A stretch of DNA of 64,000 nt, taken from the NCBI RefSeq assembly GCF_000940805.1, contig NZ_CP007142.1:1650593-1714592 (forward strand), in the 5' to 3' direction. The DNA is from Gynuella sunshinyii YC6258 (GTDB lineage Bacteria; Pseudomonadota; Gammaproteobacteria; Pseudomonadales; Natronospirillaceae). This document shows, one piece after another, positions 1-64,000 of the stretch. Position 1 is the stretch's first letter. Each line of letters begins with the position of its first letter. Made by a program: the position numbers and the translations under genes. The notes under the pieces are model-generated. The model made no database searches and was not told where the DNA came from. It saw only the letters and a list, made by a program, of their open reading frames with translations.

Positions 1-1724
1 TGTTCATGACAGTAACCTCAGTTCAGGCAGCCGGACCAGATGCCCAGTTTGCAGATGATGGCACCTTTCTCAGTAATCGTCTTATCGTCAAATACAAAGA
101 ACCGCAAAATACCGTGCTGAACAGTTCAGCCATTGTTGAACAGCTGGAAGCACAACAGCAGGAAATAAAAGCAAGAGTGGATCAGATTGCTCAGGAAGTA
201 GGTGAAAATCTGACGTTGATGCGGCAACTGAAAACCGGTGCGAGTCTGATTCAAACCGATGAACTGAAAAATCAGTACGAACTGAAACAACTGGCCAACA
301 AAATGATGCAGGATCCGGCAGTGGAATATGCTGAGCCGGATATTCTCTATCATGCCAGTATGGTCCCCAATGATACCCGCTATCAATATCAGTGGAACCT
401 GCAGGATACGACCGGGGGTATGAACATGCCTTCGGCCTGGAATCTGGCCAATGGCCAGGGTGTTGTTATTGCCGTACTGGATACCGGCTATTTGCCGCAT
501 GCTGATCTGATAGCCAACCTGATTATTCCCGGTTACGACATGATTGGCGACACAGAAATCTCTGCCGATGGAAATGGCCGTGACAGTGATGCTTTGGATC
601 CGGGTTCCTGGGCCCAACCAGGGGTCTGTGCTCAAGGTGACAACGGTCACAACAGTTCCTGGCATGGTACACACGTCAGTGGTATTGCCGCTGCACTTGC
701 CAATAACGGCATGGGAGTCGCGGGTGTGGCCTATAATGCCCGCATTCTGCCAGTGCGGGTGTTGGGTACTTGCGATTTTGGCTGGATGTCGGATTTTGCC
801 GATGCAGTGATTTGGGCAGCTGGCGGTAATGTGTCGGGTACACCCGAAAACCTGAATCCGGCACAAGTGATCAATCTGAGTCTTGGTGGTTCATCGCCGA
901 ACGGTTGTAGCCAGACCCAGCAACAGGCCATTAATCAGGCCAGAGCGTTGGGCGCAACGGTTGTGGTCGCAGCCGGCAATGCCAATATCGACGCAAGAAC
1001 GATTGAGCCAGCCAACTGTAGTGGCGTGATTACCGTTGCTGCAACCAATGCCGATGGCGGCAAAGCCAGCTATTCCAACTACGGCTCGGTTATCGATCTG
1101 TCTGCGCCAGGTGGTGATAGCGGGCAGGGTATTCTGTCCACCCTGAACGGTGGTCAACGCTATGCTGAAGATCAGCCATATTATGAGTACTACATGGGCA
1201 CCAGCATGGCGACACCTCATGTGTCCGGTGTTGCGGCGCTGTTGTATTCCGTCAAGCCGAATATCACTCCAGATGAAGTTGAATCGATATTGGTCAGTAC
1301 GGCCCGTCCATTCCCGGCAAATTGCTCACAATGTGGCAGCGGTATTGTGGATCCGACAGCAGCACTGCAAGTGCTATTGGGACAGACTCAGACATCCCCG
1401 GACAATGTCGACGATGACGTGTTAAGCAATGGAATCAGCAAAACCGATATTTCCGTTAACCTTGGAGAGCAGGTGTTTTATCGTGTTGAAGTGCCATCCG
1501 GAGTCTCAACTCTGGACATTTATACCGAGGGTGGAACAGGAGATATAGACTTGTACGTCCGCTATGGCATGGCGCCTGATAATGACAGCTATGACTGCCG
1601 TCCTTATGTCTACGGTAATCAGGAACGTTGCAGCTTTAACTCACCCAGTTCAGGTGTGTATTACATCATGCTGGATGGTTATAGCCGCAGCCGGAATGTG
1701 AAATTAACCGCTCAGTATCAATAA
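1..1724 (+). CDS. Secreted S8 subtilisin-like serine protease with C-terminal PPC domain (5' end outside window)
   Basis: This is a subtilase that would cleave proteins outside the cytoplasm. Counting from the ATG at position 6, the catalytic triad is visible as Asp159 (AVLDTGY), His220 (WHGTHVSG) and Ser400 (GTSMATPHVSG). Residues about 20-115 look like an inhibitor-type propeptide, and the last 90 residues form a bacterial pre-peptidase C-terminal (PPC) domain, normally removed during secretion. The reading frame is open to the left edge and no signal peptide lies after the ATG, so the true start and signal sequence are probably outside the window. The extended family is clear; the substrate is unknown. 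Confidence 0.93.
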   Translation, partial: FMTVTSVQAAGPDAQFADDGTFLSNRLIVKYKEPQNTVLNSSAIVEQLEAQQQEIKARVDQIAQEVGENLTLMRQLKTGASLIQTDELKNQYELKQLANKMMQDPAVEYAEPDILYHASMVPNDTRYQYQWNLQDTTGGMNMPSAWNLANGQGVVIAVLDTGYLPHADLIANLIIPGYDMIGDTEISADGNGRDSDALDPGSWAQPGVCAQGDNGHNSSWHGTHVSGIAAALANNGMGVAGVAYNARILPVRVLGTCDFGWMSDFADAVIWAAGGNVSGTPENLNPAQVINLSLGGSSPNGCSQTQQQAINQARALGATVVVAAGNANIDARTIEPANCSGVITVAATNADGGKASYSNYGSVIDLSAPGGDSGQGILSTLNGGQRYAEDQPYYEYYMGTSMATPHVSGVAALLYSVKPNITPDEVESILVSTARPFPANCSQCGSGIVDPTAALQVLLGQTQTSPDNVDDDVLSNGISKTDISVNLGEQVFYRVEVPSGVSTLDIYTEGGTGDIDLYVRYGMAPDNDSYDCRPYVYGNQERCSFNSPSSGVYYIMLDGYSRSRNVKLTAQYQ

Positions 1725-1793
1725 CCGGGCTGAAGCAGTCTGAAACATTTGGATACGAGTACTGACAACGACATGTCAGACAAAAGCTCCAAA

Positions 1794-1820
1794 CAAAAAA
1801 AGAGGCTCGGGAGAGCCTCT
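1794..1820 (-). terminator. Rho-independent terminator of ahpF
   Basis: AGAGGCTC (1801-1808) and GAGCCTCT (1813-1820) form a perfect 8-bp stem with a GGGA loop. Read on the minus strand it is followed by a U-rich tract (complement of the A run at 1791-1800), a classic intrinsic terminator just after the ahpF stop codon. The hairpin may also slow transcription from the protease gene on the other strand. Confidence 0.85.
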
Positions 1821-1842
1821 TGTGGTGGCATCCTGCTACGGT

Positions 1843-3399
1843 TTAATGCTTCAACAAATACTCAAACGCGGCCAGTGATGCTTTTGCCCCTTCGCCCATC
1901 GCAATCACGATCTGCTTGTACGGCACAGTGGTGACATCACCACAGGCAAAAATGCCGGGTTCACTGGTCTCACCTTTTTCATTGATCACCACCTCACCAA
2001 AACGGGTCATCTCCACCACGTCTTTCAAAAACGCGCTGTTCGGTACCAGACCGATCTGGACGAACACCCCGGCTAAATCCTGTGTCCGCACCTGTTCGGT
2101 TTCGCGGTCCTGATACTCGATGGCCGTGACCTTACCGTTATCGGCAATGATCTGGCGGGTCGCCACATTCTTCAGAATCGTGATGTTGTCGCGGGCTTCC
2201 GCCTGTTTCACCAACACCTGATCGGCCTTGAGTTCCGGCAGGAATTCAAACACCGTCACCGATTTCACGATACCGGCCAGATCCAGTGCCGCCTCGATGC
2301 CGGAGTTGCCGCCTCCGATCACCGCCACATCTTTACCCTTAAAGAACGGACCATCGCAGTGCGGGCAGTAGGCTACACCATTACCGATGTTTTCCTGCTC
2401 ACCCGGTACTCCAAGTTCACGCCATTTGGCACCGGTGGCAATGATCAGGGTTTTGGTCTCAAACGACTCCCCTGAAGACAGGTGTACGGTTTTCAATGCA
2501 CCCTTTTCAATGCGATCCACCCGTAAATGCTCACGCTTGGTGATGGTGTAATCATCCATATGCTGCTGTAACGCCCCGGCCAGTTCCGGTCCGGTGGTTT
2601 TAGGCACCGAAATCAGATTCTCGATACCCAGCGTATCCTTGACCTGACCGCCGATGCGATCCGCCACCATGGTCACCTTCAACCCCTTACGGGCTGCGTA
2701 GATGGCGGCAGCCACCCCGGCCGGACCGCCACCAATCACCGTGACATCCTGTACCGGCAGTTGTTCGCCTGTCTGACTGCCCTGAGTGATACCGGGATAC
2801 TTCTCAATCAGCTTCTCCAACAGCTTAGCGGTATCGATCTTGCCATTGGCGAACACCTCGCCATTCAGATACACCGTTGGAACCCCTTGGATATTGCGGC
2901 TCTCGATCACATCCTGAAACACCCCGCCCTCAATCATCTCCGTGCGGATATGCGGATTCAGCAAGGCAAACTGATTCAGCGCCTGGACCACGTCCGGGCA
3001 GTTATGGCAACTCAGGCTCACAAACACCTCAAAGTGCAGATCCTCCTGAACGCCGGTAATGATCTTCTGAATTGACTCATCGAGCTTCAAAGGGGTGCCG
3101 GCAGACTGTAATACCGCCAGCACCAGAGAATTAAATTCATGACCGCCGGGAATACCGGAAAACACAATGCCATTGGGTTCATTGTCCACTTCCAGCACAA
3201 AGCTCAGCGGGCTGCGTACCTGACCGGCGAGATCGCGCTGTTCAAACCGGACCTTGTCGGAGATTGAGGCAAAGTCGGTTAAAAACGACACCAACTCATC
3301 GCGTTTGGCGTGTTCACCGGTTTGCAGCACCAGTGTCACGGTACGGGTCATGTTGGCGGTATAACTTTTCAGTGCGGTTTTAATATCATTCGTTAACAT
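1843..3399 (-). CDS. ahpF: Alkyl hydroperoxide reductase subunit F
   Basis: This flavoprotein disulfide reductase passes electrons from NADH to AhpC in the peroxide-scavenging system. Two redox pairs are visible: CHNC in the N-terminal thioredoxin-like domain ([10 protein letters not shown]) and CPHC in the thioredoxin-reductase-like part ([10 protein letters not shown]). FAD- and NAD-binding glycine motifs are also present ([24 protein letters not shown]), as is the closing ACGDVTTVP motif. I chose the ATG at 3399 (518 aa, starting MLTNDIK), which matches the family N terminus; an in-frame ATG at 3441 would add 14 residues unlike the family. The gene lies directly downstream of ahpC on the same strand, so co-transcription is likely. 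Confidence 0.95.
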
Positions 3400-3599
3400 G
3401 GTGACTGCCTGATTGTCCTGATGAATACGATGTTCAAACATATGTCAAAGGTGTCAGCCAGCCGCCCGGACCCACAGTATGACGGCACTCGTACTGTGTA
3501 GGGTTGGTAGATTATGGCAGGACGGCTGACTGACGAACGCTTATCAGACCTGGCGGCGATGCGGACACCACCACCGGGTCATACCAAGTTCTGGGGGTC

Positions 3600-4163
3600 T
3601 TAGATCTTGCCGACCAGATCCAGACTTGGGGTCAAAGTGGCTTCGCCTTCTTCCCAGGCGGCCGGGCAGACTTCGCCGTCGTGGTTAGCCACGTACTGAG
3701 CGGCTTTAACCTTACGGATCATGTCTTTGGCAGAACGGCCGATGCCCAGATCATGGATCTCAGCCACTTTCACCACCCCTTCCGGGTTGATCAGGTAAGT
3801 ACCACGCAGCGCCTGATGATCCGCTTCGATCATGATGTCGAATCCGCGGGTAATGGTGCCCGTAGGATCGGCCAGCATTGGGTAAGTGATGGTGCTGATG
3901 GCATCACTGGTGTCGTGCCAGGCTTTGTGGACGAAATGAGAGTCGGTTGAAACCGAGTAGACTTCCACACCCAGTTTTTGGAATTCTGCGTAATGCTTCT
4001 GCATGTCTTCCAGTTCAGTTGGGCAGACGAAAGTGAAGTCGGCAGGGTAGAAAATGAAAATGGCCCAGCTGCCTTTCACATCTTCAGAGGTGATGGTTTT
4101 GAACTCACCGTTGTGGAACGCCTGAACTGAAAATTCCGGGATTTCTTTGTTGATAATAGACAT
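3600..4163 (-). CDS. ahpC: Alkyl hydroperoxide reductase subunit C (2-Cys peroxiredoxin)
   Basis: This peroxiredoxin reduces hydrogen peroxide and organic hydroperoxides and is recycled by AhpF. The peroxidatic cysteine lies in [10 protein letters not shown] (about residue 47) and the resolving cysteine in GEVCPAAW (about residue 166). The length of 187 residues equals the usual enterobacterial AhpC length. A good ribosome-binding site (AGAGGA) precedes the ATG. The 158-bp gap to ahpF holds a short hairpin (ACAGTA with TACTGT, about 3473-3496) that may tune relative expression. Control by OxyR is usual for the family, but I could not confirm an OxyR site by eye. Confidence 0.97.
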
Positions 4164-4254
4164 GTTTTTTTCCTCTTGTGGTTCAACGATGCTGGTCTTG
4201 AGCGCCAGCGTTGAGAGGCATATTACGAGTCACTTATGATTTGATAAATTGAAT

Positions 4255-4279
4255 AAAATCGATCTCTTTGATCGATTTT
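4255..4279. promoter_or_regulatory. Perfect 10-bp inverted repeat upstream of ahpC
   Basis: AAAATCGATC and GATCGATTTT flank a TCTTT spacer, about 90 bp upstream of the ahpC start codon and 55 bp downstream of the methyltransferase stop. It could be a terminator for the methyltransferase or an operator for ahpC. It does not match the textbook OxyR spacing. Confidence 0.45.
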
Positions 4280-4300
4280 TTGGATCGGTTGTAAAGTGAT

Positions 4301-4321
4301 CAGCCTGATGTCACCAGGCTG
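4301..4321 (-). terminator. Possible terminator hairpin after the methyltransferase gene
   Basis: CAGCCTG and CAGGCTG form a 7-bp stem with a 7-nt loop, 14 bp after the methyltransferase stop. It lacks a clear U tract, so it may work together with the 4255-4279 repeat. Confidence 0.4.
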
Positions 4322-4334
4322 AGACGAGAACTGA

Positions 4335-5363
4335 TCAACGCTGGCTGAGGCTCAGCTGCAACGGCGCCATCGGTGTATTGCGGACTTCACTGCAACGGTT
4401 ATGACGAAAACCGGTTTGTTCCAGCAGTGTCAGCCAATCCGCCTGTGTTGGCACAAACCGGCCCTGCAGACGCATGGGCGTATAGAATGGCAATATCTCG
4501 GCCGCACTGGCAGCATCGTTCTGGCGTAGTGCGTGAGCACTGACAAATATTCCGCCTGGTCGCAGCGCCTGAAAGATCTTCTTCAGGGCCAGATCCGGTG
4601 CCGCCATAAAATGCATGACCGACACACAGATGATCAGGTCGTAGTCGCTGCCGATGTCATCCGTTTCGATATTGCCGCCCAACGTGCAGATCCGTGAACT
4701 CAAACCAGCGTCGCGGATATTCTCAGCCGCCACCTCTGCGGTATCCGGCAGATCGAACAGCGTACCGCGGAGCGCCGAAAATTGCCGCGCCAGAGCAATG
4801 GCCAGAAACCCCGGGCCACCGCCAAGATCCAGAAACCGCCCTTGTGTTGGCAGTTCTTCCAGCTGAGTGAGTGCTTGCATGAGTGCCGGTGCCGCAACGA
4901 TGCTCTGCTCCTGGCCGATCTGCACCCGCGCTGCCGTCGCCCAGCTGCCGCCCGCCGTAAACGGTGCATGACCGGCTTCATCGTCCGGATTCGATAATTG
5001 AAACTGGTCTGCCATCAGCTGGCTGGAACGTTGAAGCGATGCATAACGGAACTGCCAGGCTTCCCGGCAGTTATGATCGCTGCTCTCCATAAAATACTGT
5101 TGTGCCAATGAGCTGGTTTGAAACAAGGGCTCAGCAGTTCCGTGATAGCGTGTTAACAGCCCCATACTCCAGAGCAGTTCCAGCAGTGCTTCGGCTTGCC
5201 CAGGCTCCAGCCCAAGACTGTCAGCAGCCTCGGCAGCGCCCGTCGGCTGCTGTAAATGCCCGAACACATCGCGTGTCAGGGCAATATTTAACGCGGTTGC
5301 CTGAATGGGCGCGGCAGCCAGATTCCAGAACGGTTGTAGCGGATGTGCTGAAAGAAATGACAT
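4335..5363 (-). CDS. Class I SAM-dependent O-methyltransferase (acetylserotonin/plant-type Methyltransf_2 fold)
   Basis: This enzyme is predicted to transfer a methyl group from S-adenosylmethionine to a small hydroxylated molecule. Residues 1-90 look like the winged-helix dimerisation domain of this family (LLELLWSMGLL). The SAM-binding motif I is DLGGGPGFLA at about residue 178, and later motifs include DLIICVSVMHF and LRPGG. The length of 342 residues is normal. AGGAG sits 7 nt before the ATG. It is divergent from an AraC regulator, and the shared promoter region holds a Fur-like element, so iron-responsive control is possible. The substrate cannot be read from sequence. Confidence 0.85.
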   Translation of the reverse strand: MSFLSAHPLQPFWNLAAAPIQATALNIALTRDVFGHLQQPTGAAEAADSLGLEPGQAEALLELLWSMGLLTRYHGTAEPLFQTSSLAQQYFMESSDHNCREAWQFRYASLQRSSQLMADQFQLSNPDDEAGHAPFTAGGSWATAARVQIGQEQSIVAAPALMQALTQLEELPTQGRFLDLGGGPGFLAIALARQFSALRGTLFDLPDTAEVAAENIRDAGLSSRICTLGGNIETDDIGSDYDLIICVSVMHFMAAPDLALKKIFQALRPGGIFVSAHALRQNDAASAAEILPFYTPMRLQGRFVPTQADWLTLLEQTGFRHNRCSEVRNTPMAPLQLSLSQR

Positions 5364-5438
5364 GAAAGACTCCTTGATGAATGAATGACCGGAGATCCGG
5401 CTTGTTCAGAGAACACCACCATGGTAGGTTTTGCTTTA

Positions 5439-5458
5439 ACGAGATTCATTCTCAATAA
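5439..5458. promoter_or_regulatory. Fur-box-like element in divergent promoter
   Basis: On the minus strand the region reads TTGAGAATGAATCTCGTTA. Its core GAGAATGAATCTC is a near palindrome resembling the ferric-uptake-regulator box. It lies between the start codons of the methyltransferase (5363) and the AraC gene (5461), very close to the latter. This is pattern recognition only. Confidence 0.45.
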
Positions 5459-5460
5459 CG

Positions 5461-6402
5461 ATGCATTCGGGCGATTCTGCTATGAAAACCGGCGTCAACA
5501 TGGCGACAGCAACTTCTCCGGGCTATCGGAGCCATATTCACAACGCTGACTGGGGCCGGTGGCAAAGTTCCTCATTTCAATGTGACAACGGGTTAGTGTT
5601 GACTCACTCTCAGTTGACACTGCAGCAACCCTGGCAACAGATCCGCTGCCAGCGGCATTCCGAACGCCGGCTGGTAATGACATATGCTGTACAGGGTTAC
5701 TCTGAGTTTCAGGATGAACAGGGGCATTGTTTGCGTTTTGAATCCGGTCAGCTGGTCACCAGTGTCTACCGCAATGGCATCGGTCAGCGTAGTTATCCCC
5801 GGGCCGATAACATCAATCAGCTGCGTCTGGTGGTGACGGAATCTGCCCTGCAACGCTATATCGGAGAATCGCGCTGTGCGCAGGTATTTGGCCCGGCCAT
5901 GGGCACACAGGAAACATTTCGGCTGCTGAACAGTGAGACAGCGGTCAGTGAACAGTTGCAGGCATTGGCCATACAACCCATGCAGCTGTTGGATGGATTG
6001 AGTCGCAGGGCGATGGCGTTTAGCTGGCTGGCAGAACAGTTACAACGACTCGATACTATTGGGATGCGGCGTGATTCCTTGAATCCGGGAGCCCGGCAAC
6101 AGCTCAACCGGATTACTGGATACATTCGTGAGCATCTCGACCACCCCCTGGCTTATGCCGATATTTGCAGGGCCTGTGCGGTGAGTGAGTACCAACTGAA
6201 AAGCCTGTTTCGGCAGCTGTTGCACACCACGCCGGGTCAATACGTGCTGCACTTGCGCATGCAACAGGCCCGGCAACTGCTGGCCGAGGGCTATCGGGTT
6301 GCCCAGGTGGCTTACCGGGTGGGTTACGCACATCCTAATAATTTTACCGCAGCGTATCGACGCATCTACGGTCATTCACCGCGAGCGTATGATCGGTATT
6401 GA
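5461..6402 (+). CDS. AraC-family transcriptional regulator (PchR-like layout)
   Basis: This is a DNA-binding regulator with a variable N-terminal sensing region and a C-terminal double helix-turn-helix of the AraC type at about residues 212-313 (YADICRACAVSEYQLKSLF, then VAQVAYRVGYAHPNNFTAAY). The N-terminal region resembles regulators of siderophore genes such as PchR, an impression rather than a proven match. Alternative in-frame starts exist at 5482 and 5500, and none has a strong Shine-Dalgarno sequence. It probably controls the divergent methyltransferase gene. Its last few codons are part of the tandem duplication that follows. Confidence 0.88.
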   Translation: MHSGDSAMKTGVNMATATSPGYRSHIHNADWGRWQSSSFQCDNGLVLTHSQLTLQQPWQQIRCQRHSERRLVMTYAVQGYSEFQDEQGHCLRFESGQLVTSVYRNGIGQRSYPRADNINQLRLVVTESALQRYIGESRCAQVFGPAMGTQETFRLLNSETAVSEQLQALAIQPMQLLDGLSRRAMAFSWLAEQLQRLDTIGMRRDSLNPGARQQLNRITGYIREHLDHPLAYADICRACAVSEYQLKSLFRQLLHTTPGQYVLHLRMQQARQLLAEGYRVAQVAYRVGYAHPNNFTAAYRRIYGHSPRAYDRY

Positions 6403-6424
6403 ATCCTGTAGCCGGTTCGACTGC

Positions 6425-6727
6425 CTATGACTTCAAATCTCCCGGCAGGGTGAGCAGGGTACGGCACAGATTCAGAATCACGGTCAGGCCTTTTGCTGCG
6501 TCCCGGTCCAGCTCAAATAGTTCCAATTCTTCATGCACCGACAACAGCCGTTGCACATAGGCCAGTATCGAGCTGACCTGGGTTGCCACATCGGTCGATT
6601 GATCAGACAAACCAAAGGCATGGATATCCAGCAATACCAGCGGCTGGCCGGCAAAATCAACCGCAGAGAGATAGTTGCGCCGATACAGCGCGAGAGATTG
6701 AACTTCAGAAAGACGGATTTCAGACAT
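6425..6727 (-). CDS. Conserved small helical protein, copy 1 (100 aa, unknown function)
   Basis: I do not recognise this protein. It is 100 residues long, predicted mostly helical, acidic in the middle (SVHEELELFELDRD), and has no signal peptide or transmembrane segment. The start MSEIRLSEVQ is supported by AGGAG 8 nt upstream. Its protein sequence is identical to the copy at 7071-7373, while the DNA carries a few silent changes, which indicates selection on the protein. The ribosome-binding site is part of a segment that can pair with a loop in the upstream leader, so translational control is likely. Confidence 0.75.
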   Translation of the reverse strand: MSEIRLSEVQSLALYRRNYLSAVDFAGQPLVLLDIHAFGLSDQSTDVATQVSSILAYVQRLLSVHEELELFELDRDAAKGLTVILNLCRTLLTLPGDLKS

Positions 6728-6985
6728 AGATAGAACTCCTGTAGGAATACTTTCTACCCCCAGCAGGTTGAGAGCTGTTGGGGGCAGGCCGAAACGGGTT
6801 CTCAACACCGTCCTACAGGAGACGGCCCAGCCGAAGCTGGCCCGCCCGGCCTGCCAAAACAAATGGGCACGCCAAAGCGTCGGTGCCAGAAGCGCAGAAA
6901 AAATCTGTGCTCTGGACCGCCTGTAGGTTCTCGGGGTTGAGAAGTCCCGGCGCTGGATTTTGCCAGCGCGGCAGTACATTAACCC
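6728..6985 (-). ncRNA. Structured leader RNA of the 100-aa gene, copy 1
   Basis: Read on the minus strand this leader contains: a hairpin GCGCTGG/CCAGCGC (6950-6969); segment a (6911-6946); a multibranch domain closed by CGGCCTGCC/GGCAGGCCG (6847-6855 with 6783-6791); inside that domain a 6-bp hairpin whose 8-nt loop is TCCTGTAG (6813-6820, segment b); and a 10-bp hairpin (6757-6766/6775-6784). The b loop is complementary both to CTACAGGA overlapping the Shine-Dalgarno (6737-6744) and to CTACAGG in segment a (6920-6926). TCTCAAC/GTTGAGA segments at 6767-6773, 6800-6806 and 6936-6942 allow a second set of alternative pairings. Copy 2 has different bases with the same pairings. Confidence 0.7.
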
Positions 6986-7070
6986 GATGCCGTGGGTGAG
7001 TAAAGGGGATGGCGCTTGCCGTTGCCGCGCGCGGATGATCGGTATTGAAGCCTGTAGCCGGTTCGACTGC

Positions 7071-7373
7071 CTATGACTTCAGATCTCCCGGCAGGGTAAG
7101 CAGGGTACGGCACAGATTCAGAATCACGGTCAGGCCTTTTGCTGCGTCCCGGTCCAGCTCAAATAGTTCCAGTTCCTCATGTACCGACAACAGCCGTTGC
7201 ACATAGGCCAGTATCGAGCTGACCTGGGTTGCCACGTCAGTCGATTGATCAGATAAACCAAAGGCATGGATATCCAGCAATACCAGCGGCTGGCCGGCAA
7301 AATCAACCGCAGAGAGATAGTTGCGCCGATACAGCGCGAGAGATTGAACTTCAGAAAGACGGATTTCAGACAT
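7071..7373 (-). CDS. Conserved small helical protein, copy 2 (100 aa, unknown function)
   Basis: This protein is residue-for-residue identical to the product of 6425-6727. The start codon context differs: GGAA replaces the strong AGGAG, because the segment overlapping the ribosome-binding site has been swapped for another sequence that still pairs with its own leader loop. Function is unknown. No mobile-element, toxin or DNA-binding motif can be recognised. Confidence 0.75.
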   Translation of the reverse strand: MSEIRLSEVQSLALYRRNYLSAVDFAGQPLVLLDIHAFGLSDQSTDVATQVSSILAYVQRLLSVHEELELFELDRDAAKGLTVILNLCRTLLTLPGDLKS

Positions 7374-7635
7374 AGATAGAGTTCCAGTAGACATTGATTT
7401 CCTGCCCCTAAAAAGTGATGAATTTTTTGGGGGCAGGCCGAAACGGGTCATCACAACCGCTCTACTGGAAGCGGTCCAGCCGAAGCTGGCCCGCCCGGCC
7501 TGCCAAAACAAATGGGCACGCCAAGGCGTAGGCTCCTGAGATGCAGAAAAAATCTGTGCTCTGGGCCACCAGTAGAGTTTTTCGGGGTGATGATTCCCGG
7601 CGCTGGATTTTGCCAGCGCGGCAGTACATTAACCC
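7374..7635 (-). ncRNA. Structured leader RNA of the 100-aa gene, copy 2
   Basis: The leader has the same architecture as copy 1 but different guide-like segments. The b hairpin is ACCGCT/AGCGGT (7456-7461/7470-7475 on the plus strand) with RNA loop TCCAGTAG. Its complement CTACTGGA overlaps the ribosome-binding site (7383-7390), and CTACTGG occurs again in segment a (7570-7576). The second set is GTGATGA/TCATCAC at 7415-7421, 7448-7454 and 7587-7593. The hairpin CCCCTAAAAA/TTTTTTGGGGG (7405-7414/7423-7433) replaces the unrelated stem of copy 1. Flanking constant parts are nearly unchanged. Confidence 0.7.
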
Positions 7636-7815
7636 GATGCCGGGGGTGAGTAAAGGGGATGGCGCTTGCCGTCGAGGGCCCAAAGCCCTGGCACGATGGT
7701 AAATCTGGCATGGAGAAACCACTCAGGCTTCTGCTTTGTCCGGCTGGCATCAGTGTCGCAGGCTTAGCTAAGCCATGTATGATACCCGCCCAAACAACGA
7801 CCTCAGACAAATCCT

Positions 7816-8382
7816 ATGAATATCGTGCTGGCGAACCATGCTGATTTACCGCCTTTTCTGGAATACCTGGAGCGTCAGCTACAGGATAACGGCACCCAAC
7901 AGACTCCATTGTTCCAACCGCTCTCAAGAAGCCAGAATACTCTGCCACCAGAGACTCGCGAGAAGTTTCAAAAGGGCATCGATGCCGAGTATGAGTCCGC
8001 CGATTGGCGCAAATTGTGGCTGGCGAAAAGTATCGCCGGCCAAATTATCGGTCATGTGGATTTGCGCCACTACGGCGATGAGCTCTGTCGTCATCGGGTG
8101 TTATTGGGGATGGGCGTTGATCACAAAAATCGTCAGCAGGGCGTTGGTACACAACTGGTGCATATGGCGTTAAATTTTTGTCATGATAACCAATGGATCG
8201 ATTGGCTTGATCTGCAGGTGTTATCTGACAATCTGCCGGCCAAACAACTGTATTTGCGGTGTGGTTTTGTGATCATTGGAGAAATCGCTGACTATTATCG
8301 TATTGATGGTGAGTCTGTATCAGAAACCCTCATGACGCAGGCCACTGATATTAAGCGACTCGTATTGACTACCGGGAAGTAA
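7816..8382 (+). CDS. GNAT-family N-acetyltransferase
   Basis: This is a GCN5-related acetyltransferase of 188 residues that would move an acetyl group from acetyl-CoA to an amine. Motif A is visible as LGMGVDHKNRQQGVGTQL (about residues 95-112), followed by the typical LQVLSDNLPAKQLYLRCGF segment. The substrate is unknown. It stands alone after the duplicated element. Confidence 0.85.
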   Translation: MNIVLANHADLPPFLEYLERQLQDNGTQQTPLFQPLSRSQNTLPPETREKFQKGIDAEYESADWRKLWLAKSIAGQIIGHVDLRHYGDELCRHRVLLGMGVDHKNRQQGVGTQLVHMALNFCHDNQWIDWLDLQVLSDNLPAKQLYLRCGFVIIGEIADYYRIDGESVSETLMTQATDIKRLVLTTGK

Positions 8383-9089
8383 ATAATAAATACACCTTGT
8401 TTCCAATACCTCATTATTAACCCGATCCGGTCCGTCAGAGCCTGGGACGTGGGCATCATCAACTTGCCGTCAGCTGGTGAATTTCCATAGGTAAAAACAA
8501 TTACGATCATACATATTGTTGGTATTGTTTGATGTCGCTTTAGCTGGTACAACGGACGCTCTGGAGGAGTGTCTAAAGGCAGCGAACTGTCGGTTTTGAG
8601 ATTGCGTTGTTTATGATTCATGGTTAGTAACGTCTTGTGGGTTATGCAATCAATCGTGACGGGTTGTCACTGAAACAGGACACAACAAGGTAATTCCCGG
8701 CATCCATAAAAAGAAAAACAGCAGTTCAGTTATCGCCGTGGACTTTCTGAAAAATAATAGGGTTTTGACGCTGACCGGAAATGGTTATTCGGAAAATATC
8801 TGTTTATTGAATTCTGTAAACTCTTGGACGTGAGACGCCTTCGGACGAAACTGATACCTCATTTTGTATGAATGATGTGGTGTTCGTCGCTTCTTCATAG
8901 ATGAGAAGACGGGCCTTGGAGATTAAGCTTGCTAATCACTTGGTTGCCTTGAAATAAACAGAAATTCTTTTGCAATAAAGCTGGAGATCTATCGCCAAAG
9001 ATTTGGTTTGAGATGCAACACCGTCGCGGTGTTTTGTGGGTCTCTTCGGTGAATCTGGCTTATAAAAATAAGAATAGCGGGGATTTGGT
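8383..9089. other. Long intergenic region without a supported gene
   Basis: No convincing reading frame is present. The one recognisable structure is a 7-bp hairpin AACACCG/CGGTGTT with a TCG loop (9017-9033), about 55 bp upstream of the LuxR-type gene, which may be an attenuator or leader hairpin. Around 8414-8470 there is faint similarity (ATTAACCCGAT, then CTTGCCGT) to the right end of the 6.4-7.7 kb duplicated unit, too weak to call a third copy. Confidence 0.5.
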
Positions 9090-10238
9090 ATGCAATCACT
9101 ACATGACAATCAGCTATTTGCTGACATCTATCGCGGGGTTATTTCACCCGGAGCCTGGGTGGAAACACTGGATGCCATAAAAGATCATATGGATGTTGCC
9201 AGTGTCGCGTTGCAGGTTTTCAGGAGACATGATGCCGGTCGCTGCGAACTGATTTGGGGAGCCAGGGATTCGTTTTCCCTTCAGCATGCCACGTTGCATG
9301 ATAAATGGGTGAACAATAGCGAAAACCCCCGTCTGCAACTTGAAGTACAGTCACCCCTGCAAATACTCAGGGATGAAGACGTGTTTTCTTCAAGTTGTCC
9401 GCAATACAACCGTTTTGTGGAACGACTGGCGTGTGCCGGCTTGAATACCGGAATTATGCTGGATATCGAAATATCGGACCGTACTTTTTTAAGCCTTATT
9501 GCTCATCGCCATCGTGATGATCAACGTCCATATGATCAGAACATAGAGCAGTTTTTGTATGCGCTGGCACCGCACCTGTCTCAGGCGGTTCAATTGATGC
9601 AGAATTTTCGTCAGCTCAGTGGGCAAAATAAGATGTTCGAAAATGTTCTGAACCATTTGCGAGCCGGAATCATCGTGTTGGATCAATATACCAATGTCAT
9701 TTGGCTTAATGATTCGGCGCGGCATTTGATTGCCCATTCCGATGCGTTGATGCTGCATAATCAGCAGTTGCACTTTGCAAAACCCAGAGACAAGAGCTTC
9801 TTCGCCGGCAGCATGAGTGAAATGCTGGCTATGAAGGCCATGCATACCCGGCATATTACTACGATTAATACCACCACTTCGGGGCCGATAGAGTTCATGC
9901 TGGCACCGGTGCCGGAGTTGACAAATGATGATGCAGAGCCTGGTCTGAAGCATCTACAGCATGTTGCAGTGTATCTTCGAGGACAGGATCAGGCACCTCT
10001 TAACCCCACCGAAGTTCAGCATTTGTATGATCTGACGCCGGCTGAGTCGAGCATTGCGGTCGCTCTGGCCGAAGGACAGACGCTGGCTGAATATGCCGAT
10101 CAAAAAGGTGTGAGTATTGGCACGGCGAGGATTCAGCTGAAGAGTATTTTTTCCAAAATGAATATTAACCGGCAGCCGGAGTTGGTACGCAGACTCTGGT
10201 CCTCGGTTTTTGCAAGTACGGTTCCTCCTACCTATTGA
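9090..10238 (+). CDS. LuxR-family transcriptional regulator with PAS-like sensor region
   Basis: A 382-residue regulator. The last 70 residues carry a LuxR-type helix-turn-helix (LTPAESSIAVALAEGQTLAEYA, then SIGTARIQLKSIFSKM). The middle (about residues 180-290, FENVLNHLRAGIIVLDQYTNVIWLNDSA) looks like a PAS fold. There is no acyl-homoserine-lactone-binding domain, so this is not a classic quorum-sensing LuxR. The serine hydrolase gene follows on the same strand 138 bp downstream; such regulator/hydrolase pairs suggest that the regulator controls it, but this is inference from position. Confidence 0.85.
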   Translation: MQSLHDNQLFADIYRGVISPGAWVETLDAIKDHMDVASVALQVFRRHDAGRCELIWGARDSFSLQHATLHDKWVNNSENPRLQLEVQSPLQILRDEDVFSSSCPQYNRFVERLACAGLNTGIMLDIEISDRTFLSLIAHRHRDDQRPYDQNIEQFLYALAPHLSQAVQLMQNFRQLSGQNKMFENVLNHLRAGIIVLDQYTNVIWLNDSARHLIAHSDALMLHNQQLHFAKPRDKSFFAGSMSEMLAMKAMHTRHITTINTTTSGPIEFMLAPVPELTNDDAEPGLKHLQHVAVYLRGQDQAPLNPTEVQHLYDLTPAESSIAVALAEGQTLAEYADQKGVSIGTARIQLKSIFSKMNINRQPELVRRLWSSVFASTVPPTY

Positions 10239-10376
10239 TACCTGCCGTTATCCTGTATGGGATATGACAAGCAGATGAAAAATGGCAAACATGGTGTCGA
10301 TCCTGGCATCCGTGAAATCTGAGTAGACACTCATTCACGACAATACAATTATTAAAAGCCATTTTGAGGAACATAA

Positions 10377-11624
10377 ATGAACATAAGAAGCTTCTCTAAA
10401 AAAAACCTGTTAATAGGTATATTGTCCGGCTCTTTGCTGGCGTTTCAATCGACCGCTGAGAATGTGATTGATCCGTTGGTTGCAAATGTGGGGCCTGAGT
10501 CTGAAGTTCCTGTCGCCATACAAAATCTGCGTTGGAATATGTTGGACCGTAGTGTTAATTCCCTGACATTCCGTAGCATGAATACTTTATTTACCACTCG
10601 TCAGGTAGCGCGTTCCGGTGATATTTCCTCACTGCCCAAAATTGAAGCCGATATGGACCTGACATATACCTTCAACGGTAAGACATATACCGCTGAAGAT
10701 TTTTTGGATCGCACCTATACCAACGCCATGTTGGTGATGAAAGACGGCAATATAGTGTATGAGCGCTATTTGAATAATATGCGTCCTGAAACCCGTCACA
10801 TTGGTTGGTCCATGACCAAGTCGCTTACTTCTATTCTCGTTGGTATTGCCCATGAGGAAGGAAGAATCAAATCACTGGATGCGCCGATCACTGACTATAT
10901 CCCTGAATTGTCAGACGGGGCTTATAAGGGCGTCACCATTCGCCAGATACTGGCTATGGCATCGGGGGTGGAATATGAAGAGCGCTACGATTTCGCCAAT
11001 CCTGGCACGGCTGCCAGAAACCATATTCTGGCGCTGGTGAAGAACGTGTCGCGTTTTGCGGATATGGCTAAACACCTCGAACGCAAAAATGAACCGGGTA
11101 CGGTATTTGAGTACAAAACCATCGATACCGCCGTACTTGGGTGGTTATTGGAGCGGGTTCTGGATGGGTCAAACGTCGCGGCTTATGCGACTCAAAAACT
11201 CTGGGAACCTCTGGGTGCTGAGCAAAACGGATTCTTCATCCTGGATGGCCAACCGGGTGTGGGGCGTGAGTTCACGGGTGCCGGTTTTAATGCAACCTTG
11301 CGCGACTGGGCCCGGTTTGGGCAGATGGTGCTGCAGCAGGGTGAATTTAACGGCCATCGTATTGTCAGTGCCGATTATATTCAGAAGGCGACACATTCCA
11401 TTCTGCCGGAAGATTCCACTATGGGAGGCTATGGCTATCAATGGTGGACCATGGGCAGTTCAAACGCATTTTCGGCGATTGGGTTACAGGGGCAGTTTGT
11501 CTATATCGATCCCGATACCAACACCGTGATTGTTAAACTCAGCTACTTCCCACAGGAAGAGATGGATGACGCTGAGCAGGAGACTCTGGCGTTCTTCAAA
11601 AAAGTGTCTGCCTGGAAACCATAG
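10377..11624 (+). CDS. Secreted serine hydrolase of the beta-lactamase/NylB-like family (S12)
   Basis: The protein has an N-terminal signal peptide (residues about 1-27, ending before AENVIDP). The catalytic Ser-x-x-Lys lies in IGWSMTKSLTS (about residue 146), a second motif YKT occurs in VFEYKTIDT, and a GLQGQFVYIDP segment stands in place of the KTG motif. This pattern fits esterases or amide hydrolases such as 6-aminohexanoate-dimer hydrolase better than true class C beta-lactamases. It acts in the periplasm or outside the cell on an unknown ester or amide. It probably depends on the upstream LuxR-type regulator. Confidence 0.85.
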   Translation: MNIRSFSKKNLLIGILSGSLLAFQSTAENVIDPLVANVGPESEVPVAIQNLRWNMLDRSVNSLTFRSMNTLFTTRQVARSGDISSLPKIEADMDLTYTFNGKTYTAEDFLDRTYTNAMLVMKDGNIVYERYLNNMRPETRHIGWSMTKSLTSILVGIAHEEGRIKSLDAPITDYIPELSDGAYKGVTIRQILAMASGVEYEERYDFANPGTAARNHILALVKNVSRFADMAKHLERKNEPGTVFEYKTIDTAVLGWLLERVLDGSNVAAYATQKLWEPLGAEQNGFFILDGQPGVGREFTGAGFNATLRDWARFGQMVLQQGEFNGHRIVSADYIQKATHSILPEDSTMGGYGYQWWTMGSSNAFSAIGLQGQFVYIDPDTNTVIVKLSYFPQEEMDDAEQETLAFFKKVSAWKP

Positions 11625-11691
11625 TGAATCATCCGGCAATCAGAGAGATGATCTGATGGCCGGATGAATACCCCAACGTTTTATCGCCAAT

Positions 11692-11732
11692 AAGGCTGGT
11701 TTTAATCTAATCCTGAACCAGCTTTTTATTTT
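11692..11732 (+). terminator. Rho-independent terminator after serine hydrolase
   Basis: GCTGGTT (11695-11701) and AACCAGC (11716-11722) form a stem followed directly by TTTTTATTTT. A second stem, TCATCCGGC/GCCGGATGA (11629-11637 with 11659-11667), lies just after the stop codon. Confidence 0.8.
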
Positions 11733-11925
11733 GTACTTTTATACCTCATATCTATTCTGATCGACCTTCTTTAGAACCAACTTCGGCAACATCGGATTCC
11801 GGTTTATTTCTGTGGTTCCCGGTATACTGTTTTTGGGTCTGAGCTTATGCTGGCAACTGATCGCGCGGCATATATGACTGACATCATCGAATACTTTCAA
11901 TAATCTCATTACCAAGGAAACTGCC

Positions 11926-12897
11926 ATGAAAGTCGCTATTTTGGATGATTACCAGGATGTGGTGAGGCATCTCGATTGTTTTGACCTGCTGGTCGATCAC
12001 GACGTGTTGGTTTTGACAGAGACATATCCGGAAGAGGTATTGGCGGCTAAGCTGGCCGATGTGGAAGCGGTGGTGCTGATTCGCGAGCGCACGGTCATCA
12101 CTGAGTCTTTGTTATCAAAACTGCCCAAACTGCGACTGATCAGTCAGACCGGCAAGATCAGCCATCATCTTAATCAATCCCTGTGTCAGAAATATGGTGT
12201 GGATATCGCCGAGGGAATCGGTTCTCCAGTGGCACCGGCGGAGTTGTGCTGGGCGTTGATTATGGCAGCCTCAAGACACATTCCAGCCTATGCCGCCCAG
12301 CTACAGAATGGTCACTGGCAGTGTTCCGATGGGCGAGGACTTGGCCGAACCCTGAACGGACTGACCTTGGGCATCTGGGGCTATGGCAAAATCGGCCGGC
12401 GAGTGGCGCAATATGCCAGAGCTTTTGAAATGAAGGTGCTGGTCTGGGGCAGCGAAGGGTCACGGCTGGCCGCAGTACAGGATGGTTTTAGTGCTGCCGA
12501 ATCGAAGGCGGCTTTTTTTTCAACGGCCGATATTGTAACCCTGCATCTGCGTTTGAATGACACCACCCGAGGATGCGTGACCAGCGCTGATCTGCAACTG
12601 ATGAAAGCCGACGCTTTATTTGTGAATACCAGCCGTTCTGACCTGGTGGAAACCGGGGCATTGTATGCCGAGATGCAGGCGCATCCGGGTAAACAGGCCG
12701 CCATTGATGTCTATGATGTTGAGCCGGCAACGCCGGCAAACGAACCGCTATTGTCTTTGCCGAATGTCACGGCTTTGCCGCATCTGGGATATGTAGAGCG
12801 CAATAGTTATGAGCTTTATTTCAGCACGGCGTTCGAAAATGTGGTGGCCTATGCGCAAGGGCAGCCCAAAAATCTTGTTACGATAGAAACGGTTTAG
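11926..12897 (+). CDS. D-isomer-specific 2-hydroxyacid dehydrogenase
   Basis: This is an NAD-dependent dehydrogenase of the PGDH/SerA superfamily, 323 residues. The nucleotide-binding motif is LGIWGYGKIGRRVAQYA (about residues 148-164). The catalytic arginine/glutamate/histidine region is represented by NTSRSDLVETGAL, AIDVYDVEP and the histidine in ALPHLGYVERN. The family reduces 2-oxoacids to D-2-hydroxyacids or the reverse; the specific substrate is not evident. It is a single gene with AAGGAA upstream of the ATG. Confidence 0.9.
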   Translation: MKVAILDDYQDVVRHLDCFDLLVDHDVLVLTETYPEEVLAAKLADVEAVVLIRERTVITESLLSKLPKLRLISQTGKISHHLNQSLCQKYGVDIAEGIGSPVAPAELCWALIMAASRHIPAYAAQLQNGHWQCSDGRGLGRTLNGLTLGIWGYGKIGRRVAQYARAFEMKVLVWGSEGSRLAAVQDGFSAAESKAAFFSTADIVTLHLRLNDTTRGCVTSADLQLMKADALFVNTSRSDLVETGALYAEMQAHPGKQAAIDVYDVEPATPANEPLLSLPNVTALPHLGYVERNSYELYFSTAFENVVAYAQGQPKNLVTIETV

Positions 12898-12954
12898 TTT
12901 TTTACCTGCAAAACTTTGTTATAGGGTATTTGTTGTCATGGTGTTTTTCCGATC

Positions 12955-13092
12955 ATGAGCAGACGTCTCAGAATTGTGCTACTGATGGTTTTGTACGTGA
13001 TCGTGTTTTACTTTATTTATCGATGTTCTACGGTAGGCGTTCCTGTCGGTGCCTGCCGTGGAGCTTTAAAAGTTTTTTCCTTGTTCCGATAA
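12955..13092 (+). CDS. Possible small single-span membrane protein (45 aa)
   Basis: An ATG at 12955 opens 45 codons with a basic start (MSRRLR) followed by one hydrophobic span (IVLLMVLYVIVFYFIY) and a short cysteine-containing tail. This has the shape of a small membrane protein, but no ribosome-binding site is evident and no homolog is known to me. The rest of the 12898-13338 gap shows nothing else. Confidence 0.3.
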   Translation: MSRRLRIVLLMVLYVIVFYFIYRCSTVGVPVGACRGALKVFSLFR

Positions 13093-13338
13093 CGGTATTG
13101 GTTGTGCCGGGCTTGGGAGTAATACCCGCATTTGGATGATTGGTGTCGAAGTATGGTTGCCTGATCGGAAAAAAATAACCATAACACGGCATAGCCCTTG
13201 CCTGTTTCGGTTTCCGGCGCGAATATGACCATCTGGTCATGTTTCTTTCATAATCCAATTGTTGAATAGCACCACAACTGATCAGACAACAACCAAGACT
13301 GCCTCGAATGCAGCAACATCGAAATATTGGAGTTCACC

Positions 13339-15264
13339 ATGAAAAAAGTTTTAGCACTGGCTATTGCTTCCATCATTACCGCACCGGCGTACAGCGCGAC
13401 GGTTAATCTGCGGGTGATGGAAACCACCGATATCCATATGCATATCACCAATTATGACTATTATCGCGATGCCGAAAGCGACACCGTGGGCTTGTCAAAA
13501 GTGTATACCTTAATCAAGCAGGCACGGAACGAAGCTGAAAACTCGGTACTGGTGGATAACGGTGACCTGATTCAGGGTAACCCTCTGGGCGATTATGTGG
13601 CCAAGGGCAGGGTACTGCGGTTTGGCGAAACCCATCCGGCTTACAAAGCCATGAACCTGATGGATTACGACGTTGGCAACATCGGTAACCACGAGTTCAA
13701 TTATGGTCTTGATTTTTTGATGAAGGCTTTAAGCGGTGCAGCTTTCCCTTATGTGAACGCCAATGTGTATGTGGACGATCATGATGGTAATCCTGACAAC
13801 GATCAGAATTATTTCCAGCCTTATATCATCAAAACCAAAAAGGTCGTGGATACGGACGGCAATGAGCAGTTTCTGAAAATCGGTTATATCGGTTTTGTGC
13901 CACCGCAGATCATGACCTGGGACCAAAGCAATCTCACGGGTCGGGTCGTGGCTAAGGACATTATTGAAAGTGCGAAAAAGTTCGTACCGGAAATGAAAGC
14001 CAAAGGTGCCGATATCGTCATCGCGGTTCCGCATAGTGGCATGTACAACAATCCGCGCCAGGGAATGGATGAGCATGCCACTTACTATCTGGCCAAGGTA
14101 CCGGGCATTGATGCCATTCTGTTTGGTCACTCGCACTTGGTGTTTCCAGGCGATGGAGCCTTTGCCGATTACGAGGGTGTGGATGCAGACAAGGGCACCG
14201 TGTATGGGGTACCGGCCGTTATGCCGGGATTCTGGGGCAGCCATCTTGGCGTGGTTGATCTGACTCTGAACAACGACAGTGGTCGCTGGAATGTGGTGAA
14301 CGGCAAATCCGAAGCCCGGCCGATATACAAACGCGAAGGCCGTGATGTGATTCCATTGGTGCAAGCGGCCAGTGAAATCAATACGGCAGTGCAGTTTGAT
14401 CATGAAGGTACGATTGCCTACATGCGCCAGAAAGTTGGTGAATCAACCTCTGACATCAACAGTTTCTTTGCTCTGGTACAGGATGATCCATCGGTTCAGG
14501 TGGTCAGCAATGCCCAGATCTGGTACGTGAAGGAAATCATTCAGGGAACCTCTTATGAAGGCCTGCCAATTCTGTCGGCCGCAGCTCCGTTTAAAGCCGG
14601 TGGCCGTGGTGGTGCCGATTACTATACCGATGTGCCCGCAGGTGATATCGCCCTGCGTAATGTCAGTGATCTGTACATCTATCCGAATGACCTGAAAGTT
14701 GTGAAGCTGACCGGAGCAGAAGTGAAAGAGTGGCTGGAGATGTCTGCCGGTCAGTTCAATCAGATCGACCCGGCTGCCGGAGTGGACCAGAATCTGGTGA
14801 ACGAGAGCTTCCCAACCTACAACTTTGATGTGATCGATGGAGTGCGTTATCAGATCGATGTGACTCAGCCCGCCCGTTACAGCAGTAAAGGTGAACTGGT
14901 TAATCCTGGCAACGAGCGTATCGTCAATCTGACCTTTGAAGGCAAACCGATTGATATGAATGCCGAGTTTCTGGTGGCAACCAATAACTATCGCGCCGGT
15001 GGCGGTGGGCATTTCCCTGGCCTGGATGGCTCCAGCATCGTAATCGATGCCCCGGATAAAAACCGCGATGTGATTGCCAACTATCTGTTGACTCAGAAGA
15101 CGTTCAACCCTGCGGCTGATGGTAACTGGCAGTTTGCCAATACTCTGGGCAATGCCCGGGTGACGTTCAGAACCTCGCCGAAAGCCAAGGCGCTGGCTAA
15201 TGATCATCTGGTATTCGATGGTGTTATGGATGATGGCTTTGCCCGCTTCTATCTGAAGCCGTAG
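13339..15264 (+). CDS. cpdB: 2',3'-cyclic-nucleotide 2'-phosphodiesterase/3'-nucleotidase (periplasmic)
   Basis: This periplasmic enzyme hydrolyses 2',3'-cyclic nucleotides and 3'-nucleotides for scavenging. It has a signal peptide (MKKVLALAIASII to about residue 21). The metallophosphoesterase motifs are ETTDIHMH, NGDLIQGNP, IGNHEFNYG and GHSHLVFPG in the N-terminal half. The 5'-nucleotidase C-terminal domain, including the nucleoside-binding part, fills the second half. The length of 641 residues matches E. coli CpdB (647). I chose the ATG at 13339, which has GGAG upstream; a TTG at 13327 is in frame but unlikely. Confidence 0.93.
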   Translation: MKKVLALAIASIITAPAYSATVNLRVMETTDIHMHITNYDYYRDAESDTVGLSKVYTLIKQARNEAENSVLVDNGDLIQGNPLGDYVAKGRVLRFGETHPAYKAMNLMDYDVGNIGNHEFNYGLDFLMKALSGAAFPYVNANVYVDDHDGNPDNDQNYFQPYIIKTKKVVDTDGNEQFLKIGYIGFVPPQIMTWDQSNLTGRVVAKDIIESAKKFVPEMKAKGADIVIAVPHSGMYNNPRQGMDEHATYYLAKVPGIDAILFGHSHLVFPGDGAFADYEGVDADKGTVYGVPAVMPGFWGSHLGVVDLTLNNDSGRWNVVNGKSEARPIYKREGRDVIPLVQAASEINTAVQFDHEGTIAYMRQKVGESTSDINSFFALVQDDPSVQVVSNAQIWYVKEIIQGTSYEGLPILSAAAPFKAGGRGGADYYTDVPAGDIALRNVSDLYIYPNDLKVVKLTGAEVKEWLEMSAGQFNQIDPAAGVDQNLVNESFPTYNFDVIDGVRYQIDVTQPARYSSKGELVNPGNERIVNLTFEGKPIDMNAEFLVATNNYRAGGGGHFPGLDGSSIVIDAPDKNRDVIANYLLTQKTFNPAADGNWQFANTLGNARVTFRTSPKAKALANDHLVFDGVMDDGFARFYLKP

Positions 15265-15310
15265 TGATTTGACGGAGCGGAAAAATGGAGAGGGCAGCAG
15301 GCCTTCTCCT

Positions 15311-15349
15311 GCTCCCGGTTTGCCGTCTGTACTGACGGTGACCGGGAGC
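15311..15349. terminator. Long hairpin after cpdB
   Basis: GCTCCCGGT (15311-15319) pairs with ACCGGGAGC (15341-15349), and an inner CCGTC/GACGG stem extends it. There is no U tract, so it is either a factor-assisted terminator or an mRNA 3'-end stabiliser. Confidence 0.5.
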
Positions 15350-15394
15350 GCTCCATACCGATCTGTCTTGATTGATCTGCCAGGTCAGGTGCTC

Positions 15395-15442
15395 TCCAGC
15401 TTTGGTACTCTCTAGTTTCGATACTGTCCAGCTTTGATAGCC
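15395..15442. repeat. Three imperfect 16-bp tandem repeats
   Basis: Units TCCAGCTTTGGTACTC, TCTAGTTTCGATACTG and TCCAGCTTTGATAGCC follow each other without gaps downstream of cpdB. No function is evident. The remainder of the 15265-15688 gap shows only the hairpin listed separately. Confidence 0.5.
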
Positions 15443-15688
15443 GCCAAGCACCCCCCGATTGATTTATTTCTGGAACAGGGGGTATCTAATACATTGCATT
15501 TCAGTTTAAATATTCCAAAGTCCAGTTTTTCGAAATAAAAATTCTTTGTCTAACAACAATAACAGCAGAGTCTTGTCGAAATTGGCGCGGTTTGTTTGTT
15601 GGTTCACCGTATTACGGTCGAGATATATCCCGAAGGTGACTGGATACCCGCCTGGCTTTCACAGCGGCTCATATTGATGAGGTGAATT

Positions 15689-16861
15689 ATGCTTTTCGGT
15701 GAAATCAAAACACGCAGGCCCATTCGTTGGGGAATGGTCGGGGGAGGCAGGGGAGCCCAGGTTGGCTACAGTCATCGATCCGCGGCTTTGCGGGACAACT
15801 CCTTTCAATTGCTGGCCGGTGCCTTCGATATCGATCCCGAGGCGGGCAAGGCGTTTGGTCAGACGTTGTTGGTATCCCCAGAGCGATGCTATGCCGATTA
15901 TCAGACCCTGTTTGCCGAAGAGGCCAAACGGGCCGATGGTATTGAAGCGGTGACCATTGCCACGCCCAACAATACCCATTACGCCATTACCCGCGCGGCA
16001 CTGCTGGCGGGGTTGCATGTGATCTGTGAGAAGCCTTTGTGCTTTACCGTAGCGGAGGCGAAAGAGCTGCGGGATCTGGCAGCGCAGCAAAACCGTCTGA
16101 TTTGTGTGACCTACGGCTATGCCGGGCATCAGATGATCCGCCAGGCCAGAGCCATGATTGCGCAGGGGGATCTGGGTGAGATTCGCATTGTGCAGATGAG
16201 CTTTGCTCATGGTTTTCACAGCGAGCCCGTTGAGCTGGCCAATCCCAGTACCCGCTGGCGGGTGAATCCGGAGGTGGCCGGACCGAGTTATGTGCTCGGA
16301 GATCTGGGCACCCATCCGCTGTATTTGTCTGAGGTAATGCTGCCGCAGTTGCAGATCAAAAAGCTGTTGTGCTCACGCCAGAGTTTTGTGAAAAGCCGAG
16401 CGCCACTGGAGGACAATGCCTTTGTGATGATGGAATATGATACCGGGGCCATGGCATCCATGTGGATTTCAGCGGTCAATGCCGGTTCGATGCATCAGCA
16501 GAAAGTGCGCGTGGTTGGCTCCAAAGCCAGCCTCGAATGGTGGGATGAGCATCCCAATCAGCTGCGTTATGAAATACAGGGCGAGCCGGCACGGGTGATT
16601 GAGCGTGGCATGGGGTATCTGTACCCGGAAGCGCAGGTGGATGATCGGGTTGGTGGCGGTCATCCGGAAGGTTACTTCGAGGCATGGTCCAATCTGTATT
16701 ACCGCTTTGCCATGGCCATTGAAGCGATGGATAACGGCAATCCGGATCTGATTGATGAGTTATGTATTCCCACGGCAGAAGCCGGTTATGAGGGGGTGCG
16801 CTGGGTTGAAAACTGTGTTCGTTCGGCCGATCAGGGCGGAGTCTGGGTCGACTATCAATAA
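15689..16861 (+). CDS. Gfo/Idh/MocA-family oxidoreductase
   Basis: This NAD(P)-dependent oxidoreductase typically acts on sugars, inositols or their derivatives. It has 390 residues. The Rossmann motif is GMVGGGRGAQVG near residue 14-25, and the family signature EKPLC follows at about residue 112 (HVICEKPLCFTVAEA). The C-terminal half is the GFO_IDH_MocA sheet domain (YVLGDLGTHPLYLSEVM). GAGGTG lies upstream of the ATG. It is a single gene closed by a strong hairpin. The substrate is unknown; the nearby starch and GH43 genes are too far away to assign it. Confidence 0.9.
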   Translation: MLFGEIKTRRPIRWGMVGGGRGAQVGYSHRSAALRDNSFQLLAGAFDIDPEAGKAFGQTLLVSPERCYADYQTLFAEEAKRADGIEAVTIATPNNTHYAITRAALLAGLHVICEKPLCFTVAEAKELRDLAAQQNRLICVTYGYAGHQMIRQARAMIAQGDLGEIRIVQMSFAHGFHSEPVELANPSTRWRVNPEVAGPSYVLGDLGTHPLYLSEVMLPQLQIKKLLCSRQSFVKSRAPLEDNAFVMMEYDTGAMASMWISAVNAGSMHQQKVRVVGSKASLEWWDEHPNQLRYEIQGEPARVIERGMGYLYPEAQVDDRVGGGHPEGYFEAWSNLYYRFAMAIEAMDNGNPDLIDELCIPTAEAGYEGVRWVENCVRSADQGGVWVDYQ

Positions 16862-16890
16862 TCTCTTCGTTGGGTAATGAGCAGAACAAA

Positions 16891-16920
16891 CCACCGGTCC
16901 GGGTATTTTCGGACCGGTGG
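16891..16920. terminator. Strong hairpin after the Gfo/Idh gene
   Basis: CCACCGGTCCG (16891-16901) and CGGACCGGTGG (16910-16920) form a perfect 11-bp stem around an 8-nt loop. No U tract follows. Confidence 0.55.
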
Positions 16921-17060
16921 ATGGCCGCTGTGAAAATATCGATTGTCAGTTAATACGGAATGGTTAGAATTCGCCGTCCGACCACGATGGAAGGTGGTAG
17001 TGTGCAGCATAAGTACGTTTTCCGGGATCTGAAAACGCCTTTCATGTGCTTTGAGTCTGT

Positions 17061-17876
17061 ATGCAATTAGTCTCTTTCGATATTTTTCGAACCCTGGGAT
17101 TTCCCAATACCCAGGTCATCAAACCCGAACATATTTTTAAATACAAAACCGAGCTGAGTCAGGCGGACTGGGTATTGTTCCCAGAATACTGGCAGCTGAA
17201 TGCGTTGGTTTATGGTCTTGGTTGTCGGATTTTTCCGAGTGAAGCCAGTTATCGGATTGGTCACAACAAGATTGAGATGACCCGTGCATTCGAAATGGTG
17301 GTGCCTGACCACGTTCCTGTGACCTTGATCGAACCCAATGGACCGCTTCAGCGCGAACAGATCTGGCAGACCATGACACTACCGTTTGTGGTGAAGATTC
17401 CTAAAGCGAGTATGGGAGAAGGTGTCTGGCTGGTGCAGAATCACGCTGACTGGTTACGCTACTGTGAGCGGACAGATGTTCTGTATGCGCAGGAATATTT
17501 GCCGATTGACCGGGACATCCGTGTGGTTGTGGTGGGCGATCAGGTGCTTACGGCTTATTGGCGTCATCAGGCGGCCCAGGGTTTTTATAATAACGTGGCC
17601 CGTGGTGGCTGGATTGAACAGGCACCGGTACCGGATTCGGCGGTTGCTCTGGCATTGCATCTCGCCCGGACACTGGGTGTCAATCATGCCGGTTTTGATA
17701 TTGCCATGGTCGGGAGTCATCCTTATGTACTGGAGTTTAACCGGCTGTTTGGCAATCAGGGGTTGACGGAAGGTGGCAGGCTACGGGAGGTAATTCTGAG
17801 TTATTTACAGAGTTATGAGCAGCCGGAAGACCCTGATCATCCGACCCGGCCACCGAAGCTGCCGATAGCGGTATAG
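17061..17876 (+). CDS. RimK-like ATP-grasp ligase
   Basis: A 271-residue ATP-grasp protein that would join a carboxylate to an amine using ATP. Visible features are the lysine of PFVVKIPKASMGEGVWLV (ATP-binding, about residues 112-130), the hinge AQEYLPIDRDIRVVVVGD, and the metal-binding end DIAMVGSHPYVLEFNRLFG, where Glu and Asn sit as expected. It is close to the alpha-L-glutamate ligase (RimK) group. The target, whether a protein tail or a small molecule, is unknown. It is tail-to-tail with a diguanylate cyclase gene. Confidence 0.8.
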   Translation: MQLVSFDIFRTLGFPNTQVIKPEHIFKYKTELSQADWVLFPEYWQLNALVYGLGCRIFPSEASYRIGHNKIEMTRAFEMVVPDHVPVTLIEPNGPLQREQIWQTMTLPFVVKIPKASMGEGVWLVQNHADWLRYCERTDVLYAQEYLPIDRDIRVVVVGDQVLTAYWRHQAAQGFYNNVARGGWIEQAPVPDSAVALALHLARTLGVNHAGFDIAMVGSHPYVLEFNRLFGNQGLTEGGRLREVILSYLQSYEQPEDPDHPTRPPKLPIAV

Positions 17877-17940
17877 CCACTTACCGGTTTTTAAACGGGA
17901 CGCTCAGGTTCTCCATAGTGATGCATCCCTGCATCAATCT

Positions 17941-17972
17941 ATTTATCCGGCGCGTTTAAATGCCGGATAAAT
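17941..17972. terminator. Bidirectional hairpin between ligase and cyclase genes
   Basis: ATTTATCCGGC (17941-17951) and GCCGGATAAAT (17962-17972) form an 11-bp stem that overlaps the last codons of the cyclase gene. Its position between convergent genes suits a two-way terminator. Confidence 0.6.
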
Positions 17973-18927
17973 TGCGATTATTGGAGACCGACGATCTCGG
18001 GCCGGAGTATTCGATGCAGTTGCGGCCCTTTTGCTTGGCTGCATACAGCATTTTATCTGCGGCTTCAAACAGAGAGACTGGATCAGAATTATCCGTTGGT
18101 ATCATGGTGCAGACGCCGGCGCTGACGGTAATAAAATTTGATACCGTAGAGGAGGCATGGGGAATACGTTTGTTGGCAATCAGTTGCAGACAGGTTTCCG
18201 CCAGTTCGATGGCCTCGTTTTTGTTGGTATTGGCCAGTAGCAGCACAAACTCCTCTCCGCCGTATCGGGCCAGCATATCCGTGGAGCGAATGATGCTGTT
18301 GTTGAGGGTATCGGCTACTTCGATGATGCACTTATCCCCCGCCGCATGACCATAATGATCGTTGTACTGTTTGAACTGGTCGATATCGAAAATGATCAGT
18401 GAGATGGGATTCTGATTGCGTTGCGCCCTTGTCCATGCGACCTGTAATGCACGGTCATACATACGACGGTTGGCAATGCCGGTCAGCGAGTCGTGAAAGG
18501 ACAGGGACTCCAGTTGCTTGTTGAGGCGTAGCAGGACATCTTCCATCTTTTTCCGTTCGGAAATGTCAAAGATGAAGCCTACCAGTGCGGTGGTTACGCC
18601 GTTTTCCCGAATCACATGCACCACATCCCGAACCCAGACATAGCCGCCGTCGGCAGTCAGTGCCCGGTAGTCGGCCTCATGGTCGACGCCGAAATCCGAT
18701 TGCGAGATACACAGGTTGGCGGTTTGCTCCCGTTCATCGGGATGTATCCGGTCAATCCAGTCCTGAGCCGTTGCCCAGCTTTGTTGAGTCCAGCCCAATA
18801 GTGATTCGATCTGCGGCCCGATATATTCGAACTCTTTGGTAATCCAATTGAGTTTCCAGGGAATTGCTTTGGTTGACTCAAGCAGAGTTTTATACAGCCC
18901 GTCTTTGTCTTCATTCATTGTGGTCAT
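17956..18927 (-). CDS. Diguanylate cyclase with PAS domain
   Basis: The enzyme makes the second messenger cyclic di-GMP. Residues about 20-135 form a PAS_3 domain with its PAC tail (YVWVRDVVHVI, then ALVGFIFDISERKKME). The GGDEF domain follows, with an active-type GGEEF signature (ARYGGEEFVLLL, about residue 222) and the preceding FDIDQFKQYND loop. No membrane segment is seen, so it is cytosolic. What the PAS domain senses is unknown. Confidence 0.92.
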   Translation of the reverse strand: MTTMNEDKDGLYKTLLESTKAIPWKLNWITKEFEYIGPQIESLLGWTQQSWATAQDWIDRIHPDEREQTANLCISQSDFGVDHEADYRALTADGGYVWVRDVVHVIRENGVTTALVGFIFDISERKKMEDVLLRLNKQLESLSFHDSLTGIANRRMYDRALQVAWTRAQRNQNPISLIIFDIDQFKQYNDHYGHAAGDKCIIEVADTLNNSIIRSTDMLARYGGEEFVLLLANTNKNEAIELAETCLQLIANKRIPHASSTVSNFITVSAGVCTMIPTDNSDPVSLFEAADKMLYAAKQKGRNCIEYSGPRSSVSNNRNLSGI

Positions 18928-19055
18928 GCACCTGCCTCGCAGAATAACAACGTTAGCAGTATAACCATAAACGAAATCCCATTACCCATGAAATATCGTG
19001 TGGTATTCCATAATATGCGGTTATGGCTACTGCTTCTGAAACGTTATATTACTTC

Positions 19056-19886
19056 TCAGTTCGGCCAGTCCGGAACGACATCGAGCGCCATCGTGAGTGA
19101 GTTTTCGTTATACATTAATACTGTATTTGCCGAAACGAAGGCAGAGTCTCCAACGGTAATGCCATATTTGCCTACCAGCGTTCCATCACCGTGTATCGTA
19201 TAAGAGGGTGTATACAGTGCATAGCCGAACGGAATGTTGAAAGCGGTAAAATGATAACGTCCATTGTTCAGTTGTTTTCCAATCACAATGTATCCGCCGC
19301 AGTTGCTATCGAGGGGAATATGGATATGAGGAAAATCATGGGTTTCAACAAAAATGCCGCCGCCGCCATAGGTTTGCATCAGAAAATCTTTTTTATAATC
19401 CTTGCTGTATTCATATCGCATCATGACAATTTCATAGTCCTTTGAAGAAGGCGAGAATACCTCTTCGTTGGCCAGCAGTTGCAGATCATAGTGACGAACA
19501 TTGTCTTTATCAGCAACGACTGTTGGAATTCTGAAACCGTCAGGCAATAACAACGCTCCCACTCCGCCAAACGTATTGGCGCTACCGCCATGAACCACTT
19601 CGACGTTCTGTTCCAGAGCCTGCTGAGTGTTCAGCCAGGTGGCTTCGACTTCAACATAAGGGGTATCGGTTGTGGCTGGTATCAGGGTTTCGGGTGAATT
19701 GATATCCAGTTTCCAGAGGGTGACGCCTTTTTCAAACATGGCCACTTCACCTTCAGTTTCCATGACAACATGATTGGGGTCTGGTTCGGTACCGTTTACA
19801 GCATAGCGGGTTAGTGTTGCACTTTTTACCAATGCCTGTTCCAGCAGGCTTCGATCAGTTTTTGATGAAGGTTTCTTGGGTTCCAT
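19056..19886 (-). CDS. Hypothetical protein with cupin-like C-terminal half (276 aa)
   Basis: I do not recognise this family. The protein has no signal peptide or membrane segment. The C-terminal half is rich in beta strand and contains HDFPHIHIPLDSNCGGYIVIG followed by FNIPFGYALYTPSYTIHGDGT, reminiscent of a double-stranded beta-helix (cupin) with clustered histidines, though a canonical cupin motif is not certain. It is flanked by a diguanylate cyclase (downstream, same strand) and the divergent GH43 gene. The start MEPKKPSSK is the first ATG in the frame. Confidence 0.7.
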   Translation of the reverse strand: MEPKKPSSKTDRSLLEQALVKSATLTRYAVNGTEPDPNHVVMETEGEVAMFEKGVTLWKLDINSPETLIPATTDTPYVEVEATWLNTQQALEQNVEVVHGGSANTFGGVGALLLPDGFRIPTVVADKDNVRHYDLQLLANEEVFSPSSKDYEIVMMRYEYSKDYKKDFLMQTYGGGGIFVETHDFPHIHIPLDSNCGGYIVIGKQLNNGRYHFTAFNIPFGYALYTPSYTIHGDGTLVGKYGITVGDSAFVSANTVLMYNENSLTMALDVVPDWPN

Positions 19887-20179
19887 TCAGGGGCTCCAGC
19901 AATGTCAGTGAAAAACGCAGGCTCAGTATTTCACAGCGAAGTGATATTTTCATTGCATTTCATAAGTATTGGCTGTTCGTTGCCAGCTATTCTGGCAAGT
20001 ATTCATTTATGTACTTGAAGCGGCCAGTCAGCCTGTCGGCTCATTTTCATAAAATCAGAAAAATTAAATCGTCTAAATATGCAGCAGAAATCTCTGTGGG
20101 CTTTGGTCAATAGAGTGCCTATGCTGGTGTGGCTGTAATCCGGCACAAAAAAAATAAAAATACCAACGGGATACAAATC

Positions 20180-22816
20180 ATGACCTTATGCTCTGAAAGT
20201 ACCTTAACGAAAAAAAATACGTGGTTGAGAAGCCATATATGCAAACCGCTGGTGGGCGTTTTTTCAGTATTGGCTGTTTCCACTGCTGCCTCTGCTGCCC
20301 AACAGGTTCTCTGGTATCCGTTTGATGATGTATCTGATTCCACTGTGATTACCGATGCCTCCGGAAATGCCCACAACGGAATGGTAAAGGGCGGGGTAAC
20401 CTTAACGGGTGATGCCGCCTACTTAAACGGTTCGAATGGCTATATTGATATGCCTGATAATATTATGACCGGATTGAATGCTATTTCAGTGACGGCAGAG
20501 ATTTATATTGAACCGGATCAGGCGACGCCATATTTCATCTACGGGATGGGAAACATTTCGGGTGATCAGGGCAATGGTTATCTGTTCACGACCGGCAACC
20601 ATTACCGTACCAGTATTTCCACCTGCCACTGGACGTGTGAACAGAATACTGCCACTCCGAATGCAGGTTTGCCGCGAGGTCAGTGGATTCATATTGCCTA
20701 TACCCTGGGTAATGGCGTAGGTGTTTTATATCTGGACGGCAAAGAAGTTGCCCGTAATGAGTCCATTACCATTTCCCCCGGCGACATCGGCTCTGGTACC
20801 ACAGTGGAGAACTTCCTGGGTCGTTCTCTGTACAGTGCGGATCGTTATTTCCATGGCGCTATAGGCGATTTCCAGGTCTGGAATGGAGTGCTTTCCGCTG
20901 CGGAAATTGCCGCCAGTGTGCCAAAGCAAGTGCTGTGGTATCCATTTACGGATAACGCCTCCTCAACCGTAGTGACTGATGCTTCTGGTCATGATCGTAA
21001 TGGCACTGTGGTGGGTGGTGTCACCCTTAACGGTAATGTGGCAATACTGGATGGCAGTAGCGGCTATATCGATATGCCAGACAATATCATGGCTGGTCTG
21101 GATGCCATTTCCGTGACCACGAATGTGTATATCGAAGACAATCAGGCCTCACCTTATTTTATTTATGGAATGGGTAATATTTCCGGAGAACGTGGTAACG
21201 GATATCTGTTTACCACCGGTAATTATTACCGTACTACGATTTCCAGTTGTCACTGGAGTTGTGAACAGAATGCCGGGGTGTCGGGACAAAATCTTAGCAG
21301 AGGACAATGGCATCACCTTGCCTATACGCTGGCAAACAATGTTGGCACTCTTTATCTGGACGGCACCGAAGTTGCTCGTAACAGTAATGTCACGCTGACC
21401 CCGGCAGAAATTGGCTCTGGTATGACAACAGCCAACTTTCTGGGACGCTCTCTTTACAGCGCAGATAACTATCTTAATGGCCGGATCGATGACTTCCAGA
21501 TTTGGGATGGCGCACTGAGTGCCAGTGCCATTGCCACAGCGGCCAAAGCTGCACTGGCGGATGTGGAATTGACCGATGCTGAGTCCGTCAGCGCTGATGC
21601 TTCAGCATTGACGGTTGTGAATGCGGACGATGTGCGCGGTCATCTTTATTTGCCACAAACTGGAGCCAATGGTACTTCCATTAACTGGCAAACCAGTGCC
21701 AGTGCGGTGATTGCCACCGATGGTATCGTGCATCGTGCGCCGGCCTGTACCAGCCCTGGTACCCCATCCGGATGTGGCGAAACCCGTTATGTAACGTTAA
21801 CCGCAACTGTCAGCAAGGGAAGCGAATCTGCCACCCGAACCTTTCAGACCACCGTTCCACCGTTGAAGACTCTGGCAGCATTTGAAGGTTATATGTTTAC
21901 CTATTTTACCGGTGAAGGCAGTGCGAATGGTGAGCAGGTCTATTTTGCGCTTTCCAATGGTAATAATCCGTTGAGCTGGAAAACACTGAATGGTGACAAC
22001 CCGGTATTGACAACGACTCTGGGTGAACAGGGTGCTCGTGATCCATTCATTCTGCGTTCTCCTGAAGGTGATAAGTTCTATATGATCGCCACCGATCTGA
22101 AAATCTATGGCAATGGTGACTGGGGCCGTTCACAAACCTGGGGCTCACAATCGTTGCTGGTCTGGGAATCCAACGATCTGGTGAACTGGAGTGATGCGCG
22201 GTTGGTCAAAGTATCGCCCAATACCGCCGGTAATACCTGGGCGCCGGAAGCATTCTGGGATTCTGACTCGCAGAGTTATGTGGTGTTCTGGGCATCGAAA
22301 ATCTATGACGATGAGACTCATTCAAATAGTACATATAATAAGATGTTATATGCGACAACCCGTGATTTTGTGCACTTCAGTGAAGCCAAAACCTGGGTGG
22401 ATGCCGGTTATTCCACCATCGATTCAACCATTATCAAGCATAACGGGTTGTATTACCGCTTCACCAAAGATGAACGGTCTGCATCGGAGTCGGCCTGTGG
22501 AAAGTTCATTCTGGCTGAGACTTCATCTTACCTGACCAACCTCAACTGGAGTTTCCTGGCAGAGTGTATTGGTAAGGGAACGCTTTCTGCGGGTGAAGGG
22601 CCACTGATCTTTAAATCCAATACCGAAGAAAAGTGGTATATGTTTATCGATGAATTTGGCGGACGCGGATATATTCCGTTCGAAACCACCAATCTCGACG
22701 CTGGTCAATGGAGTGCTTCATCCGGTTACAGCCTGCCATCGAGTCCCCGTCATGGAACGGTGCTGTCGATAACGGCATCGGAGTATCAGGCCATTCAGAA
22801 TAAATGGGGTAATTAA
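20180..22816 (+). CDS. Secreted GH43-family glycoside hydrolase with two LamG domains
   Basis: The order is a signal peptide (to about residue 39, ending SAASA), LamG-like domain 1 (about 40-240), LamG-like domain 2 (about 245-455), an atrophied bacterial Ig-like domain (about 460-560), and a C-terminal GH43 five-bladed propeller (about 570-878). The expected acidic residues appear in GARDPFIL, TIDSTIIKHNG and AGEGPLIF. GH43 enzymes attack arabinose- or xylose-containing glycans, and LamG domains usually bind carbohydrate. I chose the ATG at 20180, which gives a clean signal peptide; an upstream GTG at 20129 is less likely. It is a single gene. Confidence 0.88.
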   Translation: MTLCSESTLTKKNTWLRSHICKPLVGVFSVLAVSTAASAAQQVLWYPFDDVSDSTVITDASGNAHNGMVKGGVTLTGDAAYLNGSNGYIDMPDNIMTGLNAISVTAEIYIEPDQATPYFIYGMGNISGDQGNGYLFTTGNHYRTSISTCHWTCEQNTATPNAGLPRGQWIHIAYTLGNGVGVLYLDGKEVARNESITISPGDIGSGTTVENFLGRSLYSADRYFHGAIGDFQVWNGVLSAAEIAASVPKQVLWYPFTDNASSTVVTDASGHDRNGTVVGGVTLNGNVAILDGSSGYIDMPDNIMAGLDAISVTTNVYIEDNQASPYFIYGMGNISGERGNGYLFTTGNYYRTTISSCHWSCEQNAGVSGQNLSRGQWHHLAYTLANNVGTLYLDGTEVARNSNVTLTPAEIGSGMTTANFLGRSLYSADNYLNGRIDDFQIWDGALSASAIATAAKAALADVELTDAESVSADASALTVVNADDVRGHLYLPQTGANGTSINWQTSASAVIATDGIVHRAPACTSPGTPSGCGETRYVTLTATVSKGSESATRTFQTTVPPLKTLAAFEGYMFTYFTGEGSANGEQVYFALSNGNNPLSWKTLNGDNPVLTTTLGEQGARDPFILRSPEGDKFYMIATDLKIYGNGDWGRSQTWGSQSLLVWESNDLVNWSDARLVKVSPNTAGNTWAPEAFWDSDSQSYVVFWASKIYDDETHSNSTYNKMLYATTRDFVHFSEAKTWVDAGYSTIDSTIIKHNGLYYRFTKDERSASESACGKFILAETSSYLTNLNWSFLAECIGKGTLSAGEGPLIFKSNTEEKWYMFIDEFGGRGYIPFETTNLDAGQWSASSGYSLPSSPRHGTVLSITASEYQAIQNKWGN
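20298..21530 (+). repeat. Internal duplication encoding the two LamG domains
   Basis: About 20298-20890 and 20930-21530 encode near-parallel domains. Both contain LWYPF, GYIDMPDNIM, FIYGMGNISG, GNGYLFTTGN, GRSLYSAD and related blocks, so the second arose from the first by in-gene duplication followed by moderate divergence. Confidence 0.85.
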
Positions 22817-22825
22817 CCTCTTAAA

Positions 22826-22852
22826 AGCAGGTGGATATTTTGTCCGCCTGCT
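22826..22852 (+). terminator. Terminator hairpin after GH43 gene
   Basis: AGCAGGTGGA and TCCGCCTGCT pair over 10 bp (one G-U) with a TATTTTG loop, 9 bp after the stop codon. The following ACTTATT is only weakly U-rich. Confidence 0.6.
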
Positions 22853-23827
22853 ACTTATTCAGACCACTCTCCTGGTTATCAATGCTTTCCTCTCCTTCTC
22901 AAAACTTTAGGCAGTAGTATTGCTCACTGTCTGTTCCCAGTCATTAAGTTGCCACAGGTTCAAATCATTGCACTGTTGACCAAAAAAATATTTCGAGTGA
23001 ATGTTTCTCACTGAGATGTTTCGAGATCAGGAGTGCCATTACCCGCTGACTGCAAGATCTTTTTGTTGACACAAAGAACTCTATTCAAAGGACGGAAAAA
23101 GAGTAATCGTAAAACTTAATCCGGTGGTGACTATTTTTCAGCCTCATAACGTATTTGTGTTAATACAGGCTTGTGTTGAAATTTGACGGAGTTGGCTGTG
23201 ACTCAGAATAAGTTCCAATTTAAAAAAATCTCAGTTTGGCTAATCTCATAACCGATTGGGGTTTTGAAGAACGATGTTTTGAGTTCTTTTTCCAATAGCG
23301 CTGACCGGAAGGGAGGTGTCCTCACTGTCGGTTTCGCAATTACGCTGGCTCATGATGCGAAAATGCCCACAATCTTACTTAAACATCACTTACCGCCGGA
23401 GCGATCTCTCAAAGTATCCGGTCGCCCGAAACCAATCAGACTGCAAGCGCTACATGGTTCCTGCAGTTGCACAATTGGATGCTGGGTATAGAAAACATTC
23501 AGTCCTGGCGGTCTTGTGACGTCAGGTGCTCTGGTGCGTTTTTGGACAGTTGAGAAGGAGAGGCATATCTCGTTTGTTTGTGTGACATTGTGGATACCTT
23601 CCATATCTTAGTGGCTGTTGATAAGGCTTGGGCTGAACATAATTAAGATTTTTTTAAAACCACTTTATTTTAGTCATTAATTTATTCACAATGCCGGGGT
23701 TTCGTGTAACCGGTATCAGATTTGCCTATTAAGCTTGTCAATGTGGTCAATCGCCAGAAAGAATTTCCGGTTATAAAGAATAGTCTGCATGTAATAGCGT
23801 TGATTGCATTAATAAAAAGGAGTTTGC
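22853..23827. other. Nearly 1 kb without a supported gene upstream of the Rhs gene
   Basis: No reading frame here has convincing codon use or a ribosome-binding site. The right end holds AAGGAG (23817-23822) before the Rhs start codon. The length suggests either a decayed gene or a long regulatory leader, but I see no fragment that I recognise. Confidence 0.45.
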
Positions 23828-26800
23828 ATGAAGTTTGGATCTTTCATTTTCTTAATCTGTTCGCTGATAACCTTGTCAAGTTGCCAGGATGATACTGGAG
23901 GGACTGAGCCAACCTTGCCCCCGGATCCTGCGGACGTTGCGCCCAGTCTGAGTAATACTGAATACACCTCTATGGCCGATGCCACGAAGTTTCTTTATAG
24001 CGGTGATAGCCCTATTCAGACCGGTGTCACCGACGGTACGATTGAGGAAAAACGGGTGGCGGTGATACGTGGTCAGGTGTTTTCTCGTGAAAATGAACCG
24101 CTATCCGGTGTTACCATTTCCATCAAAGATCATGGTGAATATGGCCAGACTCTGAGTCGCGCTGATGGCCGGTTTGATCTTGCCATCAATGGTGGCAGGG
24201 CTGTATTTGTCAACTATCAAAAAGAAGGTTATTTGACGGTACAGCGGCAGGTTGATACTCCATGGCGCGACTATGTCATGGCGGATGACGTGGTGATGTT
24301 GGCGTTGGATGCAAAGGTGACCGCCATTGATCTGGAGAACTCCAGCTCTGTGCAGGTGGCACAAGGTAGCGAACAAACCGATACCAGTGGCAGCCGCCAG
24401 GCCACAGTGTTGTTCCCGACCGGTACCTCCGCCACTATGATCCTGGCGAATGGTTCAACCCAGACACTCAATTCACTCCATGTTCGCGCGACTGAATACA
24501 CCGTCGGTGAAAATGGCCCTAAAGCTATGCCCGGTAAACTACCCATCAGTTCTGGTTATACCTATGCGGTGGAATTGAGTGTCGATGAAGCCATACAAGC
24601 AGGTGCCACCCATGTGACATTCAACCAACCATTACCAGTATATGTAGATAATTTTCTCGAATTTCCAACAGGCGAAGTGGTACCTGCCGGGTGGTATGAT
24701 CAGAACAAAATGGCCTGGGTACCTTCAAATAATGGCCGGGTCATTGAAATTTTGAATATTACCGATGATGGCCTGGCAGAACTGGATGTTGCAGGTACGG
24801 GTGAAGTGGCGGAAAGTGATTTGTTGGCCATCATGAACATTACCGAGGCGGAACGAAAATATCTGGGCGAATACTATGCCGTGGGTAAAACCTTATGGCG
24901 TGTTCCTGTACAACACTTTACACCGTGGGATTTTAACTGGCCTTATGGTTTGCCAGAGGGTGCAACAACGCCGCCAGTGATTGAGGATCAACCCATTTTG
25001 GATAGCGAAGATTGCGATACTTGTGAGGGAAGTATCGTTGAGGCACAGACGCAGTCCTTAGCGGAAGAGATCCCTGTCGCAGGAACACCCTATAGCCTTT
25101 ATTACAATTCCAATCGAACCTCTGGTTACTCTGGCAGTCGAACCGTGACGGTTCCATTGGCCAGGGACAGTGTTCCCTCTCCTTTGAAATATGTTGAAGT
25201 CAGTATTGATATTGCAGGTAAAACAGTCACTCAGAAGTTTGACCAAGTTTCTCCAAACGATACATTCACCTATACCTGGGATGGCTTGGATGCCTATCGC
25301 CGCTCGGCGTATTCAAGCAGGGCCTCTATCAGTGTCAATTATACCTATGACCCGGTGTATTACCCGGCTGATCCAGCAGGTTTTATGGCAGCCAATCAAC
25401 CCGATATTCAAGATCCTGAGTGGTTGCAACAATTTGCACCAGACTGGTTAGCCAGCTTTGCTCAGATCGGCGACAAGACTCGGGTGATTGGGTTATCCCG
25501 GAGCGAGATTGTGACTACCACACGATGGCACCAACCGTTAACCATTCATCAGACTCAGATACAGATGGGGCTATGGGACTTCAATATTCATCATCATTAT
25601 GATCCGATACATTTCACGCTTTACAAAGGTAATGGCGAGCAACGTCAGGCCAAAGGTGTTGATAAGGTCATTAAGTTGATAGCCGGCGCACTTAATAGGA
25701 CTGAGGGCTACAATGGTGATGAGCAACCAGCAACGCAGGCCATGTTGGATAACATTCTAGGTATCGCAATAGGTGAGGATGGCAGCATTTTTATTGCCGA
25801 TAGCGATAATAATCGTATTCGAAAAGTCACGCCCGATGGTGTGATTCATACCATCGCTGGTACCGGAGAAAAAGGTTACTCCGGTGATGGCGGTTCGGCA
25901 TCAGAGGCAACATTCTCCTGGATTACCGATGTCACCATTGATCATAACGGCAACATATTCGTCGCGGAAGGAGGTAATGATGTTATACGAAAAATTTCTC
26001 AAGACGGAATCATTACGACGGTTGCCGGAACCGGTGAGCCACGCTCAAATGACTATAAAAATGCCCGTAATGGTGTCTCAGCGTTAGAAATATCCATCAA
26101 ACCGGATGCCCTGGTGGTCGCAGCAGATGGCACGTTGTATTTCGGTGATTACTATACTAACGGTATATATAAAGTCACTCCCGATGACAAGGCTACCTTA
26201 CTTATCGGTCGTCCTGACAGAGACTACACTGAAGGTGGCGGTCCATTGATTAAGCAGTTTATTGGCACACCCCACAGTATGGCGTTAGCGGCAGATAATA
26301 CACTGTATATTGCCGCAAGTGATGGCGTTTTCCAGTTTAGCCCGACTGGTGAGCTTTCTCAGATTTTTGATCATAACAGTGAAGCGATTACCGTTGACGA
26401 CGATGGAAATATATACTTCGGGTCAGACACTCGGCTTTCCTCGGGAGTTGAGCATCTGCTTTATAAGCGTAATGCCAATGGTGAAATTACGGTTGTGGCA
26501 GGAGGAGGCAATGTGGTCGAGTCCGATACTTCCACCGCTCAACGGCTATTGTTCACGGTGACAGGGCTGGCGATAGGGCCGGATGGCGCCATCTATCTCA
26601 GCGAATCTAAATTTGTCTCTCAAATATCACCAGCATTTGGCATGATCGCTGCTGATGACGAAATCGCTATCCCCGATAACAGCGGTCAGGAAGTGTATAT
26701 CTTCAGTGATACCGGTCGGCATTTACGCACCCTGGATACAGTCACTGGTAAGGCTCGGTACACATTTGGTTATGACGATAATGGAATGCTGGTCAGCATC

Positions 26801-29800
26801 ATGGATCTTGACGGCAATACCACAACCATTGAACGATTAAGTGATGGCACTGCCGCCGCAATTGTATCGCCGGATGGCCAGTATACGACGTTGACGATGG
26901 AGAATAATGGGTATCTGGCTGATATCAGTAACCCCAATGCTGAAAGTTATCACATGAGCTACAGCGATGATGGTTTGCTCACGCAGTTTACCTACCCCAG
27001 TGGTGCCAGCAGTCAGATGACCTATGACAACCTTGGATACTTGCTGACTGATACCAATGCCGCGGGTGGTGGCTGGCAACTTGCCCGTGAAAATGGTGCA
27101 ACCGGTTATACCACCACCATGACCAGTGCTGAGGGCAGAGTGCGCCATTTTTCGGTAACTCAACAGGATCGGAGTGTGCTGAAAACCAATACGGCACCAG
27201 ATAGCCGTGTGACAAAAACAATACTGGCTGATGGCAGTCAGACCGTGACAAGTGCCGATGGTATGACTGTACACACGCAACAAGGTCCGGATGCCCGTTT
27301 CAGCATGATTGCGCCCATCGATAGTGTCACTCAGATTACTACCCCCAGTGGATTGGTCAAAACAATCCAGCAGAAGAGTCAGGCGACACTCAGTGATCAG
27401 CACAACCCCTTCAGCCATACGAAATTGATAAACGAACTGATTGTCAATGGCGATAAATATTCATGGAATCCTTCGTACACAAGAGTGTATGACACCGAAG
27501 CCAGAACCTGGACCCATACGACTCCCGAGAGCTATACCATGACAGAATTGCTGGATGAAAAGGGTCATTTAAGCAAGAAAACGATAAGTGGTCTGGATAG
27601 TTTTAACTACCACTACGATGAGCGTGGACGGTTGATTCAGATTGATCGCGGTGACAGTGCCGTGCGTAAAGTCAGTTTTGGCTATGACCTCAACGGCTAC
27701 CTGAGCAGTATCACCAATGCCCGGAATCAGACGGTCAGCTACAGCAATGATGCAGTAGGCCGGGTACTCAGTCAGACCAACCCTAATGGTAATACCCTCA
27801 AATACGCCTACGACGCCAATGGTAATCTGACCCGGTTGACCCTGGCCAATGGCGAAGTCCATCAGTTCAGCTATACCACCGTTGATCAGCAGGACCAATA
27901 TACACCTCCGGATGCAGATAGCAGTGCTAACGAAGGCAGTACCGGCAGTGACTACCCCGGCACAAAATATATCTATAACCTGGATCAACAATTAACTCAG
28001 GTAACACGTCCTGATGGAGACATCATTGAGTATCACTACGACCAGACCAGTGGCCAATTGATTTCTGTCGGCATTCCACAGGGGGATTATGTTTATGGCT
28101 ACTATGGAGATACCAGTACCTCTGAAATTAATAGCGGCCAGCTCAAAACCCTGACTTCGCCCCAAGGTGAACAATTGCGTTATCAGTACGACGGTAGTCT
28201 GTTGACAGATATCCATTGGACTGGTGATACCAGTGGAACATTAAGTTATACCTACAACAACAACTTTGAGCCTATCACTCAGAGCCTCAATGGTGACCCT
28301 GTTGAGCTGAGCTACAACCATGATGGCCAGTTGACAGGTATAGGCATTTTGTCCATCTACCACCGACGCTATAATGGTCTCCTCAGTGGAACCAGACTTG
28401 GCAATATTACCAGCAGCCAGGGTTATAACAGCCTTGGTGAACTTGACAGCTACAGCACCGAAGACGGCAGCAATACGCTCTACAGCTATACTCTGGAGAG
28501 AGACAGCACCGGTAAAATCATCGGCAAAACCGAAACACTCAGCGGTGTGACAAGCAAGTATGAATACCAGTATGACAGCCTGGATCAGCTGACCAAGGTC
28601 GTCAAAGATGGTGTTTTGTCTGAATTGTACACCTACGATAACAACGGTAATCGCCTCAGTGATCTCAATAACAATGCCGGTCGTTATGATGCGCAGGACC
28701 GGTTGCTGAGTTATGGTGATATCCACTATACCTACAGCGCCAATGGCGAACTCAAAAGCAAGACCGAGAATGGCAAAACCGATACCTATCACTACGACGC
28801 CTTCTCCAATCTACTCAGCGTGACTCAAAATGATGGTACCCGTATTGAGTATGTGATTGATGGTCAGAACCGGAGAGTCGGTAAAAAGGTGGATGGTGAA
28901 CTGGTACAGGGCTTTTTGTACCAGGGGCAGTTGAATCCGGTAGCAGAACTGGATGGTAAGAGCAATGTAGTCAGCCGTTTTATCTACGGTGAGAAACTGA
29001 ATGTACCGAGCTATATGATCAAAGGCGGTGCGACTTATCGGATCATCAGCGATCATTTAGGCAGTGTCAGGTTAGTCATTAATGCGGACACTGGCGAAAC
29101 AGTTCAGCAAATAAACTATGACTCGTTTGGTAATATCGAAGCTGACAGCAACCCTGGATTTCAGCCATTTGGGTTTGCGGGTGGTCTTTATGATCAGCAC
29201 ACGAAGTTAACCCGGTTTGGGGCGAGGGATTATGATGCAGGGATTGGGCGATGGACCAGTAAGGATCTTATAAGATTTGGTGGCGGGCAATTCAATATTT
29301 ATACATATGCTGCCAATAACCCAGTAAACATGATTGATCCTAATGGACAATTTATCTGGGTTGCTGCTGGAGCCCTGGTTGGGGGGATAACCAATTTAGC
29401 CGTCACATATATAGCAAATGGGGGTGATATTTCACTCAAGCAAGGTATCGGTGCTTTCGCTTCAGGTGCTATATCGGGAGCTGTAGGAGCACTTGCGGGA
29501 CCCCTTGGCGGTACGTTAGCAAAATCTTTGACAGGATCTGCCTCCATGGCGGCTGGGACAATGTCTCGTATGGTTAGTGGTTTATCACAGCTTGCAATGA
29601 ATGCCTTTGGTGGTGCTCTAGGGCAAGAAGCTGCCAACATAATTGATCCTTGTCACGCAAGTGGTGTAGCAAATGCGGCAGTTTTTGGTTATCTAGGTAG
29701 TGTAGGTGGTTTGATGCCAAGCAGAGGGCTTTCCACATTAGCTCAAGCAAAGTATTTTGGCCCAAGTTTTCGCAGCTTAATGGCCACTCCAAATGGACGA

Positions 29801-29869
29801 CGTATAGCTATGGCTATGGGGGTTTCTGGTATGATAGGGGCCGGTGCGAGCTTTGGTGGACCTTTCTGA
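23828..29869 (+). CDS. Rhs/YD-repeat lipoprotein with NHL (teneurin-like) domain and variable C-terminal tail
   Basis: A 2013-residue polymorphic-toxin-type shell protein. It opens with a lipoprotein signal (ITLSSC, lipidated cysteine near residue 19), then a carboxypeptidase-regulatory-like fold (IRGQVFSRENEPLSGVTISI). NHL repeats span about 615-940 (LGIAIGEDGSIFIADSDNN, repeated), YD repeats about 960-1800, and the Rhs core ends NPVNMIDPNGQ near residue 1837. The last ~176 residues form the variable tail, which is Gly/Ala-rich and hydrophobic with no recognised enzymatic motif. The tail DNA is visibly more A+T-rich than the core. The gene abuts a small membrane-protein gene at its stop codon. 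It probably anchors to the outer membrane and delivers or displays the tail. Confidence 0.9.
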   Translation: MKFGSFIFLICSLITLSSCQDDTGGTEPTLPPDPADVAPSLSNTEYTSMADATKFLYSGDSPIQTGVTDGTIEEKRVAVIRGQVFSRENEPLSGVTISIKDHGEYGQTLSRADGRFDLAINGGRAVFVNYQKEGYLTVQRQVDTPWRDYVMADDVVMLALDAKVTAIDLENSSSVQVAQGSEQTDTSGSRQATVLFPTGTSATMILANGSTQTLNSLHVRATEYTVGENGPKAMPGKLPISSGYTYAVELSVDEAIQAGATHVTFNQPLPVYVDNFLEFPTGEVVPAGWYDQNKMAWVPSNNGRVIEILNITDDGLAELDVAGTGEVAESDLLAIMNITEAERKYLGEYYAVGKTLWRVPVQHFTPWDFNWPYGLPEGATTPPVIEDQPILDSEDCDTCEGSIVEAQTQSLAEEIPVAGTPYSLYYNSNRTSGYSGSRTVTVPLARDSVPSPLKYVEVSIDIAGKTVTQKFDQVSPNDTFTYTWDGLDAYRRSAYSSRASISVNYTYDPVYYPADPAGFMAANQPDIQDPEWLQQFAPDWLASFAQIGDKTRVIGLSRSEIVTTTRWHQPLTIHQTQIQMGLWDFNIHHHYDPIHFTLYKGNGEQRQAKGVDKVIKLIAGALNRTEGYNGDEQPATQAMLDNILGIAIGEDGSIFIADSDNNRIRKVTPDGVIHTIAGTGEKGYSGDGGSASEATFSWITDVTIDHNGNIFVAEGGNDVIRKISQDGIITTVAGTGEPRSNDYKNARNGVSALEISIKPDALVVAADGTLYFGDYYTNGIYKVTPDDKATLLIGRPDRDYTEGGGPLIKQFIGTPHSMALAADNTLYIAASDGVFQFSPTGELSQIFDHNSEAITVDDDGNIYFGSDTRLSSGVEHLLYKRNANGEITVVAGGGNVVESDTSTAQRLLFTVTGLAIGPDGAIYLSESKFVSQISPAFGMIAADDEIAIPDNSGQEVYIFSDTGRHLRTLDTVTGKARYTFGYDDNGMLVSIMDLDGNTTTIERLSDGTAAAIVSPDGQYTTLTMENNGYLADISNPNAESYHMSYSDDGLLTQFTYPSGASSQMTYDNLGYLLTDTNAAGGGWQLARENGATGYTTTMTSAEGRVRHFSVTQQDRSVLKTNTAPDSRVTKTILADGSQTVTSADGMTVHTQQGPDARFSMIAPIDSVTQITTPSGLVKTIQQKSQATLSDQHNPFSHTKLINELIVNGDKYSWNPSYTRVYDTEARTWTHTTPESYTMTELLDEKGHLSKKTISGLDSFNYHYDERGRLIQIDRGDSAVRKVSFGYDLNGYLSSITNARNQTVSYSNDAVGRVLSQTNPNGNTLKYAYDANGNLTRLTLANGEVHQFSYTTVDQQDQYTPPDADSSANEGSTGSDYPGTKYIYNLDQQLTQVTRPDGDIIEYHYDQTSGQLISVGIPQGDYVYGYYGDTSTSEINSGQLKTLTSPQGEQLRYQYDGSLLTDIHWTGDTSGTLSYTYNNNFEPITQSLNGDPVELSYNHDGQLTGIGILSIYHRRYNGLLSGTRLGNITSSQGYNSLGELDSYSTEDGSNTLYSYTLERDSTGKIIGKTETLSGVTSKYEYQYDSLDQLTKVVKDGVLSELYTYDNNGNRLSDLNNNAGRYDAQDRLLSYGDIHYTYSANGELKSKTENGKTDTYHYDAFSNLLSVTQNDGTRIEYVIDGQNRRVGKKVDGELVQGFLYQGQLNPVAELDGKSNVVSRFIYGEKLNVPSYMIKGGATYRIISDHLGSVRLVINADTGETVQQINYDSFGNIEADSNPGFQPFGFAGGLYDQHTKLTRFGARDYDAGIGRWTSKDLIRFGGGQFNIYTYAANNPVNMIDPNGQFIWVAAGALVGGITNLAVTYIANGGDISLKQGIGAFASGAISGAVGALAGPLGGTLAKSLTGSASMAAGTMSRMVSGLSQLAMNAFGGALGQEAANIIDPCHASGVANAAVFGYLGSVGGLMPSRGLSTLAQAKYFGPSFRSLMATPNGRRIAMAMGVSGMIGAGASFGGPF

Positions 29870-30205
29870 ATGAAGCTATTTTGTGGTTTTCTGATAGGCT
29901 ATTTGAATGGCCTCATATGGCCTATCCTTGTGATATATATGCCATATTTTGTTTGGTCCCTGTCAAGAAAAAAGCATATGTTGACCATGTCCAAGGGGTA
30001 CGTAATTATTTTAGTTTTTGTATGGTTTACTTGGGCCTCTCTTGCGTTATTTGCGTGTGCTGAAAGTACTCTAATATTAGTGAAGGCTATCTTTAAAGAT
30101 ATTGTTGATTTTAAGGAAGAGATTGGGCGGTATATCGCATTTGGAATAGGTGTTGGTATTATTACTTTGCCAGCAATACTATCACTATTTGGAAAACAGA
30201 GCTGA
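29870..30205 (+). CDS. Three-span membrane protein, candidate immunity protein for the Rhs tail
   Basis: The ATG follows the Rhs stop codon without any gap, as is usual for a cognate immunity gene. The 111-residue product has three hydrophobic segments (about 10-29, 43-66, 87-107) and no other recognisable motif. A membrane-located immunity protein would fit a membrane-acting toxin tail, which agrees with the hydrophobic tail of the Rhs protein. Function is inferred from position only. Confidence 0.65.
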   Translation: MKLFCGFLIGYLNGLIWPILVIYMPYFVWSLSRKKHMLTMSKGYVIILVFVWFTWASLALFACAESTLILVKAIFKDIVDFKEEIGRYIAFGIGVGIITLPAILSLFGKQS

Positions 30206-30224
30206 ATAAAAGTAAATAGGATAA

Positions 30225-30346
30225 AAAGATACCCATAAGGACATGGTGGCAGCAAATGGAAAAAATGGGATAAGTATCGGGATTGGGAAAAGGGAAGACC
30301 AAGAAGTGGAACTTACGATGAAGATGGAAATCGACTAAGAGACTAA
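30225..30346 (+). pseudogene. Remnant of an orphan Rhs/CDI-type toxin C-terminus
   Basis: Two overlapping frames read KDTHKDMVAANGK and then KWDKYRDWEKGRPRSG up to TYDEDGNRLRD and a stop at 30344. Joining them needs one added A in the AAAAAA run at about 30260-30265, so the remnant carries a single-base frameshift. The closing motif resembles the ends of nuclease-type contact-dependent toxins. There is no start codon: this is a displaced tail left by exchange of the Rhs C-terminus. Confidence 0.55.
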
Positions 30347-30356
30347 GGTGTAAAAA

Positions 30357-30881
30357 ATGAAGCATTCCATCAATTTAAATAAGCAGGAACAAAAATAGTA
30401 TTTGGCTAATTTTAAGTCACTGTTACTTGTCGATGCAGCTGAAAGAAAGCATGGTTATCAAGAACTTGCACTGTCTGTTTTTGATCATTGGTTAGATTCA
30501 GAAGAGGCTAGTGAGCTTCTTGATAACGTTCAACAGGAAACGGATGATCATAGAACGTCGAGTATTTTTAATTTCCATAAAGATATTGTTCAAAACTTTT
30601 AGGTTATCACATTTGCTATTCGTGGCCGAGGGAAAAAGAGGCGTCCTATTTTTAAGGCATTTTGCAATAAGGAACTTGCTTTACAGTATCTGTGGCCAAA
30701 AGATCATAATGTTTCAATGAAATACTACTCTAAATTAGTCATTCCAAAAATTAATTGTATTTATTATGAAGGGAATGACTATACAAATTATATATACTTT
30801 AAGAATTTGAGTGATATACAGGAGTTTTTGCAAATAGCCAAAAATAACGGATTGCATGTTTTAGAATTGTCAGATGAATAA
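30357..30881 (+). pseudogene. Degenerate immunity gene of the displaced toxin tail (two in-frame TAG codons)
   Basis: From the ATG at 30357 one frame runs 174 codons to TAA at 30879, broken only by TAG at 30396 and TAG at 30600. The pieces read MKHSINLNKQEQK, then SLLLVDAAERKHGYQELALS and beyond, then KRRPIFKAFCNKELALQYLW up to HVLELSDE. The composition and length suit a small soluble immunity protein, and it starts 10 bp after the toxin remnant. The A+T-rich composition matches neighbouring accessory DNA. The two stops could be decay or, less likely, recoding; both are amber. Confidence 0.55.
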
Positions 30882-31028
30882 TCCTTGATCTTTTTTTATT
30901 TCTTATTTGGCCTGTGGAAAACTCTCAGATGCCCAGGGAGCCTCTGATTTTTACCCCAAACCATGGTTAATCGTTAACATCATTCAAAAGTATGCTTGAA
31001 TTTGGGTAAGCGCCCAACCAACCACACC

Positions 31029-32617
31029 CTACCCAAGCTGAACATTCCAAGGCAATAATGCCTCAATGTGTTCAACACTCTGAGCATTGGGAAGTTCTTT
31101 AAATACATGCTGCAAATACTCGTATACATTCAGATCGTTTGCCTTCGCGGTTTCGATCAGGCTGTATAAGTTCGCGCTGGCTTTGGCACCGGCCTGGCTT
31201 TTACTGAACATCCAGTTTTTACGACCAATCGCAAACGGGTGTATCGCTCGTTCGGCGGCGTTGTTGTCAATAGGGTATGAGCCATCTTCCAGATAACCCG
31301 TTAAGCGACCCCACTGGTGATGCAGGTAATGGCACGCCATCCCGAGTTTGGTTTTCGGAGCCACGGTCAGTAAGCGTTTGTCCAACCATCGTTTCAATGC
31401 ATCGAGAATGGTGCGCGCCTGTATGTGTCGAATCTGGTAGCGTTGATCCGGTGGTTTGTCTTTGATCTGCTGTTCCAGCACGTAGAGTCTTTGAATATAC
31501 GCCAATGCCTGATCGGCGGTGCCGGTTTTGCCTTTTTTCTGAAGCGCTTGTGCGTCTTTGAATTTACGCCGTGCATGTGCCCAGCATCCCAGGCGGGTAA
31601 TGCCATATTCATCGCAGGCTTTTTGATACCATTCGTAGCCGTCTACCATGAGAGCCTGAGTCTGTGCGCTTAACAGTGCCATCGGCACGGCCTGACCACG
31701 CGTATCGGCGTAATGGAACAGGCAAGCAGGTTGCTCACCGGTACTGATCATCACCCACATGTAGCTTCTGCTCTGCGGCGTTTTTCCCGGTTCTTCCAAT
31801 ACCTGTAACGTTGTCTCATCCATGTGCAGGTAGGGTTGTTGAAGAAGGTGATCCTTCAGCAGGTTGATCAACGGCTGTACCAGGGCACCACATTTTACCA
31901 TCCAGTTCGTCAGGTTGGTTCGATCCAGTTCAATACCGATGCGTTTGAACATTTCACTTTCGGTAACTGCTCCTGCGTTACTCTACCTCCTGCATCCATG
32001 CAGTCGTGACGATACAGCGGTAAGGCATCGGCGTATTTTTGTGTGGCGACGTAGGCCAGCAAGCTGGGACTGGCGATGCTTTTGTCAATCGGTTGTTTGG
32101 GTTTTGGCGCAGTGACGATGTGCTGGTCACAACAGGGACAGGCGTATTTTAAACGCTTATGCCGAATCACTTTGATCTGAGCCGGAATGATCTCCAGTTG
32201 TTCGTGGTCTTCACTGCCAATGGGTTTCAATTCAGACCCATCGTGAGGACAGACTTTATCGGCGTCAGCCAGATCATGGATGACGTCTTCACGCGGCAGG
32301 TGATCAGGGATGGTGATACGAGGTTTGCGGGTGCGAGTATGACTTTTGACTGAGGTACTGTGAGGTACTGTTTCTGTATCAGCCTCACTGAGCACGTCTT
32401 CGGCTTCGTTAAAGAGTCCTAATTGATCTGGGGATGCTTTTTCACTGGAAGGGCTAAAGCGTTTGCCGAGCAGGTATTTGAGTTGTTCTTGCAAGAGCGC
32501 GATGTGAGAGTCGCGCTCGACAACCTTCTGACGTTCAATGGCAATGGTGTGTTGTTCAACTGCCAACTGTTCGCGCAATAGCTCATTTTCTGCTCGTAAT
32601 GCCATGGTGTCTTTCAT
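31029..32617 (-). pseudogene. tnpC: IS66 transposase TnpC, interrupted by a frameshift
   Basis: The N-terminal part (31910-32617) contains the leucine-zipper start, the zinc-finger-like CPHDGSELKPIG and CPCCDQH. The C-terminal part (31029-31952) contains the DDE catalytic core (HMDETTLQVL, MVDGYEWYQKACDEY, NNAAERAIHPFAIGRKNW). The two frames change around 31940-31960, where EQLPKVK gives way to MFKRIGIELDRTNLTNW. A one-base indel is the simplest explanation. Without correction or frameshifting the element lacks an intact transposase. Confidence 0.85.
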
Positions 32618-32634
32618 GGCCGTTATTATAACGC

Positions 32635-32991
32635 TTATGCTACTTCAGTAAACGTCAATGATTGGTGTGGTGTCAGTTTGGCAATATCCACGCCTCGTAA
32701 TAACCAGCGCCATTGTTCAATGCTGATGGAGACAACCGCCAATGGGTCTTTCTTCGGCCACTTGAACCGGTCTTTCTCCAACCGTTTTTGCCACAGGACA
32801 AAGCCGGTACTGTCCCAGTACAGCACTTTGAGTTGAGTGCGGGTTTTATTGCAAAACACAAACAGCGCCTGATGGTAGACATCGAGAGCCATCTCCTCGC
32901 TGACCATCACCGCCAGACCATTAATGGCTTTGCGAAAATCGACGAGATCACGGTGCAGGTAGATCGGTACCGAGTCGGGCCACTGAATCAT
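32635..32991 (-). CDS. tnpB: IS66 accessory protein TnpB
   Basis: A 118-residue protein typical of IS66 OrfB, with the signature motifs VDFRKAINGLAVMV, FVFCNKTRTQLKVLYWD and GFVLWQKRLEKDRFKWP. It is required for transposition in this family, though its biochemical role is unclear. It overlaps the end of tnpA by 4 bp (ATGA). Confidence 0.92.
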   Translation of the reverse strand: MIQWPDSVPIYLHRDLVDFRKAINGLAVMVSEEMALDVYHQALFVFCNKTRTQLKVLYWDSTGFVLWQKRLEKDRFKWPKKDPLAVVSISIEQWRWLLRGVDIAKLTPHQSLTFTEVA

Positions 32992-33281
32992 GCGAGTGCT
33001 TTAATCAAAGAGACAATGGCAGGCATCGACAGAGTGTCCGGGCACTGCACCTGGCACTGTCCGACTTGTAGCATCAGCCCTGATGAAGACACCCACTCAG
33101 ACGGTACCTCGACACGTGTAAATGCACCGGTGTGCTGAGCAGAGGCTTTATGCTTAGAGAGTTTCAAGTTGAAGTACTTGGGATTGAAATCATGCTGTTT
33201 GCAAAATTCAGCTTGGGTCAGTTGGGACTGCTCGAACTGTGCAAACAGTTGTGACCATTGATATTTGCGGCGTTTGGACAT
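32988..33281 (-). CDS. tnpA: IS66 accessory protein TnpA
   Basis: A 97-residue protein with the helix-turn-helix start typical of IS66 OrfA (QWSQLFAQFEQSQLTQAEFC, then DFNPKYFNLKLSKHK). First gene of the element, about 80 bp inside the right inverted repeat. Confidence 0.88.
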   Translation of the reverse strand: MSKRRKYQWSQLFAQFEQSQLTQAEFCKQHDFNPKYFNLKLSKHKASAQHTGAFTRVEVPSEWVSSSGLMLQVGQCQVQCPDTLSMPAIVSLIKALA

Positions 33282-33361
33282 GAGTGCCTCCTTGGATGTG
33301 AAGGCTATAGGTTATTGCAGGAATCTTGGCGTTGGTAGGATGTAGTTGGTTGGGCGCTTAC

Positions 33362-33564
33362 TATTCCCCCTGCCACCGGTGCTATCACAGCAACAGTTCT
33401 CCGAGTATGTCGGGGTGTCATCTGATACGGTGCGCGGATGGGTAGAACAGCGTACCTTGCCGACGATTAAAATCGGTCGTCAACGATATATCAATATCGT
33501 TGGCCTGACGGATGCGCTGAACAACGGCAAGAGCAGGTTTTGTAAGGGAGATTATAAGTCGTGA
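33362..33564 (+). pseudogene. Phage Cox-like excisionase/regulator, 5' end removed by IS66
   Basis: The frame reads FPLPPVLSQQQFSEYVGV, then SSDTVRGWVEQRTLPTIKIG and RQRYINIVGLTDAL, which resembles the small helix-turn-helix Cox proteins of P2-like and some filamentous phages. Its start lies in or beyond the IS66 end, so the native start codon is lost. It marks a former prophage boundary. Confidence 0.6.
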
Positions 33565-33605
33565 TGACAGGAGCGCCGGATGGCGCCCGCTGGAAGGTGT
33601 CAGTA

Positions 33606-33716
33606 ATGTCTTTGATAGATGTCAGCAGTGCACACCCAGCCAAGGAGTTAAAAAATAGATATATTCTTATCATTTTTTTAAAAAAAAAAACCAAAAACAT
33701 TCTAACAATGTTTTAG
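33606..33716 (+). CDS. Short reading frame of doubtful status (36 aa)
   Basis: An ATG with GGAAGG upstream opens 36 codons (MSLIDVSSAHPAKELKNR, then a low-complexity hydrophobic/lysine tail encoded by an A/T run). It may be the cut-off start of another phage gene next to the Cox remnant. Confidence 0.25.
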   Translation: MSLIDVSSAHPAKELKNRYILIIFLKKKTKNILTMF

Positions 33717-33755
33717 AGGCGTCGCACATTCCATTGCATCAGCATTATAATCATA

Positions 33756-33785
33756 TTGACTTGCATCATCAAAGATAGATATATT
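33756..33785 (+). promoter_or_regulatory. Candidate sigma-70 promoter of the peptide operon
   Basis: TTGACT (33756-33761) and TATATT (33780-33785) are separated by 18 bp, and the predicted transcript start lies about 45 bp upstream of the peptide start codon. Confidence 0.5.
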
Positions 33786-33838
33786 CGCAATCGTCTTCAA
33801 ACTGGGAAGGCAATAAAATTAATTTAAGGAAATTAAAA

Positions 33839-33928
33839 ATGAAAACTGTAAAAAAAATTGATCTTTCAAAAGTTAAAGTAGTAATGGCTTCTGCTATAGC
33901 AATGCGCGCTCAAATCGAAATGTTTTAA
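33839..33928 (+). CDS. 29-residue peptide, candidate RiPP precursor
   Basis: The reading frame has a good Shine-Dalgarno (AAGGA, 8 nt before the ATG). The peptide begins MKTVKKIDLSKVKVV and ends MASAIAMRAQIEMF. The first half is lysine-rich and amphipathic like a leader, while the second half carries the only arginine (Arg23), Gln25, Glu27 and a C-terminal Met-Phe. No signal peptide cleavage site is evident. It is followed by a hairpin and then by oxygenase, exporter, methyltransferase and oxygenase genes on the same strand, the standard layout of a ribosomal peptide pathway. I know of no described family with this sequence. An alternative is a short regulatory leader peptide. Confidence 0.6.
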   Translation: MKTVKKIDLSKVKVVMASAIAMRAQIEMF

Positions 33929-33940
33929 GCAAATGAAGCC

Positions 33941-33965
33941 ATGAGCAAGGGTTAACCTTGCTCAT
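33941..33965 (+). terminator. Perfect 10-bp hairpin between peptide and enzyme genes
   Basis: ATGAGCAAGG and CCTTGCTCAT pair around GTTAA. It has no U tract. In peptide operons such hairpins let the precursor mRNA outnumber the enzyme mRNA by partial termination or 3'-end protection. Confidence 0.65.
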
Positions 33966-33982
33966 TTACTACGAGGAAAAAA

Positions 33983-35155
33983 GTGGTGCAAGACTACATC
34001 TCACCTGAAGCGTTCCAAGAAATTAAGAAATCTTTTGAAAATGAAGTTTGTTTTATTAAAGCTGCGAGCAGCCTACCTGATATTCTTCAACCACAAAGGT
34101 TCGAAAGTTATTTACGCAATCACGAAGGTGACATTCATAAATACTTAATGTTGTATAAAAATGGGAAAGACATCGCAATCCCGGCGCATTCGGTTTTATA
34201 TGCCTCAGGTCAATTCAACTTCGTCTTTGAACATTTCAAAAACGGTGCAACGCTGAAACTAGAAGAATTGGAAAAAAGAGATGAAATTATTGCCCATATA
34301 TGCCAAAGCCTAGAAAAAGAATTTGGTGGGAACTCATGGAGTAAAGCGTTCTGGACTCCAAAATCAAACAAGGGAGTTCCAATTCATTTTGATTCAACAT
34401 CAATCATTGTCGTCCAGCTAGCAGGGCGGAAGCGCTGGCAAATTTGGAGTGAGTTTGTTAGAAAGCCAAATCTATCCATGGCATCTCCAGTTTCGGCAGA
34501 CCAACTTGGAGAGCCGTGCCTCGACGTAATCCTTGAGGAAGGAGATGTACTATATTTCCCATCTGGTTATCCACATTGCACTGAATCACTAGACGAGCAT
34601 TCATTGCATATAGGACTAGCGATAAATCCAACATCGGTAATTGAACTGATTGAGTACCATTTCAGAAGACTCGCGAAATCTAACTACGACTTGAGAAGCA
34701 GTGTCCATAAAAATGACCGAATAGATGATGTAATTGCAAGATTAAGTAATTGTGGGATAAACGTCAGCATCGATCAACTCGAGCAATCATTTAACCTATT
34801 CAACGTCTCATCTAGGGTAAATAAAACTAACTTCGCACACAACTCTCTTGCCTCTTTGTCGAATCAATATAAAGAGAACGCGAAATTCCGATATCATGAA
34901 GTCAGGAGTGTTAGAGTCGTCAAAAACGATTCAACACTAAAAATTTATTTGCCCAATCAAGTAATTCCTGAAAAACCTTTAATTATTGGTGAGCCATCAT
35001 ACTTAGCGCTACCAACCGAATGCTTTGAAGTAATTGAGTTTATGCTTTCTGGTCAAGATTTTTCAGTTGAGGAGCTTAAGAACTTTGTAGACGAGGAAAC
35101 TAGTATTGCTTTAGTCGAATTACTTATTGCCCATCAGATAATAGTTGCAAACTAG
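33983..35155 (+). CDS. JmjC/cupin-type 2-oxoglutarate oxygenase (ROX-like), first copy
   Basis: Predicted to hydroxylate a peptide or protein side chain using Fe(II), oxygen and 2-oxoglutarate. The iron-binding triad is visible as His135 and Asp137 (VPIHFDST) and His198 (GYPHCTES) in a jelly-roll domain with LAGRKRWQIW and EGDVLYFPSGYPH. The C-terminal 60 residues look like the winged-helix domain of ribosomal oxygenases (LPTECFEVIEFMLSG, ELLIAHQIIV). The start is GTG (33983 or 33986) behind ACGAGG. The family includes YcfD/RoxA, which hydroxylates an arginine in ribosomal protein L16. Its context here points to the peptide at 33839 as substrate (inference). Confidence 0.85.
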   Translation: MVQDYISPEAFQEIKKSFENEVCFIKAASSLPDILQPQRFESYLRNHEGDIHKYLMLYKNGKDIAIPAHSVLYASGQFNFVFEHFKNGATLKLEELEKRDEIIAHICQSLEKEFGGNSWSKAFWTPKSNKGVPIHFDSTSIIVVQLAGRKRWQIWSEFVRKPNLSMASPVSADQLGEPCLDVILEEGDVLYFPSGYPHCTESLDEHSLHIGLAINPTSVIELIEYHFRRLAKSNYDLRSSVHKNDRIDDVIARLSNCGINVSIDQLEQSFNLFNVSSRVNKTNFAHNSLASLSNQYKENAKFRYHEVRSVRVVKNDSTLKIYLPNQVIPEKPLIIGEPSYLALPTECFEVIEFMLSGQDFSVEELKNFVDEETSIALVELLIAHQIIVAN

Positions 35156-35166
35156 GTATAAAAACT

Positions 35167-36315
35167 TTGAGTAACTATAAAAGTATCGTGTTATTAATTT
35201 TTCTAGCATCAATAGCAAGTTGGTTCGACTTTATTGCAGTCTTAAGCTTATTTGCGTCAGACTCTAAGTCAGGACCCTTAGATACAGCACTTGTATCGAT
35301 CGCGATGCTAGCTCCACCCGCTTTGCTTTCCAGGCACTATACGCGATTAGTTAATAAGTATAATCTGAAAGCCGGGCTGACTTTTGCTCTACTAGCCAGG
35401 TCTATATTGACTTTTATAATACTTTTTTTTGTTAACAACTACCTAATAGCACTAATTCTGTTAGCCTGTCGAGCTGCATTTTCCGGTCTATTTGCACCGC
35501 AAATTTCATTAATAGCCAGTAATGTAGTAGACGAGTTAAAACCTAAACTTAGTGCTCACATTAGTCTCGCAAATAATGTATCTAAGCTGGTAATACCTGC
35601 AGCAGGTGGGGCTCTGGCGGTGGCTTTTGGAAACACATTTGTTATCCTTCTAGGTGGGCTAATTTTATTTTTTACCGCATTATTCGCGTTTTTTTCACTG
35701 AGTATTATAAATACTCAAAACAAAGAAACCAAAAAGACGGGAAGTCCAATTGATGCCAATCATAAATTAGAGCTAACCCATGCTGGATTGTATTATTTTC
35801 TTGTTTTCAGCATGAGCAATCTGCTGCCCTATATTTTCCACGATATTGGATCAGGAACACTACTTTTCTCAATTGCAATATCATGCTCGGCATTCGGAAA
35901 TATTTCGGCTGGAATAATTCTTAGTAAAAACAAGACAAATATTTATCGATTGCAATTTTTGATAAATGCCCTCTTTACATGCTTACTTTTTTTCGTAATT
36001 TACTTGCTCATCACAGTTAAGTTTAACTATGCGCTTCCAATCGTATTTGCATTGACCGGCTACTTTAGTGCCTCTATTCAAGTCAACATAACCAATAACA
36101 CAATTTCTCTAACAAGTGAAAAAGCCACCTCATATTCAGCTAGGTTTCAGAGTACTCAGAACATAGCAATGCTCGCCGGGCCTATTTTTGGTGCAACAGT
36201 AATTGAATATTTTTCTTCAGAATTGCTATTTTTAACATCGTCTTTAATTGGAGTGGTTTATTTCACATCGACAATTTTGATAAGTAAAAGGACGAAATAT
36301 GAATCTGTACATTGA
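35167..36315 (+). CDS. MFS transporter, candidate peptide exporter
   Basis: A 382-residue membrane protein with about 12 hydrophobic spans and an MFS-like first half (SWFDFIAVLSLFA, SRHYTRLVNKYNLKAG). The start appears to be TTG at 35167, 11 bp after the oxygenase stop; no ATG fits. The end overlaps the methyltransferase start by 17 bp, so translation is coupled. It most likely exports the finished product of the operon. Membership in the drug/macrolide-exporter-like part of MFS is an impression only. Confidence 0.8.
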   Translation: MSNYKSIVLLIFLASIASWFDFIAVLSLFASDSKSGPLDTALVSIAMLAPPALLSRHYTRLVNKYNLKAGLTFALLARSILTFIILFFVNNYLIALILLACRAAFSGLFAPQISLIASNVVDELKPKLSAHISLANNVSKLVIPAAGGALAVAFGNTFVILLGGLILFFTALFAFFSLSIINTQNKETKKTGSPIDANHKLELTHAGLYYFLVFSMSNLLPYIFHDIGSGTLLFSIAISCSAFGNISAGIILSKNKTNIYRLQFLINALFTCLLFFVIYLLITVKFNYALPIVFALTGYFSASIQVNITNNTISLTSEKATSYSARFQSTQNIAMLAGPIFGATVIEYFSSELLFLTSSLIGVVYFTSTILISKRTKYESVH

Positions 36316-37135
36316 ACTACTTTCGAAAGTTGTGAGAAATGAAATATATCTCAGCTATCATGACCAAAGTATCACTAGTCAAGATATTGAGACATGCCAG
36401 CTTGTAATAAGCGATCTACAAAAAAACAACCCTGTTGTTTTAGATACATACCCGCACTTGAAAGACGCCAAGAAGTTTGCAGATATCATTAATTATACGA
36501 AATCCTCAAAACCGGTGCATACGTATGTCAATGAAAAAGGTACTAAGAACCTCATAGAGTTATGCGAAACCGTGATCAATGAAAACATCGACGGATCTTT
36601 TGTAGAAGTCGGGACCTTACGTGGCGGACTAGGGATATTAATGGCCGGAATTATACAAAGTACCGGAGTAGACAAAAATCTATATATTTTTGATAGTTTC
36701 GCGGGATTAAACACTACGAATACCAAGGACTCACTTTTCGATCGTGAAGTATGGGACAGGTATCGAACGTGGTTTACCCAACATCAGTTTAATTGCGAAT
36801 GTTCAAAATCTGAGGTAATTGAGAACTTTAAAAAATATGATTTGGATAGCATCCCAAGACTAATGGAAGGGTGGATTCCAGATTGCTTCTCAAACTTTGA
36901 TGAGAAAATTTCTTGCCTCCGAATTGATGTGGATTGGTACCAAGCCACGCTGGATACATTATTGAATCTCTATGATCTGGTGGAGCCTGGAGGATATATA
37001 ATTATCGACGACTACAAGTTAGAAGGCTGCAAAAAAGCCATCCATGAGTTTTTTGACTTAAAAGGGATATCCCCTTTGATTCAACATGCCTGTGAACAAA
37101 GCGGAATAATATATTGGAAGAAAAATCATGATTAA
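36299..37135 (+). CDS. TylF/MycF-like Mg-dependent O-methyltransferase
   Basis: SAM-dependent methyltransferase of 278 residues. The SAM motif is FVEVGTLRGGLGILMAG (about residues 101-117), followed by IFDSFAGL. Acidic metal ligands typical of the TylF group appear in LRIDVDWYQATLDTL and GGYIIIDDYKLEGCKKA. The family usually methylates hydroxyl groups of sugars in macrolides. Within this operon it may methylate a hydroxyl made by the oxygenases. It overlaps both neighbours (17 bp upstream, 8 bp downstream), which firmly places it in the operon. Confidence 0.85.
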   Translation: MNLYIELLSKVVRNEIYLSYHDQSITSQDIETCQLVISDLQKNNPVVLDTYPHLKDAKKFADIINYTKSSKPVHTYVNEKGTKNLIELCETVINENIDGSFVEVGTLRGGLGILMAGIIQSTGVDKNLYIFDSFAGLNTTNTKDSLFDREVWDRYRTWFTQHQFNCECSKSEVIENFKKYDLDSIPRLMEGWIPDCFSNFDEKISCLRIDVDWYQATLDTLLNLYDLVEPGGYIIIDDYKLEGCKKAIHEFFDLKGISPLIQHACEQSGIIYWKKNHD

Positions 37136-38240
37136 TATCTCACCATTTAAATGGAATAAATTCGTTAAGTCGGCAATAGAGAGCGAGTTTGCTTTAATTG
37201 AAGATGAAACCCTGGTCGATTTCGAAACTGCAATTACTGAACTTCAACAAGCTATGCTTTCTGGGAGTGGGCAACTAAGTTACAAGTTAGCAGGAGGCTG
37301 CAAAGGTAAGCCAATTCAAAAAGGTAGTTTTGAGAACATACTCAACGACTGTAGAGATAAAAAGGTCAGCTATATTATAGAAGGAATGCAATCAGTACCT
37401 GGATTTTATTCAAATCTAGCTCAAAAGTTATCCAACACCTACCTTTCAAACATTACTATTAATGCATTTATTTCCTGTAAAGATAGCCAAGCCAGTCCGC
37501 TACATTATGATTTCCATGACCTTGTGAACATCCAACTGCTAGGAAGCAAAAAGTGGAATGTTTATAAGAGAGCAAAGGATATTTCCTACCATCCTACAGG
37601 TTACATGATAGATGAGTCCAGCTCCGCTCAAAGCGTATTTTCTGGCGAAATAAAAGAGCTCGATATTTTTACTATTCCTCGAGGGTACGCCCATGATGTA
37701 TCCACTCTATCTGATATATCAGTGCATTTAGCAGTTGGATTTAGGTTTCTAACTCATGAGGACATTTTGCTCTATAAAGTCAGAAAGAAGATCAATGGAA
37801 GGTTAAGTCAACCAATCTGGAGAGATAATTTAGACTCTGAGATAGCTGCAGCATTTGTGAACAACCACAGCAACTTAGCAATCGATGTCAGTAAAAAGGA
37901 TGTATTCGAGTTTGTATTGTCTTCGCAGAAATTTTGGGACACTACAATGATCGATAGTGCTTCAAAAGCTATTTTTGAAAAAGGGTCGTTCTTTATTGAG
38001 AAAAAGGAAGAGACGCTTAAACTATCAATTCCAATGGTAGTCCACCCTAGTATTACAATTGATCCAATCACTTTTTCACCGACTGAAATAGAATTGCCCA
38101 TAGAGACAGAAAAATTGTTCAGTACAATCGAGGAAAAAGGAGAACTTGATCTTTCTTCAGACCTAGATGATATAGACGCCGAAACTGTTGCTGCAGTAGC
38201 TGAAATCCTTCATTCGGTCGGACTCGCTGATTTCGTCTAA
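37128..38240 (+). CDS. JmjC/cupin-type 2-oxoglutarate oxygenase (ROX-like), second copy
   Basis: A 370-residue relative of the first oxygenase with its own complete triad His126, Asp128 (PLHYDFHD) and His189 (GYAHDVST), and LLGSKKWNVY in the jelly roll. The C-terminus again resembles a winged helix (DAETVAAVAEILHSVGLADF). The two copies are clearly divergent, which suggests different sites or successive oxidation steps rather than a recent duplication. The start codon lies inside the methyltransferase gene. It is the last gene of the operon. Confidence 0.85.
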   Translation: MINISPFKWNKFVKSAIESEFALIEDETLVDFETAITELQQAMLSGSGQLSYKLAGGCKGKPIQKGSFENILNDCRDKKVSYIIEGMQSVPGFYSNLAQKLSNTYLSNITINAFISCKDSQASPLHYDFHDLVNIQLLGSKKWNVYKRAKDISYHPTGYMIDESSSAQSVFSGEIKELDIFTIPRGYAHDVSTLSDISVHLAVGFRFLTHEDILLYKVRKKINGRLSQPIWRDNLDSEIAAAFVNNHSNLAIDVSKKDVFEFVLSSQKFWDTTMIDSASKAIFEKGSFFIEKKEETLKLSIPMVVHPSITIDPITFSPTEIELPIETEKLFSTIEEKGELDLSSDLDDIDAETVAAVAEILHSVGLADFV

Positions 38241-38365
38241 TATACTTTTGTTAAAAACAAACATCGTTCTTTTGTATTGATAGATAGCTCGTGGATTGAG
38301 CGTCAAAACTTCTGACTCAAGACGCTAACACGAATATTTAACCAAAATCACTTTGCAAACGGTAA

Positions 38366-38402
38366 AACGGCTTTGTAACGTTAGCATTCGTTCTAAGCCG
38401 TT
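38366..38402 (+). terminator. Hairpin downstream of the peptide operon
   Basis: AACGGCTT (38366-38373) pairs with AAGCCGTT (38395-38402) over a 21-nt loop, 125 bp after the last operon gene. There is no U tract. Apart from this and the transposase scraps listed next, 38241-38763 shows no gene. Confidence 0.35.
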
Positions 38403-38613
38403 GTTACTCAGTTAAAGTAAAGGCAATCTCTGCTTATCATAATTACTAAAGCCAATGTTCAGCAAGTTCTTGAACGCTCGAAATAGCCTCGTCCCATTTT
38501 GCAGCACAAACAACACAGAAACAGCACAGGACACCCATCTTAACTATTGATATTCACGCCAACAGCCGGCATTATCCGATACTGTATATTTATCAGTGTA
38601 AGGATGTATGATC

Positions 38614-38682
38614 ATGACCCGATCAAGGACGTCACAAATCTCACTTGAAGCCACGCCTTATTATCACTGTGTTTCCCGCTGA
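38614..38682 (+). pseudogene. N-terminal scrap of a REP-type Y1 transposase
   Basis: An ATG at 38614 opens MTRSRTSQISLEATPYYHCVSR before a stop. This is the typical start of REP-associated tyrosine transposases (compare SLEETSFYHCMVRCVRRAY in the gene at 38764). The rest has been replaced by the repeat units that follow. Confidence 0.65.
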
Positions 38683-38721
38683 GGGTAAAAAGGACACCCA
38701 CCAGGGTAAAAAGGACACCCA
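38682..38721 (+). repeat. Two 19-bp direct repeats with GGGT...ACCC ends
   Basis: AGGGTAAAAAGGACACCCA occurs at 38682-38700 and again at 38703-38721. A related copy (AATAAAAAAAGGACACC, then TAAACTTG) lies at 39955-39979, past the transposase pseudogene, and the TAAACTTG flank is shared with 38722-38729. The repeats therefore bracket the transposase. Confidence 0.7.
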
Positions 38722-38763
38722 TAAACTTGAATTCAATTCTCACCTCAACTAACATCCGCCACC

Positions 38764-39843
38764 GTGACCAAACCCCGTAACGAACAGGTCTCTCTGGAAG
38801 AGACATCCTTTTATCACTGCATGGTGCGCTGTGTTCGGCGGGCGTATTTGTGTGGTGCCGATTCTGAAACTGGTGAGAATTTTGATCACCGCAAGCAGTG
38901 GTTGGTGTCGCGCCTGCGGTTTTTATCCTATGTCTACGCCATTGATATTTGTGTCTATGCGATCATGAGTAATCATTATCATGTGGTGCTGCACGTCGAT
39001 CAGGTACGCGCTCAAAGCTGGTCGGATGACGGAGTGGTGGAGCGCTGGTTGCAGCTGTACAACGGGGATGTATTGATCAACCGTTGGCTGGCGGCGCGTG
39101 AAACGATGTCAACCGCCGAGTTGCAGGCCGTGTCGGTCACGATTGCCCAATGGCGTGAACGTTTGTGTTCCATCAGTTGGTTTATGCGCGGTGTCAATGA
39201 AACCATTGCCCGTATGGCCAATGAAGAAGACAACTGCAAAGGCCGGTTCTGGGAAGGACGTTTCAAATCTCAGGCTTTGTTGGATGAAGGTGCATTGCTG
39301 ACCTGTATGGCCTATGTAGATTTGAATCCGGTACGGGCTGCCATGGCGGATGATCTGATCGATAGCGACTTTCCTTCCATTCAACAGCGACTATTCGATT
39401 ACGCCAAAATACAAAACCACCCAAACCAAAACCGTTACCGAACAAACACTCACCCAGCGTGTTTCTAAACAACGCCAACTTAAGCGTGAGTTGAAGCTTG
39501 ATCACCTGCCAGAATCCCCATTGATCCTTTCAGTGGACGCCAGCAGGATGCCATTCATGCAGCCCTTCCATTCACCCGGGAAGACTATTTCGATTTGATT
39601 GATACCACCGGTCGCTGTCTGCGAAATGACAAACGGGGTGCTATACATCCTGAAACCGAAAAACTGATCATCCGACTGGGTATCGACCCGAATCAATGGC
39701 TGAAACATGTTCAAAGTTATGGTCGGTCGTATGGAGATAGCGCCGGCTCTCGGGTTTCGTTATTGCAGTATGCAGATCGATTTAAACGGCGATGGAGTAA
39801 AGGGATTAAAGTGTCTTCGGAGTGCTATCTCAGAACCAGTTGA
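38764..39843 (+). pseudogene. REP-associated Y1 (HUH) transposase with two frameshifts
   Basis: The first 220 codons are intact and include the HUH motif (SNHYHVVLH) and the YVDLNPVRAAM region with the catalytic tyrosine. The frame is then lost near 39400-39410. The expected continuation (TVTEQTLTQRVSKQRQLKRE) is found in the next frame, and the original frame resumes by 39526 (LPFTREDYFDLIDTTGR), ending at 39843. Two indels about 120 bp apart therefore disable it. Start is GTG at 38764. Confidence 0.8.
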
Positions 39844-39989
39844 TCTATTCTGGCTGTTACATCAGTACGTCTCTGGTGGAACGGTATAGGAACAGAAAAC
39901 TAATTATCTGGTAAACACCTGCTGTTCATTCTTGGCAGAGGACTGGCTGGCAGGAATAAAAAAAGGACACCTAAACTTGCAGTGAGGCA

Positions 39990-40113
39990 GATAAACTCTA
40001 CGGCTACGATCGTGACAACCGCCTGCTCAGCAGTACCGGTTACTAAGGCAACCAGGCTTCGGGCTCGACAGCAACGCTAACATCACTGGCGTAAGGCTGG
40101 CCTCAGACCATCC
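39990..40113 (+). pseudogene. Rhs YD-repeat fragment
   Basis: The frame reads DKLYGYDRDNRLLSSTGY, stops, and after a shift continues FGLDSNANITGVRL, a recognisable YD-repeat pattern. It is cut off by the IS630-type element at 40116. Confidence 0.6.
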
Positions 40114-40115
40114 TA

Positions 40116-41207
40116 TTAACCCGGCGAAAAAGAATATCTGATACAATAGTCCAATGGAAACGACAACAGACACAAGAAAACTACCACGAGAAGTGATCGA
40201 AGAAAAACGCCGCATGGCACATCGGTTACTCATGCGTGGATTCACACGCGCAGAGATTGGTCAAGAGCTCGGCGGCGTACATCCAGATACGATCGGTCGA
40301 TGGTTAAAGCTCGACACAACCAACCTCACTGTCAATCGAGGGGGGCGTAAGCAGGGAGAAGCAAGACGGTTATCTGCTGACCAGGAAAAACACATTAGAT
40401 CACAGATCATCGACAAAACGCCCGACCAGTTAAAACTGGATTATGTCTTGTGGACACGAAAAGCCGTGTGCGAGTTGATTGAGCAGGAATTCAAGATCCA
40501 GTTGCCAGTGAGAACGGTCGGTGATTATCTCAAACGTTGGGGCATGACCCCCCAAAAACCTGCAAAGCGAGCGTACGAGCAAAATCCGAAAGCCGTTCAA
40601 CAGTGGTTGGATGACGATTATCCGAAGATCAAAGCTCAAGCAAAACGTGAAAACGCAGAGATATACTGGGGCGATGAGACGGGTATGCGTAATGACAGCC
40701 AGCACGAACGAGGCTATGCCCCAAAAGGAAAGACACCGGTTGTTCGGCTTAATGCCAACCGTACTTCCACCAATATGATTTCGGCGGTGACCAATCAGGG
40801 AAAAGTTCGATTTAAGATATTCGATGGGTCAATGAATACCGACATTCTGATTGATTTTTGTGAGCGTATCATCAAAAGCGCGGGCAGAAAGGTCTATCTG
40901 ATACTGGATAATCTTCGTGTTCACCACGCAAAAGTATTTAAAGCTTGGCAGGAAAAACATCGGGCAGACATAGCGGTATTTTATTTACCATCCTACTCAC
41001 CGGAACTGAATCCGGATGAATATTTGAATTGTGATTTGAAAGCAGGTGTTCACAGTGGCAAGCCAGCGAGAAACAAAGAAAAATTAAAGAAAAAAGTTCG
41101 AAGTCATATGCAGATGTTACAAAAGAAACCTGGTCGAGTGCGGAAATATTTTATCCATAAAAAAATTGCTTACGCTGCATAACAGGTATGTTTAATCGCC
41201 GGGTTAA
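40116..41207 (+). mobile_element. IS630-family insertion sequence (1092 bp), apparently intact
   Basis: The 12-bp terminal inverted repeats TTAACCCGGCGA (40116-40127) and TCGCCGGGTTAA (41196-41207) are perfect, and the element is flanked by TA on both sides (40114-40115 and 41208-41209), the target duplication expected for IS630/Tc1-type transposons. It carries one full transposase gene and interrupts Rhs-derived DNA. Confidence 0.92.
40154..41182 (+). CDS. IS630-family DDE transposase
   Basis: A 342-residue transposase. The N-terminus is a helix-turn-helix (LMRGFTRAEIGQELGGVHPD). The catalytic acidic residues appear in IYWGDETGMRND, YLILDNLRVHHAK and SPELNPDEYLN, the usual D-D-E spacing. 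The C-terminal lysine-rich helix is complete. It begins 26 bp inside the left inverted repeat and looks functional. Confidence 0.93.
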   Translation: METTTDTRKLPREVIEEKRRMAHRLLMRGFTRAEIGQELGGVHPDTIGRWLKLDTTNLTVNRGGRKQGEARRLSADQEKHIRSQIIDKTPDQLKLDYVLWTRKAVCELIEQEFKIQLPVRTVGDYLKRWGMTPQKPAKRAYEQNPKAVQQWLDDDYPKIKAQAKRENAEIYWGDETGMRNDSQHERGYAPKGKTPVVRLNANRTSTNMISAVTNQGKVRFKIFDGSMNTDILIDFCERIIKSAGRKVYLILDNLRVHHAKVFKAWQEKHRADIAVFYLPSYSPELNPDEYLNCDLKAGVHSGKPARNKEKLKKKVRSHMQMLQKKPGRVRKYFIHKKIAYAA

Positions 41208-41299
41208 TAATAATGGTTTCGCTGGTTTCGTCATGTGATGAGATCGGCTTCATCGGACTTTGAAAAAATCTGTTAGCGTGTTATGAGGAATATTGAAAA

Positions 41300-41956
41300 G
41301 TGCTTCGTATATTTTTAATTATTGTATCTGCCATGCTTGCTGCATGTCAGGCGACGAAGGTGGAACCGGTTAGTAAATCCTATTATTCCGGCGTCAAACC
41401 AGAAAAATATCAAGAAATCAGCCCTGTAAATGATGTGCAGATATGGGTTGCTAATCGATATTTAAAATTGAATTGTAATTGCAGTGATATCGAAATTTTT
41501 GTTAACGAGCGTCGACGTTGGGTGCCTGAATTCTATCTGGTAGTTGATACCGATCCAAAAAGTGGTAGGGGATTTGTCAACTCAGAAAGAGAGGGCTGGA
41601 AGGGTATTTCTGTAGAATCAATAGAGATTGATGAGGCCAGATTCTCGCATGAAATTGGTTATTTCGATACGTTGCAGGTTCCAGCAGGCGAAATTCAAAA
41701 CATTATAAATCAGACACCCTACACTGCGCCAAGTTGTGGATTGGTGAGCAGGCTTACATCAGAAGATAAAAAGTACTCGATATCTGTTGTTGATTCGATC
41801 AGCTGTGGTGAGTTTTCATCGGCTCTGAGAGGTAGGGAATCGTTGAAATCTTTGCCAAAAGAAACGCGGGATCTAATGACCCCCTACATACAAACCCTTG
41901 ACCAAAGAATTGAAATTTTGAGAGCAGAAGAAAGAACTGGCTATGGTTTCCTATGA
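41300..41956 (+). CDS. Hypothetical lipoprotein (218 aa)
   Basis: The protein begins with a lipoprotein signal (MLRIFLIIVSAMLAAC, lipidated cysteine at residue 16), so it is anchored in an envelope membrane. The rest is soluble, with four further cysteines, and is not a family I recognise. The start is GTG behind TGAGGA. It sits just outside the IS630 element in the Rhs-derived region, where orphan immunity genes are common, but no toxin partner is visible. Confidence 0.6.
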   Translation: MLRIFLIIVSAMLAACQATKVEPVSKSYYSGVKPEKYQEISPVNDVQIWVANRYLKLNCNCSDIEIFVNERRRWVPEFYLVVDTDPKSGRGFVNSEREGWKGISVESIEIDEARFSHEIGYFDTLQVPAGEIQNIINQTPYTAPSCGLVSRLTSEDKKYSISVVDSISCGEFSSALRGRESLKSLPKETRDLMTPYIQTLDQRIEILRAEERTGYGFL

Positions 41957-41998
41957 AAATTAATACGTAACTGATCAAAAAATTATTACGAGAGGTGA

Positions 41999-42019
41999 CA
42001 GCGAAGTGAGGCTTCGCTG
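41999..42019. terminator. Hairpin between lipoprotein and GNAT genes
   Basis: CAGCGAAG and CTTCGCTG form a perfect 8-bp stem around TGAGG. No U tract follows. Confidence 0.45.
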
Positions 42020-42081
42020 CAATGATGGCTTTGACAAACTTGATGGAGGATAAGCGCGTGAGAGTGCAGGAGGATTTCGGA

Positions 42082-42648
42082 ATGGTTAAACTCCAAAAAG
42101 CTGACGTAGACTCTCTAAGCGAGTTCAAAACTGCTCTCCAGGATTCGTTCCGAGTGGCGATCGAAGCTGATTTAGGTCAACCGATTGAAGAACCCATTCC
42201 TTCTGATAAGGACATAGAGCAGTCCATTGCTGAGGCTGGAGCTGCTACATACTGGATCATGGCAAACCATCAGCGTGTCGGTGGTGCGGTTGTGGTAATT
42301 GATGAAATAAGCAATCGAAACTCATTGTCGTTCTTCTTCATTTTAACCGGCCTGCAGAGTCGGGGGTTAGGTCTACAAGCCTGGAAAGCAATCGAGAGGG
42401 AGTACCCAAACACCAAGGTCTGGGAAACCGTCACCCCGTATTTTGAGAAACGAAACATTCATTTCTATGTAAATAGGTGTGGTTTCAAGATTGTTGAGTT
42501 CTACAACAAGTTTCATCCAGATCCACACCAAGTTTCAGATCAGGTTCATGAAGAAGAGGATGATGATGAGATGTTTAGATTTATGAAGGTTATGGGTTCT
42601 GAAAGCGATTATAACTCGGTAAGTATACATGTCGGGTTAATAGCGTGA
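42082..42648 (+). CDS. GNAT-like acetyltransferase (188 aa)
   Basis: I chose the ATG at 42082 because AGGAGG lies 7 nt upstream. The product has a GNAT-like core: VGGAVVVIDEI, then FFFILTGLQSRGLGLQAWKAIE, where the GLQSRGLGLQAW stretch replaces the usual acetyl-CoA loop, and a C-terminal FEKRNIHFYVNRCGFKIV strand. The C-terminal region contains an acidic run (EEEDDDE). Found in an accessory region, so it may be a cargo gene. Substrate unknown. Confidence 0.7.
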   Translation: MVKLQKADVDSLSEFKTALQDSFRVAIEADLGQPIEEPIPSDKDIEQSIAEAGAATYWIMANHQRVGGAVVVIDEISNRNSLSFFFILTGLQSRGLGLQAWKAIEREYPNTKVWETVTPYFEKRNIHFYVNRCGFKIVEFYNKFHPDPHQVSDQVHEEEDDDEMFRFMKVMGSESDYNSVSIHVGLIA

Positions 42649-42670
42649 TGCAGGGATGCACCGAGGTGTC
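42645..42670 (+). repeat. 26-bp repeat, copy 1
   Basis: GTGATGCAGGGATGCACC followed by GAGGTGTC overlaps the GNAT stop codon. The same 26 bp, with one change, recurs at 46808-46833. Confidence 0.7.
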
Positions 42671-42694
42671 AGATTAAGTCGAAACTAATACACA

Positions 42695-42901
42695 GTGTCG
42701 ATATTTCGATTTTGGAAACACTTGGTTAATTTGGCAACAATAATAATATTTGTTGTTGTTTTGCTGACAATAATTGATCACTTTTTCTTCGCAGAAAAAT
42801 TTCGTGGTGAATTAAAAGGTATCGCCATATTTGCTTTTGTTTTGTATGGGACCGGTGTGTTGGTCACGTTAATAGTTGGGACAAGAGACAAACTGAAATG
42901 A
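42695..42901 (+). CDS. Small two-span membrane protein (68 aa)
   Basis: A GTG-initiated frame with two hydrophobic spans (LATIIIFVVVLLTIIDHFFF and IAIFAFVLYGTGVLVTLIVG) separated by a short charged loop, ending in a basic tail. No family is recognised and the ribosome-binding site is weak. It lies between the GNAT gene and an Rhs fragment and could be an orphan immunity protein. Confidence 0.5.
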   Translation: MSIFRFWKHLVNLATIIIFVVVLLTIIDHFFFAEKFRGELKGIAIFAFVLYGTGVLVTLIVGTRDKLK

Positions 42902-42922
42902 TGATTGGTAATCATCTGCGTC

Positions 42923-43030
42923 CACTCGGGCAATGTCAGACTGGCTCTGAATGCGGACATTTACGAAACAGTTCAGAGAATAAATCATGACTCGTGCAGT
43001 AATATCGAAACTGACAGCAAGCCTGAATCA
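42923..43030 (+). pseudogene. Rhs core fragment related to the intact Rhs gene
   Basis: Thirty-six codons (HSGNVRLALNADIYETVQ, then RINHDSCSNIETDSKP) align without gaps to the HLGSVRLVINADTGETVQQ region of the intact Rhs protein (about 29056-29163), with 22 of 36 residues identical. No start or stop belongs to it. It marks the outer edge of the Rhs-derived region. Confidence 0.75.
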
Positions 43031-43103
43031 CAAATTTTGTGTCTCAGAGTTTCCTTATCAATATAGGGCGGACTTATGTGTCCGCCTGTGTTCGTCATTT
43101 GCT

Positions 43104-44306
43104 TCAATCGTACTGTTGCTGCAACCAATTAATCAGAGGTTGATCCAGTACTTCCTGGCGTAATGAGTAGTCCACCAGGTAGTTATCTGCTTCACCGCCG
43201 TCAGCAGGGTCGACAATGACCTGTACGTTGGCTTGTTCAAACAGACTGGCGGTATCGATTTCCAGCGGTGCCTGAGATTCCCCTCCTCCCAGAAACAACA
43301 CGTCTCCGGTAAATTTATTCAGATCGTGAGTAAATGTCCGGTCTCCGGCGATGGAACAATTGAGGTTGGCAAAATGATTATTGCTGACCAGGGTGCCAAA
43401 ATACTCGCTATCTTTAAAAAACATATCTGCTTTCATGTATTGATAGTCATCGAGCGTGGCAGTAGGAGCAGCAAAGCGATAGGTTGGGGTGAATGCCAGG
43501 AATCCCAATCCACCCGGAGACGTTAAGACATTCACCACAAATTGGTAATTGCTGACTGACGGATCAGCAGCGGATGTCGAATCGGGAAAGTCGCGGGCTG
43601 CGGCAATCAGCACATCCAGACCGCCTAATGAATCACGATAGAGATTACCGGCATCGATTTGATCGTAAAAACTGTCGCAGGCCGCCTGGTTGTGCTGACG
43701 AATAGCTTCATCAGTGGAGTACAGGCCCGCAGTGCTGAACAGTGCACGGTAATGTGTGTTATTGGCATTAACAGCGGCTATTGCCGCCATCCCGCCGCCG
43801 GTGACTCCGCCAATCACCGGGTTTGCCACGTGTGTGGCGTGCTGGATCAGTTGCCGGGTAAATTCGATATCCCGACCACGAAGCTCCAGCCCCCAGGTAC
43901 CCATGATGCTGCAATCAAGCCAGTCGCAGTCTGATGGATCACTGGTAAATATCCGGTCTTCCACGATCCAGACATCAAACCCTGCCAGTGCCAGGGTGGC
44001 TTCAAAACTGTCCTGATAACGACCGGTGCTCGACAGCGCATAATGCTCCAATGTGGCGTTGAACGACGCGGTCAGTAACAGAGGTTTAAGGGGATGGGTA
44101 TCATAGTTCAGGTGAGTGATGCGTTTGATTCGAAACTGATTCAGGGGATTGTCACCATCCTGCCAGCGGCTCTCAAATGTGATCAGTGCAGGTGCCTGAT
44201 ACTGAATAGTGGCGTCGACCAAACGGTAAGGAACAGGTGATTCATTATGTGCATAACCGGCAATGGACAGCAGGGTCAGGCACAAGGCGCAGAATAAGTT
44301 ACGCAT
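43104..44306 (-). CDS. Secreted alpha/beta-hydrolase-like protein lacking the usual catalytic residues
   Basis: A 400-residue protein with a signal peptide (to about residue 19, GYA-HNE). The fold resembles an alpha/beta hydrolase: the strand-turn-helix where a GxSxG nucleophile is expected reads NPVIGGVTGGGMAAIAAV, with Thr in place of Ser, and the C-terminal segment NYLVDYSLRQEV lacks the usual Gly-His before the final helix. It may therefore be a pseudoenzyme or use Thr. A set of inverted repeats upstream suggests tight control. Confidence 0.65.
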   Translation of the reverse strand: MRNLFCALCLTLLSIAGYAHNESPVPYRLVDATIQYQAPALITFESRWQDGDNPLNQFRIKRITHLNYDTHPLKPLLLTASFNATLEHYALSSTGRYQDSFEATLALAGFDVWIVEDRIFTSDPSDCDWLDCSIMGTWGLELRGRDIEFTRQLIQHATHVANPVIGGVTGGGMAAIAAVNANNTHYRALFSTAGLYSTDEAIRQHNQAACDSFYDQIDAGNLYRDSLGGLDVLIAAARDFPDSTSAADPSVSNYQFVVNVLTSPGGLGFLAFTPTYRFAAPTATLDDYQYMKADMFFKDSEYFGTLVSNNHFANLNCSIAGDRTFTHDLNKFTGDVLFLGGGESQAPLEIDTASLFEQANVQVIVDPADGGEADNYLVDYSLRQEVLDQPLINWLQQQYD

Positions 44307-44373
44307 GTCTTAAATTCTCCTTGGGAATAGAAAAGCTTCAGGAATTTCCCGCGTTGGCGCGAGGTGCTCCTTT

Positions 44374-44429
44374 CTTATCGTTAAACATCAGTATGACGAC
44401 TAACGATAAGCATCATATCTTATCGATAA
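44374..44429. promoter_or_regulatory. Repeated CTTATCGTTA operator-like sites
   Basis: CTTATCGTTA (44374-44383) and its exact reverse complement TAACGATAAG (44401-44410) are 17 bp apart, and a third partial copy, CTTATCGATAA, lies at 44419-44429. They are 70-125 bp upstream of the 43104-44306 gene on its promoter side. Confidence 0.55.
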
Positions 44430-44530
44430 AAATGACATTGCGGTAACAGCCTTGCGCGGAGTGTCTCTTTTTTAATTTTTTTTTGTCGCATTTCATAACT
44501 TTATATGGAATATCACCTTCTGATTATCCA

Positions 44531-44554
44531 TAAAAAAACCCGGTCAAGCCGGGC
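44531..44554 (-). terminator. Rho-independent terminator, minus strand
   Basis: CCCGG and CCGGG pair around a short loop, and on the minus strand the stem is followed by seven U residues (complement of 44532-44538). It lies downstream of the alpha-glucosidase gene, about 540 bp after its stop. Confidence 0.75.
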
Positions 44555-45096
44555 AAAAAGGCTCCTGGGAGCAATAATGACTGAACAAGATGTTAATGAT
44601 GGTGACAGGCACGTTTTAAACGACGGATGACCCTCGCATGCCTTCTCCAAAACAACACGAATCTGCAATGTGTTGATTTACGGTAATAGATATCAGATTT
44701 CCTATCACCCCACCAACCAGGAATTGGTAGGAGTGCCAAGTGACGCAGGTTTTTTGATTTTTTACCAGCAGCGTTGTCAGAGAGACGGGTATTGTTGTGT
44801 TAGATGCCGATTGGGTTAAATTGAGGGGAGAGACTTTCACATACTGAAACAACACAACAGTCTTGGGAGGTTCTGATAGCCGTTATATGCAGGGCGTAAT
44901 ATTTGATTTTGAAAGTATCGAAAATGGCCTGTAATTATGTGGTTTGACCATCTCTGGCCACCAGAGCGGCTTGAGTCCGTTCCAGCGGATAGTGCGCAGA
45001 TTGTTTGCCTTGCCCGGATTTCTTTGCCGACAATATTCTGAGGTTTCTTAACCCCGTTCGACAAATCTGAAACCTGGACAAGGTTGTCAGGATGGA
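44555..45096. other. Intergenic stretch without a supported gene
   Basis: Short minus-strand frames exist, but none has a convincing start or codon pattern. It may be the 3' untranslated part of the alpha-glucosidase transcript, which would run to the terminator at 44531. Confidence 0.45.
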
Positions 45097-46716
45097 TTAT
45101 TCAAGGCTCAGGAATGCAAAACCAAAAGCCGGCAGTGTCAGCTGTTGGTCCAGTTTCGCTGGTTGCCCTGGTGCGGACATCAGCTTAGCTCCTGCCGGTA
45201 CGGCCAGGGTTTGCGAGTTGGCGGCCAGATTAAACACGCACAGTATTTCGGCGTAATGAGACAGGGTGCGCCTGAAGCTCACGATGTCGTTTTGGGCATT
45301 GACCGCATTGATATCACCGATACACAGCTGAGGCTGGTGTTTGCGCCATTGAATGATCTGACGACTGAAAGACAGCATTGAATGAGGATCACTTTCCTGT
45401 TCATCCACTGCGAGCTGTTGATGTTCCGGTGGAACGGGCAGCCAGGGAGTGTGCCTGGAAAAACCGGCATGTGGTTGATGACGATACCAGGGCATAGGTG
45501 TCCGGCAACCGTCGCGACCTTTGAAGTCCGGCCAGAATGTGATGCCATACGGGTCCTGGAGTTGCTCATAGGTCAGTTCGGTTTCTGTCAGTCCCAGTTC
45601 TTCGCCGTTATAAATACACAGGCTGCCACGCAGGGCAAGCAGTAAGGCCAGGTGCAGTTTGTTTTGCGGCAGAGGGTCGCATGCCGGATTGAGCCAGCGA
45701 CTGGCCACTCTGGGCACATCGTGATTGCTCATGGCCCAGGCCGGCCAGCCGTCCTGAATGCTGTCTTCAAGTTGTCGTATGGACGCACAGATAAAGTCAG
45801 CATCGTGACGTGTGGTGAGAAACTGAAAACTGTAGGCCATGTGCAGGCGATCATTACCCCGGGTGTATTCGCCCATCAGGCTTTCAGCGTCACTGTCGCC
45901 AATTTCGCCAACCAGCATCCTGTCCGGATAGCTGTCGAGCAAGGCCCGCATGCGCTGCAGCCAAAGAATATTTTCCGGGCGGTTCTTGTCGTAAATATGT
46001 TCCTGGTAGCCATAAGGCGTGCCTGATGTGGCCATGAAGGATGGTTTCAGATTTTGATCGCGTGCCGGGTTATCACGCAGGAGTGCATCGTGATAGTAGT
46101 AATTTGCGGTGTCCAGACGAAACCCATCGATGCCGAGATCCAGCCAGAAACGGAATTCTTCCAGAATCTGGTGTTGTACCTCATCGTTGTGATAGTTCAG
46201 ATCCGGCTGACTGGACAGAAAGTTATGTAGATAATATTGCTTGCGCCGTGGTTCCCATTCCCAGGCGCTGCCGCCAAACACACTTTGCCAGTTGGTTGGA
46301 GGGGTACCGTCAGGGTTCGGATCTGCCCAGACATACCATTCTGATTTGGAGTTGGTTTTGTCCTGTCGACTTAGTTGAAACCATGGGTGCTGGTCTGAGG
46401 TGTGACTGACTACTTTGTCGATGATGACTTTCAGACCGAGCGAATGCGCCCGCTTTATCATCGCCTTGCAATCTGTCAGAGTGCCGAAAATGGCATCCAC
46501 AGCACGGTAATCTGAAATGTCATAACCGAAATCTTTCATCGGTGATTTGAAGAATGGTGAAATCCAGATGGCATCCACTCCGAGGCTGGCGATGTATTCC
46601 AGTTTTTGTCCGATCCCTGCCAGATCACCGATACCGTCACCGTTACTGTCATAAAAGCTGCGGGGGTAGATCTGGTAGATGGTTGCGCCCTGCCACCAGG
46701 GTTGATTGCCTTTCAT
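45097..46716 (-). CDS. GH13-family alpha-glucosidase (cytoplasmic)
   Basis: This enzyme hydrolyses alpha-1,4-linked glucose from maltose and short malto-oligosaccharides. Conserved GH13 regions are visible: the start WWQGATIYQIYPRSF, DKVVSHTSDQHPWF, the nucleophile in GIDGFRLDTANYY, the acid/base in RMLVGEIGD, and the third acidic residue in AMSNHDVPRVA. The length of 539 residues and lack of a signal peptide fit cytosolic oligosaccharide alpha-glucosidases. The LacI-type gene nearby probably regulates it, and the secreted beta-amylase at 51500 would supply its maltose. Confidence 0.93.
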   Translation of the reverse strand: MKGNQPWWQGATIYQIYPRSFYDSNGDGIGDLAGIGQKLEYIASLGVDAIWISPFFKSPMKDFGYDISDYRAVDAIFGTLTDCKAMIKRAHSLGLKVIIDKVVSHTSDQHPWFQLSRQDKTNSKSEWYVWADPNPDGTPPTNWQSVFGGSAWEWEPRRKQYYLHNFLSSQPDLNYHNDEVQHQILEEFRFWLDLGIDGFRLDTANYYYHDALLRDNPARDQNLKPSFMATSGTPYGYQEHIYDKNRPENILWLQRMRALLDSYPDRMLVGEIGDSDAESLMGEYTRGNDRLHMAYSFQFLTTRHDADFICASIRQLEDSIQDGWPAWAMSNHDVPRVASRWLNPACDPLPQNKLHLALLLALRGSLCIYNGEELGLTETELTYEQLQDPYGITFWPDFKGRDGCRTPMPWYRHQPHAGFSRHTPWLPVPPEHQQLAVDEQESDPHSMLSFSRQIIQWRKHQPQLCIGDINAVNAQNDIVSFRRTLSHYAEILCVFNLAANSQTLAVPAGAKLMSAPGQPAKLDQQLTLPAFGFAFLSLE

Positions 46717-46807
46717 GGGTTGTTGCTCCTGTGCATGAGTTGTGTTGTTTATAACATTACATTGAATATCTTATTAACCTTGCGGGCATTTATACCGGTT
46801 TAATCGT

Positions 46808-46833
46808 GTGATGTAGGGATGCACCGAGGTGTC
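46808..46833 (+). repeat. 26-bp repeat, copy 2
   Basis: GTGATGTAGGGATGCACC followed by GAGGTGTC matches 42645-42670 except for one base. It lies just upstream of the alpha-glucosidase start codon, on the other side of the carbohydrate genes from copy 1. Confidence 0.7.
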
Positions 46834-46857
46834 GGTCCACACTATTGGTCACAGCCA

Positions 46858-47109
46858 ATGCGAGCCTTGAGAAATCAAGCGGTCCGACGATTCGGTGTTT
46901 CGCGCAACACGACCAGATTTCTTGAGGCGACAGTCAAAGAGATCAGGGCGATCTATTTAATTGCCGGATTAATAGGAAGCCAAGTAATTCCCAGTGTCGT
47001 CATTGCAGAGTTAAAAAACCGCCCAAACCCACGCCTCTTGGCATGGCCCCTGGTTATTGCCCTCTACCCTGGCTTCCTCGCGGGCATTATTCAGGAAGTT
47101 CTTCAATAA
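46858..47109 (+). CDS. Possible small membrane protein (83 aa)
   Basis: The frame from ATG 46858 (an earlier ATG at 46819 is in frame) gives a basic start (MRALRNQAVRRFGVSRN) and two hydrophobic stretches (AIYLIAGLIGSQVIPSVVIA and LLAWPLVIALYPGFLAGII). No ribosome-binding site or known family supports it strongly. The rest of the 46717-47315 gap shows nothing else. Confidence 0.35.
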   Translation: MRALRNQAVRRFGVSRNTTRFLEATVKEIRAIYLIAGLIGSQVIPSVVIAELKNRPNPRLLAWPLVIALYPGFLAGIIQEVLQ

Positions 47110-47315
47110 TATAGTGGACTGTATCGATTCAGAAGAATGCCAGATTCATGGGCGTTTGTTCCAGTGAAATCATGCCTGACGGATAAAAAACATCTGGATC
47201 GGGCATGCAGACAATGGGCGCCAGCCAGGATTGGTAAGGGAGGAGGTGATGCTCTGCCATCAGGGACAGTCCCGGAAATACCGACGGCATCACTTGTTAA
47301 AATAGCGCAGAAGCG

Positions 47316-48377
47316 TTAGTTACGTTTGCTCAAGGTGGCACCTTCAAGCCAGTCAAACTCCAGCTTGCGATCTTTGGCGACTTCGAAACCAAGCATCATT
47401 CTGGCGACCTTGCGACCTTTTTCGAACATTGGCTGACGTATGGTTGTTAACGGATTTTCCATTAACTGCCCGCTGCGAATACCATCAAAGCCGACGACTG
47501 ACAGTTGCTCCGGCACCTGTTTATGAAGGTTTTTGGCCGCACGTATAACTGCCTCAGCCATAAAATCCGACATACACACAACGGCCGTTGCATCGGGTTT
47601 TTCACGGATCATCTGTTCTGCAATGTTCACCAGGTTATCCGATGTCAGGTCCGTTTCGGAGGTTTCGAAAATGTCCACATTTACGTTGGAGTATGCGTTG
47701 AAAATTTCCATATAACCGTATATGCGATTAACCGCTGTCGACTCTGTTTTATCAAGATAGCGATATTCGGAAATAAAACCACGGTGGTGATCCCGTGCCA
47801 GAGCCAGTGACATGACAATCACGTTCGTATGACCGGATTCGATAACTTTGCTGGCTACCAGACGGGCTGCGGAATAGTCATTAATGCCTACCGACGGCAG
47901 GCCATCGTATTTATGGTCGATGGAAACTGCAGGCAGTCCCCGTGATTTCAGAATCGGCAGAAACGGTGAATTTTCATCATGGTAACCGCTGAAAATGATA
48001 AAGCCATCGACCAATGCGCTAAGAGTATTGTTTGTCTCCTGTTTCGTACTCATGGTGGGAATCATGACCAGACTGGTACCATTTTTTTCCAATACAGAAG
48101 TGATACCTCTGATCAATTCAATTGCCTGCTCGTCTTCAAATACTGAGCTGAAACGATCATAAAAAATCAAACCTATCGCATCTGTTTTTCCGGTTCTCAG
48201 TAACCTTCCCGCTGGGTTGGGGCCGTGATATCCGATTTCTGCTGCGCGTTGGAAAATATATTCCCTTAACTCTGCGGATAACTGGTCCGGGCGGTTATAA
48301 GCATTGCTGACGGTTGTCCGTGAGACTCCTAAAGTGCGAGCGACTTCTTTCAATGTCAATTTGTTCGTTGCTTTCAT
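47316..48377 (-). CDS. LacI-family transcriptional regulator
   Basis: A 353-residue repressor with an N-terminal LacI helix-turn-helix (LTLKEVARTLGVSRTTVSNAY, hinge about residue 55) and a periplasmic-binding-protein-like sensor domain (VVGFDGIRSGQLMENPLTTI). It probably senses a sugar and controls nearby starch genes (alpha-glucosidase, beta-amylase), judged from position. The family binds palindromes with a central CG; one candidate lies upstream of the beta-amylase gene. Confidence 0.9.
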   Translation of the reverse strand: MKATNKLTLKEVARTLGVSRTTVSNAYNRPDQLSAELREYIFQRAAEIGYHGPNPAGRLLRTGKTDAIGLIFYDRFSSVFEDEQAIELIRGITSVLEKNGTSLVMIPTMSTKQETNNTLSALVDGFIIFSGYHDENSPFLPILKSRGLPAVSIDHKYDGLPSVGINDYSAARLVASKVIESGHTNVIVMSLALARDHHRGFISEYRYLDKTESTAVNRIYGYMEIFNAYSNVNVDIFETSETDLTSDNLVNIAEQMIREKPDATAVVCMSDFMAEAVIRAAKNLHKQVPEQLSVVGFDGIRSGQLMENPLTTIRQPMFEKGRKVARMMLGFEVAKDRKLEFDWLEGATLSKRN

Positions 48378-48771
48378 GCAAACCTCTGTTGTTCTCCTTT
48401 GGCTCGATCAGTGTGCCGGCCAATTATGAGACCATGCCGGCGAGCGTGAATACTACGGGAATTGGAATGCCAGATAAAACCTAATGGACGTGAAATCGTC
48501 TGCTGTTCCAAAATATCTCAGAACTTGCTGCGATCATCGGTTATTGGTCTGTATGGCGCTCAGCGTAACAGCCCCCAGGATTGCTGAACCGCTCACCGGT
48601 ATTTGCATGATCGCTCTGGGTTACCGCTGACACAACTCCAGAGCTGGCGTTGGTGCATTAGGATATGTATTGATGGAACTATTTTGTATTGATTCCGAAA
48701 CCGGATCAATGATTTGTCCGGGAACGCGTCACAACTCTGGAAACCTTCACAGGTCGGTTGAGTTTAAACAA
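48378..48771. other. Intergenic region between lacI-type and tonB genes
   Basis: The only structure seen is an interrupted inverted repeat ATTGATTCCG/CGGATCAAT (48688-48710), about 60 bp past the tonB stop, which may terminate the tonB operon. No gene is supported. Confidence 0.45.
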
Positions 48772-49641
48772 TCAATTCAATACAAATTCTATGGGAAATG
48801 TCAGTTCCAGAATTTCCTGTTTCATGGAGGGGGGAAAATCAGGGAGAGGGTTGATTCTTCTGGCAATGGCTAGTGCTTCTCTGTCCAGTAATGCATAACC
48901 TGAACTTTTATCGATTTTGATTTTTTTGATCTTGCCGTTGGGTTTGACCGTGATGGTCAGTTTTACTTGCCCCTGCTGTCCGCGTTGTCTGGCTTCATCA
49001 GGATAGCGGTGACTCCTTTGGATCAGAGCATTGATGATGGCCATATACCGTGCAGATTCATCGGTATCGGTATTGTCTCCAGCCCGGGCATCCGATGTTA
49101 CGGCACCGGGAGTGTTCGAAGACAGTGAGGCGACCTGGGTCGTGGCTGTAGTAGAGGTTGTGGTCGGTTGTGGTGACGCAGACAATTCTGTTACCGGCTT
49201 TGCCATAGAGGGCTGTTTGGCCGTCGGTGTGGGTTTAGGTTCAGGTTTTATTTCCGGTTCCGGCTGTGGTTCCGGCTCGGGAGTGATATCGGGTTCCGGC
49301 TGTGGTTCCGGCTCAGGCGTGATGTCGGGTTCGGGCTGTGGTTCCGGCTCAGGTGTGATGTCGGGTTCGGGCTGTGGTTCCGGTTCAGGTGTGATGTCGG
49401 GTTCGGGCTCCGTGACTGCAGCCGTATCAGGAGTGGTTGGGGCTGGCATCACGTCCGCTTGCGGGGGAGTCTCAACAGGTGTTGCAAAATCGGCCATGGA
49501 CAGGGTCATGATCTGGCTGTTCGAACCAGCCGCCGGACTCATTTCAATGGTTTCTTCTGTGGTCCGGAAAAACCACGCGGCCGCAGCCGTATGTAAGGAA
49601 AGGGATGCCAGTAAAGCAATGGTGACTTTGGAGTTTTGCAT
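48772..49641 (-). CDS. tonB: TonB energy-transducing protein
   Basis: Couples the inner-membrane proton motive force to outer-membrane receptors. It has a single N-terminal membrane anchor ([17 protein letters not shown]), a long Pro-Glu spacer made of repeated 12-residue units ([12 protein letters not shown], about residues 80-135), and a C-terminal TonB domain ([20 protein letters not shown], then [20 protein letters not shown]). At 289 residues it is long because of the spacer, whose DNA is a true tandem repeat (about 49225-49410). It is the last gene of the exb-tonB operon, overlapping exbD by 1 bp. Confidence 0.93.
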
Positions 49642-50042
49642 CAGCCGGCTTCCTGTTCGGCAATAATGACAAAGTTATCGATACCGGCCTTGTTCAGCTG
49701 GTCAAGAATACTGATGAAGGTATCAGCCGGAAGGCCGGCATCTGCTTTGATTCTAAGTTCTGGCAGGTGCAACGGCGTTAAAATCGAAGTCAGTTGGGAC
49801 AGGGTGATTTCATGCTGGTCCCAGGCAAGCTTGCCGTATTCGTCGATCAACAGGGTCTGCTGATGGGTCTTCAGGTTTTCGGCCTGGTTTAACTGCAAAG
49901 TTTTCAGTTTGAACACATCGGCCGGGAGTATCTGGCCGGCAATCATAAAGAACACCAGCATCAGAAAGACGATGTTGATCAGAGGAATCATGTGATCGTC
50001 AAGGGAAGGTGCCGGTTTTGGCTGAGTCTCATTAACGCGCAT
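49641..50042 (-). CDS. exbD: ExbD/TolR-family protein, second copy in the operon
   Basis: A 133-residue biopolymer transport protein with one membrane span containing the proton-channel region ([21 protein letters not shown]). Most ExbD proteins have an aspartate at the start of this span in the form PLxDxxF; here the sequence is PLINIVF, so the key Asp is replaced by Asn, unlike the preceding ExbD. It would form a heteromeric channel with ExbB and the other ExbD. It overlaps the upstream exbD-like gene by 11 bp. Confidence 0.88.
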
Positions 50043-50427
50043 GGGGCCGCTCCAGCTTGATATTTTGAAGCCCCTGGGCTTGCAGTTCTTCCATTGCGGT
50101 CAGCAGTCTCTGGGTGTTGACGCCACTTTCCGCGGCAACAATGACACTTTTATGGCTACGTTCGGGAAACTCAAATACCAGCTGTTCGGCAGAGAAGGTT
50201 CCGTCTTCAGTGTGAAGCAGGCCGAAACGATCCACTTGTACCCTTAGTGGTTTGATGTCGTCGTTATTGACAGGCGCTGTACGGTTTTGTGCCGGTAGTT
50301 TCAGAGCGATCCCCTGATCGAGCTGAAACCGGCTCGACAGCATGAAAAACAGTAACAGAATAAACACCACGTCGATCAATGGCGTCAGGCTGATTGAAGC
50401 TTTGCGCGCCCGATAACCAAGTTCCAT
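50032..50427 (-). CDS. exbD: ExbD/TolR-family protein, first copy in the operon
   Basis: I chose the ATG at 50427 (131 residues, starting MELGYRARKASI), just 10 bp after exbB, with AGG upstream. The membrane span carries the expected aspartate (LTPLIDVVFILLLFFMLSS). It acts with ExbB as the stator that energises TonB. A longer frame from 50514 would overlap exbB heavily and is unlikely. Confidence 0.9.
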   Translation of the reverse strand: MELGYRARKASISLTPLIDVVFILLLFFMLSSRFQLDQGIALKLPAQNRTAPVNNDDIKPLRVQVDRFGLLHTEDGTFSAEQLVFEFPERSHKSVIVAAESGVNTQRLLTAMEELQAQGLQNIKLERPHAR

Positions 50428-50437
50428 GGTTAAAACC

Positions 50438-51121
50438 TCAGGATGGTTGAGTGGTAAAAAGACGGGTGACGGAATCGCCCATGTGGTGACCACAGATTTC
50501 GATGGTGCGTTCAAACCAGTTGTGGGCGATTAATGCGGGAATTGCAACAATCAAACCAACCGCCGTGGTCAACAGTGCCTGCCAGATGCCGCCGGATAAC
50601 GCCGAGGGATCTACCTGGCTGCCGAGTGATTCCAGTTGTTGGAAGGCGGTGATCATTCCCAATACAGTTCCCAGCAGTCCCAGTAACGGACTCAGAGCGG
50701 CAATCAGTTCAAGGGGTTTCAACATTGCTCTCAATGATTGCAGTTGCTCCGCGGCCACTCGCTGGATTTCTTCACGCAGCAAGGGTGAATCCGGTTTGAT
50801 GTTGGCGTTGTGATCCAGTGCAGTGGCCATGACTTTGACGACAGGATGCCGGCTGGCCTGGATGCGGGATGCGATGGCTTTGCCTTTGCCAAGCTCACTC
50901 AAATATTTGGCCGGAGTGTTGTAGCGCCAGACGCCAAGTGCTGAATACTGCCAGACTTTGTATAAGGTAATTGTCAGGGCAATGACGGAGAATAACATCA
51001 GAATCCAGACCACAGGGCCGCCGATTGTGAGCCATTCGACGACCTTCTCAGTACTGGAAGCTGCTGCGAGAGTGTCTGTCGGGATGGGTGTTTGGGTCAG
51101 AGAGGTTACGGATTCTTCCAC
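50438..51121 (-). CDS. exbB: ExbB/TolQ-family proton channel protein
   Basis: A 227-residue inner-membrane protein with three spans (GGPVVWILMLFSVIALTITLY, LSPLLGLLGTVLGMITAF, LLTTAVGLIVAIPALIAHNWF), the standard MotA/TolQ/ExbB arrangement. The start is GTG at 51121. As first gene of exbB-exbD-exbD-tonB, it follows a good Fur box, so the operon should respond to iron. Its placement between starch genes raises the possibility that it also powers maltodextrin uptake. Confidence 0.92.
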   Translation of the reverse strand: MEESVTSLTQTPIPTDTLAAASSTEKVVEWLTIGGPVVWILMLFSVIALTITLYKVWQYSALGVWRYNTPAKYLSELGKGKAIASRIQASRHPVVKVMATALDHNANIKPDSPLLREEIQRVAAEQLQSLRAMLKPLELIAALSPLLGLLGTVLGMITAFQQLESLGSQVDPSALSGGIWQALLTTAVGLIVAIPALIAHNWFERTIEICGHHMGDSVTRLFTTQPS

Positions 51122-51148
51122 ATCAAGTACTCGAATTGGGTTGCCACT

Positions 51149-51170
51149 AAATAATAATAATTATCATTTC
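51149..51170 (-). promoter_or_regulatory. Fur box upstream of exbB
   Basis: On the minus strand the sequence reads GAAATGATAATTATTATTAT, matching 14 of 18 positions of the classic Fur consensus. It is centred about 40 bp upstream of the exbB start codon. Confidence 0.75.
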
Positions 51171-51366
51171 TGATGACAAGCCTGATTTTAAGCCGGTTCT
51201 TCAGCCAGCGAGGCAGAGTGGTCGTCAGGTTGCTGAATCTGATCGTAAGTGGGTTTTGTAACGCAATTGGCGACAACTGAAATATTTCAGATTTTTACTT
51301 TTTCTGATCTTTCACTTAATTTTGATTTATAGGCTAACTTATTGTTTTTTTAGTCTGACTGGCGTT

Positions 51367-51381
51367 TGCGAACGTTGTGCA
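51367..51381. promoter_or_regulatory. LacI-type operator candidate upstream of beta-amylase
   Basis: TGCGAACGTTGTGCA is a near palindrome with a central CG, the usual form of LacI-family operators, 120 bp before the beta-amylase start codon. A short hairpin TTGACC/GGTCAA follows at 51405-51420. The rest of the 51171-51499 gap shows only the AAAGGAG ribosome-binding site. Confidence 0.35.
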
Positions 51382-51499
51382 TTGGTGCAGAATCTCCTTT
51401 GTTTTTGACCCTTCGGTCAATATGCCTACCTGTTTCTGATTCAGTGTCTCAACACTGAATGTCGTCGCTGCAGTACAACAACAATAAAAGGAGAGAAAT

Positions 51500-53194
51500 A
51501 TGTATTTTCATAATATTGTAAAAGCCGTCGGCTTTGTTTCAGCCATTCTGGTGGCCGAAACGGCCTGGTCGAACGAGGCATCGTCTGCCAATGTCATGGC
51601 ACCCCTGGAAATCAATGACTGGAGCGGTTTCAACAGTCAGTTGACCACCGCCAAAAACATGGGCGTCGATGCTGTGTCTGTGGATATCTGGTGGGGCAAG
51701 GTTGAGGCCGCTGGCGATCAACAGTTTGACTGGAGCTATTATGACAGCGTGGTCAGTGCCATTGAAAACGCCGGTCTGCATTGGGTTCCGATCATGTCCT
51801 TTCATCAGTGTGGTGGTAACGTCGGAGATGAGTGTGATGTTCCGATCCCTGCCTGGATCTGGAGTCACTATCCCGGCATTGATGCCAATGCCCTGAAATA
51901 TCGCAGTGAGCAGGGTAATTATTCTGCTGAAACCGTGTCATTGTGGTCTGATGACCTGGTTGTGGACGAATACCTGGAATTTATGAACGCATTCGAGAGT
52001 CATTTTGCCACTAAGGCTTACATGACTGATGAAATCAATATATCCATGGGGCCGGCTGGTGAATTACGCTATCCGTCTTACAACAGCCATGACGTCAATA
52101 CCGGTTATCCGACCCGCGGTGCCTTCCAATCGTACAATGATAATGCTATCGCGGATTTTCGTGACTGGACCTTGAGCAAATATGGTTCTCTGGCGGCTAT
52201 TAATACTGCCTGGGGGGTATCTCTGAGTTCGATCACGCAGGTGAGTCCACCGACGGATGCAACGGCATTTATTGCCAATGGTGATCAGTATACTCTTCAG
52301 TATGGACGCGACTTTGTCCGCTGGTATCATGAGAGTCTGACATCCCACGGGATCACTATGATGAATGCCGCGATTCAGGCATTTGATTCGGCATTTGCTG
52401 ATGCAGAGCTTGGCTTCAAAATTCCCGGTGTGCATTGGCAGATGGGCGTTGCTGGCAATTATCGCCGTTCTGCTGAAATTGCCGCAGGTCTGATTCCAAC
52501 AGATGTCGATCTGAATTCGGCCGCCACCGCGTATGGTTACAGCAGTATTATTGGTGTTGCTGCGAGCTACAACAACAGTGGCAGAAATATCGTGCTGCAT
52601 TTTACCGCCCTGGAGATGGATAACCAGAACTGGTCGCCGCAATACAGTCTGGCTAAGGATCTGGTGTTTTGGGTAGCGGATGGAGCCACGGCTCAGGGCG
52701 TGACGATCAAGGGTGAAAATGCGCTGGCTGGTGGCGTGGCTTCTGACAATGGCTGGAACAATATTGAAAATGCCTTTACCTGGAGCGGTTATTCTGGATT
52801 GACAATACTGCGTATTGGGGATGTCACCAATGGCGGTACCGGTCAAAACCGATACACCAGTTTTATTCAGAATTTTCATGCTGCCGGTTCTGGCGCGAAT
52901 GTCGCGTTCAGTTGTGCCAATGGCTACACCTATTGGGGACAAAGTGTGTATGTGGTTGGCAATCTGGCCGAACTGGGTAACTGGAATCCGGCCTCCGCCG
53001 TTGTGATGTCGGCATCTGCTTATCCCACCTGGAACGCAACGATTACTGTACCGGCGAATACGACTATTGAATGGAAATGCCTGAAACGGGAGGAAAGCAA
53101 TCCGTCAGCGGGTATCGAATGGGAGTCTGGTGCCAATCATGTGATTACCAGTGGCGCAGCCGGTTCTACGGTGACTACAGCCGGTGCTTTTTAA
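51500..53194 (+). CDS. Secreted GH14 beta-amylase with CBM20 starch-binding domain
   Basis: Releases maltose from the non-reducing ends of starch. It has a signal peptide (to about residue 24, AWSNEA). The GH14 catalytic domain spans about 30-455, with early motifs VSVDIWWGKVE and PIMSFHQCGGNVGD, the catalytic acid Glu in GPAGELRYPSY, and the base Glu in IKGENALAGG. A CBM20 domain ends the protein (SVYVVGNLAELGNWNPASAV, IEWKCLKREE). Bacterial beta-amylases are uncommon outside bacilli and clostridia. It probably works with the cytosolic alpha-glucosidase at 45097. Confidence 0.93.
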   Translation: MYFHNIVKAVGFVSAILVAETAWSNEASSANVMAPLEINDWSGFNSQLTTAKNMGVDAVSVDIWWGKVEAAGDQQFDWSYYDSVVSAIENAGLHWVPIMSFHQCGGNVGDECDVPIPAWIWSHYPGIDANALKYRSEQGNYSAETVSLWSDDLVVDEYLEFMNAFESHFATKAYMTDEINISMGPAGELRYPSYNSHDVNTGYPTRGAFQSYNDNAIADFRDWTLSKYGSLAAINTAWGVSLSSITQVSPPTDATAFIANGDQYTLQYGRDFVRWYHESLTSHGITMMNAAIQAFDSAFADAELGFKIPGVHWQMGVAGNYRRSAEIAAGLIPTDVDLNSAATAYGYSSIIGVAASYNNSGRNIVLHFTALEMDNQNWSPQYSLAKDLVFWVADGATAQGVTIKGENALAGGVASDNGWNNIENAFTWSGYSGLTILRIGDVTNGGTGQNRYTSFIQNFHAAGSGANVAFSCANGYTYWGQSVYVVGNLAELGNWNPASAVVMSASAYPTWNATITVPANTTIEWKCLKREESNPSAGIEWESGANHVITSGAAGSTVTTAGAF

Positions 53195-53222
53195 TCACCC
53201 GGGAGATATGTTCTGTTAGCGT

Positions 53223-53294
53223 ACAGGAGCGATGCGTGGATGCATTGCTCCTGTGAAATTCCTCAAACCGTTCAGTGTACTCGTTTGAGGAATT
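53223..53294. terminator. Two consecutive hairpins between convergent genes
   Basis: ACAGGAGC/GCTCCTGT (53223-53230 with 53247-53254) is followed by a perfect 12-bp stem AATTCCTCAAAC/GTTTGAGGAATT (53257-53268 with 53283-53294). They separate the beta-amylase from the convergent permease gene and probably terminate both. Confidence 0.65.
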
Positions 53295-53404
53295 CCGCTC
53301 ATGGACACCGTCAGTTTGCATGCTGGTAAGTTCTGCTCAGTATTTCTTTCCCAGTCGTCACTGACGTTTTCGTCTGCCTGTTTTTGCCCGGTCCGGCTGA
53401 AACT

Positions 53405-54805
53405 CTAATCCAGATCCGCCTCAAACAAGCCTCGTTTCATTACGAATTTTACCCATACCGCACCAATGATACTCAGTATCAACAGGATGCCGCCGGTAAT
53501 GGCGTAAACCATCCTGGTCATCTCCGGCGAGGGTGAATTATTCAGTGCTACATACAACATGGCCAAAATACCGATAATCTGTGGTAATGGATAAAACGGT
53601 GTTTTGTAAGGACGATGGTGATCCGGCAGACGTTTACGCAGTACGATTACATTGATATGGGCAACGATGTAGGCCAGTAACCAGCTGGTCGTTGCGGCAA
53701 TCACCAATACCAGCAGGGAATCAATATCGAATATCAGGTATGGAAAAATCGAGCAGACTGCAATCATGACGATACCGGCCCAGGGCATATTGAAACGATT
53801 GATGGCTTTCAGTTGCGGAAATGCCTGACCCTGCATTGCCATTCCGTGCAGCATTCTCGGTACCGATGCCAGCACTGTATTCATGGTACTTGCGGTGGCT
53901 GCCAATGCCATCACGGTAGCGATCATCAGGCCGCTTTTGCCAAACACCGCGTTGACGTAATCCAGGTATGGAATCGGAGAGCCCACCAGGGTATCGACAT
54001 CCAGGTACAAACTGGCACCGTAAGCAAAGGCCAGAAAAATACCAAAGATTATAAACAATGACAGATGCATGGCTTTGGGAATGTTTTTCCGCGGATTTTT
54101 AACCTCACTGATCATCGGGCAGATAAATTCAACCCCCACCATCATCCATATGGCCAAGGCGATCAAGCCGATAAAGCTACCATCCAGCACACCTCCAAAA
54201 CTCCAGTCTACCGTTGTTCCGGTTAATGCCAGGTGTGGTTCACTGGCGCCGGTGATCGCGGTAACGCCAACCAGAATCAAAGCGCTGATCAGAAAAAACG
54301 CCAGAATATTCTGTACTTTGGAAAATACATCGGCACCCAGCAGGTTGGTTAAGGTCAGTACGAGCAATAATAGCAATGGTGTCACTTTTGCTGGGAGCAC
54401 ACCTGGAAGCAATTGTTCGAGCATGGCATCCACCAGAAACATTTCGACCGGCATGGCGAGAATCGCGACCACCACATAACCGGCGAACACCGAGACGATG
54501 GCCGGGAAGTGGCCAATGGCTTTTTGTGTGTAGGTGGCCAGTGTGCCTTCCTGGGGAAACATCAGCGACAGTTCGGCGAAGCTCATGGCGTTGAACTGTG
54601 CCAGGATCATGGCTGCAACCATGGCGGTAATGAATGCCATGCCACCGATACCAATGCCTTGGGTGGCTGAAATCATGGCACCCTGAACAATGACCAGCCC
54701 AACACAGATGGCGATCATCGTTGGCAGACCCATTTTCCGTGATACGGCGGGAGCGGCCGATTCAGCAGCCGTTGTCATGTGGTTTGATTGAGTTATATCG
54801 TTCAT
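53405..54805 (-). CDS. APC-superfamily amino acid/amine permease
   Basis: A 466-residue inner-membrane transporter with about 12 spans. The APC signature is in the first span (MIAICVGLVIVQGAMISATQ) and span 6 to 8 region (IWMMVGVEFICPMISEVKNP). I chose the ATG at 54805 (MNDITQSNH), which has GGAAAGAG upstream; a longer frame would overlap the oxidase gene. It is the last gene of the catabolic cluster and should import the substrate of the neighbouring oxidase, an amino acid or amine. Confidence 0.9.
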   Translation of the reverse strand: MNDITQSNHMTTAAESAAPAVSRKMGLPTMIAICVGLVIVQGAMISATQGIGIGGMAFITAMVAAMILAQFNAMSFAELSLMFPQEGTLATYTQKAIGHFPAIVSVFAGYVVVAILAMPVEMFLVDAMLEQLLPGVLPAKVTPLLLLLVLTLTNLLGADVFSKVQNILAFFLISALILVGVTAITGASEPHLALTGTTVDWSFGGVLDGSFIGLIALAIWMMVGVEFICPMISEVKNPRKNIPKAMHLSLFIIFGIFLAFAYGASLYLDVDTLVGSPIPYLDYVNAVFGKSGLMIATVMALAATASTMNTVLASVPRMLHGMAMQGQAFPQLKAINRFNMPWAGIVMIAVCSIFPYLIFDIDSLLVLVIAATTSWLLAYIVAHINVIVLRKRLPDHHRPYKTPFYPLPQIIGILAMLYVALNNSPSPEMTRMVYAITGGILLILSIIGAVWVKFVMKRGLFEADLD

Positions 54806-54842
54806 GTTCTCTTTCCTGTTTAGATAAGACCTTGTAACGATT

Positions 54843-56132
54843 TCAAAGCCGATTAAATCGATAGGGGGTTGGATCAACAATTGGTTTTGTGTTGGACACC
54901 AGATCTGCCGCAAGTTGCCCTGCAGCAGGACCAGTGCCAAAACCATGGCCGGAGAAACCAGTCGCGATGGTCAAACCGGGGAGCGACTGAATACGGTCAA
55001 TTACCGGATTTGAATCGGGTGTTACATCAATCAGGCCTGCCCAGCTTTCAGCAATACTCGCCTGATTGAAGGCGGGCCAGGCCTGGCGCAGATTGCTCAG
55101 GGCATCCTGATTCAGTTGCTCGTTTACGGGAGGATTCGTGGTGCGATGCTGTTCAAACGGAGAGGCATTGCTACCCCAGCGGCGCGGCATGGTCAGGTCA
55201 TCAGCAAAATAACGACCCAGAGATATCCGTAAAAAACCGGCCTGTTGCCGTAACTGATTGAGATAGCGAAAACCGATCAGTAAATGGTCAAGGCTCAATG
55301 GCGCATCCAGCTTGCCGCGCTGAGTAATGACGAAACCGCCACCTTGATGTTTGCGAAAGGAAAAATCCGGCGCACCAACGGCAATATCTGTCGGACCCTC
55401 CATTGGCTGGGTACGCAGCACAGAACAGATAAGCGGCAACGTGGGCAACGAGATACGCTGATTACCTAAAAATCGCCGAGACCAGGCTCCGGCAGCGAGT
55501 AATACCTGATCACAACGGATCTCACCTTTTTCAGTGACCACACCACAGACTTTTCCGGCTGCAGTGGACAACGAGCGCACGGCGCAGTGTTGAATAATGT
55601 TTGCACCCTTGGCAATGGCGGCATTGGCCAGTGCAGTGGTGGCAATGGCTGGTTCGGCGCGTCCGTCAGACGCGGTAAAAACAGCCCCGGCCCAATCACC
55701 TCGACCACCTGGTACACGGGCATCGATGGCTTGCGGAGTCAGCAGGGTTGAATCCAGCGACATTGGCGCAACCGACTTCAGCCAGTCTTCATGCATGGCC
55801 ATTTGTTTTTCTGTCTTCGCCAGAAACATAATGCCCGCCTGACGGTAACCGACTGAGCGACCAATCCGTTCCGGCATCTGCGCCCACAACCGGTCGGCGG
55901 CCAATGCCAGCGGAACGTCATGGAGATGACGGCTGGTTTTGCGTATCCAGCCCAGATTCCGTGATGACTGTTCTCCGGCAATATGGCCTTTTTCCAGCAA
56001 TACCACGGGAATGTTACGTTCAGCCAGTGTCAGAGCCGCAGTCACACCAACGATGCCGCCGCCGATAATGACCACCGCCGTGGACGCCGGTAAAACATTG
56101 TCAGTGGTGATGGATTCAAGTGTTGTTGTCAT
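54843..56132 (-). CDS. FAD-dependent amino-acid/amine oxidase (DAO family)
   Basis: A 429-residue flavoprotein with an N-terminal FAD-binding motif (VVIIGGGIVGVTAALTLAER, then LLEKGHIAGEQSSRNLGW) and the closing DAO segment (GLTIATGFSGHGFGTGPAAG). It oxidises an amino acid or secondary amine to an imine, passing electrons to oxygen or the quinone pool. The adjacent Rid protein and OCD-family protein would handle the imine. The specific substrate cannot be read from sequence. Confidence 0.9.
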   Translation of the reverse strand: MTTTLESITTDNVLPASTAVVIIGGGIVGVTAALTLAERNIPVVLLEKGHIAGEQSSRNLGWIRKTSRHLHDVPLALAADRLWAQMPERIGRSVGYRQAGIMFLAKTEKQMAMHEDWLKSVAPMSLDSTLLTPQAIDARVPGGRGDWAGAVFTASDGRAEPAIATTALANAAIAKGANIIQHCAVRSLSTAAGKVCGVVTEKGEIRCDQVLLAAGAWSRRFLGNQRISLPTLPLICSVLRTQPMEGPTDIAVGAPDFSFRKHQGGGFVITQRGKLDAPLSLDHLLIGFRYLNQLRQQAGFLRISLGRYFADDLTMPRRWGSNASPFEQHRTTNPPVNEQLNQDALSNLRQAWPAFNQASIAESWAGLIDVTPDSNPVIDRIQSLPGLTIATGFSGHGFGTGPAAGQLAADLVSNTKPIVDPTPYRFNRL

Positions 56133-56175
56133 TTCCGGATTCCTAAAAAGTAGCGGTGGTTGTTAAATCGTCAGA

Positions 56176-56595
56176 CTAAGCAATGGTTATCTGCTCAACC
56201 TCTGCCGAAGCGGCACCCCGGTAAGCCGTCACTTCGATCTCAACTTTGTAACTCATTGAGCCAAGTGGCGGGCAGGTTGCAGTATTGGCCGGGCAGATGC
56301 CTTGATATTTCTGACCGATAAAGGTCATAACCTGATGAATGTGTGCCGGATCCTGAATAAATACGCGAGAGGCAACGACATCACCGAGCGAGGCATCCAC
56401 GGCCGCCAGTGCTGTTTCGATATTGCGGAAAACCTGTTCGGTTTGCTCGATGACGTCATCCGGTATTTCCTGGGTATCCGGGTTACGCCCGGCGGTGTTG
56501 GAGACAAATATCCAGTTATCCACGCACACGGCGCGTGAGTAGCTGCCAATTTCTTCAAATTTTGAACCGGTCTTCAGTTTTATAATCTTGGTCAT
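56176..56595 (-). CDS. RidA/YjgF-family protein (non-archetypal, catalytic Arg replaced)
   Basis: A 139-residue member of the Rid family. Archetypal RidA deaminates reactive enamines/imines and needs an arginine in the motif PAR near the C-terminus. Here the aligned stretch reads CPANTATCPPLGSMSYKVEI, with Asn at that position, which is typical of other Rid subgroups that lack the imine deaminase activity. Its place between the oxidase and the OCD-family gene still points to a role with imine intermediates. Confidence 0.88.
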   Translation of the reverse strand: MTKIIKLKTGSKFEEIGSYSRAVCVDNWIFVSNTAGRNPDTQEIPDDVIEQTEQVFRNIETALAAVDASLGDVVASRVFIQDPAHIHQVMTFIGQKYQGICPANTATCPPLGSMSYKVEIEVTAYRGAASAEVEQITIA

Positions 56596-56809
56596 ATTGG
56601 TTACTCGGATTAAATATCTCGTCTGTGAGTCCTGAAATTGTTTTGGGCTGACTGAAAAGCGTTTTATGAGTGAGGTCGTATCAAGACGAAACTCACTGGG
56701 CTTGTTACACGCAGTACCCGCGTTTAAGTGCAGAAAAAAGTGGTTATGCCTGCCACCGGAAGAGTGTGTTCAATAGCCGGATATGGCAGACAGATACATG
56801 CCCCTTGCT

Positions 56810-57949
56810 TTAGCGCAGTACCGGGGTATCCCAAAGATTAAGGCTGACACCAATGCCGTTTGCCATGGCATTGCGATACACAATAGTTGCCCAGGCAACA
56901 TCCTCGACCGGCATACCTCCGACTGACAGAACGATAATTTCATCGTCATTCTGGCGCGCAGGTGTATCACCGGAGACGATTTTTCCAAGATCTTCAACGT
57001 CTTCGATGGTCATCTTGCCCTCGGCAATCATGTCCATAAAACGGACGCCAACCAGAGGGATATGATGGTGTGCCGGTTTGGGCACCTCTTCATACCAGGC
57101 CTGATACAAGCCAGTGTTATCGAAGACTTTGCGCACTTCAGGTTGCTCCATACCATCATCCAGACGGCAACTTGCGGGCATGGCGAGGAACGCGCCGGGC
57201 TTCAGCCAGTCTCGTTTTACGATGGGATAGGTGGACGGATCGCCGACTTCGCCGGAGTTGCAATAGGTGATGATGTCGGCATCACGCACGACCTCTTCAA
57301 TGCTATCGACCACTTGAACATTGGTAATCTGAGGAAACGTCGCCGCGAGCCAGGTGAGGAAACTGTCCATACTTTTCTGGCCGCGGCCTTTGATTTTAAT
57401 GGTATCGATAGCCGGTCTTACGGCCATAAATGCCGCAACCGACGTTTTACCCATGACCCCTGGACCCAGCAGCCCAATCACTTTGGCATCCTGACGTGCC
57501 AGGTGACGTGCACCAACGCCGGGAATCGCACCGGTGCGATAAGCTGACAGCAGATTGGCAGACATATAGGCCAGCGGTGCACCGGTTTCAATATCGTTCA
57601 GAATAAACATCAGAATGGAGCGTGGCAGGCCTTTTTCCCGATTGGCGATATTGGAGCCATACCATTTCACTCCACAGGTTTGAAAGTCGCCGCCCAGATA
57701 AGCGGGCATGGCCATTAACCGGCGGTCAGCGGTTGGTTTGGGCATGGTTGGAAACGGAGATTGTTCCGGAAAGGTAATCATGGCACCGTGTGAATCGTTG
57801 TTAGCGCCGGCCATGCGATAGTCACCCTGATAGAGCAGCTTGAACATTTCTTCCATGGTATCGACACAACGCGGCATGTCGGTCACTCCCGCCCGAATCA
57901 TGTCCTGTTCGGAGAGATAGATAAAATCAATTTTGGTACTTTCGGACAT
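56810..57949 (-). CDS. Ornithine cyclodeaminase/mu-crystallin family protein
   Basis: A 379-residue NAD(P)-binding protein starting at ATG 57949 (MSESTKIDF), with GGGGAT upstream; an earlier TTG is unlikely. Visible motifs are KWYGSNIANREKGLPR (substrate region), GLLGPGVMGKTSVAAF (nucleotide binding) and ILSVGGMPVEDVAWA-like closing strand. The family includes ornithine cyclodeaminase, imine and ketimine reductases, and proteins annotated as tyramine oxidase subunit B, which this long form resembles (low confidence). First gene of the minus-strand catabolic cluster. Confidence 0.88.
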   Translation of the reverse strand: MSESTKIDFIYLSEQDMIRAGVTDMPRCVDTMEEMFKLLYQGDYRMAGANNDSHGAMITFPEQSPFPTMPKPTADRRLMAMPAYLGGDFQTCGVKWYGSNIANREKGLPRSILMFILNDIETGAPLAYMSANLLSAYRTGAIPGVGARHLARQDAKVIGLLGPGVMGKTSVAAFMAVRPAIDTIKIKGRGQKSMDSFLTWLAATFPQITNVQVVDSIEEVVRDADIITYCNSGEVGDPSTYPIVKRDWLKPGAFLAMPASCRLDDGMEQPEVRKVFDNTGLYQAWYEEVPKPAHHHIPLVGVRFMDMIAEGKMTIEDVEDLGKIVSGDTPARQNDDEIIVLSVGGMPVEDVAWATIVYRNAMANGIGVSLNLWDTPVLR

Positions 57950-58173
57950 AACATCCCCGCTAGATAACAATTATTTTTCTGGTCTCGCTATTCAGTTTGC
58001 CGTTTGAAAACAGTATCTGAATGCACCTGTGAGCATCGATGTTATGGCGCTTAGTTATGTTGGTATTGAATTTTTGCGAAATTGAAATCAAAAAAAACAC
58101 GGGTGCTGTAAAAACAAAAAGTGGTCTCTGCTTTGCTATAAAAGACTGTCGTATTACCTAGCGGGTTAAGATC

Positions 58174-59007
58174 ATGGTTCAGTCATCTGTGCGTTGTGAT
58201 GTCGCCAAAATTCATTCCAAACAACCCTGGTTTGTTCTTAATTCTGCCAGTGATTTTTCTCTGATGTCGTCAAACAACCGGGCGATATCTCACTACTATA
58301 GTTTTGAAGCCAGTGAGTCCGCCGAAGTCACCGTCGCCATTCCGGACGGCTGTGTGGATATCCTGTTTGATTGCGATGAATCCGAGCCCAGTGCCATGGT
58401 TTACGGCACCACACTGGAAGCTCGTCATACCCGTTTTTGCGACAGTCACCGTTATTTTGGGGTTCGCTTTGCACCCGGTGTGATACCGGGTTTGTTGCAA
58501 CTGGCCGCTGATGAATTAGTTGAACAGTGCCATAATTTTCTGGAAGTGGCGGCGGATGTCAGCGCTATATTTGAGCAGATTGTGAGTCAGTCGGAGTTTG
58601 CCCGGCAGGTGGCGTTGTTTGATCAGTTTATTGCCAGGGATAGCGTGCGTGAGTCATCCGCGTTAACCGCGCAGATTATCCAGGAAATATGCCGTCAGAA
58701 GGGTAATGTCCGTATCAAAGATCTGGAAGCTCTGACTGGTTACACCACCCGCACACTGCAAACCCGTTTTCGTAATGACACCGGCATGTCGCCGAAGTTG
58801 TTCAGCCGGCTGATACGTTGCCAATCCGCCGTCTACGATATCAATCAGCAGGGCCGGGTGGTGTTCTCCGATCTGGCTGCAGCACTTGGCTACAGCGATC
58901 AATCGCATTTTCTTCGCGAGTTTAAAAAACTGGTCAGTACCACACCAATGGATTACCAGAACCGGATCAGACACAGCACCTATCTGGGGCGTATACGTTA
59001 TTTGTGA
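58174..59007 (+). CDS. AraC-family regulator of the catabolic cluster
   Basis: A 277-residue regulator with an N-terminal sensing region (VAIPDGCVDILFDC, RYFGVRFAPGVIPGLL) of the kind often found in AraC regulators of catabolic genes, and a C-terminal AraC helix-turn-helix pair (IKDLEALTGYTTRTLQTRF, then FSDLAAALGYSDQSHFLREF). It is divergent from the OCD-Rid-oxidase-permease genes across a 224-bp shared promoter region, so it most likely activates them in response to their substrate. Confidence 0.9.
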   Translation: MVQSSVRCDVAKIHSKQPWFVLNSASDFSLMSSNNRAISHYYSFEASESAEVTVAIPDGCVDILFDCDESEPSAMVYGTTLEARHTRFCDSHRYFGVRFAPGVIPGLLQLAADELVEQCHNFLEVAADVSAIFEQIVSQSEFARQVALFDQFIARDSVRESSALTAQIIQEICRQKGNVRIKDLEALTGYTTRTLQTRFRNDTGMSPKLFSRLIRCQSAVYDINQQGRVVFSDLAAALGYSDQSHFLREFKKLVSTTPMDYQNRIRHSTYLGRIRYL

Positions 59008-59406
59008 ACCTTGATGAAGCATGCAGGGTTGGCTGATCGGCTCTGCCAGGTTGCAGAGGAAGGTTGTTTGCCTTCTTCAAAACATGAAAGCCAAATGTAC
59101 GATCTTCACTTTTCCTCCAACGCCAATCACTTTGAATGACAACAATAAATACGCCGAAGAATGAAAGCGTGAACCAAACTCGTACATTCTCCAATGTATG
59201 GTTTTAACCATTTAATAGATCGACATACACGACCAATCCGCAAGTCAGTGGCGTCGGAGATGTTCGACTATTACCTCAGAAAGTACCTGCATTCATGAAG
59301 TTGTGTATCAGATGAAGAAAAACTCGAATGTTGCTGATGTCATTTGATTGATACTCTATCGCCCGGTATTTCTCCAACGTGATTAAGGAATCTGACAGGT
59401 CAGACC
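59008..59406. other. Intergenic region without a supported gene
   Basis: No coding pattern, clear hairpin or repeat was seen in these 399 bp. Confidence 0.4.
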
Positions 59407-59910
59407 ATGACACCCAGTGAATCGGAAAAACTTCGCCTGGAACATCAGGCTGCCAAGCTGTTCATGCGCTGGTATGAAAAAAACACCGGAGAAGCGATCC
59501 GTCATATCTGGCATAACCAGCCGCAGAAGCCCGACGTTTCGTGTTTTTTGCAAGGTGAAAAGCTGGATATCGAAATCGCTCATTTGTATGGTTCGGATAC
59601 GGAGGCCATGCAGATACTCGCGCGCGAACTGGATGATAAGACGCTTGAGGAACTCAGAAACCTTGAACAGACAGATATCGGTGCACGGTTGTTACAGGCC
59701 CTTAATCGCATTCTGGCCAACAAGGCGGAAAAGAATTACAACAGTCAGCGCACCTGGCTGGTGATCCGTAATATGAATCCAAACTGGCACCGTCACGATA
59801 TCGAACAGCTGGTGCACCGGATTGAAGTCCCGGGTGTGCATCCGTTTGAGCAGATATGGATTGTTGCGGATCGGCAAGGGCAGAGCGGTATTGTTCAGCT
59901 GTATCCCTGA
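59407..59910 (+). CDS. Hypothetical protein (167 aa), possible nuclease-like fold
   Basis: I do not recognise the family. The N-terminal half has a helix followed by QKPDVSCFLQGEKLDIEIAHL, which loosely resembles the PD-(D/E)xK nuclease core (Pro-Asp, then Glu-x-Ala in place of Glu-x-Lys), but the lysine is missing. The C-terminal half includes RTWLVIRNMNPNW and PFEQIWIVAD, strand-like segments seen in similar uncharacterised proteins. There is no signal peptide. Its end overlaps the convergent GGDEF/EAL gene by 16 bp. Confidence 0.7.
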   Translation: MTPSESEKLRLEHQAAKLFMRWYEKNTGEAIRHIWHNQPQKPDVSCFLQGEKLDIEIAHLYGSDTEAMQILARELDDKTLEELRNLEQTDIGARLLQALNRILANKAEKNYNSQRTWLVIRNMNPNWHRHDIEQLVHRIEVPGVHPFEQIWIVADRQGQSGIVQLYP

Positions 59911-62900
59911 GAGTGGTTGTCATGCAATTGCAGTAACTGTTCGAATCGTTCGATCGGTACCGGACGGCTGAACAAATAACCCTGGCAGTGCAGGCAGCCA
60001 TGTTGGTTCAGAAATTGTCTCTGGGCTTCGGTCTCAACACCTTCGGCGATGACTTTCAGGCCCAGGCTGCGGGTCAGTGAAATGATCGTTTGTACGACGG
60101 TGGCGTTGTTTTCGTTGTGGGGCAGATTGTGTATGAATGAACGGTCTATTTTGACTTGTTCCAGCGGCAGTTGGGTCAGGTAAGACAGTGACGAGTATCC
60201 GGTACCGAAGTCATCGAGTGAGAACCCAATTCCCATGCTTTGCAGCTGTTTCATTTTGGTGATGGCGCCTGAAACATCACCGAGAATCATCGTCTCGGTC
60301 ATTTCAAGTTTCAGGTGGTTAATACTGGCCCCGCTGTGGCTGATGGCCTGACGGACCTGCTCAACAAAGTTGTCCTGGTGAAATTGGCGGGCGCTGACGT
60401 TGACCGCCAGTATCAGGTTTTGAGTCCGGTCATCCTCTGACCAGCGCATTAACTGACGGCAGGCCTGTTCCAATGCCCATTGACCCAAGGGCTCGATCAG
60501 GCCGGTCTGTTCCGACAGAGGAATAAACTGATCCGGATAAATAATGCCACGTACCGGATGGTTCCAGCGGATCAGAGCTTCAGCGCCGATGATCGTGCCA
60601 GTGCTGTCCACTTGTGGCTGGTAGTGCAACTGAAACTCGCTGTTGTCGATGGCTGCCCGCAGTTCCGATTCCAGTGTGGCCCGCTGAGTCAGTACCGATT
60701 GCATCTGGGGATCAAAAAAACGAATGGTATTACGACCGGCATTCTTGGCCTGATACATGGCGATATCCGCTTGCCGTACCAGATCTTCAGCCTGCTCATC
60801 CGCTGATACCATCATTGTGACGCCAATACTGGGTGTGCTGTGATATATCTGGTCGGCAATTGTGTAGGGGCGTGCCAGCAGTTGTTGAATCTGCTCGGCA
60901 ACATCTTTGGCCTGACTGGCAGCGTGATGAGGGTTATCGCTCAGCTCTTCCAGCAGTACGATGAACTCATCACCTCCCAGCCGGGCGGCGGTATCGCCAT
61001 CGAATATAAAGTTCTGCAGCCTTTCCGCCACCTGCACCAGCAGATGGTCACCAATGTCGTGACTGCCGCTGTCGTTGAGTACTTTGAAGTTATCCAGATC
61101 AATCAGCATGACGGCATTGATATGGTTGCTGCGGGCCCGGTTGGTCTGCGCCTGTCGCAAGCGATCCATAAACAGGCGGCGGTTGGGCAGCCCGGTCAAC
61201 AGGTCATAAAAAGCAAGCCGTTCTATTTCCTCTTCAGCTTGCTTGTTGGAGGTCAGGTCGAGAAAAGTTCCCACGTAGTTGGTGATGTGTCCCTGGCTGT
61301 CCTTGACGACGTTAATGCTCAACCATTCAGGATAGATTTCCCCGTTTTTACGGCGATTCCAGATTTCTCCCTGCCAATGTCCGAATTGTTTCAGTTGTTG
61401 CCACATGTGTTCGTAAAAGGTGTCGTCGTGGCGACCGGATGCCAGGATATTGGGTGTTTTGCCAATGACTTCCTCGCAACTGTAACCGCTGATGTCGCAG
61501 AACGCCTGATTCACCCGCAGGATATGATTCTCAGCGTCGGTGATGGTAATGGCTTCCTGGCTGTTGAACGTCGTGGCGGCAATTCTGAGTTCCTGTTCTG
61601 CACGTCTACGCTCGGTGACATCGTGACCGATACCGACCAGGCCGATCACATTTCCCCGACTGTCAAATACCGGGTTCTTGCTCAGTTCGAACAGGCCTTT
61701 ATGTCCGGTCCTGGTAAATGTGATCCAGTGTTCTCTGTGCAGGGGTTGACCCTGGCTGATGACCCAGAGATCTTCTTCATCGAAAATTCTGGCCTGTTCA
61801 GGAGAATAGAAATCAGCAGCTGTGCGGCCAATGATGCCTTCTCTGGAAATACCGAACAGATTTTCCAGTTCCTGGTTGCAGTTGCGGAAGCGACCATCGC
61901 GGTCTTTTTGCCAGGCAAGATCCGGAATGGCTCTCACCAGTGACTGCAACTCTGCCTCACGCGCTTCGAGGTGCTGATAGTTAAGCCAGGTGGTCAGCCC
62001 CATCGACAGGCGGCGGCCAATCTCTTTGAATACTTTCTGGTCCAGCTTGGACCAGGTTCGTCTGCTGCCACTGGCAACAATCGTCAGTGTCCATGGTTCT
62101 CCTGTTAATGGATAAACGGCGATTGCCATGCCGGAAATAGGCGGCGGATTATCGTATTGTTCCAGTAATTGTGAGGGAACGGGCAGCTCGGAATCATCAC
62201 CAAACATCACCGGATCCTGGCTGGCCAGCAGGCGGTTGAAAAAGTCGACTCCCTCTTCCAGTAGCGGGTACTGGCTGTTTTGCTTCATGAGAGGAGGCTG
62301 TTCATCCGTATGAGCTATGACTCTGATGCTCCAGAACTTTGCAGCCGGATCGCAAGGGCCCGACAATAAGGCTTTACTGACTCTGAAAATATCCAGAATC
62401 AAATCCAGTGCCCTGCGCATAATGTATTGAGGATCGCCGGCTGACTGCAGAATCCGGGTGATCTGATCGATGCGTTGCAGATAGCTTAAAAACTCACCCT
62501 GACGCTTTTTCTCGGTATTCAGACGCTTGATCTGTTGCCGGTAGCCGTTGATCTGACGTAACTCCGACAGGCGACAGGCAATGTCATCGGCAATGGCTTT
62601 CAGCATGGAATTTTCCCGTAGGTCCTGCTCTGCGGATGGCCGGCAAATTTCCAGAATTCCGAGGATGGTGGAATTGGGGTCAGACAACGGTAGTAATATG
62701 ACCGACAGTTTGTGGAAGGGAAGAGACGGTGTTTGCTCCGGGTGTATGACATGGTAAGCCTGGAGGTCGTGCAACGCCTGTTCATATAGCGAGGAATCAA
62801 ACTGAGGGTGTTCTGAAGAGCTATCGGGATAGCGTGCGCTCCGTTCGAAGCTCTGATCCGGTGTATACATGATGAGACTGCAACTGGGATAGTTTCCAAC

Positions 62901-63062
62901 GTCTACAACCAGGCGGCAGATCTCCGTCAACAGCGAAGTTTCATTTTTGCCGTGAATCAGGGCCTTGCTAAGCCATTGCCGTAACCGTTCAAGTTGATAC
63001 AGCTGATGACTGTCTGTGAGTGGTACGGTTTGATGATTCTGGTGGTAAATACGATTGGACAT
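59895..63062 (-). CDS. GAF-GAF-PAS-PAS-GGDEF-EAL cyclic di-GMP protein
   Basis: A 1055-residue cytosolic signalling protein. Order: two GAF-like domains (about 25-355), two PAS domains with PAC tails (about 365-600), GGDEF (about 620-785) with an intact signature (ARLGGDEFIVLL), and EAL (about 795-1050) with intact catalytic motifs (GAEALIRWNHP, NVSARQF, LEMTETMIL, DDFGTGYSSLSYL, KIDRSFI). Both domains look active, so it could make or degrade cyclic di-GMP depending on its inputs. I chose the ATG at 63062 (MSNRIYHQ), with GAGGG upstream. Confidence 0.93.
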   Translation of the reverse strand: MSNRIYHQNHQTVPLTDSHQLYQLERLRQWLSKALIHGKNETSLLTEICRLVVDVGNYPSCSLIMYTPDQSFERSARYPDSSSEHPQFDSSLYEQALHDLQAYHVIHPEQTPSLPFHKLSVILLPLSDPNSTILGILEICRPSAEQDLRENSMLKAIADDIACRLSELRQINGYRQQIKRLNTEKKRQGEFLSYLQRIDQITRILQSAGDPQYIMRRALDLILDIFRVSKALLSGPCDPAAKFWSIRVIAHTDEQPPLMKQNSQYPLLEEGVDFFNRLLASQDPVMFGDDSELPVPSQLLEQYDNPPPISGMAIAVYPLTGEPWTLTIVASGSRRTWSKLDQKVFKEIGRRLSMGLTTWLNYQHLEAREAELQSLVRAIPDLAWQKDRDGRFRNCNQELENLFGISREGIIGRTAADFYSPEQARIFDEEDLWVISQGQPLHREHWITFTRTGHKGLFELSKNPVFDSRGNVIGLVGIGHDVTERRRAEQELRIAATTFNSQEAITITDAENHILRVNQAFCDISGYSCEEVIGKTPNILASGRHDDTFYEHMWQQLKQFGHWQGEIWNRRKNGEIYPEWLSINVVKDSQGHITNYVGTFLDLTSNKQAEEEIERLAFYDLLTGLPNRRLFMDRLRQAQTNRARSNHINAVMLIDLDNFKVLNDSGSHDIGDHLLVQVAERLQNFIFDGDTAARLGGDEFIVLLEELSDNPHHAASQAKDVAEQIQQLLARPYTIADQIYHSTPSIGVTMMVSADEQAEDLVRQADIAMYQAKNAGRNTIRFFDPQMQSVLTQRATLESELRAAIDNSEFQLHYQPQVDSTGTIIGAEALIRWNHPVRGIIYPDQFIPLSEQTGLIEPLGQWALEQACRQLMRWSEDDRTQNLILAVNVSARQFHQDNFVEQVRQAISHSGASINHLKLEMTETMILGDVSGAITKMKQLQSMGIGFSLDDFGTGYSSLSYLTQLPLEQVKIDRSFIHNLPHNENNATVVQTIISLTRSLGLKVIAEGVETEAQRQFLNQHGCLHCQGYLFSRPVPIERFEQLLQLHDNHSQGYS

Positions 63063-63250
63063 ATTACCCTCTTCCAAGCCGAATAATTAAGCGAAGTACC
63101 GGCTTCTGCCCTAGCTACAGAATGTCTCTTTGATGGTGATTAAAACGGGAAAACCGTGACAACATGTCCATAACCAAGGTGAAAAGACCAAAAGGTGGTA
63201 ATGGAGATGATCCCGAATGCGTTTTATAGTCCGCAGTATAGTGGAAAATG

Positions 63251-64000
63251 TCAGGCGTCAGATAGAGGCATGAAAACCTCTACTTTTAATCCGCCATAGG
63301 AAGAGACGGAAAATGTCATCTTCCCTGAGTATCCATTAACGATATCGTGACACATGGATAAGCCAAGGCCGTGTCCGGAAATACTTTCATCCAGTCTTAC
63401 CCCGCGATTGGTGATCATCTGCAGGTCGGACTCGGAAACGCCTTTGCCGTCATCCTCAATAACGATTATCCAGCCCTGGGGTGTAATGGTGATGGAAAGG
63501 TAAATATGGCTGCGGGCGAATTTGCTGGCGTTGTCGAGTAAATTACCAAGCAGTTCCAGAATATCGTCGCGATCCTGAGGGATAACCAGCTGCTGTGGGT
63601 AGCTGACAGAGCTTTTGACGTCTGGATACAAGGTATTGAAGATCTTGATCAGTTGTTCAATATCTTCGTTTAAAACAGCGTATCGGCCTGGTGTGGCCAT
63701 CCCGGCAATTCGGGCACGCTTCAGTTCCCGTTCAATAATATGATGGAATTCCGACAGGATTCTTTCGCCTTCGGTTTCCTGATCTGTTGGTAAGTGTTCC
63801 AGTAGAGAACGGAAACGTTGAAGCGGGCGTTTGAGTTCGTGGGCGACGTTGCCAACGGCATTTCTGGAACGTTGGATGCGTTGTTCGAGCTGGGCCAGCA
63901 ATCGTTCTATCTCATCCATCAGTGGCTGGATTTCGATCGGCAGTTTTTGCGAATCCGGTTTGGATTCACCCATATGAATGCTACTGATCATTTGTCGGAT
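63251..64000 (-). CDS. Sensor histidine kinase, C-terminal part (5' end outside window)
   Basis: The frame continues beyond the right edge. Visible parts are the end of a HAMP-like linker (LPIEIQPLMDEIERLLAQLE), the phosphoacceptor H box (NVAHELKRPLQRFRSLL), the N box (LLGNLLDNASKFARSHI), and the G boxes (VIEDDGKGVSESDL, GHGLGLSMCHDIV). It is a membrane-anchored two-component kinase by family; the sensor domain and response regulator lie outside. The H box has Arg in place of the usual Thr (ELKRPL), as in PhoQ-type kinases. Confidence 0.9.
   Translation of the reverse strand: MRQMISSIHMGESKPDSQKLPIEIQPLMDEIERLLAQLEQRIQRSRNAVGNVAHELKRPLQRFRSLLEHLPTDQETEGERILSEFHHIIERELKRARIAGMATPGRYAVLNEDIEQLIKIFNTLYPDVKSSVSYPQQLVIPQDRDDILELLGNLLDNASKFARSHIYLSITITPQGWIIVIEDDGKGVSESDLQMITNRGVRLDESISGHGLGLSMCHDIVNGYSGKMTFSVSSYGGLKVEVFMPLSDA

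Follow-up and report, generated by a model that had tools for sequence, protein, structure and literature searches.

The best reading of a compact set of genes in the genome of Gynuella sunshinyii YC6258 is that it forms a rare and mobile RiPP pathway without prior description. The set lies within a 64,000-nucleotide stretch of DNA (the window) and consists of a 29-codon open reading frame (ORF), genes for two JmjC_2 oxygenases, an MFS transporter gene and a gene for a TylF-type O-methyltransferase. Very probably the operon makes a small RiPP, its peptide being bound, hydroxylated by the first oxygenase (JmjC-A), methylated by TylF, cut and exported. A first-pass annotation of the sequence had described a 29-aa peptide ORF with a ribosome-binding site (RBS) followed by four tightly packed genes, and all of these were found where it placed them. 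The features of the operon and its surroundings are listed below.

31029-32991: IS66 genes, left neighbours of the operon
ending at 33281: ORF of 97 aa to the left of the operon, no Pfam match
33756..33785, + strand: tentative promoter-like site, TTGACT-18-TATATT (10/12 matches)
33839..33928, + strand: candidate precursor peptide gene, 29 aa, ATG start, AAGGA-type RBS; 4/4 other operons have a small ORF at this position
within 33839..33928, + strand: putative core end of the peptide, Q25-I-E-M-F29
33941..33965, + strand: hairpin with a 10-bp stem (-16.4 kcal/mol) in the gap between the peptide gene and JmjC-A
33983..35155, + strand: JmjC-A oxygenase (JmjC_2, PF08007), 390 aa, GTG start; from Pfam, trees and predicted structure
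about 34880-35152, + strand: C-terminal winged-helix, RRE-like domain of JmjC-A; from the predicted fold
35167..36315, + strand: MFS transporter, presumed exporter, 382 aa, TTG start; from Pfam
36299..37135, + strand: TylF/MycF/NovP-type O-methyltransferase, 278 aa; from Pfam and tree group (100/98)
37128..38240, + strand: JmjC-B oxygenase (JmjC_2), 370 aa; from Pfam, with a counterpart in the P. megapolitana operon
38764-39468: ORF of 234 aa to the right of the operon, no Pfam match
40154-41182: DDE_3 transposase, beyond the 234-aa ORF

The genes are separated by 54 bp and 11 bp and then overlap by 17 bp and 8 bp. Pfam identifies JmjC-A (JmjC_2, 7.8e-24), the transporter (MFS_1, 9.7e-19), TylF (4.7e-45) and JmjC-B (JmjC_2, 1.4e-13), and gives no match to the 29-aa peptide. 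Searches with NCBIfam found nothing above the cut-off for the submitted operon proteins and peptides, PADLOC did not match any of the four larger operon proteins, and PHROGs returned weak matches only, TylF to phrog_6608 (2.2e-4) and JmjC-B to phrog_8014 (4.6e-7) and phrog_1978. The region contains 10 promoter-like sites, fewer than expected by chance (shuffle mean 16.7). Both the A+T-rich character of the block (37.6% GC in the operon vs 48.3% in the window) and its position between mobile elements, IS66 genes on the left and a DDE_3 transposase on the right, had been noted in the first-pass annotation and are borne out here.

Four homologous operons were found, on a Paraburkholderia plasmid, on an Acinetobacter plasmid, in Xenorhabdus innexi, and in a genome from the order of X. 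innexi (G1263); together with the window these five make up the sample on which the comparisons below are based. One copy is carried by an 8.3 kb plasmid. All five operons keep the same order, in which an ORF of 24-29 codons with an RBS is followed by a hairpin and then by a JmjC gene, and JmjC-A and TylF are co-inherited in every one. The first-pass annotation had made no mention of the hairpin. An MFS gene adjoins the operon in four of the five (22-25% identity to the MFS protein of the window); none was detected by profile within 16.8 kb in X. innexi. The operon had been presented as one with two oxygenases, which holds for the window and Paraburkholderia and not as a rule, as JmjC-B occurs in 2/5 operons. 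The proposed check on the RiPP reading was to look for a small frame upstream of homologous JmjC operons, and its absence would have counted against the reading; all four homologues carry one, which supports it. The gene tables of three operon plasmid records, which are incomplete, do not annotate the precursor peptide. Plasmid pAVAci117 has been described with three 'cargo genes' without homologues, and the available part of that description does not name the operon genes (PMC7031236); the peptide operon probably explains the three genes.

The small ORF encodes a conserved peptide. The five peptides share an N-terminal leader pattern (MxLxxxDIKxV-like) and a Gln-x-x-x-Phe ending. When one residue is allowed after the Phe, this ending is present in 5/5 peptides vs 7/1736 background ORFs of 20-40 aa, a frequency and not a test since the motif was taken from the same peptides. 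Four of the peptides, without the fifth, which was found later, aligned with a score of 190 vs a shuffle mean of 98 and maximum of 136 (3000 shuffles), and when ORFs of 20-40 aa in the 800 nt ahead of the four JmjC genes were combined into 3240 quartets, theirs ranked first, so the small ORF is not a chance occurrence. Two of the pairs taken singly did not reach significance (window and Acinetobacter, p 0.14; Xenorhabdus and Acinetobacter, p 0.075).

The peptides of X. innexi and G1263, the closest pair and the sole one close enough for a codon test, differ in leader codons 1-17 by 10 synonymous changes and a single non-synonymous one, and in core codons 18-24, where Gln and Phe are kept, by 5 non-synonymous changes and no synonymous one (Fisher p = 0.0014). 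Their DNA is 71% identical in the ORF and 53% and 52% identical in the flanks. Selection at the protein level, with a conserved leader and a variable core, is thus seen in this one pair; such a pattern is RiPP-precursor-like, and an encoded peptide lies beside candidate modifying enzymes in 5/5 operons. A leader peptidase, usual in RiPP operons and not universal, is absent from the operon proteins of the window, so that an unlinked protease would be needed. The calculated neutral masses without modification are 3265.815 for the window peptide and 666.305 for QIEMF.

A short ORF and a hairpin ahead of the enzyme genes in 5/5 operons could also be the parts of an attenuator, in which translation of a regulatory leader peptide governs the hairpin and the enzymes act on a small molecule. 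The 3' stem arm of the G1263 hairpin ends in TTTTT, as such a model would have it. The window hairpin, however, fits a terminator pattern when read on the minus strand and not on the plus strand, and Rfam gave no match at gathering scores across 29800-42700. Moreover, in an attenuator the codons for stalling or sensing, close to the end, should be conserved, whereas here selection at the amino acid level acts on the N-terminal part and most C-terminal codons vary. As the first enzyme also carries an RRE-like domain, we consider attenuation unlikely. Microcin C type operons (MccA-MccB-MccC) have a tiny peptide, then a hairpin, and an MFS exporter. The operon resembles them in all three, and part of MccB resembles the C-terminal domain of JmjC-A (Z about 7), but the window operon encodes no ThiF/MccB adenylyltransferase. 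The small ORF of Paraburkholderia does have a ThiF gene ending 424 bp before it, which belongs to an adjacent YcaO-TfuA set.

Both JmjC proteins have the JmjC_2 domain and HxD...H triad of Fe(II)/2-oxoglutarate oxygenases; the triads predicted for them at first pass (H135/D137/H198 in JmjC-A and H126/D128/H189 in JmjC-B) are all found, without variation in the alignments made. The JmjC-A proteins of the five operons form one group with support of 90/96, below the 95/80 mark of the tool, recovered in 88% of 200 bootstrap trees (tree including G1263); before G1263 was added the support was 92/93. The window JmjC-B was joined to its P. megapolitana counterpart in two trees (98/95 and 97/94), both with a long-branch warning. 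JmjC-A shares with the ROX enzymes (YcfD/RoxA, MINA53, NO66) a JmjC_2 catalytic domain, a helical region and a C-terminal winged helix. Because sequence and predicted fold resemble those of NO66, MINA and YcfD, the JmjC proteins could be extra ROX enzymes, and the operon a resistance cassette that pairs ribosome modification with an efflux pump. In the trees, however, a long branch (100/100) separates the ROX pair from the operon JmjCs, which argues against orthology with YcfD/RoxA, and a separate YcfD-like gene elsewhere in the host genome already matches the L16 hydroxylase type (E. coli YcfD, 6.4e-57; a YcfD-like protein, 1.9e-68). A cassette of this kind, which leaves the conserved, adjacent peptide unexplained, is very unlikely.

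The predicted C-terminal domain of JmjC-A resembles RiPP recognition elements, and ROX winged helices more. It matched PbtF, TbiB1, MccB, McbB, NisB and PqqD, the matched parts of which we take to be RREs, with Z of 5.5-7.5 over 72-78 residues, where Z under 8 may reflect a mere common arrangement according to the tool, and MINA and NO66 with Z of 8.5-11.1. Foldseek found no match for the domain at E <= 0.001 and Pfam no family. An AlphaFold2 model of the peptide joined to JmjC-A by in-frame read-through (TAA=G) left the peptide without a defined position (pLDDT about 30, against 70.0 for the whole model, with pTM 0.58).

The TylF proteins of the five operons also form one group (100/98). They belong to the TylF/MycF/NovP family (PF05711, 4.7e-45), and their DVDWY and IIDDY stretches align with those of MycF, the Asp residues presumably having a metal role. 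Named relatives of TylF methylate sugars, and MFS proteins mostly move small molecules. The occurrence of TylF relatives in sugar and polyketide surroundings might suggest that the enzymes build a separate small molecule, the peptide being a toxin or signal that is unmodified or modified otherwise. None of the genes seen in the five operons, however, is of sugar, NRPS or PKS type, and the peptide ORF directly precedes JmjC-A every time, which makes such a division highly improbable.

Among the closest known systems are the clusters of the biphenomycin-like RiPPs (BipG, PbsQ), which have a JmjC/cupin-fold hydroxylase acting on a RiPP precursor, an MFS transporter and a very short C-terminal core (PMC12707348, PMC12257519); BipG, a JmjC protein, hydroxylates Orn of the precursor (PMC12707348). 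As far as the available parts of these papers go, those clusters also have an MNIO, a B12-radical SAM enzyme, another hydrolase and a TldD-type protease, none of which is seen here, and TylF is not named for them. One has a 41-aa precursor with an FRFRS core, in contrast to the QxxxF endings found here. No MNIO or B12-radical SAM gene occurs in the window operon or is listed for those of Acinetobacter and Paraburkholderia, and the cores end in QxxxF where the family has an FRF core. Fusions of RRE-like beta3-alpha3 folds to PF08007 are reported in fish and algae, and their bacterial homologues are placed in 'RiPP-like genomic contexts' (PMC12710340); the available part of that report gives no bacterial operon, precursor or chemistry, whereas here a precursor family and its partner enzymes are defined. 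The operon was not found described as a pathway in the openly licensed part of PubMed Central.

Further operons appear to be rare. A scan of genome contigs with JmjC-A alone found nothing, and TylF alignments did better. TylF relatives were found in 17 plasmid records, of which 3 carry the operon; four of the other 14 (Pseudonocardia, Methylocystis, Azospirillum argentinense and one Mesorhizobium) had no JmjC by profile, nor had two further TylF loci from the genome search. In the class, 13 genomes have a TylF match at 1e-25, and a JmjC gene was found in its flanks in the window's own genome alone; the flanks covered about 1.5 kb, less at contig ends and more in four genomes. Neither TylF nor a related MFS gene was detected by profile beside JmjC-A relatives from the phylum (L043-L046), from the class (L051, 15 kb) and from the order (L070, 15 kb), or in the short flanks of L005, L006 and L066. 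Viral contigs held eight distant JmjC relatives and no TylF relative, and the G1263 operon had no DNA match in E. coli genomes. A tblastn search of plasmids with the G1263 peptide found no match and missed the known operons too, so it was insensitive.

We propose that, after translation of the 29-aa peptide, the RRE-like domain of JmjC-A binds the N-terminal leader, and that JmjC-A would use Fe(II) and 2-oxoglutarate to hydroxylate one residue in the short C-terminal core. The likeliest targets would be the Gln and Phe common to the five peptides, because no enzymes but JmjC-A and TylF occur in every one of the five operons. The hydroxyl so formed would then be O-methylated by TylF. JmjC-B may add a second hydroxylation in the window, perhaps at Glu27, a position where Glu occurs in just the two operons that have JmjC-B; this link, from two operons vs three, is a guess. 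An unlinked host protease would remove the leader, and the MFS protein would export a very short product, which may have antibacterial or other activity.

The pathway probably represents a new RiPP class, in which a precursor of 24-29 residues with a QxxxF ending, a JmjC enzyme with a built-in RRE-like domain, and a TylF enzyme switched from sugars to a hydroxylated peptide would yield a methoxylated micro-peptide, with JmjC-B, where present, hydroxylating the Glu two residues past the Gln. On plasmids and beside transposases, it would have spread between distant bacteria. It would be a compact RiPP pathway of two to four enzymes, and its proposed chemistry, hydroxylation followed by O-methylation by a sugar-type methyltransferase, is that of no described RiPP found in the openly licensed part of PubMed Central. 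Through their common winged-helix domain, the ROX oxygenases may thereby be linked to peptide natural products.

At window positions 33839-38240 on the forward strand, the open reading frames, spacings and domains agree with those claimed in the first-pass annotation. The genes encode a short peptide, two JmjC_2 oxygenases (JmjC-A and JmjC-B), an MFS protein and a TylF O-methyltransferase.

Features of the operon in the window
33839-33928, +, putative precursor peptide gene, 29 aa, MKTVKKIDLSKVKVVMASAIAMRAQIEMF
54-bp gap between the peptide gene and JmjC-A, +, containing a hairpin with a 10-bp stem
33983-35155, +, JmjC-A
35167-36315, +, MFS
36299-37135, +, TylF
37128-38240, +, JmjC-B

Both oxygenases retain the H-x-D...H iron triad. 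The operon is A+T-rich, as had been stated (37.6% GC versus 48.3% for the window), and is bracketed by mobile elements: IS66 genes on its left side and, on its right, a gene for a DDE_3 transposase. No peptidase gene is found in the operon, and a promoter-like site 5' of the peptide gene was not above chance expectation. When JmjC-A was used to query the whole 6.48-Mb genome, the only matches were the protein itself, JmjC-B and one YcfD-like gene. In the flanks, the IS66 TnpC region (31029-32617) is split over two overlapping frames, and a 234-aa ORF without a Pfam match (38764-39468), located after the operon and before the transposase on the right, resembles a REP-associated transposase by eye. 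Positions 23828-30205 encode a YD-repeat protein of Rhs/teneurin-like type (2013 aa) and, immediately after it, a 111-aa product with no Pfam match whose gene occupies the immunity-gene position.

Operons of this kind look rare. Among 72,556 plasmids searched by tblastn with JmjC-A, 122 records matched, three of them with at least 80% query coverage: two Acinetobacter lwoffii plasmids (gene order JmjC-TylF-MFS) and one Paraburkholderia megapolitana plasmid (JmjC-MFS-JmjC-JmjC-TylF). The two Acinetobacter plasmids share one small-ORF region, with DNA differences in other parts of the operon, and count as a single operon here. An alignment of three TylF proteins searched against genomes yielded three loci, including a JmjC-TylF pair in Xenorhabdus innexi, around which a profile search found no MFS gene within 16.8 kb. 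In 345 genomes of the order of X. innexi there were two operons, that of X. innexi itself and a JmjC-TylF-MFS operon in a second genome, G1263. Five independent operons are known in this analysis. At chosen E cut-offs, JmjC-A matched 4 of 369 genomes in the class (1e-15), 5 of 398 in the phylum (1e-40) and, within the order to which the window belongs, 3 of 194 (1e-35); the genome carrying the window is one of the hits in each of these counts. In the family of X. innexi the count was 1 of 149 (1e-30), X. innexi itself. The other matching genomes carried no operon TylF or MFS gene nearby (13-15 kb in six, short flanks in three).

A small frame conserved upstream of the homologous operons had been named as the check on a RiPP reading, and an ORF of 24-29 codons was present in every one. 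In all five operons it lies 54-125 bp from the first JmjC gene, with a purine-rich stretch 5' of the start and a hairpin 3' of the stop. The incomplete Acinetobacter and Paraburkholderia gene tables do not list it as a CDS.

Small-ORF peptides of the homologous operons
X. innexi, MTLNKKDIKFVTAAALKVAQYRFF
G1263, MTLNKKDIKFVSAAALKHVQHVLF
A. lwoffii, MKLTKDQVKLIRVGESIATVQLVLF
P. megapolitana, MTLNPEDIKLVLPEAIVVLSQHEIFS

The four peptides other than that of G1263 scored 190 as a set, against a mean of 98 and a maximum of 136 in 3000 shuffles, and ranked first of 3240 quartets of 20-40 aa ORFs from the 800 nt upstream of the four JmjC genes; two of six single pairs were non-significant (window-Acinetobacter, p 0.14; X. 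innexi-Acinetobacter, p 0.075). QxxxF, a motif derived from the same peptides, is C-terminal or one residue earlier in 5/5 peptides versus 7/1736 background ORFs. The cores end in QIEMF and QHEIFS in the operons with JmjC-B, and in QYRFF, QHVLF and QLVLF in the other three. Between X. innexi and G1263, DNA identity is 71% in the ORF, 53% in the 75 nt upstream and 52% in the downstream gap. Codons 1-17 carry 10 synonymous and 1 non-synonymous differences (0 of 20,000 random-mutation trials were as low), and in codons 18-24 there are 5 non-synonymous differences and no synonymous one, both Gln and Phe being retained; the contrast gives a Fisher p of 0.0014, at a codon-17 border chosen after viewing the sequences. 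A translated peptide with a conserved leader and a varied core would show this pattern. Less probably, the small peptide and hairpin form a regulatory element acting by attenuation; the C-terminal codons of the peptide are varied, which argues against it. The peptide and JmjC genes share one frame in X. innexi (locus L012, 6659-7981), where a single in-frame stop codon separates them, and in the window (33839-35155). This is probably coincidence, because the coordinates of the other three operons are not in frame.

Trees of the enzymes speak for co-inheritance. The TylF proteins of all five operons fall on one side of a branch supported at 100/98 in a tree of 18 rows; within this group the window pairs with Paraburkholderia (94/89) and Acinetobacter with X. 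innexi plus G1263 (90/71). An 18-row JmjC tree places all six JmjC-A proteins from the five operons on one side of a 90/96 branch, recovered in 88% of bootstrap trees (n=200), and separates the pair of ribosomal oxygenases (ROX) from the operon JmjCs at 100/100; the window JmjC-B joins the middle Paraburkholderia JmjC at 97/94, with a long-branch warning. The corresponding values in a 19-row tree without G1263 were 92/93, 100/100 and 98/95. All five operons are plasmid-borne or have transposase-type genes close by: Transposase_31 in X. innexi, and integrase-core and HTH_Tnp_1 genes in G1263, with a DDE_Tnp_1 match just under cut-off on the other side.

JmjC-A and TylF occur in 5/5 operons, and the shared core residues are Gln and Phe. 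The simplest scheme, because these four elements are common to the five, is that JmjC-A would hydroxylate the core Gln or Phe and TylF would then O-methylate the hydroxylated residue. JmjC-B is found in the two operons with a core Glu two positions past the Gln and is absent beside the other three; our guess is that the enzyme and this Glu are associated. The JmjC protein BipG hydroxylates ornithine in a RiPP precursor (PMC12707348) and PbsQ carries out a similar peptide hydroxylation (PMC12257519), so JmjC-fold peptide hydroxylation has precedent in RiPP pathways. A search of the openly licensed part of PubMed Central for TylF acting on a peptide listed one paper, which by its title and the opening of its abstract concerns a promoter.

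AlphaFold2 modelling of the peptide joined to JmjC-A (mean pLDDT 70.0, pTM 0.58) predicted a JmjC core that is confident for the most part and, at the C-terminus, a unit of strands then three helices; the peptide was not placed on the enzyme. Foldseek matched the whole model to NO66, MINA and YcfD along the full length (best E 7e-22) at a TM-score of 0.45, and therefore the domains do not superpose as a single body. Modelled alone (pLDDT 79.5, pTM 0.69), the last 91 residues best matched the MINA and NO66 winged helices (Z 8.5-11.1), then, at Z 5.1-7.5, segments of RiPP enzymes, namely the PbtF RiPP recognition element (RRE), ThcOx, TigE, TbiB1, MccB, McbB, a lasso B1, NisB, heterocyclases, MadB and PqqD. 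YcfD-type proteins fell among these RiPP-enzyme matches (Z 4.9-5.9). Foldseek returned nothing at E <=0.001 for this model, and its list also names MadB, TruD, GodF and TglHI. The domain is thus closer to ROX winged helices than to RREs; an RRE-like fold is supported by the models, and we infer that it may bind this leader. Independently, one paper describes RRE-like folds fused to PF08007, with bacterial homologues in RiPP-like contexts (PMC12710340).

Other JmjC gene sets were observed near or beyond the operons. The P. megapolitana operon is immediately preceded (locus L007, 1-11292) by two YcaO-TfuA-ThiF sets with MFS genes and a further JmjC gene (4687-5568), possibly for thioamidated peptides. 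A Salmonella megaplasmid carries a rhodanese-MFS-JmjC set (L010, 4316-6900), whose JmjC groups with the second X. innexi JmjC (L041) and the YcaO-cluster JmjC in a second branch that is perhaps also peptide-modifying. At L051 (2225-9586) a JmjC gene, possibly peptide-modifying too, adjoins genes for an HlyD protein, a C39-peptidase ABC exporter, a kinase and a phosphoesterase.

Taken together, the proposal of an undescribed RiPP-type operon is supported, and the window operon and its homologues are a candidate new RiPP class.
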